From: Pyropia yezoensis
Taxonomy: Eukaryota; Rhodophyta; Bangiophyceae; Bangiales; Bangiaceae
Direction of reading: 5' to 3'
Length of the DNA stretch: 64,000 nucleotides
NCBI GenBank assembly: GCA_009829735.1
Contig: CM020618.1
Span: forward strand, 19,639,346 to 19,703,345
In this document: positions 1-64,000 of the stretch, piece after piece
Layout of the letters: each line of letters begins with the position of its first letter
Position numbering within the stretch: the first letter of the stretch is position 1
Position numbers and translations under genes: made by a program
Notes under the pieces: generated by a model
Databases searched by the model: none
Seen by the model: the letters and a program-made list of their open reading frames with translations, nothing else
Told to the model about the DNA's origin: nothing

Positions 1-2
1 CC

Positions 3-1637
3 CCCCACCCGTCCTCTCCTGCTTCCTCTTGGACAGAGCGTCCTCTACCCGGATGGGGTCCGGCGGCGCAGCCTGTGACGAGGTGCCCTTCTCCCCCCGC
101 TTTCCTCCCCTCGCCGGCGGCGGTGCGCGGCTCCTCCTCCTGCGGTATCTGCTTCCAGCCGACGCCCGCTGCTGCAATGACTCCCGCCGCCACTTGCGGC
201 CATCGTTACTGCCGCGGCTGCCTGGCCACCCACTGGGTCATCCAGGTACGCGAGCGGTGCTCAAGACGGCCGAGGTGTCCGCACCCCGGGTGCGAGTCTG
301 TCACGTCCAATGAGCACATCTTGGCAGCGGGAGGTCCCGGCGCGGCCGCTACTGTCCGGCGGCTACGATACCTGCGGTCGCTGGCGCCGGCGGCTGGCGA
401 TCCCACCGCCCGCTGGTGTGCGTCAGAAGCCTGTCGAGAGCGCCTACCGCCGCCGCCTCCGCCTACAGTTGGCTGTCGCGGCGGTGGTGGTAGTGGCGGG
501 GGCGGCGGCGCCGGTGGCGGCGGCATCACCGGCAGCGGCGGCGGCGGTGGGGCTATGGTGGCGTGCCGCATCTGTGGGACGCTCACGTGCCACGCTTGTG
601 GCGGCAGCCACGCGGCGGGCCCGTGTGCGGTGGTTGGCGCCAACCAGCGCGGTGCCACTCCCAGCCGCAGGCACGTGTCATGGCAGGAGAGCCCCGCGCT
701 TGACTGTGCGCACTGTGGAGTGCGCATGAAGATGGTGCGCGGCTGCCTCCCCATCAAGTGCACCGCCTGTCGGCGGCCTTTCCAGTACGCTCCCGCTGGC
801 GGCGGCGCTGACGGACACGGCAGCTGGTGGGGGATAAGGGGGCGGCGGGTGCCCTTGCCGGCGGTAACCGCACGGCCTTTGGAATCAGCAGCGACCGCAG
901 CGGAGGTGGAGACGGCGGCGGAAGCGGCGGCAGCAGCAGGGCGAGGCGCCGTGCCCTTCGACGGCCAGCCTGCGACGACACCCGAGGACGACGCCCTGTA
1001 CACCGCCTGGGCGGCGCGTCACGCTGGCAGCTGCCCCACTTGCAACGTGCACATTGAGCGCCGGGGCGGCTGTAACACAGTGACCTGCACGATATGCGGC
1101 ACAACCTTTCCTTGGATCTGCTTTGATGAGCTGGACGCCGTGACGCCGCGGCCGCTCGTTGCCGCACCGTGCCAGCGGCAGCATTCTGAGGTGGATATGA
1201 ATGGTCCCTCAACTGTGTTCGCGGTCGTTTATCTCGTCTTGTTCTGCTATGGGGCGTATGCCATAGTGAAGGACGTGGCTGATTCGGAATTGCCAACCGG
1301 TGCGAGGGTCGCCATCCCTGTTTCCATCTTTATCGTCCTTTCCCTGTGTTCTGTGCCACGGGAGCCGCCCGTCGACGGCGCACAGTGCCAGCGAGAGCAT
1401 TCTGACGACATTCAAGGCTTCCGTGATTGGGCGTTTCTGTTCGTGGCAACGGTCGTGGTCCTCTATGGGGCGTATGCCGTAGTGAAGGACGTGCTTGGCT
1501 CGGATTTGCCAACCGGTGCCCAGATCGCTGTCCTTGTCTCCATCCCTCTCGGCATCGTCGGCCTGTGCACTGCTGTGCACGTGCTCCGCACGGAGACCCC
1601 GCGACGAGCACAGCCAAGGGGGTGCGCAACGCGCTGA
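3..1637 (+). CDS. RBR (RING-IBR-RING) E3 ubiquitin ligase with C-terminal membrane segments, 5' partial
   Basis: The product is predicted to move ubiquitin from an E2 to a substrate through a catalytic cysteine, as RBR ligases do. The frame is open to the window edge and has no ATG before the RING, so the start is missing or lies in an upstream exon; numbering here counts from the GTG at 75. RING1 has C23-x2-C26, then C41-G-H43 and C46-x2-C49. An IBR-like cysteine cluster follows a glycine-rich linker. RING2 has C320, C323, a GGCN motif that places the catalytic cysteine at C333, then C338 and C341. Two hydrophobic modules (from about residues 366 and 438) suggest anchoring in a membrane. The RBR assignment is firm; the membrane topology is inference. 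Confidence 0.85.
   Translation, partial: PHPSSPASSWTERPLPGWGPAAQPVTRCPSPPAFLPSPAAVRGSSSCGICFQPTPAAAMTPAATCGHRYCRGCLATHWVIQVRERCSRRPRCPHPGCESVTSNEHILAAGGPGAAATVRRLRYLRSLAPAAGDPTARWCASEACRERLPPPPPPTVGCRGGGGSGGGGGAGGGGITGSGGGGGAMVACRICGTLTCHACGGSHAAGPCAVVGANQRGATPSRRHVSWQESPALDCAHCGVRMKMVRGCLPIKCTACRRPFQYAPAGGGADGHGSWWGIRGRRVPLPAVTARPLESAATAAEVETAAEAAAAAGRGAVPFDGQPATTPEDDALYTAWAARHAGSCPTCNVHIERRGGCNTVTCTICGTTFPWICFDELDAVTPRPLVAAPCQRQHSEVDMNGPSTVFAVVYLVLFCYGAYAIVKDVADSELPTGARVAIPVSIFIVLSLCSVPREPPVDGAQCQREHSDDIQGFRDWAFLFVATVVVLYGAYAVVKDVLGSDLPTGAQIAVLVSIPLGIVGLCTAVHVLRTETPRRAQPRGCATR
1170..1601 (+). repeat. Tandem duplication of a 72-residue membrane module in the RBR gene
   Basis: Two 216-bp units (1170-1385 and 1386-1601) each begin with a Cys-Gln-Arg-x-His-Ser segment. 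Each continues through a hydrophobic stretch, a shared YGAYA-[IV]-VKDV block and LPTGA, and a second hydrophobic stretch. They are similar at the DNA level as well, for example around 1250-1285 and 1466-1501. Confidence 0.85.
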
Positions 1638-2028
1638 CGCGACAACGTTGCAGGACAGGTGCGATAGGTGGGTGAGTGAGTCACACACAATTTTGTCAAG
1701 GGAAAGAGACGGGGAGGGGGGAGGGCGCTCTGCGCCGTGACCCCCTCAGACAGGCCTTGTGAGACGCCCTCCTCTTGAGGTACCGCTGCATGGATGACGC
1801 TGATGCTTGCGGTACTCCTGGGCCAAGACGAGCTGACACGTGACAGTGGCTATGATATGTATCCACGATTAGAGAGTTTTGGCAAGTATTCCGACGGTCG
1901 CACTCGACGGCCTTTGACAGTATCCCGACTGACCAGATCCTGTCGGACAGTCGTGGGATCTCACCGTTTTGGCAAGTAATTTTACGGTGATCCTCCGATT
2001 GTACATCTAGCTGGTGTTCCGCAGGTAG
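1638..2028. other. Intergenic, no gene seen
   Basis: I see no coding signal or repeat here beyond short pyrimidine and purine runs. Confidence 0.5.
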
Positions 2029-2427
2029 TACCAGCGTGTGGCGCGCGCGCCGAGGGGGCGACGGCGGGTGGTGCGCTGGATAAAGATGGGGTTGACGGTG
2101 AATGTGGAACACGTGTTGATCAATGAAGAGGAAACGGGACCGACCAAAGCAAGGACAGATAAACAATACAAAACAAAGGTAGTCTCCCAAAGGGCGAGCC
2201 ACAAGTGATCCCAAACCAACAAGGTTGGGGCTACCAGTCAGGGGCGCTACAAGCCCTTAAATAACGGAATTCGGTATGAACGGCGGATTTGCTACAGTAA
2301 AGGTGCGGCGTTTGAGGACTTTCCAGCCGAGGAAGATTAACCTGCACCTTTCGAAGATGAGGAGGTCCCGTCTGCTTTCGATTTGGGTGACGACGCAGAT
2401 GACGATGCAGACGAGGAAGAAGACTAA
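2029..2427 (+). pseudogene. Decayed ORF with acidic C-terminal tail, family unrecognised
   Basis: One frame reads through 2029-2427 with in-frame stops at 2206-2208 and 2338-2340 and a final stop at 2425. It has basic residues first and ends in an Asp/Glu-rich tail (DDADDDADEEED). Acidic tails of this kind are common in transposase-derived ORFs, but no domain is recognisable. It is probably a transposon remnant. Confidence 0.3.
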
Positions 2428-3758
2428 GACGAAGAGTAGTGTCGGCCCTGCCGGCTGATGCTGTTGGGTGCCGTACTGCCGCACTGTTTGTGCCTGCTTT
2501 TATTTGTTGCTGCATGAACTGCCTTCTTTTCGGCCTGCAGTGTACCGCTGATGATGCTCGACTGACGAGGCGAGGTACGCGCACGTTGGTGATTAATCTT
2601 TGTTGTTCTCTCTCTTGCGCTCATAGTGTAGCGTAGTGCAGTGTTGTGGTGTGGCACCTGCCCAATGACTTTTTTTTTTCCCGGGGTTGGCCGCCGGGTT
2701 CTCCTTTTCCCACTGGAACACGTCGCCGTACCTGAGCAGAGTTCAAAACAGTACGCCGCGCCCGTGAGGCAAGCGCAGCGTTTGCACAGCCCGGCAGCTG
2801 TCTTGAAGTCGTGCACTCCAAGAAAAAGTGACGCAGGGGGGGGATCGGGGCCCTTCCATGTGCGCCTCTTTGGGAGTCTGGGCGGAGGTAGCCGCAGCTA
2901 AGTACGCAGCTACGGTAGTCAGCGCTTGGGACCGGCGTATGCCCCGCGAGGGATCGCCCTGTCCAGTCTCGTTTGGAGAGATGCAGAGGTGGCACAGGCC
3001 GGTTATCCTCTGGCGGGGGGTGGGGGCGAAGGGTCCCACGTGCCTCGCGTGCAGAGGCAGCGCGGTTTCAACAGTAGTGACCCTAGGGGGCGCGCCGTCT
3101 GCGGGGGGCACCTGGATCAATAGCTGCCCGCCTGAATCGGCGTTCCTGTCTGCATGCGGCGGAGGCTTGGCAAGTGGGCGGCCCGCCTGCTTGTCGGGCA
3201 CGAAGGGGTGTCCTTTGCTCTTGCGCAAGGAGCGAACGAGGAACTACGAAATTTGCACTACGTATAGAAGTCAGTCTGAAATGAGCAGGTTTGGCCAAAC
3301 GATGGGGCCCTTAAGCCCAGTTCGTCGTGCCTCATTGGTCAGAGAGATTGCCAGGGGAACAAAACTTCTTCACTTTGCGCGTCTTCTGGGAAATTTGTGA
3401 CGGCAGTCGGCGTGGGGCTGGGCGACGCATCGCACGCTGCGGTGGGGCTGGTCCGGGCGGTGCTCCGCCAGCAGCGGCAGCGCTTGGCGGCGCAATGCCG
3501 GGAGCGGCGGCGCCGGGCTGCGCGGCGCTGAGCTGGCAGGCGCTTGTCTTGGCGGAACGGGGCGGGGGGCGGCGGCGCTTGCGTTGTGGGCAGGCGGCGG
3601 GGGGCGGCGGCATTTGCCTGCCCGGTGCTCTGCTGGTGGCGGCGGTGCTCCGCTGGGCCGCGCTTGGCTGGGCTCCGCACGTGGGGCGGCGTGGGAGATT
3701 GTCTTGGGCGGCCCTGGCCTGGTGGTGGCCGTGTTTGAGGCTGGCGTTGCGGGGCGAG
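2428..3758. other. No gene supported
   Basis: Several overlapping open frames exist on both strands, as expected in GC-rich DNA. None shows a domain or a convincing amino-acid composition. A T-run lies at 2670-2679, and GC content rises sharply after about 3400. Confidence 0.5.
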
Positions 3759-4012
3759 GGGCAGGTGGTTGTGGTGCTGGCAGGTGGCGGTGCGGGGGGG
3801 GGGCACAAGGTTGTGGCGGTGTTGGCCGCTGGCGGTGCGGGGCGGGGGGAAGGTGGTGGCGGTGTTGGCGGCGCGCGGTGCTGGGCGGGGGGAAGGTGAT
3901 GGCGGTGTCGGCGGCTGGCGGTGCTGGGCGGGGGGGGGTTGTGGTGGTCTCATTGGTGGCTTGCTGGGTGGGGCGGGGGAAGGTGGTGGCGGTGTTGGCG
4001 GCTGGCGGTGTG
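3759..4012. repeat. G-rich minisatellite, unit about 43-48 bp
   Basis: Imperfect copies of a unit built around GGTGGCGGTGTTGGCGGC, each followed by a run of six to ten G, repeat about five times. The G-runs could form quadruplexes on the plus strand. Long frames crossing it are artefacts of the repeat. Confidence 0.75.
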
Positions 4013-5044
4013 GGATTACCAGGGGAGCCAGTTACGGGAAGAATGACATTCAAGGCAGTACTGAGGGGTACTGGGATATAGTCAGTAGGCCCCAGGCTCA
4101 ATTCGGGAGACTCTTCGTACTGTGTCGAGAGGAACGCGGGCTACAAGTTGTGGGCTGCCCCCAGCAAGGTTGCAATATTTTAACAATATACTCTGATGCT
4201 GTAAATTATTGAATATTTATCGTGATAATTATCAATAACCATACCAAGCATGGTTGTCATGTTTCATGCCACGTGGATTGCCACGTACCCCGTATTGCCA
4301 GTGTTGTTGATGTGACTTCCCGGTCACTGGCCCGGCACGTGCCAGGCGTTGACTGTTCAACGCACCAGCACTGGGCGACTAGGCGCACGACAGCCCGCTC
4401 CCGGACAGCTCATCTTCGTCGGGCGACTGCGAGCGTGCACGGACCTCGGTTCACAAGCAGCGCACGGCCCTGTTGCGTCATCACTCATGATATCAGCCAT
4501 GTGAGGGCCAGCTGTGCTGGGCCGCTCAGTCTGAGCATCAAGAAGCGGCCAGTGTCCCACCTTACTCCGCCGTGCGCCTGTGAGCGTCCTGGTCATCTCC
4601 CGCGAGTCCCACGGCACCAATGCGCACCAGGCGGCAGCCGCTGTGCTGGGCGCCATTCGACACGCGGCGACAGCAGCGCGGAGGAGCACACAAACCACCA
4701 CCGCCACTCTGCGTGGGCACCCCGCCTCCGCATTGTCGCTGGAAACGCCCCATCTGTCAACCACGACAGAACTGCCCGCTAGTCGACGTGTGCACCATGC
4801 GACTGGAAAAAAACGAATCTCTTCCCACGTGAGCGACCGTGCGTGCCAGCCGCGGCGCACAGGCCTTCAGTGAAGAACAGCTGATTGGTACACAGTTCGT
4901 CCATGCACCACCCGCACAGCCAGCCTTTGTGCGCACTCTCGGTCGGTATTGTCGGTGGGGCAGCGCTGGGGAGCATCCGAATACTTTCCTCGTCAGCCGA
5001 CGCGACGTCCCCCCCCTCCAGCGCCCCGACGTCCATCCTGTACA

Positions 5045-5190
5045 CGCCCTGGGTGTTCGTGGCGCCACTGGTGCGGCGCTCTCGGTCAGCCGCGGCGGGC
5101 GGCAGGAGGACCCCCTTGAGAAGCGTCTCAACGCCCACCCCGCGCCGGCCCTCGCTGTTGGTGGCGCTTCTGACGCCACGCTGCATCGCG
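5045..5190. repeat. Left subterminal inverted arm of the hAT element
   Basis: The reverse complement of this stretch resembles 7690-7830. Both arms contain a CGCCACC-x-ACAGC block followed about 60 bp later by GACCG-x-GAGCGCC. It ends just before the transposase start at 5210. Confidence 0.55.
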
Positions 5191-5209
5191 CGATCTGCGC
5201 GAGCGCGTC

Positions 5210-7370
5210 ATGGGCGCGCCACGTGACCCCGTGTGGCTGCATGTGGTGCCGGGTAGCAAGCACAAGCACGTCAAGTGCAACTTCTGTGGGAAGGAGATGT
5301 TCAGCAACCCCACGTGGCTCAAGAGGCACATTGTCGGGGACACGTGCACGCCGCCGCGGAACTTCAAGATTACCCTGCTGCAGCGCCTCGTCGGGAGCGG
5401 GAAGAAGGGCGCGGACGACATATACGCGGCAGAGCTGGCGTCCATGCAGGCGGACGACAACCCCTCGGCCAAGCGGACCCGCCCAAGCAGCGGCGCTGCG
5501 TCCGCCGCCAGTGCGGGCTCGGCGGGCAGCCCCAAGACCCTCGAAGGCTTCGTGCGAGTTATGTCGTCAAAGGAGTCGGAGGCCCTCGACAGAAAGGTTG
5601 CCAAGTGGATCTACCGCCGGGCCATGCCCTTGTCAACCACGTCGAGTCCCGAGTCCCTTGACGTGGTGCGGGCACTCAACCCCGCTTACTCCCCCCGTCG
5701 CGCTAGTCGCTCTCAGGCCCCCTATTGTCGAAAGAGTACCTGGAGCTGACGCGTATCGTCGACATGTTTGTGCGCAGGAGCGTCGCGCATGGCGACCTCG
5801 TGATCGGCGGAGACGGTTGGACGGACCGCCTGGACAACTGCATCTACAACCTGCTATTCTTCACGCCCGAGCCTGTCTACGCAGAGACCAAAGTCTGGGG
5901 CGAGAGCAGGCACTCGGCGGTCAACACGGCGGACTTCTTCACCGAGCACATTGAGAAGCTTGGGCCACGCAACGTGTGCGCGTATGTATCGGACACGGAG
6001 AACAAGATGAAGGCGGTGTGGGACTTGCTCAAGGAGCGCTACCCCTGGCTGCTAATTATCCCCTGCGGGGGGCACTGCATGGACCTGCTGCACGGCGACA
6101 TCTCCAAGCACGTGTACGTCGCCCGCGCTCTGGCGTTCTGTAACTCCATGACGCAGTACTGGAAGATGCACGCCTTTCCCAAGAAGGTACTGGAGCGGTG
6201 CTAGATGGCCGAGTACGAGAAGACGATTGAGCTGCAGCGGCCGGGCAGCACCAAGTGGAGCTCTCAGGTGACCGCGGCAAGCGTGTTGCTGAAGACGCAG
6301 GGCGCCATGGAGAAGGCGGTTTTCGACTCTGCCTTCAAGTCTGAGTGCCTGGCCTCTGGCACTCCCGAGCATCGCAAGGCCGCCATCAAAGCTGCCAGCG
6401 CGGTCAAGGACGACACCAACTGGGAGCAGCTATCCACGGTGGTCGGGCTGTTGGAGCCGGTGAAGCTGGCGCTCGACAACGCACGGAGCAACGGCCGTGG
6501 GCTGGGCAAGGTGCGCTCCGCCATGTTTCGGCTGAGCACGCACTTTTCCTCCTTCTCCTACCCCCCTTCTACTCTCGGGACGTCCTTGAATCAGGACGTG
6601 ATGAAGTCCTTCCACGAGAGGGAGCGCTTCACCCTGCGCGCGGTTCACTCACTGGCGTATTTGCTCGACCCGCGCTACGCGGACCACCCGTCTCAGCCCG
6701 ACACCACGGAGCTGTCCGAGGCCTTGAATCTCCTCTGCAGCTTGGCCGCCGCGCACGACGTCAAGTTAGCGCTCACCCACCACAAGGTCAAGGATGAGAA
6801 GGACCTGCCGCCCGGCTGTGCATCCACGACGGCGGACAACATCATGGCGGAGTTCACCGCCTACAAGGCCAAGTCGCAGGGCGCGCTCGTTTTGCCAGCA
6901 GTCTGGGCGCAGGGAACAGTGAAGGACCCGCTGGCGTGGTGGAAGCAGTGGGGCTCCTGCATGCCCAACTTGCAGACGGTTGCAGTGAAGATCATGAAGC
7001 TGCCCGTCGGCTTCGCGGCGGGAGAGCGTTCGTTCTCAAACGCGGCAAACATCCAGAGCAAGCTGCGCACTAGGCTGTCATACTCCAGGCTGCACAAGCG
7101 TCTCTTCGTCTACTTCAACTCCGCTCCCTGCCTGCGGTTCCTAGCGGCATCGGGCTGGGCCCCGAGACGGCGCCTCTGTTCGGGCCTGGGGGTGTCCAAC
7201 TTGACGGCGTTGCTGGCCAAGATGACGTTGAAGACGACGACGACATGAGCGCGGCAGATATCTTTGACGTTGGTATGAGCGATGGGCTGGACGACGCCGA
7301 TGGTGGCTCGCCAGAGCAGCCCTCCAATGATGTCACACCACGTTTGACACAGGAGTCCTCTTCTATGTGA
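5210..7370 (+). pseudogene. hAT transposase (BED finger, DUF659-like, hATC), broken
   Basis: Transposases of this family cut and paste hAT elements. Visible in order are a BED-type zinc finger (CNFCGKEMF...WLKRH) near the start, a DGWT motif, a CGGHCMDLL motif, and the C-terminal dimerisation region (ERSFSNAANIQSKLRTRL). The ATG at 5210 opens the frame just upstream of the finger. Lesions: a one-base loss in the C-run at 5691-5696, a TAG at 5704-5706, a TAG at 6202-6204, and a frame change between about 7110 and 7190. After the last, the acidic tail continues to the stop at 7368-7370. No active protein can come from this copy. Confidence 0.87.
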
Positions 7371-7689
7371 GAGACCACGGCTTTCGTATTGTTCGATGTG
7401 GATCTGTAAAGAAGCCTCTCTGGGTCCAGCCCCGCCAAGGCCAGCTGATTGCGCCTACCCACGCACTTTCCGACCGACATCGACACACCGCCAGCTACGG
7501 TGAAAAGGACGGCCCACACAGGACGGCAGCGGTGCAGTCCAGTTGCTTCTTCGTCCTCCTCCACCCCGCCACCCACCGACAGCGCCGCACCACCGCCGAC
7601 GCCGACACGGAGGACGCGCACAGGAGAGTGTTGTTGGCGCTTGAGGAGTTCATGGGCCTCCAGGAACGGGGGGCCGACAAAGAGCCCCG

Positions 7690-7830
7690 CGCCAGACGCG
7701 CCACCGACAGCAAGGGGGTGCACAGGATGGGGCTCTACGCACAGGATGGGCGCAAAGGCGCTCGGAAAGGGGGGTGTGGCGCCGCCCGTTGCGGCAGACC
7801 GGGAGCGCCACACCACCGGCGCGACGGACA
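7690..7830. repeat. Right subterminal inverted arm of the hAT element
   Basis: This is the partner of 5045-5190 in inverted orientation; by eye about three quarters of bases match over the best 65 bp (about 7768-7832). Confidence 0.55.
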
Positions 7831-8081
7831 TGCACCGCGCGCGCAGGATGCGTCGATTGCGTCTGGCTGGGGTGTGGAAGGCTGCCTGCCCCCCTGTCCC
7901 GGCACGCTCCGTCCTCATCCAGCGGAGCCCGGTCGCTTTCCTGGGGCGTCACTTTACATGTGTACTACAGACACGTGTAAACACGTGGCCATATTTATCA
8001 ACCGGCTTTTTCCAGACCTCTATAATTATTGACAATTTAATGGTTGTTTATAACATGCATAATTATCGTATGACAACCCTG

Positions 8082-8695
8082 GCCCCCAGACCCACGGGTT
8101 GGCATGAGATCGTCCTGATGATCAGGTCAAATGGGTGAATTCGAGGCTGGCCGGAGATGTCGACGTAGGCTACAAGTGCAGCGCTGGTTGGGTACTTGAC
8201 AGCCCTACAGCGGCGCACGACGTCGCCTGCACTCGCCACCACTCGACGGTCACACTTCGAAGCGCCCCCGAGAATCTCCCATCCCAACCCGCTTTATCCG
8301 TGCAGTACGTCCACTCAAGAGAAGGCCGAGTCACAAGTCAAGCTGACACGTCCCTGCGCTCCAGCAAGGGACCACCTTGTGAGGTCCAATCACGCTTGGA
8401 TCTACTCACTGTCCCGTGCCCTGCCGCGTCGTTTGCCAGGTACGCAACATCTTTTGTGAGTCGAACGAGCGGGTGTTGAGTCTTTGGGCCCGCACGAGAC
8501 TTGCGCTCACGAGAGTGGCCACGACCTGCCCACACGAATGCACAAGTGTCCAGTGCAGGGTTGCACGCTCACGCTTCGCCCACTTTGCCTCTGCCGGACA
8601 ACCTGCGCACGCTCTCGCCGCAGCCCGTCGTCCCCGCCCCCTTGCCCTCCCGGCACTGCTGTGGGCGGCAGTGGCCGTCCTCCCAGTTGGCCGTC
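8082..8695. other. No gene supported
   Basis: Unique-looking sequence between the hAT element and the LTR fragment. Short open frames are present but have no recognisable domain. Confidence 0.4.
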
Positions 8696-8963
8696 TGTAG
8701 CAATATGGATGACCGTATTGTGACCCTTATGTAGGGGGACTGCTTCTAACCCTTAACTTTCAATTCGGGAGCCCGTATTGGTCACGGTATCTCTAAGTGA
8801 CGTATGACCAGAGGGACTTGCATCTTGGGATGGAGGGTATTTAGTAGTGTCTCCGAAGGTTTATGACGAGAAGGCCGGCGGCGAATCCACCGCCGGCCAT
8901 GGTAGAACAACAAACCCCCCCCAATTGGGCTCTCAACTTGGTCCCGTGGCCTGCGCTCCAAGG
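8696..8963 (+). mobile_element. 5' part of a family 1 LTR, truncated
   Basis: It begins TGTAGCAATATGG, like the complete LTRs at 42052 and 52564, and follows them to the CTCCAAGG about 268 bp in. There it stops at the edge of copy 1a. It is more diverged from the other LTRs than they are from each other, so it is an older insertion. Confidence 0.85.
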
Positions 8964-9326
8964 TGCAGCACAATAGGTATCCGCTACACGTCCACTCTCA
9001 GGGAACACTCACCAAGGGGGATCGGCACCAACGTCACCGGGAGGCCAAGGTTGCTGTCCTTGGAGCGTAAGCCACGGGACCAAGATGGGAGCCCAAATGG
9101 GAGGGGTTTGTTGTTCTACCTTGGCCGGAGGTGGATTCGCTGCCGGCCCCCTCATTATAAACCCTCGGAGACACTACTAACTACCCTCCACCTTATGATG
9201 CAAGTCCCTCTGATCATACGTAACTTATAGATACCGTGACCAGTACGGACTTCCAAATTGAAAGTTAAGGGTTAGAAGTAGCCCCCCTAATATTAGGGTC
9301 ACAATACGGCCAACCATATCGCTACA
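8964..9326 (-). repeat. 3' LTR of copy 1a (363 bp)
   Basis: It begins TGCAGCACAATAGG (the intact family end is TGTAGCA) and ends CGCTACA, the inverse of the LTRs at 42052 and 52564. Next to it, reading the minus strand, is a G-rich polypurine tract at about 9327-9338. Confidence 0.9.
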
Positions 9327-9915
9327 TATCCCCCCATTAGATTCGGCCCGTCCTCGGGTCGAGTTGCATTCGGGCTTACGAATGTAAATGGGTCGCGTGA
9401 CCGTTTACCAGTCCGGTGGGGCTTTGCGCCCTGTCGCGACAGACACCCCTTTTCGAGGTTGTCTGAGGGGGGTGCCCCCCTTTGTGTGGTACACACACGA
9501 TCCGTTTTCTGGACCGTTGAATTTTCGATGCGGGTTTTTGTTTACGATTCCCCTTTCCGAGGGGTGGTGCAAGCGGATCCGCCACCAGGCGTCTGGTGGT
9601 AGGGGGGCCCCTCTCGTGTGGACGATTGAGTGGGGGGCGGGGGCTGCCCGCGTTGCGTGGGGGCGGTTGGGGGTGACCCCCCTTGATTACCCCGTGTGAA
9701 GAGGGCGTGGCCCCGATCCAGGTGCCTGTGTGGAGCGTCCTCGTATCTCGGCTGGCGCGGGTCGTCCCGCGCTGCCGTATTGCTCGTGGTGAGCTGTGTG
9801 GTTATAAGCGCGGGTGCCCGCGCTTCCCTGGCTCGTCCGCGCGAGCGTTCGTTGTACCGGGTCGAGCCGGCTGCGGCGTTTTGGCTCGGGGCGCCCCTGC
9901 TACCCCGGCTCCACC

Positions 9916-12285
9916 ATGTTGGACCCCCAGGTACCCGGGGGTGAGGACGACCTCCTACTTGAGGAGGAGGAGGAGGTGATGCAGGACGACGTTCCCGTCT
10001 CCGCCATCGCTGCCGAGTGCTTCCTGGCGAGCTCGTCGGGCGAAAACGACCGGGTAACCGTCCGTGTGGTCCCGGAAGGCGCGCCGGGCGGGTTTTCATC
10101 CGTGTGCAGCGGCACGACGGCTCCGTCGGGTGGCGGTCAACCGCGTGTAGTGGCTGCCCCTACTCCTACTCCTCCGGCGACCCGGATGGCTCCTGTCGCC
10201 GGTGCTGGTCCGGCTCTACCTCAAGACGGCGCAGGCGGTGTTTCGGACGGTCGTGGCGGCACCCCGGCCGGGACGGTGGGTCAAGAAGGTGCGGGTGCCC
10301 GCCCGGTTGGTGGTGTGTCGGTGGAGGCAGGTAACGGGACTACCCCCTCCGTCCCCGTGGTGCCCACGTCGGGCCCGGGTGGCGGCGATGCTCTGCCCGC
10401 GGTGCCGCAGGCGACAGGTGGTCAAGACGTGTCTTCCCCGATGGCGGTGGACTCTGGGAGCTACTCCGGGCGGGCGCCCGGTCGTCTTTTTCCTCCTCGG
10501 CCCCGTGCGCCTACGGTACCGGCCCATCTGCCGGTGGGGCTTCCCCCGGCGCCCCCGATTCTTCCTGGGCCCGCCCGGGTTGCCCCGCTGGGTGGCGGCG
10601 TCGCCTTGGCGGCGGGTCAACCCGCCATGTCGATGTCCGACTTGGTGGCTCGGGCTCGAGGCCTAACTGTGCAGGAGTCCATGGACTCCGCTGGGCGGAT
10701 GCGGGTGGACTTCCACCAGCCGCGTCACCGTGGAGGGTCCTCCCCGCGCGTCAAGTTGGACCCGAGTTGGGAGCGGGAGTTGGTGCGGCTGGTCAACCAG
10801 CCGAATGCGGTCCGGGTGGAACATCATTGGGTCCTGAGTCAGCCGGACGACCGGCATGCGCAGCTCTGGCGCACCCGGGTGGGGCGGGGTGAAGTCTTTT
10901 TCGACCCCGCCTTCGGGGTATGCGACTTGGTTGCCCCCGCGTTGCCGCGGGAGGTTGACTACCCGGCTAGTGCTCGGGGGGTTGCGTCGGCGGCGGCGCC
11001 CGTGGTGCTTGGGGAGACGGTGGGCGATACCAGCCGGTATCCCGGGTTTGAGTACTTCTCGGGGGTATTTCCGTATCTGACGTTGACGGCTCCGTACCCG
11101 CCCATGGCGGGGTTGAAGTCGGCGTCGAGCTGGCGACGCAACCATGGTGTCATGGCGGATGCGTTCCGCACCGATATGACGTGTGCGTTGCAGACCGGTA
11201 ACGGTCGCGCGCCGGTGCACACTCCCGTGCGCCCGCCTCTGTGGCAGGAGGGGTGGGAACCCGACCCTGCTTTCCGGTTTGACACCGGCTCCTGTCTCCG
11301 ATACTTCGGGAGTGTGTTGGCCTCCCGGCCGGTCCACCCGTTGCAGGGGACCTTGACCCTTGAGGTTACCCTCGGGCAGGCTTCCTCCTTCCTGTTGTCC
11401 GTCCGTCGGCAGGGGCGCCTGTTTCATCTTCCGACGGGTGTCCGTCGGCATATCGAGCAGCTTGGCGTAGACCTGATAGCTGCCAAGACCGGGTTGGCCC
11501 GGGAGTTTGAGGCCCTGCTGGCCGCTCACGATGCCGTGAACTGGGCTGGGGTGCTGACCCTTCCCCCGTACCGGAGTCCGCAGGCTGGGGCTGCCCCCTT
11601 GCCTCGTCACTCGTTGCGCATCCGGCGTACTCAGCCGGGTGAGCCCAATTGCCGTGGGTGGGCGTCCACCGAGGCTGTTCCTGACCTGGGTATTCCCATG
11701 GTTATCCATGACCCTCTTCAGGTCCTCGCCCCGTGGTTCGGAAACCAGATACCGGTGGCGGTTGGCCGTCCTCCCCGAGAGTGGGACTCTGCGGGTGGGG
11801 GGCGTGAGGTGTCCCGTCGTCGGGCGGAGCCCCGCCGGGTCTACGGTGGAGCCCCTTCAGTGGGGTCCTACCGGGCCTCGTATCAGGCGCCACCGGCTCC
11901 GGTGGTAGTTGTGTCGGCTCCTGTGGCCCCTCTGGCTGCGCCAGTGTCACCTTCCGCCCCTGTCATGCGTGACGGGGGTCCCCGGCTATGATATGAGGAC
12001 GTTGACGCCCTCAGTGCCCGCGAGATGCGGGAGGGTCTCTCTGTTAGCTGGGGGGATATCCCCCCAGGTGCTGCGCTGGTCGGTTCCGCGCGTTGCTTCG
12101 GTGGCGTGTTGGACCGCCTCCAGACAGCTCTGGAGGACGTGGAGGCTGGCCGCAGCACCCTCGTCCAGCTATGCAACGAGCAAACTCGGGCGATTGACCG
12201 TCGGGCGATTGCCGACCGGTGAAGCATGGAGGTGTACGCGTTTACGCGTGAGTGGCCTCCCTCGGGCAGCGGGTCTACCCACTGA
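9916..12285 (+). pseudogene. Antisense gene of family 1 (copy 1a), two nonsense codons
   Basis: It lies on the strand opposite to gag-pol, between the pol stop and the 3' LTR. The ATG at 9916 has a good context (CCACC before ATG) and aligns with the ATG of copy 1b at 51977. An acidic N-terminus is followed by a Pro/Gly-rich region. A conserved core follows, including VRVEHHWVLSQPDDRHAQLW and LRYFGSVLA. TGA codons at 11989-11991 and 12220-12222 stand where copy 1b has Trp (TGG). With those read through, similarity to copy 1b continues to the stop at 12283. No known domain is recognised. Confidence 0.75.
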
Positions 12286-12737
12286 GAAGTGCTATTGTTT
12301 GTGAGGGAGAGGGACCCGGTGACCTTTATGGTGGCCGGGTAGTAGTGAGTATAAACTCATCCCCCGCTGGGGCGTTTGCATGATACCAATGCCTGCCTTT
12401 GGGGAGTACCCCGTCTGCCTTAGCCGTGGCCTGCATCGGTTTTTTCCTCGCGCCGCCAACCCATCCTGGTTGGTTATTACTCATGAAGGTCAACCTTCCT
12501 TGGTCCGTCACTTGCCCCATGGATGAAGGTTTACATTGGTGTAAGCCTCAGGTTACTTTGAAATTAACGGAGTTAGTCATCTCCTTTAACTAAACTTGTA
12601 AAAAGTCAGTAGCTTACTTAGTTTGCCTAAGTCCGCTCCAACTTAGTGAACCTCAGTCTTGCCGAATCCATGTGACACCCTGCTTAGTAGGTATAAGCCT
12701 CACCCCCCAACAGCCGAAGTCGATGTCGGTTGGGTTG

Positions 12738-15700
12738 TTACAGTAGGCGTCGTCGCCTCATGTAAGGCATGAAAAGTTGGCGGGGTATATTCGCCGCCTG
12801 TTCCCAGACGGGTGAGTCGTATCCGACCCACATCACCTTGACGTACCAGGGTCCTGGTAGGTCCGGGTCGGTGTGTCCGACCACGCTCTCCACTTGGTAT
12901 GGAATCCCATCCGGTCCCACCGGGTCATCTGACCGGTGGGTTGTAAGAGCTTCGCGTAGCAACCCAGCCGGTACCGGCTGAGGCTGTTCCGGCTTCGGAG
13001 CAGGTGTCACACCATTGAGATTGATGCGATGTATCTCCGTATCGGAGTGCAGGATGACAGAGTGATCATCTCTGCGTAAGATATGGTACGGTCCCTTGAA
13101 CGGTTGCATAAGCTTGTTCCCTCGGAACGTCTGGTGTCTAATGTAGACCCAGTCACCTGTTACCAGGGCAGCGTTGCGTACCCGTAGCCGGGCGTCAAAT
13201 TTCTTCTTGTATCGAAGTTGTGTACGGTCAAGGGCACCCTTGAGCTTCGGTATCACCACGATAGCTTGACCAACCAAGCTAAGTGGATCCGTTCGGCCGG
13301 TCGGCCCTTCGGTATGTCATACCGAGTGCATCTGCCCGGTGGCAGCGTCAGGTTCCCGACGCCCAACGGCATGACCCATTTCAGTGGGGCAATGCCGGTA
13401 CTCCGGTGGGGCCTGGCATTGTATGCCAGGATCAGTACGGACAGAAGCCTGTCCCACGTGTTCGTGTCTTCCGCCACATAGCATTGGAGCATCTTGACGA
13501 TGGTGCGGTTGAACCGCTCCACCTGCCCGTTGGATTGCGGGTGGTAGTCGGATGCCCGACAGGGTTCGATACCGAACATGCCCAGGACCTTAGTGCAGAA
13601 TGCTGACGTAAGGTTTGCTCCGTTATCGGAGAAGAGTTGCTTCATTACTCCGTAAGCACTGATCCAGTGGTCAACCACTGCGTTCATGATCGTGTAGGCC
13701 GTGTCGTTCGGGATTGCTACTGCTCGTGACAGCTTAGTAAAGCGGTCCGACATGACCAGGATGTACCTGTTCCCTTCTTCCGTTACCGGAAGCGGCCCGA
13801 GTATGTCGATAGCGACTTGCTCGTTGGGCCCATCCGGGGGGAAAAGTTTCACAGCGGATGCCCGCCTATGAAGACCCATACGATTCCGTGCACACGGGTG
13901 GCATCCCCGCACGTGGTCGATTACGTCGACGGCCATTGCTGGCCAGTAGAAGAACCTTCGCATTGCTGCGAACATGCGCGAACCCCCCGGGTGTCCGGCT
14001 GTGGGGTTCTCGTGTTCTCGTTCCATGACCGCTTGTCGTAAGGACAAGGGAACCACGACCTGATGCCGTCCATCGGCGGGTGCCCGCCGGTATATGAGTC
14101 CGTCCTCATTCTCGGAAAAGATGCCGGCCGTGCCGGCCAGGAGGTTAGCACGATGGCGTTTACAGTCATCGTCATTGGCCTGTGCCTCGCGGAAGTCCGC
14201 GAGGGTCAATGGGCACGCAAGGTGTGCCATGGTATGGTCAACCATACCTTGGGTGGCATTGTCCACCATGCAAACCGGTACAACCGGGATGTCCTCGTCC
14301 ACCTGTCGGGTATCCCCGCTCGGTGTATCGAGTCGCGACAGCGCGTCTCCCAGATGATGGGTAGAGCCGGCCTTATATATGGTCCGGTAGTCGTGCTCGG
14401 CCATCTTCAGCCTCCACCGGGCTAGCCGACCGTGGCTGTCGGAATCCTTGTCACCAAGGTTGAGGAGCCATCGTAAAGGTTCGTGGTCGGATCTCACGAT
14501 GAACCTGGAACCTTCCAGGTATGGCTGGAGCAGTTGCACTGCCCATATGACTCCGAGGCACTCGCGCTCGGTGGCACTATAGTTACGCTCAGCCGGGTTG
14601 AGTGTCCGGCTGAAGTACCCTACCGGATGTAGGTCCGGGATAGCATTATCGGTACCGATGATTGTCTCTCCCTGTAACAGCGTGCATCCCACTTGGGTAT
14701 CGCAGGCACCGACGTCGATGACGAAGGTCCCGCGTCTATGCGGCAACGCAAGCACGGGTGGGGCTAGCAGAGCTCGCTTGAGCAGCTCGAATGCCTCTCC
14801 CCCGCTCGGCGAGGGAGGTTGAAGTACCTTTGGCAAGGCGCTGCTCTTCAGAACCGTTAACGGTTTGGCTATACGAGCGAAGTTCTTGACGAACCGTCGG
14901 TATACGTTGCACATCATCAGGAAGCTTTTCAGCTGTGTCTGGGTGGTCGGGTATCGCGCATCCCGGAGTGCCCGGGTATTAGCTTTGAGCACTCCCAGTT
15001 TACCTGGTGTGATCTGGTGACCCAGATACTCGACAATCTGCTGAAAGAAGGCGCACTTCTTGAGGCGCAGGGTCACCCCGGCGTTCCGCAAGAGGGTGAG
15101 TACCTCGTCGACATGTCGCACATGGTCATCCATGTTACGCGAGAGGACGATGACATCGTCCAAGTACACCAGGCAGTTGCGCCACTTGACTCCCGACAGT
15201 ATAATGTCGATGGACCGCTGGAATGTGGCGGGGGCGTTGGACAATCCGAAGGGCATCCTTAGGAACTCGTACACGCCACTGTGACAGACGAACGCCGTCT
15301 TGGGGATATCCTCCTCCGCAACTGCGATCTGCCAGTTCCCAGCATTGCAGTCGATGGTGGTAAGCACTGTGGCTCCCCCCCGCGAGTCGATACACTCGTC
15401 GATCCTTGGTAAAGGGTATGAGTCTTTCTTGGTTACCAAGGTGAGGCGTCGATAATCGATGCAGAACCGAGGGGTTTGATCCTTCTTCGGTACGATAACG
15501 ACTGGGGCGCCCCACTCCGACATCGAAGGTCGGATCACCTTAGCTTCGCTCATCCTCTTCACTTCTCCATCAACGATCTCTCGTTGCTTAGGTCCCGCGC
15601 GACGCGGTTGCGACCGCGCTGGTCGTGCACCTGGTACCAGGTCTATGCGGTGTTAGGTTGCCCCAATGGTACTCAGCGCCCCGCCGGTCCACATGACGTC

Positions 15701-16908
15701 ATGCTTTCTGAACATTCGTCGTACCCCTTCAGCTACCGAAGGGGAAAGGAGGTCGAGGTCAGCCTCGGCCAGTGCCTTCAAGGCGTCTTGGTCCTTTAGC
15801 GGAATGTCCGCCGGAGCTGTTGATGGGTTAGGCTTCCCGTCATCGGGTTCCTGCCGCTCGGTGGTCTCGGCGACCGCCAGTACCTCAAGTGGTTCCACTT
15901 GACCTTCCTTGTCAGGGGTAAGGATGTCTCCTTCGTAGAGCTCGGCGATCCCGAGGATAGTTCCTTTCGGAAGGGTGACTTCCTTACGGCGATAGTTAGC
16001 CATCACGAGCAGTGATGACCCCCCCGCCGGGAGGTCCACGATTCCGTTGGCCATGGTCAACCCATGGCGCTTGTAGGTTCATAGGTTGGACTGGACTCTG
16101 CAGATGCCTGCGGGGTCACAGTTAACCGGGAGGACGGTCTCCGATAACGGCTCAAAGCGAGTCCGCTTGGCCTGCCGGAGTGTCTTCGGCTCTACGCTTG
16201 CGTATACCTCAGCCACGTTAACGTGGCTCCCGTGCAGCGTCAGGTCCCTGACGATAGCGGTCTGTCCTCTCTTCGTCCCGTCGGCCTCTTGCAGCTCGAC
16301 GGTCCTCCGGCCCGGCCGGATTGCATCAACGTGAACGTTGATAAAGGTGCACCCCCGTGTGCAGGGCACAGATAAAGTCTCACACACTAGGAAGTCAACT
16401 TCCGTAGTGAGCTCCCCGATGGTGACCTGCAGCGACATCGCTGCGGTCGTACGAATGAGACGACCATTCGCATCCTTGATCGTGGGTCCCCGAACAACTC
16501 TGACTCGCGGGAGCCACTTGTCCGGGAGGGTATCCTTCCGGATCAGGTTAGGTCCAGCCCCTGTCTCCAGTACAGGGTAGTACGATCGGGTCGACTGGGG
16601 GTCAACCCCCAGTGTGGCTGATACCTTGAAGTTCTCCAAGGTGAACAGTACGTGGCCTACACCGATATCCGGTGTAGCTCGGGCATCCTAAACAGGGCCC
16701 TTGTCTCGTTCCATGTGACGGGGCTGCCCGTCCTCTCATCCCAACCTTGGAGGTTGGTCATCAATCCCCTGACGCCGTGTCGTCGGGGCCGGAAGGTGTA
16801 CCCGGGGATTGATGCGGCGTCGGCTCAACCGCGCTCTCCGTGGGGCTTTCCCCGCGGCGGTCCGGCGTGGCTTGCTAGGATTACCCCAGCGCCCCCATGT
16901 CGTCCTTT
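12738..16908 (-). pseudogene. pol: pol of copy 1a: protease, RT, RNase H, integrase, chromodomain, broken
   Basis: It aligns along its length with pol of copy 1b. The RT YLDD box and the integrase SDNG and VERF motifs are kept. The protease DTGAG motif has become ETGAG, and the RNase H Asp in the VDA motif has become Gly. The reading frame changes near 13253-13277, near 15562-15653 and near 16060-16079. The C-terminal chromodomain (WYVKVMWVGYDSP) is still legible. The gene is dead. Confidence 0.88.
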
Positions 16909-16911
16909 CTC

Positions 16912-17971
16912 TTACACATTTCCCGTGCTCGGCCGGGTACTATCGTCCGGGATATCCGGGAGAGGAGGTGCCTCCTCGACTGCCAGCACTCCTCCTGGAG
17001 CTTGCTGCCTACCGGGTGCCGGGCCTCTGGCGGGATACCCACCTATGGATGCCTTGCGTTGCGCCGCTGCCCGTCGAGACTCCTCTGGGATGAGCGGGCA
17101 TGAGGACACCCAGTGTTGGGGGTCTCCGCACAGCATGCATCCGGACGTGCCGGCCGTCCCGGGCGTCCGCGTCGGGTTGGCTCTACAGGTCCGGTTGCCT
17201 TCCTCGGGCGCCCGAGTGCCTGCCCCTTGGAAGGCCTTGGGTCCCGGTGCCAACCGGAACATGGACTCCCCCAGCCGGTTGGTTCTACCAGCAATGTGCG
17301 GAGATGCCTCCGAACGCACCGCCCATGTCGGTAGGGGTTGGTGGGGGATACCCGTAACCGGGGCATACCCCGTAGTCCGCACATACGGGACACGCCGGCC
17401 CGCTCCCTCGTTGACCTGGAACTGGGTCCCAGCCGGGGCGATGTACACTACCGTACCATGCTCATCAATCACCGGCGTCGCCGGTAGCAACAGGTGGCCC
17501 TGTTGGTCGACTAGAGGTTCATCCTCACCCGTAGGGGTATGTTCGGTCGCCACCAGTACGGGTGCGGCCTTACGCTCCACATTCTCTGGCCTCGGTACCG
17601 GGGTAAGACTGGGCTTGCCTCCCTCACCCTTGGGCTTCGGGGCCAAGACTCATTTCGGGTGTAGCACCCGGTAGGCGCCCCCTAGGGACTTGCACATATG
17701 CATCAGTCGACTGAAGTTCGTCCGAGCCGTATTGGCTCCCCGTGCGGATATCCACACATAGTTGGGTACTCCGGCGAACAGGATGGCCCGTAGCTCCCCT
17801 TCGCCGAGAAGCTTCCCCAGCTCGTAGTCGAGCTCTTGAATCCGGCGTCCAAACATCCCCTCATCCTCCCAGGACTGGGCGGTGGCGGTGCGAAGGGCCC
17901 GATAGTGGTCTTCGCACTTGTCCTCACTGAGGTAGCTGCTAAGCAGCTCCTTCAATATCCCACAGTAGCCC
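16912..17971 (-). pseudogene. gag: gag of copy 1a, 5' truncated
   Basis: It corresponds to the C-terminal half of gag in copy 1b. A CCHC zinc knuckle (CMLCGDPQHWVSSC) is intact. The region matching ILKELLSSYLSE is the last recognisable part before similarity ends at about 17971. A stop splits the frame near 17646-17650. Confidence 0.85.
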
Positions 17972-18692
17972 AGCGCGGTCCACCATCCAGCACACACACA
18001 CACACCCCGGAGCTCGCTCCCCAGCTCTTTCTCCGCCCACCAGCCAATCCAGCGCCCCCTGGTCCTGCCAATCAGGCGGGCGGTTCGCCCAAAACCCCCC
18101 CACCACCACGGCAGAGAGGGGGCGGCCGCCAAACGAGTCTTCTGCGCGCCCGCGCTCAGCAACGACTCCGTCGAACCCGGCCACCCTCCCGCTGGCCGCG
18201 GACGGCGGGTTGTGTGGCGCGGGGGGCGCGACACACCCAGCCCAGGCCCTGTAGGCCTACATGGGGCCGATGTCGCGGGAGCCAGCCCCCGCTCCCCTTC
18301 GCCCCCTCCCCCCCCCGCCTCAGGTCGACGACCTGGCGGCGCCAGACGCTTCCGGGAAAGCGTCAAGGCGCCAACGGGAGGCGCCCAAGCGAATGCGTAC
18401 GCCGCCACTCCCGTGTCGCGCCACACAGTTGGCCAGTGGGCGAGCTCCATGCACCCCTGTTGTTGCGCGGAGCACACACGATAGGAGTGCGGGGGCGCTG
18501 ACAGCGCGGCGCTGTGGTCGCCACTGGCCAGCAGCCGCTCAGGAGACGAGCCTGTGCGCCATACATGCACGCTTCAACCCCTGCTGGAAACGATCACGAA
18601 AGAACCTCCCAGGGACTGGGGGGGCGTGGAGGTCCATGCTCGGCCATGCGCCACCAATGGCAGGCCTCGGCGGGCTGCCATCGCTGAGGTTG
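17972..18692. other. No gene supported
   Basis: Sequence between the truncated copy 1a and the family 2 insertion. It has a short CA microsatellite near 17991-18005 and a Pro-rich open frame from 18261, but no recognisable domain. It was contiguous with sequence at 28080 before family 2 inserted. Confidence 0.4.
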
Positions 18693-18697
18693 GGATT

Positions 18698-19165
18698 TGC
18701 GGCAGTATTGGCCCCCAGGTAGGGGGGCAACACGTGCCATGCAAGGGGCGGCAGGCCACTAGCCTGATCCGTTCCTCCCCTTTCATTTGGGTCCATATTC
18801 CCTAAGTCTGGGATAGTTAGCTTAGTAGTAAATCCAACTTGGATTTGAGGGTTTTCTGCATCATCGTCTTGAATTTTCGTGTGGCCCGGTGGGCAGGTGC
18901 TGGGGTGGGAGATTCTGAGTGGCGAGATTCTGAGGGGACCCTGGGGGGATAAGGGGAGGGACAGCGGGGCTTGGCCCTGCGTCCCCGTCCCGACCAAGAA
19001 ACTGTTGGACCACACACCATCTTCTTGTTTGTCAGTGGGGGGTTTGCCCCACAACAGGGACAGAGTGTGTGCGACTTGCACTTCTTCCGGTTCCCCCGCC
19101 ATGGGAGGCAGCCCTTGTACACCGCCCCAACTTGGGTGCCTCGTGTGCGAGTGGTTTTAGCCACA
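18698..19165 (+). repeat. 5' LTR of family 2
   Basis: It matches 27606-28074 almost throughout and ends TTTTAGCCACA directly before the primer-binding site. Confidence 0.93.
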
Positions 19166-19168
19166 TTT

Positions 19169-19186
19169 CGTGGAGCAGCAGGGAAC
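19169..19186 (+). promoter_or_regulatory. Primer-binding site of family 2
   Basis: Starting 3 nt after the LTR, CGTGGAGCAGCAGGGAAC shares GTGGAGCAGCAGGG with the sites at 42416-42433 and 33105-33122 (reverse strand). It implies a tRNA whose 3' end reads CCCTGCTGCTCCA before its added tail. Confidence 0.7.
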
Positions 19187-19284
19187 AGAGGTAAACGCTA
19201 CCTCCGGGTGCACCCGGGTGTAGGGGGCCCTCTGTCTCATAGGAACGGTGGACTTGGACCGTGTCATACGGATCGTCAGCCAAC

Positions 19285-21231
19285 ATGGCTAGTTCGGACC
19301 CCCCGTCGTCCGGGGAGTACACAGGTGACTCACGTACTTCAGTGCCTTTGAATACTGGTGAGACTCAGATGGGTTTACCTGGGGTCGCAGAGGAACTAGA
19401 GGTCCCTCAAGCCAGCAGGACTGGAGGTGCGGGCGGGCAACAGGCCACCTCGACTCATTCGGGAGTTCACTCGGGTGACACTTCTGATGTGGGTGGGCCG
19501 AAGTCTGGCCACCGTGTGGTAAACTCAACGGGAACGTCCCAAGGGGTGAGGACTGTCCCCGCGGGTTCCACTCGGGTTGGAGCCAACTTTGGCTTAGAGC
19601 CGTCGCCAACTAGGCCTTCGGAGGACGGCGGACCTCCGTTGGTCGGCGATGGGCTCGCGCACATGCCCCCGGTAGAGACCCCTGAGGAACGTGGTTACCC
19701 CTCAGGTGGGCTCCCGGAGGCGGACCGAGACTCAACTGGAGTCGACAATCCAGTCCTCGCGGAAACTGTCCGTCGGGAGGCGACCAATGTGTTGCGGCAG
19801 ACTTTGCCGGACCTGGTGGTCACGATGACGAATACTATTCTGAATCAGATTGTGGCGAGTTTGCCAGATGGCCTTAATGTCCAGACCGGATCGGGGCTTT
19901 CGAGCCCGCAGGCGCAGGGGGAATCCCTCCTTGAGCCTATCTCAGGTCACCCCGAACAGGGGGCGACACCTGTGACTCCCAACGAGGGAGCCGCACCATA
20001 CTCGGTGGGGCGTACGCCCGTCACGGGGGAGCTTTCCCCGGAAACGCCGGCGGCTACACCAAGCGCGCCGCGCCAGACTACAGGCACTGAGGGTCAACTC
20101 ACCCCAGTGCCACAGCGGCTGTTCTCTCAACGTGAGGTGCCGCCCAAGATCCAGGTAGCCAACCCGGTCTACCAGAGGATCTTTGACTGCGAGACCTACG
20201 CCCTCCACAACAAGTCGGTGGCGTATGGTCCTGTCCAGGCCCGAGCCATGGGCCGTGCCAAGAAGAATGCACTTCACTCTTTTGGGCACAAAGCGGAAGG
20301 GGATGGAACTCCCCCCCTCCGTGTCTTTGAGTTTTTACGTCGTTTCACAAAAGCCTGTGACGACAATGCCATAAGTGAAGGCATGGCTTTCTATATGCTA
20401 CAGGAGTTTACGAAGGGCGACATGCGGACAGAACTTATGTCCGTCATGCCCAGCTCCTCAAGTGGAGGCGCTGGTGAGGTGACGCCCTATTTGGAGCTCG
20501 TCAACTGGTTGTTGAGAGCCATGGTGGATGAGGCAGCGTTGGCTTCTCAAGTTGAGGTGTTTACGCGAGCCCATCAGGAAGAGGCGGAGGACGAGTTGTC
20601 CTTTGCGGAGCGAGTTCGTAAGCTTAACAATCTTTGTGGGTTTCTTCATCCACAAGCTGTGGTGAAGAGTCGGTCTGTGGAGGGACTCCATTGGTCAGTC
20701 CGGATGGAGACCCGGGAGCATAACACTGCCCGGGCGACCCTGGCCGAGTTGGCTAGGTTCGCTTACCGCAGAGGTGAGGCCTATCGCAAGTTGCGGGAGG
20801 AACAACGCCAGGAGCGTCAGGCCGAGTTGGCCAAGGAACGTAAGGAGGCGCGCCAGGCCAGAGAGCTGAGGGAGGCGCGCCGAATCCGCAAGGAGAGGGT
20901 AGTAGCTGCCGTGGGAACTTCCCAGGGTATCCCTTCGTCTTCCCCAGTCGGGAAGACCCCTCCGGGAACTGACAATCGGTGTTGGAACTCCAACTCCGAT
21001 GGACACTGGGCATATGATTGCCCCAAGTTGAGTGAACGCATCCAACAACTTGTTCGGAATGCGAGTAAGAAGTCGGCTACGAACGAAGTACGGTCACGCC
21101 GCGAGGGTGGGTCTCGACCGGTCGTCGCGGTCGCCACACCCTCGGCGGAGGAGGCGGACACGTCGTCCTCGGACTCGTCGTCTTCCCCTTCGCCCTCAGA
21201 TTCGGACGCCAAGTCGGCGGGAAACGAATGA
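19285..21231 (+). CDS. gag: gag of family 2
   Basis: This encodes the capsid-like polyprotein that packages element RNA. The ATG at 19285 is the first in frame. A long Ser/Thr/Pro-rich N-terminus is followed by a helical capsid-like region (about residues 290-480) and an Arg/Glu-rich coil. The zinc knuckle is at C566-x2-S569-x4-H574-x4-C579, with Ser in place of the second Cys, so this copy should bind zinc poorly. An acidic Ser-rich tail ends at a TGA that overlaps the pol ATG (ATGA at 21228). Confidence 0.88.
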   Translation: MASSDPPSSGEYTGDSRTSVPLNTGETQMGLPGVAEELEVPQASRTGGAGGQQATSTHSGVHSGDTSDVGGPKSGHRVVNSTGTSQGVRTVPAGSTRVGANFGLEPSPTRPSEDGGPPLVGDGLAHMPPVETPEERGYPSGGLPEADRDSTGVDNPVLAETVRREATNVLRQTLPDLVVTMTNTILNQIVASLPDGLNVQTGSGLSSPQAQGESLLEPISGHPEQGATPVTPNEGAAPYSVGRTPVTGELSPETPAATPSAPRQTTGTEGQLTPVPQRLFSQREVPPKIQVANPVYQRIFDCETYALHNKSVAYGPVQARAMGRAKKNALHSFGHKAEGDGTPPLRVFEFLRRFTKACDDNAISEGMAFYMLQEFTKGDMRTELMSVMPSSSSGGAGEVTPYLELVNWLLRAMVDEAALASQVEVFTRAHQEEAEDELSFAERVRKLNNLCGFLHPQAVVKSRSVEGLHWSVRMETREHNTARATLAELARFAYRRGEAYRKLREEQRQERQAELAKERKEARQARELREARRIRKERVVAAVGTSQGIPSSSPVGKTPPGTDNRCWNSNSDGHWAYDCPKLSERIQQLVRNASKKSATNEVRSRREGGSRPVVAVATPSAEEADTSSSDSSSSPSPSDSDAKSAGNE

Positions 21232-24200
21232 CCGTTGGAGCTGGCAGTCCGAAGCTCACAACGGCAGCCTCGGCCAAGTGGGTCAAGAGGACAAACCAAC
21301 CGTGCCGGATACTACGGCGACCTAAGGGAGTCCGCCCACCTCGGGTAGGACTCCCCAAGAACGTAAACCCACGTCGGGTGATCGCGGTGCTGACGGGTGA
21401 GAACTTCCAGGTGGCTGGACGGGTGCAACTTGTCCCCGGCCGTGCCACCTGTGCCCGTATCGTACTTGATAGTGGGTCAGGAGCCTCCTTGATACGCAAG
21501 TCGCTATTACCAAAGGAGATGAAGCTCCAACGCTGGAGGTCTAAAGCTGACCATCTGATCGATATCAATGGTGGGGTACTTCCCATCGTTGGTGCCGTGA
21601 CCCTACCAACTAGGTTGGGGACCCATGAGGTCGACGTGACCTGTGGAGTAGTTAAGAATATATCGGTACCCCTGCTTCTGGGTACCCCTTATGTCGTAAC
21701 ACAAGTGCCTTTGATTTGTGGCCCTGAGTATTGGGTCAAGTTGATGAATGGGGAGACTATCCCCATCCTTGGCAAGGGAAAGTCTGTGGCTCCTGTGACA
21801 GTCTCACAGTCGAAGCCTGTTTGCTCTGTGAGGGACGGGTGTACTGCTACCCTGCGTTTAGCCCGTAAAGTCACGTTGCCCCCCAACTCGGTGGCGCACG
21901 TTGACGTTGTAACTGATTATACGGGGAACGGGTTGGTGCACCCTCACCCCCGTCTTGCTCGCAAGCACCAAGTGCATTTTGCCCTTGGCACGATGGACTC
22001 CAAAGCCGGAGTCCCGTGGAGGATCCAGGTTATGAACCTGAGCTCGTCGCCCAAGTACTTCAAGTCGGGCGCCAAGTTCGGCTATATCGACCAACATGAG
22101 GGACAGGTAGTAGCGGTCACCCTCAACGCGGGCGCGAGTAGCGACCCGAAGTCCGGAAAGGAGAAGCACCAAGCCAAGTCGGCCGCCTCTCCTCGGCCCC
22201 AGGAGAACATGGAGGGTGTTCCGCCCAGGTTGAGGGTTCAAGTTGAACGCCTCTTGGACCAATATCACAGGTTGTGGGATGGTCAACTGGGACTCATGAG
22301 AGCCACCCAACACCGGATCGAGTTGAAGCCCGGTGCGCCCCCTATACGCCAACAACCGTATAGGGGAGGACCCCGTTCAAGGGCCCTCGTTAAGGAGAAA
22401 GTTGCTCGCATGGAGGCCCTCGATGTGATCGAGGCCAGCAACGCCGAGTGAGCGAGTCCGGTGGTTCTCGTCCCCAAAGTTGATGGGACCCCACGGTTCT
22501 GTATCGACTACAGTAAACTCAACGAGAGCACGGTGAAGGACAGTTATCCCCTACATAGGATGGATGACTGTCTGGACTCTCTGGGGGAGGCAAACGTGTT
22601 CTCTGCCCTGGACTGTAACGCGGGGTACTGGCAAATTCCCATTGCCCCGGAGGACAGGCATAAAACTACCTTTGCCTGTCACTGTGGTACCTACCAGTGC
22701 AAGCGCCTACCGTTTGGACTGTGCAACGCGCCGGCAACTTTCCCGCGCGCTAGGGCATCATTCTGGCCGGAGTACGGTGGCTGATCTGTCTCGTGTACCT
22801 AAACGATATTATTGTGTTCTCCCGAAGTCCGGAGGAACACATTGGCCATCTTGGCCAGGTGTTCAAGCTACTTGCTGACGCCGGTGTGTCACTGAAGGCG
22901 AGTAAGTGCCACCTCTTCACTCAAGAGGTGGAATACTTGGGATATGTTGTCCGTCCGGGGCGCCTCAGTGTCAACGAGAAGAACTTCAGGGCCATTCGCA
23001 AGGCTCAGTACCCCCGGACCCAGACCCAGATGAGGAGCTTCCTCGGGATGTGTAGCTTGTACCGACGTTTCACCAACGGCTTCGCCAAGGTGGCGAAGCC
23101 GTTGAATGAGCTAGTTAGCTTATCGCTACCGAAGGACCTGCCTCCGCCAAGTCGGGTGGAGCAGGAATCCTTTGAGACTCTTCGGGACCTTCTGCTGAAG
23201 CCTCCCATCTTGGCTATTCCCAGGTTGGGAGGCCACTACATCCTGGACGTGGATGCTGGCTACGACCAACTTGGTTGTGTGTTGCTTCAGCAGCAGCCGG
23301 ACAAGGAGTACTTGCCGGTAGGATACTTCAGCAAAGGGCTGAACTCGGCCGAGAAGAACTACGGAGTCACCGAGTTGGAAGGACTCGCAGTGGTGTGGGC
23401 GGTGACGTCACTTCGTCACTACCTAAAGGGTGAGAAGTTCCTCATCCGCAGTGACCACTGCGCGTTGCAGTTCATCTTTAAGACGGATTGTACGAACACT
23501 CGTCTCAACCGGTGGAGGGTGCGACTGGCACCCTTCAACTTTGACATTGAGTACCGACCGGGCCGGCAACATGCCCTAGCCGATGGCCTTTCTCGGGTAC
23601 CTACCGAGGGGCTGGACACTAACCCAGTCGATGAGGATATCCCCATAGTGGGGGTAGTCATGCGCTCGGGTCAGGCGTTGAATCCCGAGGCGCCAGGGAA
23701 CAAGAAGTACTTGCCCCTGTCCCTGGACGAAGTGGTGAAGGCCCAGGCCGAGGATCCCTTCTGCAAGTCGCAGAGGGATACACTGGATACAGTGGCGGAG
23801 ACGCGGTTCTTTCTCGGAGACGATGGCCTCCTCATGAGGAGGGGGGTATTCCAGGGGACCGAACAACTTGTCGTCCCCGCATTCCTCAAGGACAGTATTC
23901 TTGAAAGGGAGCATAACGCTCCCACAGGTGGGCACCTGGGGTCTAGTAAATTGTACCAGACCCTGAGGACCAGGTATTACTGGCCGTCCATGGTGGTGGA
24001 CATCTACAGTTGGGTGGCTGCCTGCACAAGTTGTGCGCAGAACCATCTGATGGAACGGCGGCCTACTACGGCTATGCTACTGTTCCCGGCCAAGGAGCCC
24101 TTCGCCGCGTTGGCGATGGACATCCTTGGGCCATTGCCAGTGACCGAGGAGGGCCACCAGTACCTCCTGGTCATCTGTGACCGATTCACGAAACTTACGC

Positions 24201-25210
24201 GAGCGGTCCCACTGGCAGAAATCACGGCCATGTCGGTCGTGTCAGCCTTCCTAGATCACTGGGTTGCCGCGTATGGCATTCCGGATAGTACACTATCGGA
24301 CAATGGACCGCAATTTGCGTCTGTACTGTTTCAGGGAGTGCTGGATATGTTGGGGGTTCAGGCAAACTATGCCACCCCCTACCACCCACAAACTAATGGG
24401 CAGGTGGAGCGCTTCAACAAAACTATTGTTCGGCAGCTGCGCCACTATGTGAGTGAGCACGTGAAAACGTGGGACCAATACATTTCTATTCTTACTACTG
24501 CCTACAATTCGCAGGTTCACTCATCTACCGGGGAAGTACCCCTCGCATTTGTGACCCTCCGTCGCGTGCGGTCTATTGCCGTGCGGCGGCCGCTCCCAAC
24601 TAGGGAGGATGGTGGCAGTACGCCTACTCCTACTGAGAGTAAGGCGGAGTTCGCTTCTAGGCTTGAAAAACTCATCTCTAAAGTCAGGGCTGAGATGGAC
24701 AAAGCACAAAAGCGCTACAAGCGTACCTTTGACAAAAAGGTGCGCAATGCTAAGCATGTCCCCGAGCAGGGTGACTGGGTATTGGTGCACTCACACACCC
24801 CAACTGGGGGTAAGTTGGTATTCCAGACGAAGGGGCCGTACCAGGTCCTTCGTACTGATGGGCGGCGCTTCACCATCGAAAGTGACGATGGGGTCCGCAC
24901 CATAAACGGACAGGACGTGGTCAAAGTTGCACCACCGCCTGCAGGCGACCCAGCTTGGGCGCGGGCGCTGGAAGCGTGGCGCCTCCCCTCGCTGCCTGCG
25001 GCCAAACAGGGCCCGCAGGAGTGCGTGTTCGATAAGTTCATCGACCACGGCCGGGATGAGGACACTCACCGCCTCATGTTGAGGGTGCGTTGGTTCGGCT
25101 ACAAAGCCAAGGATGATACGTGGGAGTATGTGGAGGGCCTTTCCGCTGAGAAGGTCCGGGCATACTGTGCCCGGAATGAAGTTGACCCTAACAGCCCCCC
25201 CTCAACGTGA
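21228..25210 (+). pseudogene. pol: pol of family 2: protease, RT, RNase H, integrase, chromodomain, broken
   Basis: The protease motif is LDSGSG at about residue 81. A TGA at 22449-22451 stands at the Trp that normally precedes ASPVVLVPK in RT. One base is lost near 22752 (ATGGGC-like context now AGGGC), changing the frame. The RT active site reads YLND, not YLDD. RNase H (DVDAGYDQLG), the integrase HHCC finger and the MDILG, SDNG and VERF motifs look intact. The chromodomain (VRWFGYKAKDDTWEYVEGL) is canonical. This copy cannot make active RT. Confidence 0.92.
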
Positions 25211-25321
25211 GGGAAGGCCGAGCAACAGTGCCAAGAGAGTGCTTCAAGTCGAAGTGGTACGCAGAGTGGCTTTTAACTACAGCCCTAACCCTCACACTCT
25301 CACAACAAAGGCAGCTGCCAA

Positions 25322-27265
25322 CTAGGCATGCATGCTAGACTCTCCAAGCCCACGGCCCTCGCCCCCACGTGGAGGCGAGCGGCGAGACCCACGGCGATAT
25401 CGCTCCCCACCAGTCGGCGGGGCCGGCGGCTCCAAGTCGGAACCGTCGCGCCTCTCACGGTCGCGCAAGTGGCGACGACCGCGGCTGCCCTTCCGCTTAG
25501 TCTTACGCGCAAGTTGGCGACGCAGACGCCGGACCGACTCCGACTCTGACGGAGTAGAGGACTCCGAGACGGAGTAAGACAACTCGTCTTCCGACACGGA
25601 GGGAGAGCACCGGGAGCGTCGGCGACAACGGCGAGGAGGCGAGTATGCCCGGCTCGCGCGACGTTTGCCACGCCCATGTGGGGCTGGCTGGGGCATAATA
25701 GCCCCAATGCGAGCCAACTCGGCCGTCATAAGCTCCGCCACCGACTCGCAACTCGCGGTCGCCACTGCTGTGCGGACGCGCTCCTCACGTTGAGGAGTCT
25801 CGGAAGTTTGAAGGGTTGCGGTCGACGCGGCCAACCAGGATGTGGTGCGCACCAACGTGGTGATCATCATCTCTGAGCTCAGAGGCGTGGCCGGTAACAC
25901 CAAATTGGGGTATACCGTCAGGAGGGTGGCCCCCAAGTTGGGGGACACCGGGGTGGACGACTCAACGGCCACGTTAATCGGGATGTCCCCGTGCGGCTGG
26001 TAGGGGACAGGAGGAAGCGGAGGGGCACGCCGAGGTGGCGGTGGCCGGGTGTAACTGCGAACCCGACTTGGGGCCCCCGCAGTGGGTTGAGTCATATGGT
26101 CATCATGTGAGGGCACGGCCATAACTATGGCCTTGTCCGGGGGTGGCGCAGTGTGGCGATCCACCGCCGGGGCATACGGGTAGTCCCTGATGCCCAACCC
26201 CTCTCGTAGTACCACACGGCCGTCGTGAAGTTCACGAGCGACCCACACGAACTGGCGAAGTGCGCCATCGTCCTTGGGTCCACGAGTGGGGCGGCGCAAC
26301 TTGTGCTCGATGCTCTCCCACTCGATAAACTTGTGGAGGCGAAGCATCTCCTCAAGTAGAGCGAGTTGTCCTGATGAGCACCCCTCAGCAACTAGCTGAG
26401 GGGTGAGCTGTTCCAAACCTTGGATAAGCCGGAGAAGGAGATGCCAGAGCATCCCCCGCCGCTGAACACAAGACACCCAGGTCGATATGACCTCGAGGAG
26501 CCACTGGGTGGCCAACATGGCCCACACCAGGTGATCAGGGCCAGCCGTCAACATGACGGAGCCGAAGTGGTCAAGCAACCGTGGCAGCAACGCCGGGAAC
26601 CCGTAGGGGACCTCAACTTGAGGCCACCACTCGGGCTTCTTCGGGTAGTACTGCTCCTTACTGGCAGCAGACTGCTGAGAAGACTCAAGTTGAGCCGAGG
26701 TCACCAAGTAGGGACCTCGCCGGAAGTCCTTCTCCATCCGCACATCAAAGTGATGAGTGTGCGGATCGGCCTCGTGAAGGTACGGGGGGCGAGTTGCCAC
26801 CGCGTCCCAAGTAAAGGTCGGCAAGTCGCCGGGACCCGGGATAGTTCCCCCGCGGTCCATCATGGCCTTGGCCCGCTGTACGTCTTCGACCTCCTCGTCG
26901 TCCAGGAAGGCAAACTGGTCCGTCCTGAAGCCGGCAGGGAACCCGACCCTACGGGGATACTTCTCCCGTAGGCGGTCCCATACCCGACCCATCGCTATGC
27001 CAAGTCGGCCACAGCGAAGAACAGTCAACCCCTCCTCATAGAGAGGCCAAGCGGGGTAAGACCACCGCCCCAAGGCCTCACGCGGGACAACTTGTCCCGC
27101 CTCCGGGGGAGATCCCGCCGTCAGCCCAAAGCCGGGTGACGCGGGAGTTCCATCCCCCGGAGCGATCGCAGAGCCCCCGCAGGAAGTCCCGGCGGGCGCT
27201 GCACCGTAGGAGGTGTCCTCCATACGTTCATCGAGGGAGTCCGTCTCCACCCCCGGGGACGCCAT
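25322..27265 (-). CDS. Antisense gene of family 2, intact
   Basis: On the strand opposite gag-pol, between the pol stop and the 3' LTR, an uninterrupted frame of 647 codons runs from the ATG at 27265; the frame is open upstream to 27436 without another ATG. The N-terminus is Gly/Pro-rich. The middle holds a helical core with LLDHFGSV, CVQRRGMLWHLL and GLGI blocks, alignable to the family 1 antisense protein. The C-terminus is rich in Arg/Ser (for example SPPRRCRRRSRCS), which could act in nuclear targeting or nucleic-acid binding. No known family is recognised. Its frame is whole although pol in the same copy is dead. Confidence 0.7.
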   Translation of the reverse strand: MASPGVETDSLDERMEDTSYGAAPAGTSCGGSAIAPGDGTPASPGFGLTAGSPPEAGQVVPREALGRWSYPAWPLYEEGLTVLRCGRLGIAMGRVWDRLREKYPRRVGFPAGFRTDQFAFLDDEEVEDVQRAKAMMDRGGTIPGPGDLPTFTWDAVATRPPYLHEADPHTHHFDVRMEKDFRRGPYLVTSAQLESSQQSAASKEQYYPKKPEWWPQVEVPYGFPALLPRLLDHFGSVMLTAGPDHLVWAMLATQWLLEVISTWVSCVQRRGMLWHLLLRLIQGLEQLTPQLVAEGCSSGQLALLEEMLRLHKFIEWESIEHKLRRPTRGPKDDGALRQFVWVARELHDGRVVLREGLGIRDYPYAPAVDRHTAPPPDKAIVMAVPSHDDHMTQPTAGAPSRVRSYTRPPPPRRAPPLPPVPYQPHGDIPINVAVESSTPVSPNLGATLLTVYPNLVLPATPLSSEMMITTLVRTTSWLAASTATLQTSETPQREERVRTAVATASCESVAELMTAELARIGAIMPQPAPHGRGKRRASRAYSPPRRCRRRSRCSPSVSEDELSYSVSESSTPSESESVRRLRRQLARKTKRKGSRGRRHLRDRERRDGSDLEPPAPPTGGERYRRGSRRSPPRGGEGRGLGESSMHA

Positions 27266-27592
27266 GGCTCTCCCCAAGTTGGGGAGAGACGCCCTAGCTA
27301 CAGCGGCACGAGACCCGCCTCGATTTGAGGGGGACTCGGATCGTGAGTAGACGGGTGGCCTCCCCAGCGCGGGGCGGCCCAGGGGACGGTGAAGGGAATG
27401 TGGTGGTGATGGTGAAGTGCGAACCGGGGAGAGCAAGCTGCCGAGTGGGCAAGCTTGAGGAGAGGGGCGGTCAACGTGACCGCCTCCGCCTCCGCGTTAC
27501 GTACTCGAGGGGGGAAAGCAAGTCGCGCCCCCAACGCCGAGACGTGCGTTTACGCCCCCCCCCTCACAGGGCCGACCGGGTCGGTCGGAACT

Positions 27593-27605
27593 GAGGAGAG
27601 GGGAG
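27593..27605 (+). promoter_or_regulatory. Polypurine tract of family 2
   Basis: GAGGAGAGGGGAG lies directly before the 3' LTR, the position of the plus-strand primer. Confidence 0.75.
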
Positions 27606-28074
27606 TGTGGCAGTATTGGCCCCCAGGTAGGGGGGCAACATGTGCCATGCAAGGGGCGGCAGGCCACTAGCCTGATTCGTTCCTCCCCATTCATTTGGGT
27701 CCATATTCCCTAAGTTTGGGATAGTTAGCTTAGTAGTAAATCCAACTTGGATTTGAGGGTTTTCTGCATTTATCGTCTTGAATTTTCGTGTGGCCCGGTG
27801 GGCAGGTGCTGGGGTGGGAGATTCTGAGTGGCGAGATTCTGAGGGGACCCTGGGGGGATAAGGGGAGGGACAGCGGGGCTTGGCCCTGCGTCCCCGTCCC
27901 GACCAAGAAACTGTTGGACCACACACCATCTTCTTGTTTGTCAGTGGGGGGTTTGCCCCACAACAGGGACAGAGTGTGTGCGACTTGCACTTCTTCCGGT
28001 TCCCCCGCCACGGGAGGCAGCCCTTGTACACCGCCCCAACTTGGGTCCCGCGTGTGCGAGTGGTTTTTGCCACA
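27606..28074 (+). repeat. 3' LTR of family 2
   Basis: It begins TGTGGCAG, ends TTTTTGCCACA, and is followed by the target duplication GGATT. Confidence 0.94.
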
Positions 28075-28079
28075 GGATT

Positions 28080-28658
28080 CACACGCACGCCAACATGGGG
28101 ACGTGGCCCGCCACGCCTGCGTCGTGGCACGCCGAGGGCTCCGTTTTAAAAAAATTGACCAGCGACGACCGCTTCTTGACCGCCCATGATCGCCCATGAC
28201 CGGCTAGGATCGCGCGTGATCACCGACGTGTCACGCCATACAGCCACGCACCGAGCGACGATTGCGCTTCGAAAGCCGGTCGATTGACAGCGTGCACTCG
28301 ATACACGCAACACGCCAGGCAGCGCGTCTCCATTCACATCCCGCCCGGATGCTGGTCCGGTGGGATAAGGACAGGAAATCCGACGATTGCAACGCATTTT
28401 GCGATCGACCAATCTGAATGACAGCGAGTGAAGCGCAGTCGATCGTCAGAGCCCCCATAGCGACAACAATTTTGGGACCGTAAAAGGGTGCACCGCCGCC
28501 GTCGCCGGCGGCCGTCGCGGTCATCGCCGCCGTCGTAGGCCCCGATGCTGTCCCCTGACCACCCGCCCCCCCCCCTCCCACTCTTCCTTCCTCCTCCCCT
28601 TCCCCCCCCCTTCCCTCACCCAGCCCCCGCCGACTCTGGCGCACGTTTGGGCTGCGCC
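28080..28658. other. Upstream region of the pogo element
   Basis: No gene. It holds an A-run at 28146-28152, many GATCG-like words, a 23-bp segment (28324-28346) repeated inverted at 31907-31929, and a pyrimidine tract (about 28563-28625) just before the transposase. Confidence 0.45.
28324..28346. repeat. Inverted repeat arm flanking the pogo transposase (left)
   Basis: GCGTCTCCATTCACATCCC and its next bases recur in inverted orientation at 31907-31929 with two mismatches. They may be subterminal repeats of the pogo element. Confidence 0.4.
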
Positions 28659-30835
28659 ATGGCTTCATTCTCCTCGCAGGGCGAGGCGGTAGCCCGTGCT
28701 ATGCAGGCATCCTTCATTGGGGCCGCGCCCGGTCTGGATGCGCAGTCCCCCGGTGCCGTGCGTGCGGCTGCGGTGGCCGCCGTGGCTGCGGGGGAGGCCA
28801 TCCTCGCTGCGCGCGAGAGCGGCGTGGAGGTTGACGCGGCAGCTGCACCCCCATCGCCGGCCGACTCGACGGTGATCGCCAAGAAGCCGTGGAAGGAGCG
28901 CGTGCCCATCACCATCGCCTTCAAGAAGCAGATCTGCCGCTTGCGCTCCCAGGGGCGCGCGTGGTCGTCGGTGCTGGCCTCGCTGCCCACGGGGGTATTC
29001 AAGGAGGCGGCACGCAAGGTGTACAGGGCGCGCCACAAGTGGCTGGCCATGCCCGACGACGACGCGACCGGGATGCGGACCGTCGTGCGCAAGGGGCACT
29101 ACGTGGGCGTTGACGACCGCCTGCGGGCGTGGCTGGCGGCCATTGAGCAGCTGGAGCACAAGACTGTGCCCATTTCTTTTGGGCTTATGCAGGCCAAGGC
29201 GTTGGAAATCGGGAGGGCTCTGAAGCTTGACGACTTCCGCGCCAGCCGGGGCTACATACGAGGCTTTTTGTCAAGGACGGGCATTAAATCCGTGAAGCTG
29301 CACGGCCAAGGAGGGGCGGTGGACAAGGAGGCGACAGAGCGCGGCATGGAGGCGGTGCTCAAGGGGCTGGAGGCGTACCGCGCGGAGGACATCTTCAACA
29401 TGGATGAAACGGGTCTTTTCCTCCGCTGCTTGCCCTCGCAGTCCTACATGTCCGCCAGGGGGCGCCGTGAGAAGCGCGGCGTCAAGTCCATGCAGGCGAA
29501 CGACCGCGTCACGCTGGTGTGCTGCACGAACGCGACCGGCGGGAAGAAGCCACCGATCTCCATCATCGGGAAGTCCATGGCTCCACTGTGCTTTCGAGGA
29601 GCTGGACGGACCCCCCCCGTCCCCTTCTTGGACCAGGCGAAAGCGAAAATAGACGCCACTCGCTTCCAGCAGTGGTTTGACATTGTGTTTGTGCCGGGGA
29701 CCGTGGAGGGGCGCCCCCGCCGCGTTGCCTTGATTGTGGACAACGCGTCCTCCCACGGGTCCGAGGTCGGTCATCCTCAAGTGGAATTCATCTTTCTTCC
29801 CCTAATTCCACGGCACGGAACCAGCCAATGGATGCTGGAATTATTGCCGCTGTCAAGCGCGGCTACCGGCGCCGCTTCCTCAGGCGCACTGTGACCGCCC
29901 CTGGTGACGCGACGTCGGCGGCCGTCGACGAGGTGCTCCCCGCTGGACCCTCGCAGCCAGTCGCCCCTGCGCGGGGCGACGCCGGCGACGCCTCTGGGCG
30001 CGACGCGCAATCAGCTGACCAGGGTGGCGAGCCGGCAGGCGGCGTGAGCGCCACACCCGAGTCTACATCGGTTTCGACTGCCCCCGCGCCTGCCGCGGAC
30101 GCCCCCGCGTCGGCCGACGCGGTCCCCGCGTACGAAGACGCCGTCGTCGTGGCCGGCCGCGCGACGGCCGCCAGGGTCTCGGCACGGGCCGCGGCCGCCC
30201 CCACAACGGCCGACACCGTTATTGTGGCCGGCCCCGCGTCGGCCGCGGCAGTGCCTGTATCCGCCGACGTCAGTATCCTGGTCGGAGGGGCGCTCCCCGC
30301 GGCCGCGTGCGGTGGGCCATCGTTTCTCACCCCCCGTGACGAGTATGCGCAGGCGCTGGATGACCAAGAGATTGCTGGCGCTCTGGCGCGCCCGCGCGGC
30401 CGCCTTGCCGCCTGGGGCGGCGGCCTGCTCGCTGGCGGGGCCGCCAACCTGATGGACGTGGCCATCATGGTCAAGGATGCGTGGGAGGAGCTGATGTCGT
30501 CCGCCACTTCGCACTGCTGGGAAAAGGCGGACGTGCTCGGCGCCATCCGCAACGTGGACCTGCCTCGCCTGCTCGGCGAGTACCTTCGGTCGTTCCGCGC
30601 GGTGTCGATCGACGTCGAGGTCATGCTGGAGGTCATGCGGGGCACGTCGCTCGGTAGCGAGGCCCTGGCGGGGCTGGACGATGCGGCCCAGCGGTCCGTG
30701 CTGGAAGAGTGAATGGAGATTGAAGACCGTCCTGCTGGGGTGGTCGGCGCGGCGGATGCCGATTTGCAGGACTTAGGGCCGCAGGGCCAGACGTGGCTGA
30801 ACGCGCCGACTCGTAGTGCCACGACTCGTACTTGA
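28659..30835 (+). pseudogene. pogo/Tigger-type transposase (CENP-B HTH plus DDE_1), broken
   Basis: The ATG at 28659 starts a frame with an N-terminal HTH-like region and a CENP-B/Tc5-type HTH (SFGLMQAKALEIG...RGYIRGFLSRTGI). The DDE_1 core has D249 in FNMDETG and D361 in IVDNASSH. One base is lost near 29802, so the third catalytic Asp (QPMDAG, 29822-29839) lies in another frame. That frame continues through an Ala-rich tail to a TGA at 30710-30712 and on to 30835. Other DDE_1 genes have all three Asp in one frame, so this copy is inactive. Confidence 0.88.
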
Positions 30836-32112
30836 TTGTGCCGAATTAGAGGGTGAGAATTTCAAATTTTTGCATCTGACTCTTGGCGTCCGTCCTCTTC
30901 GGGAGGCACATCATCCCCCCTGAGGAACGCACCTTGGCAGCACCACCCCCTACCCGTTTCCCACCTGAGGACATCCTCTCAAGCAGGATCGGTGTGCGTG
31001 CATGATGCTCCACTCCCGCCTCACCATCACGGCATGATGCTTGACAAAGTAAAAACAAAGGTCGCATGGGGACACACCCCCATAGCAGGCCCACTGAATA
31101 TCTCCCCACCGTCCCCCCTCCCCACTCACGTGCCACAAAGCCGATGCCTCGCGGACGACACCTTGCAGTGCCCCACTCGTCAGCGTCAGGCCCGTCGTGA
31201 GAGACACCCTCGACCACCGTTGCGCGTCCTTGCCACTTGCCCCCCCTCACCTCCCCTGCCCTCCGCGCAACGCCGCCCCCTGCGCCCTTGCCCCAGCAAT
31301 AGCCACCGACAGGACGCGCTCGTGGATGTCTCGGCCGCCGCCAGCGCCTCTACAACGTCCGACACTTGTGCAGACAGCCTGGGAGGGGGGCGTCAGCGGA
31401 TGCAGCACAACCGGGGAAAAAGTAGCGGCCACCGTCGCCCGGTTGAATGGGGGGCGGTGGAGGACAAACGGGAAAGAGATCCACGTGCCAGGATTGAGCA
31501 GGATCGGGGGCCGGGGGAGGGTGCCTGTAGACATTGGCGGTGGGGGGGGGGGATGGCGGGCGTAGCCGGCAGTGGGGGGGGGGGGGGGGGGGGGGGGGGT
31601 GCAGGCTCCGCTCCGCCCCATCCTCGACCACCCCACCTCATCCCACGCGCATATGCTGCATTCGAGAAGGGGCGTCGGCAGCGTCGTAGTACTGCCGTTG
31701 AGGAGGGGGCTGAAGGTGAAGAGGCGCGGTCGGTGGAGTAGGCGGCACGCGGACGCAAGGCAACGCTCGGCTTGCGGCAGTCGATCATGCAAGAGTCTGT
31801 CGGCCGATTGTCGGACATGATCGTTGTGTCAACGTGAATATTGGGGATCAATCGTGACAGTTTAAGATTGCCCTTGCAGGATGGAAACGACATCTGTCTC
31901 TCAGGAGGGTGGGATATGAATGGAGACGCACTGTATGTGTGTCGGTGCCCAATCGGATACCGCCGGTTGACGCCGTTCTACACAAGTCAATCCGAATCGG
32001 TTGAGGAACCAGGTTTGTAAATAGGCACTCCACTCACAGGCCGCCACGTGCCATACGTGGCATCCTAGAATGAATATCTGGGGCGTTGGGATGGACGTGG
32101 TTAGCTATGCTC
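30836..32112. other. No gene supported; contains a 26-G run
   Basis: A homopolymer of 26 G lies at 31574-31599. The right partner of the pogo inverted repeat is at 31907-31929. Overlapping open frames have no domains. Confidence 0.45.
31907..31929. repeat. Inverted repeat arm flanking the pogo transposase (right)
   Basis: Inverse of 28324-28346 with two mismatches. Confidence 0.4.
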
Positions 32113-32115
32113 TAA

Positions 32116-32140
32116 GAGCACGTCCTCCGACGTCCGATCC
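32116..32140 (+). repeat. Left terminal inverted repeat of the Harbinger element
   Basis: Begins GAGCACGTCCTCCGACGT and ends GATCC, preceded by TAA. Confidence 0.8.
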
Positions 32141-32707
32141 GTTCTTCAAAATGCCAGACTAAACCCAATTCAGACGTCAACGCGTACGGCTGTGAATGGC
32201 TGGAGAACAAGAGCGCAGGGAGCAGGGGGATCTCACTGTGGAAGGCCACGCGAAGGTCGAAGGACTTGACGCGAACGGAGGCTACCGTGCCATTTCACAG
32301 ACGCAATCTCCGAACCAAAGAACTGGGTGTCGTCCAACAACGACAGAACGAACTTTCCCAACGTCACCACACCGGCGCACATCGCCCCCGATTAAAGCCA
32401 GCGGCTGAGACAAACACACCCGGAGAGCCTTAAAATACGTCGATCGTCCATCGATCGTTCACTAAATTAGATGCGGTCGTCGTCGAATGTGATAGAAATC
32501 GACTGGGTTTGGGCCGACTCGACTACAATCGTGCTGATACAATGCTAAATACTGCGATCGAGTGTGCCACGTGGACCATACTATAGACCACATCTGGAGC
32601 TATAATCTTTCCGGAATATTTGCCAAAGCGCATGATGCGGCCTCTGCGGCGCCATGGCGTACTCGGAGACCTGCAGTCTGTGGGCCTGCGCGTGGATTTC
32701 TGCAGTG

Positions 32708-32908
32708 TGTGGAATAACGAAAAAGTAGATATCGGAGAGTTGGAATCGAACCCGGGCCCTTGAGAAGTAAGCGGAATGGCGCGCTCAAACCACTAGGCAA
32801 CCGGGTGAAATCCCTGACATCTCGAGCCAGATTTGGGGTTTTGGCCCCATCTCATTACGAGTACCTACCTTTTAGGTAAGCCGATCGGTGATTATGTATT
32901 ATGCTACA
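32708..32908 (-). repeat. 3' LTR of the TRIM
   Basis: Read on the minus strand it starts TGTAGCATAATAC and ends TTATTCCACA. It is identical to the copy at 33124-33324. Confidence 0.93.
32720..32800 (-). promoter_or_regulatory. tRNA-like internal Pol III promoter in the TRIM LTR
   Basis: On the minus strand, TTGCCTAGTGG (32790-32800) resembles tRNA box A. GGTTCGATTCC (32742-32752) fits the box B consensus at every position. The spacing of about 38 nt is normal, and a T5 run (32720-32724) follows as in Pol III terminators. Acceptor and T stems do not fold properly, so this is tRNA-derived sequence and not a working tRNA gene. The same motif is in the other LTR at 33136-33216. Confidence 0.65.
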
Positions 32909-33030
32909 TAACCCCCTCCTTAAGTCCGAATCGTCCCCGATTCGGCCTAAGTCCCCGGCCCTCTCGATCTGGAACTCCCCAGTTCCAGCAACGACACCTA
33001 TTTCCTCGTCATTCCTTACAGCCGGTTCCC

Positions 33031-33098
33031 GCCACGTGTATTTCGGCCCTGTTCGCACGTTGCATGATGCCACGTGTATTTCGGCCCTGTTCGCACGT
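33031..33098. repeat. Direct 30-bp repeat inside the TRIM
   Basis: GCCACGTGTATTTCGGCCCT and the next ten bases occur at 33031-33060 and 33069-33098, separated by 8 bp. Both copies contain CACGTG. Confidence 0.9.
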
Positions 33099-33104
33099 GC
33101 GAGA

Positions 33105-33122
33105 TCCCCTGCTGCTCCACCA
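33105..33122 (-). promoter_or_regulatory. Primer-binding site of the TRIM
   Basis: On the minus strand it reads TGGTGGAGCAGCAGGGGA, one base from the LTR end. It is identical over 18 nt, and in spacing, to the site of the family 1 element at 42416-42433. Confidence 0.85.
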
Positions 33123-33123
33123 T

Positions 33124-33324
33124 TGTGGAATAACGAAAAAGTAGATATCGGAGAGTTGGAATCGAACCCGGGCCCTTGAGAAGTAAGCGGAATGGCGCGC
33201 TCAAACCACTAGGCAACCGGGTGAAATCCCTGACATCTCGAGCCAGATTTGGGGTTTTGGCCCCATCTCATTACGAGTACCTACCTTTTAGGTAAGCCGA
33301 TCGGTGATTATGTATTATGCTACA
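33124..33324 (-). repeat. 5' LTR of the TRIM
   Basis: Identical to 32708-32908, including the tRNA-like box A (33206-33216) and box B (33158-33168). Confidence 0.93.
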
Positions 33325-33329
33325 CAGTG

Positions 33330-35193
33330 GAAGCCGCTAGGGCCGTTCATGTTGCAGGGATATTGCTCCGTGATCGCCTCGAAGCCGCCCCTCCTCGATA
33401 GTGGGCTCGTCGCCCAGGGCGTGGGCCGCCTGCGTGGCTCCGCATGCGAGGCGGCATCCTGCAACGCATACCCAATGTTGTCGCTCCCGCCTTGCACGGC
33501 AGTCGACATTGGTTGACCTCGTCGATCGAAGGCGCCTTGATCGTACAATCATACGCACTGTAATTCTCGACGTGCCAGATCATGTGGCACACGCTTTGTG
33601 GAAGAGGTCTACTGTCACTGTCCGACTGTATCCCAAGAGGGTGATGTTTCGGAATCGTGACAGTCATGGCGGGGCCCGTCATGGGCCGTCCATGAGCGAC
33701 GCGTGTCACACCTCCTGTGTCGTCCAGGTTCTTGGTCGTGGAGCGCAGTTGGCCGTGGACGTTCTGGTGCTGACCCGCAACCGCATTTTCCGGATGTCTT
33801 TTCCGTGCAAGGGGTGTACCGTGCTGAGGGGGCCCGTGCCTTGCTCGCGTTTGCAGGCGGTTCGAGATGAATCAGCAGGCAACACGAGGGAAGGAAAATG
33901 TGTGTGTTTCTACCTCACGCCACGCAGCGCGCATTCCGCACGCTGTGCCAGCGGCAGTGCATATTATTGGATCTCCCTGAACTAACTATCTCACCATGCT
34001 TCACGTAGAACCGCGCGTTCGACCAGGACCCGTGCATTCAAGCGCAGTGGCATCCAGACGAAAAGGGCGTGTGTGGTCCCCAGAGGCGCAGGAGATGGTC
34101 TGGCTCACCCGTCTCGGCAGGTGTGAATCGAGATATTGTCATACATCGTACCGGAGCGTGTGCGCGTGGCCCCTGTGAGGGAGGCCAGTGACGTTGAATT
34201 CTGCGCTTGTGGACAGGGGGAAAGGGTGCCAAGAGATCTGTAAGTAATGTCTCGCCACAGCTTGTGAGCGTACCGGCGTGGAGGATGGGGCAACGCACGA
34301 CCAGGGTGGACTACCGCTGGGCCGCGGGCGATTCCGGGGGCCGCGACAGGGCGCCCGACAATAAGTGTCGAGGAGGCGCCACGTGGCCCGCGTTGTGGTG
34401 GCGAGCGGGGGCTCTCGCGCCGGCCGCCAGTCGTCGCCGCCGTCGACCAAACGTCTGAAGAGCCCCTCGCCGGGCGGCGCGGCGCGGCTGCGTCGCGGTG
34501 CGGTCGCCTCGCAGCGCGGCCGCCCCGCGGCGCGGCCGCTCCGCGGCGCGGCCGCCCCACGGGGGCCGCCCGACGGGTGCCGGACACCAAGGGTGGCCCC
34601 TGGTCAAAGCACCCGGCGTCGTGCTCTGTGCCCCCTACGGTGGTCCCCCTTCGCATTCTCCCCTGGGTTTGTGCCCCAACCCTGTCCATCAACGTTGAAC
34701 ACCCTGTGAAGGCTGCTTTTTCTGCGGCCTCCCGTGGTAGCGGCCGCCCCAAGTCGGGCCCACCCTCTGGGCACATTCGTTTCGGGGTCGTTGGAGGCCG
34801 CTTCTGGTGCGGCCTCTCGTGGCGGCTCCCGCCGAGCCCACTGCCAGCGCCCGGGGGGCTGGGCTGTGGCGCCCTCGCGGGTGTCCCCCCTCGCGCTGTT
34901 TCCCATGCTGCAGTCCAACAACGTTGAACACCGTGCAGAGGCCGCTTTCCTTGCGGCGTCTCTCGGTCACGGCCTGCGTTTATGCGCGACGCCCGCTCCT
35001 CGCCGGCGTCTGCTGGCTGTGTCGTGACGCCCTGCATCGTGAACCCTCCTTCGCGCGCTGGAGTGCGGTCGGGTCACTTTTTAGCTCAGTCTCTGACTCA
35101 GTGTGCACCGGGCTGGCGGGCCACTGTGTGCGGCCCGCCAGCAATTCAGAGGGGGGAAGGGGAGAGCGGCGGCACACCCGGTGTGCGCGTGGA
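33330..35193. other. Left interior of the Harbinger element, no gene recognised
   Basis: It contains imperfect direct repeats around CGTTGAACACC at 34689-34744 and 34918-34977, a related segment at 34788-34830, and a GCGGCCGC-rich stretch at 34480-34560. Open frames on both strands have no recognisable domain. Confidence 0.4.
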
Positions 35194-35559
35194 ATGGACG
35201 TGTCCTGCGCGGGTGCGGGCGGCCAGGGGCCCCCGCCAGGGGGGGGTGATGGGCGTTCAGGAGGAGGAGGTGGCGGGAGTGGAACTGGCGGAGGGGGGCG
35301 GCCGCCGAGCGAGCCCCATGGAGGACCGCCTGCACAGCGTGGGCGGTATTTGACCAAGAGTGAGAAACGGCGGGGCCTTCGTCGACTCTGCGGACGGTGT
35401 CGTCGCGACCTGCTGGGGGAGCCGACCGATCCGCTGTGCCCGCCCACGTGTGGTTGTCTTTGCGCTGCACGCTCTTGGGAGCAGTGGGATTGGGTGCGCG
35501 AAGATCGTGGCGCTCCCCCGCCGCCTTCGGCGTGAGGGGGCGCAGGGTTGCGGCCACCG

Positions 35560-35582
35560 GAGCAGCAGCAGCAGCAGCAGTC

Positions 35583-35621
<39 letters not shown>

Positions 35622-35679
35622 GCAGCAGCTTGTGCAGCAGCAGCAGCAGCGACAGCAGCAGCATCAACAGCAGCAGCAC
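35560..35679 (+). repeat. CAG microsatellite (polyQ)
   Basis: About 40 near-continuous CAG units with a few variants (TCG, CCG, CTTGTG, CGA, CAT). Confidence 0.95.
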
Positions 35680-36021
35680 GCGTGGCGGGGGAGGCCGCCG
35701 AGCCCCCGCCGTGCATCCCCCCGACGTGGAGGCCCGGGAAGTGGGAGGGGTGGACCGTCGGGGGGGAGCCCGCGCTTTGGTTCCTCCTCGTGGGGAGGCC
35801 CGGGAGGTGGGGAGGGTGGACCGTCGCGGGGGAGCCCGCGCAATGGGTCCTCCTCGTGCGGAGGCTGGGGAGGTGGAGGTGGTCCATCACGGGGGAGCCC
35901 GCGCTTTGGGTCTCCCGAGCGGGGAGGCTGGGGAGGTGGAGGTGGGCCGACTCGGCGGAGTCCGCCAAGCCCGCTCCCGCCGCCGGATTTTCTGGGCGGC
36001 CTACCGCCGCGGCCGCCGATC

Positions 36022-37200
36022 GACCACTTCGGCGGACCGCCGCAGAGACGGCCGTTATTTCAAGGCAGGGGCCCGCCGCAGCAGTTGCCCGACGACTACC
36101 GTAGCGGGCCGCCGCAACGGCCGCCCGAGAGCTATTGGGGCGGGGCGCCGCAGCGGCCGGCCGGCGACTACCGGCGCGGGCCGCCCCAGCCGCCGCCTGA
36201 CAGCTATCGGGGCGGGCCGCCGCAGCGGCCGGCCGAAGACTACTCGGGCGGGGCGCCACAGCTGCCGCGGCCTGACCTCTTTGGCGGGCCGCTGCAGCGG
36301 CCAGCCAACGGCGTCCGGGGCGGGGCGTCGCATCGGGCGCCGGAAGATTACCGGGGCGGGCCGCCGCAGCGGCCAGCCGACGACTACCGGGGCGGGCCGC
36401 CTCAGCTGCCACCCGACAACTATACGGGCGGGCCGCCGCAGCGGCCGGCCGACGACTACCGGGGTGGGCAGCTGGCCCCCCACCGGCCGACAGAAAGCAC
36501 CTGGGGCGGGCCGCCGCAGCGGGCAGCCGACAGCTGCAGGGACGGTACGCCCCGCCACACGTCCAACATCTACTGCGGCGGGCCGCCCCAGCGGCCGCCC
36601 GACAACTACCGCGGCGGGCCGCCGCAGCGGCCAGCCGACGACTACGGAGGCGGTCCCACCCACCACCCGCCCGATAACTACCGCGGCGGGCCGCCCCAGC
36701 TGCCGGCCGACAAGTACCAGGGCGGGCCGCGGCAGCGGCTGCCCGACAACGATCGGGGGGGGCCGCCGCAGCGGCCACCCGACAACTACTGGAGCGGGCC
36801 GCCGCAGCGGCCAGCTGACGACTACAGGCGCGGTCCTACCGAACACCCGCTTAACATCTACGGCGGGGGACCGCCCCGGCGGCCGCCCGACAGCTACTGG
36901 GGTGGACCGCCGCAGCGGCCAGCCGACGTCCACTGGTACGGGCCGCACACGCAGCGGCCGGCCGACGACTACAGGGGCGGGCCGCCCCAGCGGCCGACCG
37001 ACGACTATCGGGGCGGGCCGCTGCAGCGGCCGCCCGACAACTATTGCGGGTCGCCGCAGCGGCCCGCAGACAGCTATCGGGGTGGGCCACCCCAGCCGCC
37101 GCCTGACAACTATCGTGGCGGGCCGCCGCAGCGGCCGGCCGACACCTGCCGCGGTGGGTTGCCCCAGAAAGCACCCGAGATCTACCGCGGCCGTCCCGTG
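36022..37200 (+). repeat. 36-bp minisatellite encoding proline-rich repeats
   Basis: Copies of GGCGGGCCGCCGCAGCGG plus an 18-bp second half (gccgacgactaccgg type) repeat about thirty times. Most changes preserve the 12-residue pattern, and length is kept in multiples of three, which suggests past coding use. Long frames on other frames and on the minus strand are by-products. Confidence 0.9.
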
Positions 37201-39860
37201 CAGCGGCCTCCACGCGGCAAGCATGGGGGGCCGCCGCAGCGGCCACGGCTCGACCAACAAGAGAAGCCGCCGCAGCAGCCGCATCACGGGAAGCAGAGGG
37301 AGCCGCCGCAGCGGCCGTCTCACCACGCTCAGGGCGGCCGGCAGGAGCATACTGAGGGGAGGCCGCAGCAGCGGCCGCCTCACGACCACGAGGGGGGGCC
37401 GCTGAAGGGGCCGGGTCACCACCAGCAGCAGGGGCTGGCTCAGAGCCCAGTATGGCCAGTGAGGCCCACCCTCCTTCTGGACGGCGGCCCCAGCGTCGGG
37501 GCGGGACAGCACTAGTACGGACGGTGCGCACCTACCGATCCCGGGCAGCCGTCAGCGGCGCAGGCGGCGCCAGCAGAGCCGCAACAGCAAGCGACGCCGG
37601 AGCCGCCCCCGCAGCAAGTAGCCCAGGCGGCGCCGGTGCGCCCGCAGCACGCCATCCAAGTGGCGCCGCCGCCGCAGCAACGGACGGCGGACCCGCAACA
37701 GGCACAGGAGACCCGGAACGGCGACGGGCAGCAGCAGGAGGCGGTGCCGTGGGAGCGGCAGGAGCCACCCTCGCGGTCGCCGCACCGCGCGGCGGGCAGC
37801 CGTCGGGAGCAGGACGCGGAGCAGCAGCACCCGCCCCCTCCCCATCCTCTGCACGGCGGGGGGAGACCAGTGGAGCCCGCAGCTGACGAGGCAGAGGAGG
37901 CGGGCGGCGAGCAGGGGACGCCGCGTGGCGCGGACCCGACTGGACGGACCACGAACGCGTAGTGGTCTGCAAGGCTGTGCTGGTGGTGGGGCAGGACCCA
38001 ATCATTGGGACCGACCAGAACAAGGACATCTATTGGGACAAAGTGGGGAAGATTGTGCGTCGGTCGGTGCGGAGAGACGCGGCGCGACTGGGCGCAAGCG
38101 CTGGATGGTCGGAGCGGCCGGACACCGCAATGAAGAGGGAATTCAAGGAGCACATCAGTAAGAGGTGCCAGACGTTTGGAGAATGCTGGCTGAGAGTGAT
38201 GCGGGCAAACCTGACGGGAAATCCCTCTGAGGAGGACCTGATTGAAGCGACAAAGGCGGAGTTTGAGAAGACGAGCGGCTACCAAGCGATACAAGGGCAG
38301 CGGGAACAGGTGGAAGGGCTGCACAACGGGGACAAGGCGGACAGCTGGGTAAACAGCTGGAAGGTGCTGAGGGTCATTGACAAGTACAGAGGGGCGGCCG
38401 CGCTCGCCGTCTCAGGCGGCGCACGCGGCGGCCCACCCGGCAACCCGCCCATCCCGGACAACTGTGACGAGGACGAGGACTTTGTCGTCCCGAATGGCGA
38501 TGAAGAAGGCGCCATGAACCCCGCAAAGAGGGCGGGTGAGTTCCAGAGCCGCCCTACCGGCACAAGGGCCGCGAAGGCCGCACGCACGACCGAGGTGGCC
38601 TTGCTGCGGCAGGCGGCTGCCACCACGAAAGTGTTGGAGAGCTACCTGGTTGTGAGTCGTGACAAAACGGACCAGGCGTTTTGGACCGGACCAGACGTGC
38701 GGAACACGGCAGAAGCCGCAACGTGACGCAGATTAGAGGTGCAGGACCGTCTGGCCGCGTTTTTGGCCCGACGCGCGGCACGCATGGGCGATGGGGCGGC
38801 AGCAACTGCGGCGGCCCAACCACGGCGTGCGTCAACCACTGTCGACCTGCCTTACTCGCCGGCGTCGCCCACGCCAGGGCGCGATGCACGCGTAGCGGGC
38901 GAAGCGACCGCAATAGCGGCGGCTCCAACTATGCCGGCGTCTCCCGACATCGAGATGCCTGATCTGCCGGCACCCCCGACGCCCGGGCGCTCCCATGCCG
39001 CACGCACTGATTCTGATGGTGCCAGTGGCGGTCTGGGGCATCCTGCACCGGGGGGTGGTGCTTTTTTGGACGAGGCGCGCTCCCCGTCTGCGTCTCCCTG
39101 CGCTTCTTCCCCTGCGCTGCCGCCCACCGCGCCGGCGACGTCCACTGCGGAGGTCTGCGCCGCTCCAGCGGTTTTTTGCTTGGAGACGGACGACGAGGTG
39201 GGGATGGATGCCACACTGCGCGCCGGCCGCGCGGGAGTTACCGATGGGGCGCGCAGGCGCACGAGCAACGGCAATGGGGCTGCTGACGTGGCGGCCGCGG
39301 AGACGGCGGCCGCTTTTGTTCCGACCGCCCGCATGGAGCTGGAAGCGGTTGCTGATGTAGCAGCCTTTTACGATCAAGGCGCGGCCGCCGTTGTGCCGGC
39401 CACTCCCACCGAGCAGGAACCGGCAGACAACGCTGAGTCCGCGTACCAGGAGGCGGCCGCGAGCGCTTTGGAGAGGTTGACCCGCGCGGACGCAGCCGGT
39501 GCGGATCTGCGCGGGACGAGCGACGAAGGAGCGCGCTCTGGCGTGCCTGTCACAGCGCGTGTTGCGGATGCGGCGTTGACGCTTTTCCCTTGAGGCGACA
39601 ATGGCGCGGACATCGACGGGGATGCCGGCAACGTGCGCCAGCGCAAGCGGCGGCCATTTGCACAGCCGCGACCGCGGCGTGCACCGGCGACGCGGACTGC
39701 GACACGGGGCAGGAGGTCCCAGGCCACGAAGCAGAGTGCGTTTGAGCGAAGTCTGAAGCGGGCCGCCGCGGCGGCCGGCATGGACCCTAGCAGGCTGGGT
39801 GTTTCTACTGAAGAGGAGTCGACGGACGGCGGCCTTTCGACCGGCTCTGTGACTGTGTGA

Positions 39861-41208
39861 GGGCGTTAGTTGTTGTTTGTACCTCTTTTGCATCTTTTTC
39901 TGTGTGTGTTTTTCTGTGGTGTGTGCGTGAAGTGGCGGAGGTTTTTTCCAGGCTCTTTCAGAAGAAGTCTCTTTCCTTTGCCGCCGCCGTCCACGCCGCC
40001 GTCCACGTCGCCATCCACGTCGCCGCCGCTGTCGTCGAGCCTCTCCACCGTCGTGGTCGTCTCCCCGTCGGCGTCGGCGTCGGCGGGCGCAGCGGCCCTG
40101 GCGGTGGCGGCGGCGGCGGCTGTGGCGTCGGCAGAGCCAAGCAGGGGGGGGGGCGAGTGGGGGTGCTGGAAGGGCTGTGGAGTGAGGAGGACGAGGGGGA
40201 GCCCATCACGCCCCCCGCCCCCCGACTCGTCACCGTCCCGGCCCGTGCCCGGAGAACGCCGCCGGGAGGGTGAGGGGGGGCCGTCGCCTCAAACGGTGCC
40301 GCCGCCGCCGCCGCCGAGCGGCAGCCGTCGACGTGGGCGGTGAAGGCCGTCTGGGCGGCGCCGGCGGCGACTGGGCTGCCGCCCACCATCAGGACACCAT
40401 CGATGCTGCCGCCGGCGTCCCTCCCGCCTACCCCCCCAAGGGACGATGGGGTCCCCCCCTTCCCCCTTTATAATACGCCGGCGACCGCTCGCGGCGGTCG
40501 CCAAGCCACGCGTCGGCCAGCACCCCCCCTGCCCACGAGGTAGACGTGCTCGTCTCGTTGGGCGGCGGCGACCACGACGCAGCGACCACGGGCGGCAATG
40601 TGTGCACGCTCGCCGTCGGCGGCGGCTGGGACGGCCTTTGCGGCGGCGGCGGCAGCGGCGGCCGTGGCGGCTGCGGCACCACCAGGTGTTGAGCAAAGGG
40701 TGCGGCCGCCGCCCCCGCCGTCGCTACCGCCACCTCCGCTGCCGCCGCCGCCGCAACGGCACCCGCTGCGGCGGCGGCGGCGGCCGCAGCGGCTGTCGCA
40801 GCAGCGGCAGCCAACCCACCACCCCCGCGGTGACTTCGCGCGTCCCCCCCCCCCCCCCCTCGCCCCCTGTGCAGCCGCGGGTCGGTTACTGTTGCTCGGC
40901 GCGCCGCCGCCGCCGCCGCCGTTGCGGCGGCCACCGCCATGGCTGCCAGCGCCGCGGGAGCGCCCGCGGCGGCGGCCTGGGCAGCTGCCCCCGCCTCCGC
41001 CGCCGTCAATCGGACTGGCTCCCGCGGCGGCGACGCGGGCCGACCGCCGACCACCGACGGCGGCGGCGGTGGGGGCAGCCGCCGCGGCGGCGACGGGGGC
41101 TGTGGCGTTGGTGAGGACACCACCGAGCTGCCACCGCCGGGGTGGTCAGGACTTGGCGGCTGACCCAACATGACATCTCTCAAGTAAGAGCAATAGTATA
41201 GGGAAGAA
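39861..41208. other. Triplet-rich low-complexity DNA, no gene supported
   Basis: GCC/GCG-type repeats and C- or G-runs produce long Ala/Pro frames on both strands (the longest at 40428-41228, minus). None has a recognisable domain. Confidence 0.45.
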
Positions 41209-41212
41209 AAAA

Positions 41213-41238
41213 CCTGCTTGCTGCCCAACGCAAGCAGG
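41213..41238 (-). terminator. Stem-loop in the 3' flank of the DDE transposase gene
   Basis: CCTGCTTGC and GCAAGCAGG form a 9-bp stem around an 8-nt loop. It starts 15 nt beyond the transposase stop codon and is bordered by T-runs on the transcribed strand (41239-41249 and 41207-41212 as A on plus). A role in 3' end formation is a guess. Confidence 0.4.
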
Positions 41239-41252
41239 AAAAAAAAAAATCT

Positions 41253-42051
41253 TTAGATGGCCTCCATGTAAGGCCCAAGAAGAGCTTCGCGGTCCTTCCA
41301 GACGTGCGCGGCGATGTCATGGCAAAGAGATTGATGTTCAAGAGCACTTGTAGTCGCTGCCCTGGCTGCGAGGGAGCGGGCATACCAGCCCTCGGGAGGC
41401 GCAAGCGCCGCTTCCATGACGACAGGAGGGTGACCGTGCGAGGCGATCACGGGTAGAGGAGCTGGACCACAGCGTGCTTGACGATCCGGGGAGGCTCTGT
41501 CCCCATGAGCGCCCCTTACAACACCGGCAGAACTGCCAGATGGGTCACGACCCCCAGCGGGAGCTGCGCCACCTCCCCCGCCGTCTCCCTCTCCAGCAGA
41601 TGCGCCCAATGGAAATGCGGCCGGGACACGACCCCCGGCCGCCGTGCGTGAGCGCCAAAGAAATCCATCTCGACGCTCTCGGATGACCATGTTGTGCAAG
41701 ATCGCTAGGGCCCGACCGGTGGCAATCATCCGAGTCACAGTCGAGAAACGCGAGGGGTATAGTGCAATGTGAAAGCGATTCGTCAGCACAGCAAACACAC
41801 GCTCAACGTCCTTCCTCAGAGCTTCTTGCAGCCTGTTGTATGTGCGCTGTTGCGGTGTCACCGCGACGGCAAAGGGTCGCGCAAATATCGGGTACTGCGG
41901 GTAAACACCGTCTGCTAGGTAGTACAGCAATCGGCGTATGCAGCCGTTGAGCACATACTCAAACCGGTCCGGCGGCCACGCCCCGGTCGTGATCTCGTGA
42001 AACAGGGGCGACTGCCTCAGCACGTTCAGATCGTTGTTGCTCTCAGCACAG
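41253..42051 (-). pseudogene. PIF/Harbinger-type DDE transposase, 3' half
   Basis: C-terminal half of the gene whose 5' half is at 52932-53779. It carries the SxNDLNVL...SPLF segment, the second catalytic Asp in LADGVYP (D330 in pre-insertion numbering) and the catalytic Glu in KDVERVF (E366), spaced D-x35-E. It is cut from its start by the family 1 element at 42052. Confidence 0.88.
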
Positions 42052-42414
42052 TGTAGCAATATGGTTGGCCGTATTGTGACCCTAATATTAGGGGGGCTAC
42101 TTCTAATCCTTGGCTTTCAATTTGATAGTCTGTACTGGTCACGGTATCTATAAGTTACGTATGATCAGAGGGACTTGCATCTTGGGGTGGAGGGTAGTTA
42201 GTAGTGTCTCCGAGGGTTTATAACGAGGGGGCCGGCGGCGAATCCACCGCCGGCCAAGGTAGAACAATAAACCCCTCCCATTTGGGCTCCCATCTTGGTC
42301 CCGTGGCTTGCGCTCCAAGGACAGCAACCTTGGCCTCCCGGTGACGTTGGTGCCGATCCCCCTTGGTGAGTGTTCCCTGAGAGTGGACGTGCGACGGATA
42401 CCTATTGTGCTACA
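42052..42414 (+). repeat. 5' LTR of copy 1b
   Basis: Begins TGTAGCA and ends TGCTACA, perfect inverse ends. Confidence 0.97.
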
Positions 42415-42415
42415 T

Positions 42416-42433
42416 TGGTGGAGCAGCAGGGGA
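42416..42433 (+). promoter_or_regulatory. Primer-binding site of copy 1b
   Basis: TGGTGGAGCAGCAGGGGA, one base after the LTR. It implies a primer tRNA ending CCCTGCTGCTCCACCA. Confidence 0.85.
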
Positions 42434-42639
42434 CGGGTTTCCGTCACCCTTGTGGTGACGCCGTCTTCGGCCCTGGCACACGGATAAGGATCCGGTCCTT
42501 TTCTTGTACTCGTGGTGTTGCGACCTGTTCGATTGTGTTGAGTTTTTACCTTTGACTGTGATCTACTGTTACTCTCCCCAATCTACCCCCTCGCTCTCTT
42601 ATTCGTGGTGATTGTGACGTAGGTTGACTGATTGTGACT

Positions 42640-44823
42640 ATGTCTACCCAAGAGACGGGGAACGTTCAAGATGACGGATCGGCGTCGACGCCGACTCCGG
42701 AGGTGACTACGGGAACCGGGATCGGGAACCCGATCGACAACATTGAGACGCCAATGCTTTCCGGTGCCGGATCGACGTTTGGCACGGCTCGGACGGCAGG
42801 AGGCGGGGGCCCGCCTCAACTGTCATCGACCGACCTCACTCCGCCGCCTCCTTCACCAGGGGATTCCCTGATGGCATCATTGGCCCGCATCGAGGCCCGG
42901 TTTTCCGGACTCGACGCTCGTCAAGAGCGGACGGAGGACGCAATGGCAGTGTTGATGTCAACACGCCACACGACGGGACCCCGTCGTGTTCCTCCCACAC
43001 CGGTACGGTTTGAACCGGCCGGACTACTTTCGGAGTCCACCGGGGTCGACCCCGGCGCAGCAACTCCCGGACAACCCCCGGACACAATGGGGTATGGATC
43101 CGACTCGTCGGCAGAGTTGGAACGGAGTCACACGGAGCGATACGCTCGGAGCACCCGAAGCGGACTCCGCGGACACGACCCGGCGGATACTTACGCCGGT
43201 GGAGAGTCGGTTATCGGGGGAGGGGGTACCCTCTTACAGTATCCCCACGACGAAGGAGGCCAGGCAACTCGGGTTCCCGAGGTGCCGACGCCTGAAGTAC
43301 CCTCTTCAGTGGTGGAAGCTATGACCGCGCAGGTAACTGCGAGTTTACTGAAGCGGATGGAGTCCGATGAGTTTGCTCATCAACTGGCTAAGCGACTGGA
43401 TATCCAGGACGCTGACACGGAGATCGTCAAAGAGGTCTTCCGGTCGGTTCTTACTCCGGAACGTTACCGTTTGGAGGACCGCTCTACCACCGTATCGGAA
43501 TCGATGCGTAATACGTCGCACCGAGCGATTCGCTCTATGCAGACCCTTATGAAGGGAGTCCCTATGTTCGGGGGCCCCAACGGACGCCCGTTGGCAGTCA
43601 TCGGCTTCTTGACTAGCTTCAAGGCAGCCGCGGACAAGGCCCTCGTTAACGAGGGGCTGGCCCTGGAGATCCTCCCGTTCTTTGTTGACGAACGGGTGCG
43701 AGGCATCCTTCGCCAGGCGTCCCCGATGCCGGGAATGAGGGTTGCGGCCACCCCCATGGATTACCGTGGGATTCTCAAGGAGCTGCTGAGCAGTTACCTC
43801 AGTGAGCACAAGTGCGAGGACCACTACCGCGCCCTGCGCACTGCCACCGCCCAGAGCTGGGAGGATGAGGAGATGTTCGGACGACGGATTCAAGAGCTCG
43901 ACTACGAGCTGGGGAAGCTCCTCGGAGAAGGGGAGCTACGGGCCATCCTGTTCGCAGGAGTACCCAACTACGTACGGATATCCGCACGGGGCGCCAACAC
44001 GGCACTGACGAACTTCAGTCGACTGATGCATATGTGCAAGTCCCTGGGGGACGCCTACCGGGTGCTTCACCCGGGGTGTGCTCTTGCCTTAAAGCCCAAG
44101 GGTGAGGGGAGCAAGCTCACTCTTACCCCGGTACCAAGGCAAGATAAGGTGGAACGTAAGGCCGCACCAGTACTGGTGGCTACCGATTACGCCCCCACTG
44201 GCGAGGAGGAGCCACTGGTTGACCAGCAGGGCCACCTGCTGTTACCGGCTACGCCGGTGATTGTTGAGCAAGGTACGGTAGCGTACATCGCTCCGGCGGG
44301 GACCCAGTTCCAGGTCAGCGAGGGCACGGGACGTCGCGTCCCGTACGTACGGACTACGGGGTACTCCCCGGTGACGGGTAACCCTCACCAACCCTTGCCA
44401 ACATGGGCGGTGCGCACGGAGGCACCTCCGCAGATTGCGGGCCGACCCAACCGGTTGGGGGAGTCCATGTTCCGGTTGACCCAAGGACCCAAGGCCTACC
44501 AGGGAGCAGGCACTCGGGCGCCCGAGGGAGGAAACCGCAGCTACGGGGCTACCCCGATGCGAACGCAAGGGGGGACCGGCACGTCCGGATGTATGTTGTG
44601 TGGGGATCCCCAGCACTGGGTGTCTTCCTGCCCACTCATCCCCGAGGAGTCTCGGCGGGCAGCGGCGCAACGCAAGGCATCCACCAAGGGGTATCCCGCC
44701 AGAGCACCCGGACCCGCACCGGGTAGGCAGCCAGCTCCAGGTGGAGTACTGGCCGTCGAGGAGGCACCTCCTCAGCCGGATGTCCCGGCGGACAGCACCC
44801 TACCCAGGGCGGGAAACGAGTAA
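42640..44823 (+). CDS. gag: gag of copy 1b
   Basis: Capsid-like polyprotein of 727 residues from the ATG at 42640. A disordered Thr/Pro-rich N-terminus is followed by a helical capsid region and one CCHC zinc knuckle (CMLCGDPQHWVSSC) near the C-terminus, with all four ligands present. The stop TAA lies 8 nt before the pol ATG. No fusion or clear shift site joins it to pol, so pol is probably made by reinitiation or from another RNA. Confidence 0.93.
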   Translation: MSTQETGNVQDDGSASTPTPEVTTGTGIGNPIDNIETPMLSGAGSTFGTARTAGGGGPPQLSSTDLTPPPPSPGDSLMASLARIEARFSGLDARQERTEDAMAVLMSTRHTTGPRRVPPTPVRFEPAGLLSESTGVDPGAATPGQPPDTMGYGSDSSAELERSHTERYARSTRSGLRGHDPADTYAGGESVIGGGGTLLQYPHDEGGQATRVPEVPTPEVPSSVVEAMTAQVTASLLKRMESDEFAHQLAKRLDIQDADTEIVKEVFRSVLTPERYRLEDRSTTVSESMRNTSHRAIRSMQTLMKGVPMFGGPNGRPLAVIGFLTSFKAAADKALVNEGLALEILPFFVDERVRGILRQASPMPGMRVAATPMDYRGILKELLSSYLSEHKCEDHYRALRTATAQSWEDEEMFGRRIQELDYELGKLLGEGELRAILFAGVPNYVRISARGANTALTNFSRLMHMCKSLGDAYRVLHPGCALALKPKGEGSKLTLTPVPRQDKVERKAAPVLVATDYAPTGEEEPLVDQQGHLLLPATPVIVEQGTVAYIAPAGTQFQVSEGTGRRVPYVRTTGYSPVTGNPHQPLPTWAVRTEAPPQIAGRPNRLGESMFRLTQGPKAYQGAGTRAPEGGNRSYGATPMRTQGGTGTSGCMLCGDPQHWVSSCPLIPEESRRAAAQRKASTKGYPARAPGPAPGRQPAPGGVLAVEEAPPQPDVPADSTLPRAGNE

Positions 44824-44831
44824 GAGGAAGG

Positions 44832-47800
44832 ATGACCGGGGGGCGCTGGGGTAACCCAAGCAAGTCACCCCGGAGTACCGCGGGGAAAGCCCCACGGCGA
44901 GCGCGTTTGAGCCGTCGCCGCATCAATCCCCGGGTACACCTTCCGGCCCCGACGACACGGAGTCAGGGGAAAGATGAGAATTCCCCGATAACGGGAGGCG
45001 AGGACGGGATGCCCCGTCACGTTGAACCAGCCAAGGGCCCTGTCCAGGATGCCCGAGGAACACCGGATATCGGTGTAGGACATGTGCTGTTTACCTTGGA
45101 GAACTTCAAGGTATCAGCCACACTGGGGGTTGACCCGCAGTCGACACGATCGTACTACCCTGTACTGGATACAGGGGCTGGACCTAACCTGATCCGGAAG
45201 GATACCCTCCCGGACAAGTGGCTCCCGCGAGTCAGAGTTGCTCGGGGACCCACGATCAAGGATGCGAATGGTCGTCTCATTCGTACGACCGCAGCGATGT
45301 CGCTGCGGGTTACCATCGGGGAACTCACCACGGAAGTCGACTTCCTGGTGTGTGAGACCCTATCGGTGCCCTGCATACTGGGGTGCACCTTCATCAACGT
45401 TCACGTGGATGCAATCCGGCCAGGCCGGAGGACCGTCGAGCTTCAAGAAGCCGACGGGACGAAGCGAGGACATACGGCTATCGTCAGGGACCTGACGCTA
45501 CAAGGGAGCCACGTTAACGTGGCTGAGGTGTACGCAAGCGTCGAACCGAAGACACTTCGGTTGGCCAAGCGAACTCGCTTTGAGCCGTTGTCGGAGACAG
45601 TCCTCCCGGTTAACTGCGACCTCGCAGGCATCTGCAGAGTCCGGTCCAACCTGCGGACGTACAAGCGCCATGGGTTGACCATGGCCAACGGTCTCTTAGA
45701 CCTCCCAGCAGGAGGGTCGTCGCTCCTTGTGATGGCGAACTATCGCCGTAAGGCAGTCACCCTCCCGAAGGGAACTATCCTCGGGATTGCCGAGCTCTAC
45801 GAAGGAGATATCCTTACCCCTGACAAGGAAGGTCAAGTGGAACCACTTGAGGTGCTGGCGGTCGCCGAGACCGCCGAGCGACAGCAACCCGATGACGGGA
45901 AGCCTCACCCATCGGCGGCCCCGGCGGACATGCCGCCAAAGGACCAAGAAGCACTGGAGGCCCTGGCCGAGGCTGACCTCGACCACCTTCCCCCTTCGGT
46001 AGCCGAAGGGGTACGACGGATGCTAAGAAAGCATGACGTCATGTGGACAGGCGGGGCCTTGGGTACCATTGGGGCAACCCAACATCGTATAGACCTGGTA
46101 CCAGGCGCACGCCCCGCCCGGTCACAACCGCACCGAGCGGGACCTATGCAACGAGAGATCGTTGATGGAGAAGTGAAGAGGATGAGCGAAGCAAAGGTGA
46201 TACGACCTTCGATGTCAGAGTGGGGTGCCCCAGTCGTCATCGTACCGAAGAAGGATCAAACTCCTCGGTTCTGCATCGATTATCGACGCCTCAACTTGGT
46301 TACCAAGAAAGACTCATACCCTTTACCAAGGATGGATGAATGCATCGACTCCCTGGGGGAAGCCACGGTGTTTACCACCATCGACTGCAATGCCGGATAC
46401 TGGCAGATCCCAGTGGCGGACGAGGACATCCCCAAGACGGCGTTCGTCTGTCACAGTGGAGTGTACGAGTTCCTAAGGATGCCCTTCGGATTGTCCAACG
46501 CCCCCGCTACATTCCAGCGGGCTACCGACATTATACTGTCGGGGGTGAAGTGGCGTAACTGCCTAGTGTACCTCGATGACGTCATCGTCTTCTCGCGTAA
46601 CATGGATGACCATGTGCAACATGTTGACGAGGTACTCACCCTCTTGAGGAACGCCGGGGTAACCCTGCGTCTGAAGAAGTGCGCCTTCTTCCAACAGACG
46701 GTCGAGTATCTGGGCCACCAGATAACCCCTGGTAAACTAGGGGTACTCGAAGCCAATACCCGGGCACTCCGGGATGCTCGGTTCCCTAACACCCAGACGC
46801 AGCTCAAGAGCCTTCTGGGAATGTGCAACGTATACCGACGGTTCGTCAAGAACTTCGCTCGGATAGCTAAACCGTTAACGGTTCTTACGAGCAGTACCTT
46901 ACCCAAGGTACTCCAACCCCCTTGGCCTAGCGAAGAGGAGGCATTCGAGTCGCCGAAGCGCGCCCTGCTATCCCCACCCGTCTATGCGTTACCGCACAGA
47001 CGGGGTACCTTCGTCATCGATGTCGATGCGTGCGACACCCAAGTGGGATGCACCCTGCTACAGGGAGAGACGTTGATCGGTTCCGATAACGTTATCCCGG
47101 ATCTACGTCCGGTAGGGTACTTCAGCCGGACACTCAACCCGGCTGAGCGTAACTATAGTGCCACCGAGCGTGAGTGCCTCGGAGTTATATGGGCAGTGCA
47201 ACTGCTCCGTCCATACCTGGAGGGCTCCAGGTTCATCGTGAGGTCCGACCACGAACCCCTACGATGGCTCCTCAACCTTGGTGACAAGGATTCCGACAGC
47301 CATGGGAGGCTAGCCCGATGGAGGCTGAAGATGGCCGAGCACGACTACCGTACCGTGTATAAGGCTGGGTCAACCCACCATCTCGGAGACGCATTGTCTC
47401 GACTCGACACCCCGAGCGGGGATACCCGCCCGGTGGACGAGGACATCCCGGTGGTACCGGTCTGCATGGTGGGTAACGCTACCCAAGGTATGGTTGACCA
47501 TACCATGCCACACCGAGCATGCCCACTGACCCTCGCGGACTTCCGCGAGGCACAAGCCAATGACGACGACTGTAGACGCCATCGCGCTAACCTCCTGGCC
47601 GGTACGGCCGGCATCTTCTCCGAGAATGAAGACGGACTCATGTACCGGCGGGCACCCGCCGATGGACGACAGCAAGTCGTGGTTCCCGTGTCCTTACGGC
47701 AAGCCGTCATGGAACGAGAACACGAGAACCCTACAGCCGGACACCCGGGGGGTTCACGTATGTTCGCAGCAATGCGAAGGTTCTTCTACTGGCCAGCAAT

Positions 47801-48998
47801 GGCCGTCGACGTGGTCGACCACGTAAGGGGATGCCACCCCTGTGCACGTAACCGCATGAGTCTACATAGGCAGGCGTCTGCCATGAAACTGTTCCCACCT
47901 GATGGGCCCAACGAGCAGGTCGCTATCGACATACTCGGGCCACTTCCGGTAACGGAAGAAGGGAACAGGTACATCCTGGTCATGTCAGACCGCTTCACTA
48001 AGCTGTCACGAGCGGCAGCCATCCCGAATGATACGGCATACACGATTATAAACGCAGTGGTTGACCACTGGATCAGTGCATACGGAGTCATGAAGCAACT
48101 CCTCTCCAACAACGGAGCAAACCTGACGTCAGCATTCTGCACTAAGGTCATGGGCATGTTCGGGATCGAACCACGTCGGGCATCCGACTACCACCCGCAG
48201 ACCAACGGACAGGTGGAGCGGTTCAACCGCACCATCGTCAAGATGCTACAGTGCTACGTGGCCGAGCACACGAACACTTGGGACAGGCTCCTGTCCGTAC
48301 TTACCCTGGCATACAATGCCAGGCCACATCGGAGCACGAACATAGCCCCTCTAGAGTGGGTCATGCCACTAGGAGTCGGTAACCTGACGCTGCCGCCAGG
48401 CAGGTGCACTCGGTATGATACACCGAGAGGCCGACCAGCCGAACGTATACACCTAGCTTGGTTGGCCAAGCTATCGTGGATGATACCGAAACTCAAGGGC
48501 GCCCTTGACCGTACACAACTTCGATACAAGAAGAACTTCGACGCCCGACTACGGGTGCGCAACGCTACCCTGATGACAGGTGACTGGGTCTACATCAGAC
48601 ACCAGAAGTTCCGGGGGAACGAGCTCATGCAACCGATCAAGGGACCGTACCAGATTCTCCACAGAGATGACCACTCTGTTAGCTTACACTCCGATACGGA
48701 GATCCAACGCATCAGTGAGAATGATGTCACACCAGCGCCGAAGCCAGAACATCCTCAGCCGGTACCGGCTGGGTTGCTACATGAAGCGCTTACCACCCAC
48801 CGGTCGGATGCCACGGTGGGACCAGATGGAATCCCATACCAGGTGGAGAGCATCGTCGGACATACCGACCCAGATCTACCAGAACCCTGGTACGTCAAGG
48901 TAATGTGGGTCGGTTACGACTCACCCACCGGGGAACAAGCGGCGAATATACCCCGCCAACTACTCATGCCTTACATGAGGCGAGGGCGCCTCCTGTAA
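44832..48998 (+). CDS. pol: pol of copy 1b: protease, RT, RNase H, integrase, chromodomain
   Basis: A single open frame of 1388 residues. Protease D113 lies in DTGAG; the RT box YLDD has D582 and D583; the RNase H Asp is D732; the integrase zinc finger has H964 or H971 with C1001 and C1004. The integrase core has D1033 and E1129, but the middle catalytic Asp of the D,D35E triad is Asn (N1093, SNNG; copy 1a has SDNG), so integration activity should be lost. The last 55 residues form a chromodomain (YQVESIVGH...WVGYDSP), expected to guide insertion to marked chromatin. Confidence 0.95.
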   Translation: MTGGRWGNPSKSPRSTAGKAPRRARLSRRRINPRVHLPAPTTRSQGKDENSPITGGEDGMPRHVEPAKGPVQDARGTPDIGVGHVLFTLENFKVSATLGVDPQSTRSYYPVLDTGAGPNLIRKDTLPDKWLPRVRVARGPTIKDANGRLIRTTAAMSLRVTIGELTTEVDFLVCETLSVPCILGCTFINVHVDAIRPGRRTVELQEADGTKRGHTAIVRDLTLQGSHVNVAEVYASVEPKTLRLAKRTRFEPLSETVLPVNCDLAGICRVRSNLRTYKRHGLTMANGLLDLPAGGSSLLVMANYRRKAVTLPKGTILGIAELYEGDILTPDKEGQVEPLEVLAVAETAERQQPDDGKPHPSAAPADMPPKDQEALEALAEADLDHLPPSVAEGVRRMLRKHDVMWTGGALGTIGATQHRIDLVPGARPARSQPHRAGPMQREIVDGEVKRMSEAKVIRPSMSEWGAPVVIVPKKDQTPRFCIDYRRLNLVTKKDSYPLPRMDECIDSLGEATVFTTIDCNAGYWQIPVADEDIPKTAFVCHSGVYEFLRMPFGLSNAPATFQRATDIILSGVKWRNCLVYLDDVIVFSRNMDDHVQHVDEVLTLLRNAGVTLRLKKCAFFQQTVEYLGHQITPGKLGVLEANTRALRDARFPNTQTQLKSLLGMCNVYRRFVKNFARIAKPLTVLTSSTLPKVLQPPWPSEEEAFESPKRALLSPPVYALPHRRGTFVIDVDACDTQVGCTLLQGETLIGSDNVIPDLRPVGYFSRTLNPAERNYSATERECLGVIWAVQLLRPYLEGSRFIVRSDHEPLRWLLNLGDKDSDSHGRLARWRLKMAEHDYRTVYKAGSTHHLGDALSRLDTPSGDTRPVDEDIPVVPVCMVGNATQGMVDHTMPHRACPLTLADFREAQANDDDCRRHRANLLAGTAGIFSENEDGLMYRRAPADGRQQVVVPVSLRQAVMEREHENPTAGHPGGSRMFAAMRRFFYWPAMAVDVVDHVRGCHPCARNRMSLHRQASAMKLFPPDGPNEQVAIDILGPLPVTEEGNRYILVMSDRFTKLSRAAAIPNDTAYTIINAVVDHWISAYGVMKQLLSNNGANLTSAFCTKVMGMFGIEPRRASDYHPQTNGQVERFNRTIVKMLQCYVAEHTNTWDRLLSVLTLAYNARPHRSTNIAPLEWVMPLGVGNLTLPPGRCTRYDTPRGRPAERIHLAWLAKLSWMIPKLKGALDRTQLRYKKNFDARLRVRNATLMTGDWVYIRHQKFRGNELMQPIKGPYQILHRDDHSVSLHSDTEIQRISENDVTPAPKPEHPQPVPAGLLHEALTTHRSDATVGPDGIPYQVESIVGHTDPDLPEPWYVKVMWVGYDSPTGEQAANIPRQLLMPYMRRGRLL

Positions 48999-49076
48999 CA
49001 ACCCAACCGGATCCGACTTCGGATGTAGGGGGGTGGGGCTTAGTCCTACTAAGTAGGGTGTGACATGGTTACTGCA

Positions 49077-49270
49077 GACTTAGGTTTCTAAGTCAAATCA
49101 GACTTAGGTTTCTAAGTCCGGCCAAGCTTAGGTAACTCAGTAAAACCTGAACCTTAATAAGTTAACTTAAAGGTAAAGGCTAACTCCGATAATATCGAAG
49201 TAACTAGGGGGCTTACAAGGGAGGATGACCTCCCCAAGCCAAGACACAAAGTGAGGGAGGATGACCTCCC
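49077..49270. terminator. Hairpin cluster between convergent pol and antisense gene
   Basis: GACTTAGGTTTCTAAGTC occurs at 49077-49094 and 49101-49118 (7-bp stems). GGGAGGATGACCTCCC occurs at 49219-49234 and 49255-49270 (6-bp stems). They sit where sense and antisense transcripts would meet, so a role in 3' end formation is possible but unproven. Confidence 0.45.
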
Positions 49271-49448
49271 CAAGCATGAACCAACCGGAAGAAGTTGGAC
49301 GGGAGGCAAGGCACCACTGAGCCAGAAGGGGTACCCCCCAGGGCAGCAAACAGAGGCAAGCAATGCCCCCAAAGGGGATGAGTTTATACTCACTAATACC
49401 CGGCCACCATAAGGGTCGCCGGGTCCCTCACTCTCACTCTCACAACCA

Positions 49449-51977
49449 TCAGAAGGGGTTACCCCCGCCAGCAGAAGGGGGCCAGTCACGCGTCGTCGCG
49501 TACACTTCCGCACTCCAACGGTCGGCTATCTCACGCCGGTTGAGCGCCTGAGCTACCTCAGCGCTAAGATGCACCAGAGTGCTGTCACCAGCCTCCACAG
49601 CATCCAGAGCCATCTGTAGGCGGTTGAGCACCCAACCGAGGCAACGCGCGGTACCGACCAGCGCAGCAGCTGGGAGGATGTCCCCCCAGCTAGCCGGAGG
49701 CGCCTCCGCCAACTCACGAGAGAGAAGGGCGTTAACGCCCTCATGCCACAAGCGGGGACCCCCGTCGGGCATGACGGGAGCCGGCGATGCCACCGGAGGG
49801 ACCGGAGCTACAGCCGGAGGAGTGGACACCGCCACTGCCGGAGACGGCGGTAGCTGGTAAGGAGCACGGTACGACCGTGAAGGAGGACCAGACTCCTGGG
49901 CAGAACGCCCACCGGGAACCCGGTGGAGCTCCCCACGACGACGATACGTCTCGCGGCCTGCACCAGTGGAGTCCCACTCACGGCGACGGCGACCCGTGCC
50001 CATAGGAGTCGGGTTACCGAACCAGGGGGTTCCCACCTGGAGAGGGTCGGGCAGAACCACGGGAATACCCAGGCCTGGTACCGACTCGGTGGATGCCCAC
50101 CCCTGGTATCCATCCTCAGCCGAGATAACTCGGCGGATACGTAGCGAGTGACGAGGCAACGGGAGCGTTCCCGGTTGCGCGTCACGGAACGGCGGCAAGG
50201 TCGCCACCGCCGACCAGTTCACGGCATCGTGATCGGCCACGAGCGCAGTCAGCTCACGGGTTAACCCCGCCCCAGTAGCAATGGCGTCAACGCCTAGCTC
50301 CCCAAGGTGCCGATGGACACCCGTCGGAAGATGGAACAGCCGACCCTGTCGGCGGGCCGACAACAGGAAGGAAGAGACCTGCCCGAGGGTAACCTCGAGG
50401 GTGAAGACACCCTGCAGCACATGCGTGGGCCGAGCGGCCAGCACACTGCCGAAGTAGCGCAGGCAAGGACCGGTGTCAAACCGGAAAGCCGGGGCGGGCT
50501 CCCACCCTTCTTGCCACCCAGGCGGGCGCAACAGAGTGTACACGGGAGCACGAGCGTTACCGGTCTGCAACGCGCACGTTATATCCGTGCGGAATGGGTC
50601 CGCCATGACACCATGGTTTCGACGCCAGCTGGAAGCTGACTTCAAGCCACCCATGGTCGGGAAGGGCGGCGTCAGCCACAGATACGGGGGATCCCCCGGG
50701 TAGTAGTCCAAACCGGGATACCGGTTGGTACCAGGCACAAGCTGCCCGAAGGCCACAGGGGTCTGGGTAGCAGCCACCCCGCGGGCACCCGCAGGGTAAT
50801 CCACCTCCCGCGGCAGCGCGGGGGCAACCAAGTCGCACACCCCAAAAGCGGGGTGCAGAGTAGCCTCAGGCCGCCCGACCCGGGCGCGCCAGAGTTGAGC
50901 ATGCCGGTCGTCCGGCTGGCTGAGTACCCAATGATGCTCGACGCGAACCGCGTCAGGCTGGGCAACCAGTCGAGCCAGCTCCCGCTCCCAACAGGAGTCC
51001 AACGAAACCAGACGGGGGGTACCTCCACGACGGCCCGGCGGGTGGAAGTCCACCCGCATCCGACCGCCTGAGTCCATGGCTTCCTGCACCGTCAGGCTAC
51101 GCACCCGAGCCACCAGCTCGGAGACCGACAACGGGGGGTGTCCCACCGCAGAGGCGGCACCGCCCCGCTCGGAAGCGGTACCGCCACCCGCAGAGGCGAC
51201 GCCGCCACCGACCAGGCCGACGTAGCCGCCCAACGGGGCAACCCGGGCCGGCCCAGGAACAAGCGCCGGCGCCGGCGGAAGCCCAACGGGTAGGTGCACC
51301 GGCGCCGGGGCACGGGGACGAGGAGGAAGAAGTAGGGCGGGCACCCGCCCGGAGTAGCTCCCGGTGTCAACCGCCATGGGGGAAGGAGCGTCTTGACCGC
51401 TCGACGCCCGCGGCACCGCGGGTAGGGTACCGGCGCCGGCACCACCCGTCGACGTCGCCCCCGCCTCGGAAGGGGAAGGCACTTGGACAGCCTCCGGAGC
51501 CGGAGCACCGGCCGTGCGGACACCCGCACCGTCTTGACTCGCCGCACCGGGTGTCGCACCGCCACTACCACCCCCGTCAACGTCGGGATCGCCTTGAGGA
51601 ATCCCCGTCCGGACACCCGGACCACCTTGCCCAGCCGGAGTCGGCCGGGAATCGCCACTTCCGCCGTAGGGCGGGCCATCTTGGGGTAGCTACGGCGGGC
51701 CGGCATCGGCACCAGGCTCCATCCGGGTAGCCGGAAGGGAAGGGGTAGAGGCAGCCACGCGCGGTTGACCGGCGGGTTGACCCCCGACCGACGGCACCGT
51801 CGTGCCGCTGCACACGGACGACAGTCCTCCGGCCGACACACGGACGGACGCCACAGGCTCGTCGTCTTCCGACGAGCTCGCCCCGTAACGCGCGGCAGGA
51901 CCGACGGGCGCGTCGTCCTCCATCTCCTCCCCAATCAGGAGGTCTTCCTCCTCCCCAAGCACCTGGGGATAGGACAT
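49449..51977 (-). pseudogene. Antisense gene of family 1 (copy 1b), one nonsense codon
   Basis: It lies on the strand opposite gag-pol, between pol and the 3' LTR. The ATG at 51977 aligns with that of copy 1a (both followed by PQV-x-G and an acidic patch with DLL). A TAG at 51690-51692 is the only interruption; the rest is open to the stop at 49449. The core includes ELVARVRSLTVQEAMDSGGR, a WERELARLVAQP-like block and LRYFGSVLA. The C-terminus has Trp where copy 1a has TGA. The two copies differ in stops but share frame and domain order. Function unknown. Confidence 0.75.
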
Positions 51978-52551
51978 GATAACGGGTGGCAGAGTCCCCC
52001 GCGCCCACAAGCCGTCGACGGCTACGATCCGGTACGGTGTGACAACCGGGACGAGCCAGGGAAGCGCGGGCACCCGCGCTTATGACCACAAACAGCCACG
52101 AGAAGCGCCGCAAGTGCGCGGGTCAACCCGCGCCCCACGGGGCTATGAACGCGCTCCACCCAGGCACCTGGGCGGGATGGGCCACACCCCCGTACGGGGC
52201 AACCACGAGGGGGTCACCCCGAACGCGCCCCCGCGAAAAGCGGGCAGCGGCCGCCCCCATTCACTCGATAACACGAGAGGGGCCCCCCTACCACCAGACG
52301 CCTGGTGGCGGATCCGCTTGCACCACCCCTCGGAAAGGGGGGTCGTGAACAGAAACCCGCATCGGGAATCTAACGGTCCGGAAAACGGATCGTGTGTGTA
52401 CCACACAAAGGGGGGCACCCCCCTCAGACAACCCCGAAAAGGGGTGTCTGTCGCGACAGGGCGCAAAGCCCCACCCGACTGGTAAACGGTCACGCGACCC
52501 ACTTACATTCGGTAACCCGAATGCAACTCGACCCGAGGACGGGCCGAATCT

Positions 52552-52563
52552 AAGGGGGGGATA
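52552..52563 (+). promoter_or_regulatory. Polypurine tract of copy 1b
   Basis: AAGGGGGGGATA directly before the 3' LTR. Confidence 0.75.
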
Positions 52564-52926
52564 TGTAGCAATATGGTTGGCCGTATTGTGACCCTAATAT
52601 TAGGGGGGCTACTTCTAACCCTTGGCTTTCAATTTGATAGTCTGTACTGGTCACGGTATCTATAAGTTACGTATGACCAGAGGGACTTGCATCTTGGGGT
52701 GGAGGGTAGTTAGTAGTGTCTCCGAGGGTTTATAACGAGGGGGCCGGCGGCGAATCCACCGCCGGCCAAGGTAGAACAATAAACCCCTCCCATTTGGGCT
52801 CCCATCTTGGTCCCGTGGCTTGTGCTCCAAGGACAGCAACCTTGGCCTCCCGGTGACGTTGGTGGCGATCCCCCTTGGTGAGTGTTCCCTGAGAGTGGAC
52901 GTGCGACGGATACCTATTGTGCTACA
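52564..52926 (+). repeat. 3' LTR of copy 1b
   Basis: Same ends as the 5' LTR, with four single-base differences. Followed by CACAG. Confidence 0.97.
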
Positions 52927-52931
52927 CACAG

Positions 52932-53779
52932 CCGATGAAAAAGTGCCAGATATAGAGGTCCTCGTCACAAACAACCTCCATGGTGACAGAGCGTCGGCCC
53001 TTGTAGTCCTGGTACTGCCCAGCCTGGCCTCGTGGGCACTGCCGCCACGGCCAGCGGGAGCAATCAATGCTGCCCATGCATCCGGGCATGCCGCGCTGCG
53101 CGTTGCAGTGAAGGATGTGCGCCAACTCATCGTCGTTGGGGGCCCGCAGGTACATAGGTGCATACTTGTGGACAATGAAGTCCACCAGCTTCGTAGTGAC
53201 TACAGCCACTGTCGAGCGGGACAACATCACATACTCATCAGACCGGTCGTACGACTCGCCGTACGCCAGCACTCGAAATGCAGCGACATGCTTCTGTAAA
53301 GGGTACGCTTGCGGCCGCCCGGTGGCGTTGATGCGGCGCGCCCAGAAGGGCTCGTCTTTCATGTCGCTGTAGACGCACTCAAAGACGGCCCGAGGCAAGC
53401 GAGAAAGCCGCTCAAAGTCGGCCTCAGAGTTCACTGGGGGTCGCCCGTCCAGGCCAAAATAGTCTCTCAGAATAGCCCGATAGCCGACGTCGAAATCTCG
53501 GTCTCTGTTGCCCCGCTTGCCTGAGATAGAGCCTGGCCGCTTGTGCGGCCCAGACTGTCGAAGCGCAAGACGACACTGAGCTGCAAGAGCTGCGGTGGTT
53601 GCAGTGCCCAGAACGACGGCGAGCATCTCGTCGTCAGAGTCATCAGACTCACACATGCCGCCTGATTCAGCGTCCAGAGGAGGGGAGGGAGGAGCCGCAC
53701 TAGCGGGGCTTTCGCCAGATGCAGGGCCCGAGCCTGCACAATCCCCGCCCGCACCTTCACCAACGCCTCGCCCAGACAT
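52932..53779 (-). pseudogene. PIF/Harbinger-type DDE transposase, 5' half
   Basis: The ATG at 53779 (MSGRGVGEG) opens the gene. An acidic Ser-rich N-terminus is followed by a helical region and the first catalytic Asp in GSIDCSRW (D239). It ends in DLYIWHFFIGC at the insertion point. If the Ty3/gypsy element and one CACAG are set aside, the two halves are in the same frame and total 548 residues without a stop, so only the insertion breaks the gene. The frame is open upstream to 53941 through short GC-rich repeats. Confidence 0.88.
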
Positions 53780-54182
53780 GGTTGATCGACTGCGGTGGCG
53801 GCCACGGCAGCCTGGCCGCCAACAGAAAGGACGGAGAGACGGCGTCGGCGGCCACGACGGCCTGGCCGCCGACACAGCAACGAAAGAACGGCTGCGTGCG
53901 CCTGGCCGCCTACAGAAAAGCGGCGCCACGCCCACGAGCACGGTGGCCCTGACGAGGGCGGGGAGAGGTCACGATGGCGGTGTGAGCGAGAACAGCGTCG
54001 GAGGCCACGGCAGCGTGGCCTCCTATAGATGACGTAGGGCGGGCGCAAACGAAGCGCCGCTCAGCAACCATGGAGAATGTAGCGGTGGGCACGACGGCGA
54101 CGCTCCCAGACGGCCAGGGACGTGGGGACAGCGACGATGGGTCGCATGGCGCTATTCACCCCCGCCGGCGCCCCCCCCCCCC
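53780..54182. other. Upstream region of the DDE gene, short repeats
   Basis: Three or four imperfect copies of a GGCCACG...GCCTGGCCGCC block (near 53803, 53850, 53900 and 54008) precede the transposase start. No further gene is seen. Confidence 0.5.
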
Positions 54183-54434
54183 ATGCGTGCCTGGTCCCAC
54201 GCACCCCGTCCATGCGTGCCTGCTCCCACCCCCCTCCTCCCCATGCGTGCCTGGCCCCACCCTCCCCCCCCCCCCATGCGTGCCTGGTCCCACCCCCCCC
54301 CCACGCTTGCCTGACCCTCCCCCCCCTCCAATGCGTGCCAGGTCCCCCCCCCCCCGCCCCCCAATGCGTGCCTGATGCCACCCCCCCTCCCGAATGCTTG
54401 CCTGGTCCCACCCCCCCCCGCCATGCGCTCCGGT
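54183..54434. repeat. C-rich minisatellite, unit about 30 bp
   Basis: Nine copies of ATGCGTGCCTGGTCCCAC or close variants, each followed by a C-run, start near 54183, 54212, 54243, 54275, 54303, 54331, 54364, 54393 and 54423. Confidence 0.9.
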
Positions 54435-55271
54435 TCCCAGCATGCCCGATCCCCGCCCGGAGGCCCCTGTTTGGAGCCCCACGCCAGAAACCTCGCTCCA
54501 CACCTCCGGGCGCCCGCCCCCGCAGGACCCCTCCCCTCCACACACGGCCTGCAACGGTGTCGCGCCGGCCCACTCCCCGCAACCTCCTGCCGCCGCCAAG
54601 CGGGGCTGCCCCTCCAGAAAATGCACGCGCTGTGTGGTGCGTGGCGCACTGTCGTGCTGATACGAGCCACCTGAACCCCCATCCCCCGCCCGCTCCACCA
54701 CACTTGCCCGTACCCCCTCACCGACGACATGGTGCAAGGGCGCTGCTCCCCCTGCGACCCTGGCCCCCATCGCGTTGTCCACAGAGGACAGTGTTACGCG
54801 AGTCCCCCCTGTGATGCCAGCAAACTACGATGGTACTCGCGAGAACAATGGCAGTCGCGTCTCGTCGTGCCACGCACGCTGTGGGACCAGGTCCTGCGCT
54901 CCTGTGCGGAACAGGCAAGAAAGCCAACCTCGAGCAGGCCGAACCGACGCCCCCTGCGCCCTGAAAGGAGTCCAGCACGCATTCCTCGCACGAGCGACAG
55001 CCAACAGCCAGAGCGGTGGCGTCCCCGCACACGCCCTACAGTATACAGTGCTGGCAAGCCCCCGTTGTTGGAAAAAGGCGCCGCCCCGACCGTCAGTGTA
55101 ACGAGCACGCACGGCCACAAATTCTCGCGCGAGAACATTGCCCGGGGCTGGGAGATGTGCCAGAGATACGACACCCCGGTGGCTGACACCCATGCGATCG
55201 TCACCCGAATTGTCCTCGGTCGTCCATCGATCATGTTTTGGCCCTTAAATTAGCGAAAACGGGGGACAAAC
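54435..55271. other. Right interior of the Harbinger element, no gene recognised
   Basis: Open frames on both strands, the longest plus-strand one at 54729-55253, have no recognisable domain. Confidence 0.4.
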
Positions 55272-55342
55272 GAGATCGGAGATAGGGAGCGCCGTACAAT
55301 AATCGCCGTGACTATTGTACGGAGCCTCCGATCTCCGATCTC
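55272..55342. repeat. 71-nt foldback hairpin
   Basis: Arms 55272-55301 and 55313-55342 are inverse copies with a few mismatches in the middle and an 11-nt loop. Each arm contains GAGATCGGAGAT and CCGTACAATA. It lies about 180 bp inside the right end of the Harbinger element. Confidence 0.85.
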
Positions 55343-55518
55343 GCCCCGAACTATTGTTTACAATATGGTTTTCAATGTCTGATAAGTTCTTTGTACTTGA
55401 AATAAGCCTCGTTTATCTCCGATGCCGTAAAACGACCGGATCAGGCCCGAATTCACGAGATACAGCCACGTGTGTTACGTGTCAGCCGATTTCGCCTAAT
55501 ATATGCTAATATATGATC

Positions 55519-55543
55519 GGATCCCACGTCGGTGGACGTGCTC
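55519..55543 (-). repeat. Right terminal inverted repeat of the Harbinger element
   Basis: Inverse of 32116-32140 with three mismatches, followed by TAA. Confidence 0.8.
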
Positions 55544-55546
55544 TAA

Positions 55547-55784
55547 CAGCGAACTTCGTACTGGCGCCCCATTTCATGTGAAACGAATCGAATCTGGGTG
55601 TCGGTCTTGGTCACAGCGCCAGTACCCCCCAGTACGGGTGGTACGTTTTAGCGACGATGGGTGTGTATGTAACTCGACCATACAATTCCTGTGCACGGCC
55701 TGCCGACCGGGAATAAAAAAACAAAGAACTGGGCAACAGCCGCGGTGCCGTCACACCGCCCTCTCCATTCAAAGGCTCGAGAGG
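55547..55784. other. Intergenic between the Harbinger end and SPRING1
   Basis: No gene. GTACTGGCGC (55558-55567) and GCGCCAGTAC (55616-55625) form an inverted pair. Confidence 0.5.
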
Positions 55785-56978
55785 TCACTTGCCCCCCCGG
55801 CACGCTCCCCCCAGGACTCTCCGGCGGCCCGCCTTCCCCCCCCCCGCCGTCCCTGCCCCCCCCACCGGCCGCGCGAAGTCAAACAACCCCGCATGGAGGC
55901 CTGGCTCGACGGCCGGCGGGTCCCCTCCATAGCAGTGGTGCGCCGCCGACCGGTACGCATTCTCGTGCACCACCGACCGGCTGCTGCTGCGGCACGCGGC
56001 GGCACAAACGGCAAAGGGGGAGCCAAACGCGGCGGCGGCGACGCCGCCACGGTAGTCCGCAAATGACCGCGCGGCCTGCAGGGACGTGCGAAGGCCCTCG
56101 AGGGCGGGGTCCAAACAGCACGACACGCACTGGTCGTAGCGCACACAGCAGCGGGTGGTGGCGTCGCATGTGACACACCCGTACCGCGCCGTTGACGCCG
56201 CCGACGTGCCGCAGCACCCCCGCCGCCGGCCGTCGGCGCGCACCGCCTCAAGCAAGCACGTGTAGCCGCGGTCGTCGGTCACATACGCGGGGCCGGTGAC
56301 GGTGTTTTCGCACCACTGCGGGGGGGCGGCGGGGGCCACTGCGGCGACGCCCGTGTCCCCCGCCCCCCCAGCGGCGCCGCCCCTGCCGCCGCTGTCGCCG
56401 CCGCCGCCGCCGCCGCCACCGCCGCCGTCTCGGCCGTCCTCATCATCTTGTTCCCGCGCGTGGGAGGTGCTCATGTCCACGACCGAGTAGAGGTTGCGCG
56501 ACTGCGCGGCCGCGTCAGTGGCGCGGCCGTACCAAGCCCCCCCTCCCCGCCTCCCATCGTCGGCGGCACCCCCCTCCACCCCGCCACCGGCGTGCCCCCA
56601 GTCCGACGTGACCGACTGCAGCGGCGCCGCCGATGGGTCCCGCCACGCCGCCCCTGGGGGTGGCGCCGCTAGCGGGGGGGTACCACCGGCACCGCCGGCA
56701 GCAGCAACAGGGTCTGCGTCACCCCCCCGCCTCTCCGCCCCCGCTACCAGCACGGGCGCCGAGTTAAGGCGGCGTAGCAGTGCCCACAGCGACGGGTGAC
56801 CGCCGTCGCCGTCGCGGGTCAGCAGCGTCACGCCCCCTGCCAGAAGCAGCGTCGCACCAACCCATAAGAGCGCAACAGAGAGAAGGGGGGGGCGCCGGGG
56901 GGGGGGGGCGGGTGCACCGCCGCCGCCGCCGCCTCCGCCATCGCCATCGCCGCCTCCGCCAATGTGGATGGGTCGCAT
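55785..56978 (-). CDS. SPRING1: SPRING/C12orf49-like (DUF2054) Golgi membrane protein
   Basis: In animals this family acts in the Golgi, where it supports site-1 protease maturation and SREBP activation. The ATG at 56978 starts a 397-residue protein with a Gly-rich head, one transmembrane helix at about residues 33-53 (LLSVALLWVGATLLLAGGV), and a Gly/Asp-rich linker. The cysteine-rich domain spans about residues 223-349: WCENT, DDRGYTC, CC, CVTC, QCVSCC, then AACRSSSRSVVHENAYR and CYGG. The spacing and the SxSVxHENxYR block are diagnostic. The frame is open upstream to 57647, but that part is low-complexity. It is transcribed away from SHQ1. Confidence 0.9.
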   Translation of the reverse strand: MRPIHIGGGGDGDGGGGGGGGAPAPPPRRPPLLSVALLWVGATLLLAGGVTLLTRDGDGGHPSLWALLRRLNSAPVLVAGAERRGGDADPVAAAGGAGGTPPLAAPPPGAAWRDPSAAPLQSVTSDWGHAGGGVEGGAADDGRRGGGAWYGRATDAAAQSRNLYSVVDMSTSHAREQDDEDGRDGGGGGGGGGGDSGGRGGAAGGAGDTGVAAVAPAAPPQWCENTVTGPAYVTDDRGYTCLLEAVRADGRRRGCCGTSAASTARYGCVTCDATTRCCVRYDQCVSCCLDPALEGLRTSLQAARSFADYRGGVAAAAFGSPFAVCAAACRSSSRSVVHENAYRSAAHHCYGGDPPAVEPGLHAGLFDFARPVGGAGTAGGGKAGRRRVLGGACRGGK

Positions 56979-57657
56979 GGTTTGACGAGCAGGGGGGGGA
57001 CAGCGCCCCACCGCATGGGCCCCCCCCGACAGGAAACCAGGGGGAGGGCGAGGATGGGAGAAAGGGGGGCAAAAGCGGGGGGGGGAAGCGGGGGGAGAGG
57101 GGGAAGGGATGACGGCCACGGGAACAGCGGGAGAGGAAGCAGAACAGGAGGGTGGGGAGAAAGGGGGGGTGCACAGACCCAGCCAACGGCGAGCCGGCGT
57201 CGGGGGGGGGGCCAGCCGGTAGGGCAAAGAAGCACCACCACGCAAGAGGCACGTCCGCCCCCGCCCGCGGGAGGGGGAACGGGGGGGAGCGGCGGCTGTC
57301 GCAGACACCCGCGCGGTGCCTCGACGGCGCCCGGCGGTGGACGGCGGCAGCGCGGAGCGGCGGCGGCACTGGCCACCGCCCCGGACCTGCGGCGGTGGTC
57401 GTCGGGCAGCGGCGCCGGGTCGGGCTGCAGACGGTGGGGGGGATGCCGCAGCCACAGGGAACGCGCGGGCCGAGATGGCGAGAGAGTTCGCCCGCCCGAT
57501 GGTGTGTTGCGACGGAGACCGAGAGCTGTTGCCGCGCGGGAGTGTGTGACGCGCTCTCGACCACCAAACGTGGCTGGGAGCCGGCCGGGCTGCCACTGGA
57601 GGGGGCAGAGGCCAGCCTCCTCTGCGCAAGGCCGTCTCTTGTGCCACTGCCGGGCGG

Positions 57658-57670
57658 CCAATTTCATTGG
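57658..57670. promoter_or_regulatory. Palindromic CCAAT pair between divergent genes
   Basis: CCAATttcATTGG lies in the 1.56-kb gap between the SPRING1 start (56978, minus) and the SHQ1 start (58535, plus). Facing CCAAT boxes fit an NF-Y type bidirectional promoter; the role is inference. Confidence 0.35.
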
Positions 57671-58335
57671 TGGGTGGCCTACAGCCCTGCGGGACATGCA
57701 GGCCTTCTAATTCTCTGCGTCAATTATGATGACTTACAGTAGACGTGAAACCTCGTGACCAGTTTGTGACGGAATGAGAGGCTCAACGGGGCTTGCCCTC
57801 TTCCTCCCTCGGCGCCGCCCCGCGGCCGTGGCACGTGACGCTTGGCGGCGGCTCTAGCGCCCCCCCAGAACGTCGCCGGACGCCATCGCCACCGAACGCC
57901 GTCCCCGCCTCGTGCACGCGACGGGCCCCCCCCCCCCACCCGCTTCTGTACAGTGTACCACCACCACCCCCCACCCGACGTGGACCGCTGCCACCTGGTG
58001 ACGCTGTGGACCTCTGCTGTCGCCCCGCTGGCCGGCCTCTGGCTGCGAGAGCTACCGCCACGGGTGGGGGGGTGGTCGCCAGGCCGCCGTCGCCGCCCTT
58101 GGAAAGGGGCGTTGAGCAGCCGGCACGCGCGCGCTCCTCTCATCCCGTGCCGGTGGCCACCGCGGCGCTGCGCTGCGGTCTCCGCCGGCGTCGGTTCCCG
58201 TTCTCCTTGCCTCCATCCCTCCCACCTGCCGTGGCAGTCGCGGGTGGCGCCCGTCGCGGTCGGTTGTGCCTCCCCTTCCTTTCTTCCCCTTGTGACCCCT
58301 CCACCCCCCCTCCCCTTCTCTTCTTCTCTTTCTTT

Positions 58336-58362
58336 CCCCCCCCCCCCCCCCCCCCCCCCCCC
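58336..58362. repeat. Homopolymer of 27 C upstream of SHQ1
   Basis: An uninterrupted C-run within a longer pyrimidine tract (about 58290-58380), 170 bp before the SHQ1 start. Confidence 0.95.
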
Positions 58363-58534
58363 GTCCGCTTTCTCTCCTGTTGCAGCGTGGCATCGCAGGC
58401 GCACTCCATTCCCTTTCTCCTCGCACGGCTGCGCTCGTGCCACCGGTTGCGCCTGTTGCGGCGGCGCTCGTCGTCGCTTCCTCCCTTTCCCCATACGTGC
58501 CTTCCTGTGCTTTCTCCTCGCTGGTGTGGCCACC

Positions 58535-60607
58535 ATGCACTCTGCCAGCGGCGGCGCCAGGGTGGTGCGGGTCGTCTCCCGCCCCGCTGGCTGCGTCGTG
58601 GTCACGGCTGGCGGCGGCGGCCGGCCGGCCGTTCGCGTGCGGCATGGCGGCGGTTGCCACCGCGGCTGCGGCTGCCACCCCCGGCCGGTGGCGTGCCCGC
58701 CCACGACGGTGGTGCGTGTGTGCCCGCCGCCGCCAAGGCGGGTGGTCGTGTGCCCGCCGCCGGGGCCGGCGCCAGCGGCCACCGTCATGTGCGGCCCGCC
58801 CCCCTGCTGCGCCATCCACCCGGGCGCCGCCTCGGAGGGGCACCATCTCCCGCATCCCACCGGCTGCCCCGTGCATGCAGGCCTCGCCCCGCCGTCGGCG
58901 CTGCACCACGACGCGTCGCCGGCTGCGAAGCCGCCGCGGCCGCCTGCCGGGTGTGCGGTCGAAGGGGGGGAGCCCCCTGACCCGTGTTCCGCGCCAGCGG
59001 CGGCGGCGGACGCTGCTGACGCGTCGCCGCCACCCGACGACAAGCAGGTGGTACAGGGGCCAAGCCTCTCCATCCCGTCGACGGCGCCGGGGCCAGCGGC
59101 TGCGCCGGAGCCGGCACCAGCGGAAGAGGTGGCCGACGGGCTCGCCGACATGACGCTGGACGGTGGCGGCGACGACGCTAGTGACGGGGCTACCGCGGCA
59201 GCCGCGGCGGCGGCGGCCGCACTGGCTGCTACCACAGCAGCCACTGTTGGTTCGTCTTCCACGTCCATGTCCTCGCTGTCCTCGTCAACGGCCTCGTCCT
59301 CTTCCGTGTCCAGCAGCAGCCTCAGTTCCAGCTCCGACTCACTGTCGGGCCTTGCTGGTCGTGCGGCGGCGCTCGCGGGCGTCCCCCCCCCACCTGCGTC
59401 GCTGTCCCCGCTCCCTCGCTACGGCTTTGGCCGCGCTTTTTCCGGCCGCTTCCCCCCTGACCGGGCGCCTGCCACGTACGCAGCCATAGCGCTGCCGTAT
59501 CCCGACTCTGTGGCTGAGCGTCAACGCCGTGCCGTTCGCCTCGCTGCCGAGGATGACCAATTTGACCCAGAGCACTACGCGGCTGACTATATGCTCCCCG
59601 GCGACCACGAGGATGCCCTCACGGTGCCCCCGCCGTTTGCTGAGCGCCCGTCGCTGTCTGCAGGCGAGCGGTTGCTCCTCAGCCGCTTCCCTCAGACAAC
59701 CGGGGTGGCAGACACGGAGCTGCACCGGGTGCTCGCCGGTATAATGTGCGCGGTGTGGGCGTGGGCGTACGACCGACGCGTCAGCGGCGGGGGCGGTGGT
59801 GTGGAGGCGTGGTGGAACCTGACCTCCCTCTCCCCCGTCTTTTCCTTCCTCGATGACGAGTTTTTCGACATTGCGTCTGCCCTCGATGCGGTGGCGCGCC
59901 GCTCCCTAGCGTACCCCCTCATCCGGTCGGTACGGATGGTGCGGGCGGTGTGCGCCGACACGGCGGCCGTGTTCCAGGGAGACCCCCTGCGCGTGCGCGA
60001 GCGGCTGGTGCGGGTGCTCCTCGATGTGCACACTGCGCTGCTCGACGGCGACGGCTGCGGAGACGTTGCCGAGATGTTTGTCAGCCCCTACCTATCGTGG
60101 GTGATGGATGAGGGGGGGATGTCCCCTGCGGTGCTGGACCGTCTGTGCAACTCTGTGGTCAGGTATTCTTGGCACGTGGGGTCCGTTGGGTGGGATTTGA
60201 AGCACATTGAAGCGCTCGCCCGGCGGGTGGCGCGTGACGACCCTGGTCTGACAGGCGGAGGGCAGGGGGCAGGGGGTGGCGACGCCGCTGCGGCGGGCGC
60301 CGCTGCTGCGGTGCTGCTGTCAACCGCGGCGGCCTTCGAGGCGGCAGAGGGGGCGGCCGCATCTGCCTCGGAGGGTCCTCGGCCGGGGTCGCTGGCACCA
60401 GCGGGGGCTGCTGCAGCCGGCGACATGCTACGCCTGTCCGACTCGGTCAGCTTGTTGAGTGAAAGCAGCGGCACCTGCTCAAGCGGCAGGTCTGTCCCAT
60501 CCAGCTGGTCGTCGGGTTACACCGACGAGCCGTCCGTGGACAGCAGCGGGGACAGTGCGTTTGCGCGACGGGCACAGGTGGCCATTGAGGGTGTGCGCCG
60601 CGGCTAG
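58535..60607 (+). CDS. SHQ1: SHQ1-domain protein, H/ACA snoRNP assembly factor
   Basis: SHQ1 holds the pseudouridine synthase dyskerin/Cbf5 during H/ACA RNP assembly. The ATG at 58535 sits in a strong context (GCCACC) and gives 690 residues. The SHQ1 domain spans about residues 290-570: YGFGRAFSGRF, LPYPDSVAERQRRAVRLAAE, FDPEHYAADYM, then FPQTTG and the helical part with ARRSLAYPLIRS. The N-terminal 150 residues are Cys/Pro/His-rich and do not look like the CS domain usual in SHQ1; a CS part could lie in an unseen exon. A Ser/Ala-rich linker and tail flank the domain. Identification rests on the middle domain. Confidence 0.85.
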   Translation: MHSASGGARVVRVVSRPAGCVVVTAGGGGRPAVRVRHGGGCHRGCGCHPRPVACPPTTVVRVCPPPPRRVVVCPPPGPAPAATVMCGPPPCCAIHPGAASEGHHLPHPTGCPVHAGLAPPSALHHDASPAAKPPRPPAGCAVEGGEPPDPCSAPAAAADAADASPPPDDKQVVQGPSLSIPSTAPGPAAAPEPAPAEEVADGLADMTLDGGGDDASDGATAAAAAAAAALAATTAATVGSSSTSMSSLSSSTASSSSVSSSSLSSSSDSLSGLAGRAAALAGVPPPPASLSPLPRYGFGRAFSGRFPPDRAPATYAAIALPYPDSVAERQRRAVRLAAEDDQFDPEHYAADYMLPGDHEDALTVPPPFAERPSLSAGERLLLSRFPQTTGVADTELHRVLAGIMCAVWAWAYDRRVSGGGGGVEAWWNLTSLSPVFSFLDDEFFDIASALDAVARRSLAYPLIRSVRMVRAVCADTAAVFQGDPLRVRERLVRVLLDVHTALLDGDGCGDVAEMFVSPYLSWVMDEGGMSPAVLDRLCNSVVRYSWHVGSVGWDLKHIEALARRVARDDPGLTGGGQGAGGGDAAAAGAAAAVLLSTAAAFEAAEGAAASASEGPRPGSLAPAGAAAAGDMLRLSDSVSLLSESSGTCSSGRSVPSSWSSGYTDEPSVDSSGDSAFARRAQVAIEGVRRG

Positions 60608-60966
60608 TGGGCCAGGAACGGGGGTTGGGTGGACGAGTCGGGCGGTGAGGGGGTGGAGGGAGGTGGTCGCGTTCAACGAGATACGTGCGTACCCGTGGAG
60701 AAGTGGCCCGGTGCGGGAAATTCGCCCTCCCTACCGTCGCACGCGGTGGTGGGTTCTCACCGGGGCTGGCTGTCGGGTGTGGGCGGTGGCAGCGGAGCCT
60801 GCAAGAGCGTCGCGGGGGTGCCCCTGCGATTGAAACTGCCGCTTCTGCCGCGTGCCTGCGTTTGCGCGTACGGCCGGTCGGGGCCACCTGTCTCGTTTCT
60901 GATTGGCTGCATCGTGTGAATAGCTGCAGCGTGTGTGTGTACATGGACAGGCTCGCCGTGGCACTT
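60608..60966. other. 3' flank of SHQ1, no gene seen
   Basis: Nothing recognisable. Confidence 0.5.
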
Positions 60967-61416
60967 TCACGGCGGCCTGCACCTTTGGTGGGAAGACCAC
61001 ATAGAGAAGTCATTTTTCTGTCTCTGGGCCGCCTTTTGGTGCCAGGGACAGCGCTGAGCTTTTGCACGACGCGCTTTCTCTGTCCGCGGTCTGGTGGGGT
61101 GGGCAAGATACCGCCCCCCAACACCCCCCCCGAGGCACCGAAAGACATGCCCGTCTGCGCACATTCCGACCGCTCTGGGCGGGACCAGCTGCCTCCGGTC
61201 GGGCGCAGCCCGGGGCAGCGCCACCGCGTCCTGCATGGGTAGGGCGGTCGCCACCACCGCCACCATCCGCGTGTGGATGTACAGTGCGAACGTGTGCGTC
61301 ACGGCGCTCAGGTAAAGGCCGTCGTCGCCCAGCACGTTCTCCTCTGCTGCCGCGAACGTTGCGCCACCAACCGGTTTGGGGGACAGCGGCGGCGGCGCCA
61401 CCGCCTGCCCACCCAT
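60967..61416 (-). CDS. Hypothetical protein, possibly one exon of a longer gene
   Basis: From the ATG at 61416 a 149-residue frame contains a protein-like stretch (ATFAAAEENVLGDDGLYLSA, then THTFALYIHTRM) followed by a basic tail. I do not recognise a family. Further minus-strand frames at 61520-62040, including an ATG-started Ala-rich stretch with MTFPMEPPLAAAAKG and a frame with EDLKEGSYAAKGRLVAARLA, may be other exons. A CTAAC branch-like word lies near 61676. Exon borders cannot be fixed by eye. Confidence 0.3.
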   Translation of the reverse strand: MGGQAVAPPPLSPKPVGGATFAAAEENVLGDDGLYLSAVTHTFALYIHTRMVAVVATALPMQDAVALPRAAPDRRQLVPPRAVGMCADGHVFRCLGGGVGGRYLAHPTRPRTEKARRAKAQRCPWHQKAAQRQKNDFSMWSSHQRCRPP

Positions 61417-62044
61417 TATCCGACACCCACGGCGGCGGCGGCACCCCGCCGGCTGGCCGCCGTGCGGCCAGCCATCCTTGCCACCGCCGCCGCCGCCAAG
61501 GGCACGCAACTCACCGTTTCATGAAGGAGGCGCCACAGGCGGCCTGGCAGCAGCGGCGAGGCGGGCGGCAACGAGTCGGCCCTTGGCGGCGTACGACCCC
61601 TCCTTCAGGTCTTCAGCACCCCCCGGCTGGCCAACCGCCTGCCACCAGCCGCCGGTCTTGCCATGGACCACCGGTTAGTGACCGCCAATCGCCGTCCGCC
61701 GCCGGCTGCCACTGCTGCCGCCGCCGTGTTGGCGCGTGGCGCATCATGCCGCCGTCGCCGAGGTCGTCGGTCGCGGCACCAGCAATGGCGGGGGAAGGGG
61801 CGCCGACGGGCTGGCCCCGCCCGGCACACCCGCGCCCCACTTCCCCCCCCTCGCCGACAACACCAACCACCGTACCTCCCGCCTACAGTGGCCCGTCTGC
61901 CGCCACCCACCGGTCAACCGCCGCTGTGGCACCACCGCCCATCTCTTGCGGCGCTATTGACACCGGCCGCAGCCGCTGCCGCCCCTTCGCTGCGGCCGCC
62001 AGTGGCGGCTCCATCGGGAACGTCATCGCACCTTTAGTTGCATT
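61417..62044. other. Possible upstream exons of the 60.97 kb gene, unresolved
   Basis: GC-rich DNA open in several frames on both strands. The minus-strand frames described for the neighbouring entry look most protein-like, but no model is supported. Confidence 0.3.
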
Positions 62045-62066
62045 TAGTAACTGGCGGCAGTTACTA
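62045..62066. repeat. Inverted repeat of TAGTAACTG
   Basis: TAGTAACTG and CAGTTACTA are separated by 4 bp. The same half-site recurs at 62395-62410 and 62451-62459. Confidence 0.85.
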
Positions 62067-62394
62067 GCACTATTGTACATGTGATACTGTCTACTTCGAT
62101 CCCTACGATCGTTGGACGACTGTCAGTCGGTCGAGAGCTTGAGGCCTCTGGCGGATCTGGAGCAGTCGTGACTCAGAAGATCATTTATCACCGAAATTAT
62201 ACCCACGTACGGATTTCGCTCGGAAGAGACATGCGCTACAAGTGGCTCTGGGGGGGGTGTAGGGAAAAGAGCAAGCACGCCATGCCGAAAGTGTGCGCGG
62301 GTGAAACAGGCAACTGGCAACGGAAATGAGGTCTCCTTCATGGGTACATCACAGCCCTGTGCAGCACGCACCCGAAAAGAGGCGGGAAAGTAGC
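62067..62394. other. AT-richer intergenic sequence
   Basis: No gene seen. Base composition is clearly lower in GC than in the neighbours. Confidence 0.45.
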
Positions 62395-62445
62395 AGTAAC
62401 TGCAGTTACTAAGCCGCTGATAACAAAGGGAACAGCTGTTCCCTT
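62395..62445. repeat. Two perfect palindromes
   Basis: AGTAACTGCAGTTACT (62395-62410, 16 bp) and AAGGGAACAGCTGTTCCCTT (62426-62445, 20 bp) lie 15 bp apart. Confidence 0.95.
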
Positions 62446-62702
62446 CTGTTTAGTAACTGCATGATACCAAGCCCTTCCCGTTGTAGCCAGACCATAAAAG
62501 TGCAGAGCCTGGGTGCGCATCACGCGTACTGTAAGATGCCGTAAAAAAAACAGTCAGTGATGTTGGTCGCCAAACCGGTGGTGTCAAGGTGTCTATAGGC
62601 GCTCGTAAGGGGACCTTGGGGGGGGTTCTCCGAAAGTGGCAACGAGCCCCTCAAGGCGACCGTTTTTGAGGGTAGTTTTTTCTGCTCTCTGGCATTGCCT
62701 TG

Positions 62703-63556
62703 ATGGACTTCGTCTTTCCTTTCTCGACAGCTCTGTTTTCTGGCCTATTTGGTGAGCACAAAGTCCGACTGCCCCCCGTGTCCACCCACCCTCCCCCCCC
62801 ATCCGCGGCACAGCCGCTTCTCACTGGCCGCACCGCAACCATTGCGGGGCTGACGAGGCGGCCTTTCTGGCCACCGCCTCTTCCATTGCAGCCCTGGCCG
62901 CCCACGCCACGACCGCAGCTGCCGCTTCGTTCAACAGCAGCAGCGGCAGGTGCAGAGACGTCAACGGCATCGCCAGGGGCGGAGACGGCCGCCCCAGAAG
63001 CGCCACGGCCGACAGGAGGCGGGAAGGGCGAAGTGATACAGCTGAAGTGGTCGCTGCTGCCGTCACGACCGCTTCTGTCGCCGCCGCTGCGGCCGCCGTC
63101 GCCCACTGTCTAATCGCCCTCCCTGCCGAGGTCGTGGCCGAAAGTGCCCCAGCCGCTGCTGCCAGCACTGCTACCACCGTCACTGTTGCCGCTGCTTGTG
63201 CCGTTCCGGTTGCAACCACAGCCGTCACCGCCGCCAGTGCTCTGGGCTTGCAACCAGAAAGGGCGATGCTGGTCGGCTACGAAGGGGGGCAAGGGAGGGG
63301 GCTCGCAGGCGCCGTGTGCCCCCCTCAGCATGCCCAGTACGCAGCAGCGGCAGCGGCTGTGTCGGCGTCAGCGGCGGCCGCGGCGGTAGCGGCAGCCTCC
63401 GGCCCACAGCGGCCGCCCCGAGCGGCAGCTGTGGAGAGGAATAGAGGGAAGGGATTGCGCCCGCCGCGGCAACCGAGACCAACGCCCCGAGGGAGGCTCC
63501 AGTCGGCATGCCGCCGGCATAGGTACATTGCGCGGCCGTACAGGCCGCCGGCGTAG
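62703..63556 (+). CDS. Hypothetical Ala-rich protein with a possible intron
   Basis: An ATG at 62703 starts MDFVFPFSTALFSGLF and meets a GTGAG donor-like site at 62752. A pyrimidine stretch and CACAG end near 62814. After that the frame CGADEAAFLATASSIAAL continues open to the stop at 63554. Joining the two keeps frame. The product is Ala-rich with a basic C-terminus and matches nothing I know. Without the intron neither part makes a convincing gene. Confidence 0.25.
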
Positions 63557-63925
63557 GACGGGGACGGAGGGAGGCACGGAACCAAAACAGGCAGCTAGCT
63601 GCGGCGGTGACGGCACCGGCGTAGGTGGCATCGGCGGCGCACCGGCGGATACCACGAGTCTCGGGCGTCCTGGCCGTCGATGGGCGGACGTCCCCACCAC
63701 CGTCGCCTTGGCCGCGGCAGTGCCGGTGGCTACCGCCGCCGCCGCCGTGATCGGCTCGGCCTCCGGCCGGTCGGGCTTAAGACCGCCGCCGGCATGGCAA
63801 CCACCCCAGTGGACTCTGTGGTGGCCTCCTGTGAGCACGTGACAACAGCGCAGCACTGCTTATCCCCTGTCAAGATACAAGCCCGATTTTGACCGATCTC
63901 TTGCTTCGTTGTGCAAATTCTTGCC

Positions 63926-63958
63926 CTGCTCGAGCCCGGAAATGAACGGCTCGAGCAG
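63926..63958. repeat. Stem-loop followed by T-runs
   Basis: CTGCTCGAGCC and GGCTCGAGCAG form an 11-bp perfect stem with an 11-nt loop. TTTT and TTTTTT runs follow within 20 bp. Confidence 0.8.
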
Positions 63959-64000
63959 AATTTTGCTTTTTTGATCGAGGGGATGGGCTGAGGCCAAAGA

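Follow-up and report, generated by a model that had tools for sequence, protein, structure and literature searches.

An antisense open reading frame (ORF) between pol and the 3' LTR is an arrangement known from the plant retrotransposon RIRE2. As described in PMC7264820, the maize Ty3/gypsy element Grande carries GENE23 antisense between pol and the 3' LTR, with a reported promoter ahead of it and a protein located in the nucleus, and the same source lists Boty from Botrytis cinerea as a non-plant LTR retrotransposon with an antisense ORF at this position. According to PMC11963269, the antisense ORFs of Retand encode Transposase_28 (PF04195), are conserved across elements and lie in a long region between pol and the 3' LTR; HBZ of HTLV-1 is an antisense accessory gene with nuclear localisation in the same account, and the antisense promoter of HTLV is placed inside the 3' LTR by PMC7264820. 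The roles of antisense extra ORFs are described as undetermined in PMC7264820, and in PMC6317226 the functionality of extra ORFs in plant retrotransposons is questioned.

We found a gene with this arrangement in the red alga Pyropia yezoensis (nori), the genome of which is reported to consist of repeats by nearly half, with LTR elements predominant (PMC7423979). The gene was present in two Ty3/gypsy families, referred to as family 1 and family 2, within one stretch of 64,000 nucleotides (the window). Compared by description, the nori gene and Grande GENE23 have the same place and strand; the host of Grande is a flowering plant, and the nuclear product reported for GENE23 is only a prediction for nori. 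The Retand ORFs were also alike in place and strand, but PF04195 had no match in the nori antisense proteins in Pfam searches; in addition, Retand is described as a non-chromovirus, whereas nori family 2 had a weak chromodomain match and family 1 a similar tail, a comparison drawn from descriptions, Pfam matches and a tail alignment. The likeness to Boty concerns the arrangement, as known from a mention, and not the proteins. HBZ and the nori gene are both antisense accessory genes of LTR retroelements, although HTLV-1 is a retrovirus and no Pfam domain in the nori proteins links the two, the nori side having basic stretches only. A search of titles and abstract openings in the open-licence literature, with subscription papers outside its scope, returned no red-algal antisense accessory gene. 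Genes of this kind are known; what looks new is the protein, its host group and how strong the evidence for selection is.

Our preferred reading, to which we assign a probability of about 0.65, is that the nori gene belongs to the retrotransposon itself as an accessory gene, antisense to gag-pol and located between pol and the 3' LTR. The window contained two family-1 elements, 1a and 1b (Table 1). Element 1b had the LTRs, the target duplication and the protease-RT-RNase H-integrase order of a Ty3/gypsy element. Element 1a was 5'-truncated; its alignment to 1b stopped at position 17967, and no 5' LTR of 1a was found in the 64-kb window. In both elements, the antisense gene lay opposite gag-pol, between pol and the 3' LTR, and the frames, strands, coordinates and stops (two TGA in 1a, one TAG in 1b) were the same as those given in an earlier sequence-only reading of this DNA. 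We also observed a partial, inverted LTR (8696-8963) adjoining the 3' LTR of 1a. Other features of the window were host-like genes near the elements (55785-56978, 58535-60607 and 177-1637: SPRING1, SHQ1 and an IBR-domain protein), a Tc5/DDE_1 transposase frame neighbouring the family-2 element (28545-29894), a hAT dimerisation domain (6205-7248) and a 520-aa frame (35843-37405), built mostly from a 36-nt repeat within DNA of 76% GC, for which Pfam gave nothing at E <0.01.

Table 1. Features of the two family-1 elements and the family-2 element in the window.
Feature	Coordinates	Strand	Remarks
Antisense gene, 1b	49449..51977	-	843 codons including stop; one private TAG (codon 96; 51690-51692)
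Candidate antisense core promoter, 1b	52062..52084	-	CATAA (-107) into palindrome AAGCGCGGGTGCCCGCGCTT; basis: position and conservation
5' LTR, 1b	42052..42414	+	
gag-like frame, 1b	42640..44823	+	weak zinc knuckle, E 0.07
pol, 1b	44832..48998	+	protease, RT, RNase H, integrase, chromodomain-like tail
3' LTR, 1b	52564..52926	+	98.9% identity with 5' LTR of 1b
Target-site duplication, left of 1b	42047..42051		CACAG (5 bp)
Target-site duplication, right of 1b	52927..52931		CACAG (5 bp)
Antisense gene, 1a	9916..12285	+	790 codons including stop; two private TGA (11989-11991, 12220-12222)
Same candidate promoter block, 1a	9803..9825	+	TATAA (-113) and palindrome
3' LTR, 1a	8964..9326	-	
Remainder of 1a	12660..17967	-	decayed, 5'-truncated; pol and part of gag
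Antisense gene, family 2	25322..27265	-	647 aa, open; core homologous to 1a/1b protein
5' LTR, family 2	18698..19165	+	
3' LTR, family 2	27606..28074	+	97.7%
Target duplication, family 2	18693-18697 and 28075-28079		GGATT
Sense frames, family 2	19285..25210	+	
gag-position frame, family 2	19285-21231	+	no Pfam match
Protease frame, family 2	21228-22451	+	weak, E 0.02
RNase H, integrase, chromodomain frame, family 2	23030-25210	+	

The genome (107.5 Mb, 11 contigs) was searched with the 1b protein, which gave at least 75 matches. Fifty-four loci, one of them 1b itself, were read and joined by 1a from the window; the 55 copies thus obtained are the top-scoring matches of full or nearly full length, and as such a non-random sample. 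In 29 of the 55, the frame ran uninterrupted from the conserved ATG to its stop, which came 17 codons early in one of them. Two further searches revealed, among the matches listed, 92 places of group B (defined below), of which 78 were stop-free, and 130 places, with the matched part stop-free in 127. When the three lists were merged by position, at least about 248 distinct gene places were obtained; the N-terminal part of 1a as the query gave at least 150 matches, which were kept separate from this total. The family is large, 1a and 1b being only two sampled members, and many of its copies are undecayed. The decay proposed in the sequence-only reading holds for 1a and 1b, with their own stops, but is not general, as evident from the open copies and the stop-free group-B places.

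The flanks of the 55 copies placed the gene between pol and the 3' LTR: the 3' end of pol was found in the fetched flank of 51 copies and an LTR in that of 52, none lacked both, and the gene was antisense to pol in all 51 copies with a pol match. Among the matches listed, 34 of 112 integrase places had a gene place downstream, on the opposite strand in 34 of 34; this linkage rests on the matches listed and is not a prevalence per element. An early count of 9 of the 112 integrase places with a gene nearby had pointed to elements without the gene, and we rejected this idea: the count was low because the lists were incomplete, rising to 34 with more lists, and one integrase place unmatched in the lists (L063) was fetched and found to carry the gene, broken by frame changes.

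The copies were divided into group A (22 copies like 1b), group B (24 like 1a) and an intermediate group; L023, L024, L030 and L054 were outside the A and B counts, and L024 was placed in the intermediate group for the exchange comparison. Between groups A and B, the gene core in the antisense frame showed a dN of 0.193 and a dS of 0.736 (dN/dS 0.26), with 0.38 stops per sequence, so that conserved presence in many copies of one family is evident from both this ratio and the number of places. In the other five frames, dN/dS was 1.28, 1.88, 1.05, 0.41 and 1.80, with 7.0-19.6 stops per sequence; the value of 0.41 belonged to the mirror frame on the gag-pol strand, which had 13.6 stops per sequence. 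Constraint was weaker in the N-terminal part (dN/dS 0.58, group A against the 18 unrecombined B copies). The comparison of 1a with 1b suggested in the sequence-only reading gave the same picture over the whole frame, with a dN/dS of 0.315 and 1.5 stops per sequence, whereas the five other frames had 10-22 stops per sequence and ratios of 0.43 (mirror) and 1.22-1.59, and the wider collection of 55 copies that it had also called for confirmed that constraint and stop depletion are specific to this frame. Additionally, the ATG said to be shared by 1a and 1b was aligned across copies, and both sites at which TGA was said to replace Trp in 1a were Trp in 52 of the 54 other copies read. The three stops of 1a and 1b were private, each being found in none of the other copies among the 55. 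Judged from these alignments, a chance open frame is excluded.

The timing of selection was apparent when changes private to one copy were separated from those shared by two or more copies. In group A, private changes had an omega of 0.95, which is near neutral, and included 11 stops, about the neutral number; shared changes had an omega of 0.22 and no stops (Fisher p = 4.5e-11, private against shared), while shared changes in the four frames other than the antisense and mirror frames gave 1.01, 1.36, 1.92 and 2.48. The picture was less clean in group B, where the antisense frame showed 0.48 for private and 0.28 for shared changes (p = 1.3e-3) and private changes were thus partly constrained as well; with so few copies, some changes that were inherited may pass for private ones. 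Integrase, taken as a control with shared meaning three or more copies, behaved alike: group A gave 0.55 for private and 0.03 for shared changes, and group B 0.47 and 0.04. The comparison across copies demonstrates, at the level of codons, purifying selection followed by decay of individual insertions. Near-neutral private changes beside constrained shared changes indicate that selection acted during element mobility and decay came after it; the protein appears to have been needed while the elements multiplied, less stringently than integrase, with each insertion decaying afterwards. The claim of a protein-coding gene that decays after insertion was thereby borne out by group A.

The sequence-only reading had described the gene in one family; 1a and 1b do share it, but a distant homologue was also present in the family-2 element, at the same antisense place as the family-1 gene. 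Pol was split over more than one frame in the family-2 copy of the window and was 44-61% identical to 1b pol in the aligned parts. Upon comparison of the family-1 alignment with the family-2 gene, hhalign gave an E of 2.4e-5, a probability of 75.5% and a score of 48.7 over 180 columns, against maxima of 24.4 in 200 core shuffles and 25.9 in 49 other window frames of at least 250 codons; the link between the two families consists of one region, with an hhalign probability of 71-76%. A C-terminal homology of the two families, suggested by eye in alignment A5, was not supported, its score of 11.2 being reached by 123 of 300 shuffles. A 291-residue piece of the family-2 protein was found at at least 134 places in the genome, none with an internal stop. 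The family-2 window gene was 94% identical to 7 others, with no gap and 114-119 substitutions, distributed over the codon positions as 25 / 23-26 / 64-70 (62-69 synonymous, 49-53 not). The Chromo match of family 2 (E 8.5e-4) reached 19.6 bits, below the Pfam cut-off of 25.1; the family-1 pol tail had no Pfam match and aligned with the family-2 tail at 26% identity, with an E of 2e-18 for that pair alone. A protein search that scored the 8000 candidates with the most shared words gave 16 matches, eight of them hypothetical proteins of Pyropia vietnamensis (42-56% identity) and the other eight ENA or 'lgn' sequences. These protein alignments demonstrate a core common to the two Ty3/gypsy families and the P. 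vietnamensis proteins. The simplest reading is that the gene would be older than the split of families 1 and 2; recombination between the families is a possible alternative source of the common core.

Within family 1, the gene and pol probably had different histories. Between groups A and B (the 18 unrecombined copies), dS was 0.74 in the gene core and 0.31 in integrase; the corresponding values were 0.07 and 0.20 within group A and 0.35 and 0.37 between group A and the intermediate group. Since these ratios are incompatible with a single genealogy, the gene and pol have probably recombined, with alleles exchanged between pol backgrounds. Six of the 24 B copies (L037, L041, L042, L044, L047 and L049) combined an A-like N-terminal part with a B-like rest. 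We also found three diverged versions of the gene, G000:C2:9543317, C2:9532415 and C2:6021275, which were 65%, 64% and 97% identical to P0016, respectively; the first two matches were stop-free and the third had one TGA. Their divergence suggests that these three may be another allelic group.

The 586 nt that separate the gene from the 3' LTR had a mean column identity of 86% in 13 copies and contained a TATA-like box 107 nt (1b) or 113 nt (1a) before the ATG. A separate antisense mRNA would probably start in this conserved region. The upstream region of family 2 (340 nt) had no TATA-like match, so the promoter candidate is not general. Short, different palindromes with perfect stems were also observed, ten at 51978-52563 (1b) and eight at 9327-9915 (1a). 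A count of 18 stems exceeded a shuffle mean of 1.79, yet by merged counts other parts of the elements were equally dense (10 per 586 nt), in stretches in or next to pol that start at 45001-45301, 48701 and 16201; we rejected the array as a special regulatory feature, and palindrome richness may be a trait of the whole element. An excess of G-T over A-C pairs on the antisense strand was likewise not taken as evidence, being 166 to 41 by cells (46 of 55 copies, 9 dropped) and only 34 to 16 per variant.

The protein is laid out as an acidic N-terminus, a conserved core, a basic stretch and a C-terminal segment; the first 60 residues of the proteins carried charges of -11, -13 and -7, with basic stretches later. 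Pfam gave no match at E <0.01 for the antisense proteins, the best being DUF6214 (E 0.014, touched by 2 of 14 members); no relative was found among solved structures at E <0.5, and the fold predicted from alignment A3 (mean pLDDT 31) was too poor for fold comparison. By analogy with what has been proposed for plant antisense ORFs such as Grande GENE23, and with HBZ of HTLV-1, the protein might be a nuclear factor that regulates its own element or counteracts the silencing of it, a role that we propose tentatively and less firmly than the mRNA; no domain backs it, because Pfam and the solved structures gave no match. The same data bear on an env-like function, in which a structural or entry-type protein would work at membranes or within particles, its strand being the one unusual feature. 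The position between pol and the 3' LTR is that of env, and discrete allelic groups swapped between pol backgrounds would suit a recognition protein; however, hydropathy revealed no membrane-spanning segment (highest 19-residue value 1.36-1.54), the Pfam and structure matches offered no backing, and antisense coding would need a separate transcript, all of which makes this function unlikely.

Somewhat less likely still is a host gene captured by transduction and kept with a cellular function. The one long uninterrupted frame of the open copies is consistent with such an origin, as is the GC content at codon position 1, which was 0.75 in the antisense gene and nearer to host-like window frames (0.74 and 0.76) than to gag (0.66) and pol (0.63). 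None of the 55 copies was free of both the pol end and an LTR, though, and no protein match had a cellular name, the matches being hypothetical or unnamed; captured genes are, moreover, usually sense to gag-pol as described in PMC7264820. We consider it very improbable that the antisense RNA alone matters, through silencing or regulation of gag-pol, with the open frame as a by-product: retroelement antisense RNAs can act without a protein according to PMC7264820, and short palindromes abound upstream of the gene, but these are equally dense elsewhere in the element and the amino-acid constraint is frame-specific, with no shared stops. Finally, an overlapping sense-strand gene that imposes the codon pattern, as the low mirror-frame dN/dS and its fall in group A from 1.02 (private) to 0.37 (shared; p = 6.0e-6) might suggest, is refuted by the stop counts, since the mirror frame had 12-17 stops per sequence whether the core or the whole gene was compared, and 6 (group A) and 5 (group B) shared stops, against 0 in the antisense frame.

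With the accessory gene of the nori elements, the antisense arrangement is now seen in red algae too, and the protein involved has no match among curated families. A broader and rather speculative proposal is that it represents an undescribed family of antisense accessory proteins, older than the split of two chromodomain-type Ty3/gypsy families of Bangiales and kept in both, with discrete recombining alleles, like a diversifying regulator or counter-defence factor. If this is true, antisense accessory genes would have an origin here that is independent of flowering plants, fungi and retroviruses. For one case, the evolutionary answer is clean: across many copies, private changes are near neutral and shared changes constrained, a mutation pattern indicating that the protein was useful while the nori elements were mobile. 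A crop alga with a small genome is also a place to look for the antisense transcripts and their product.
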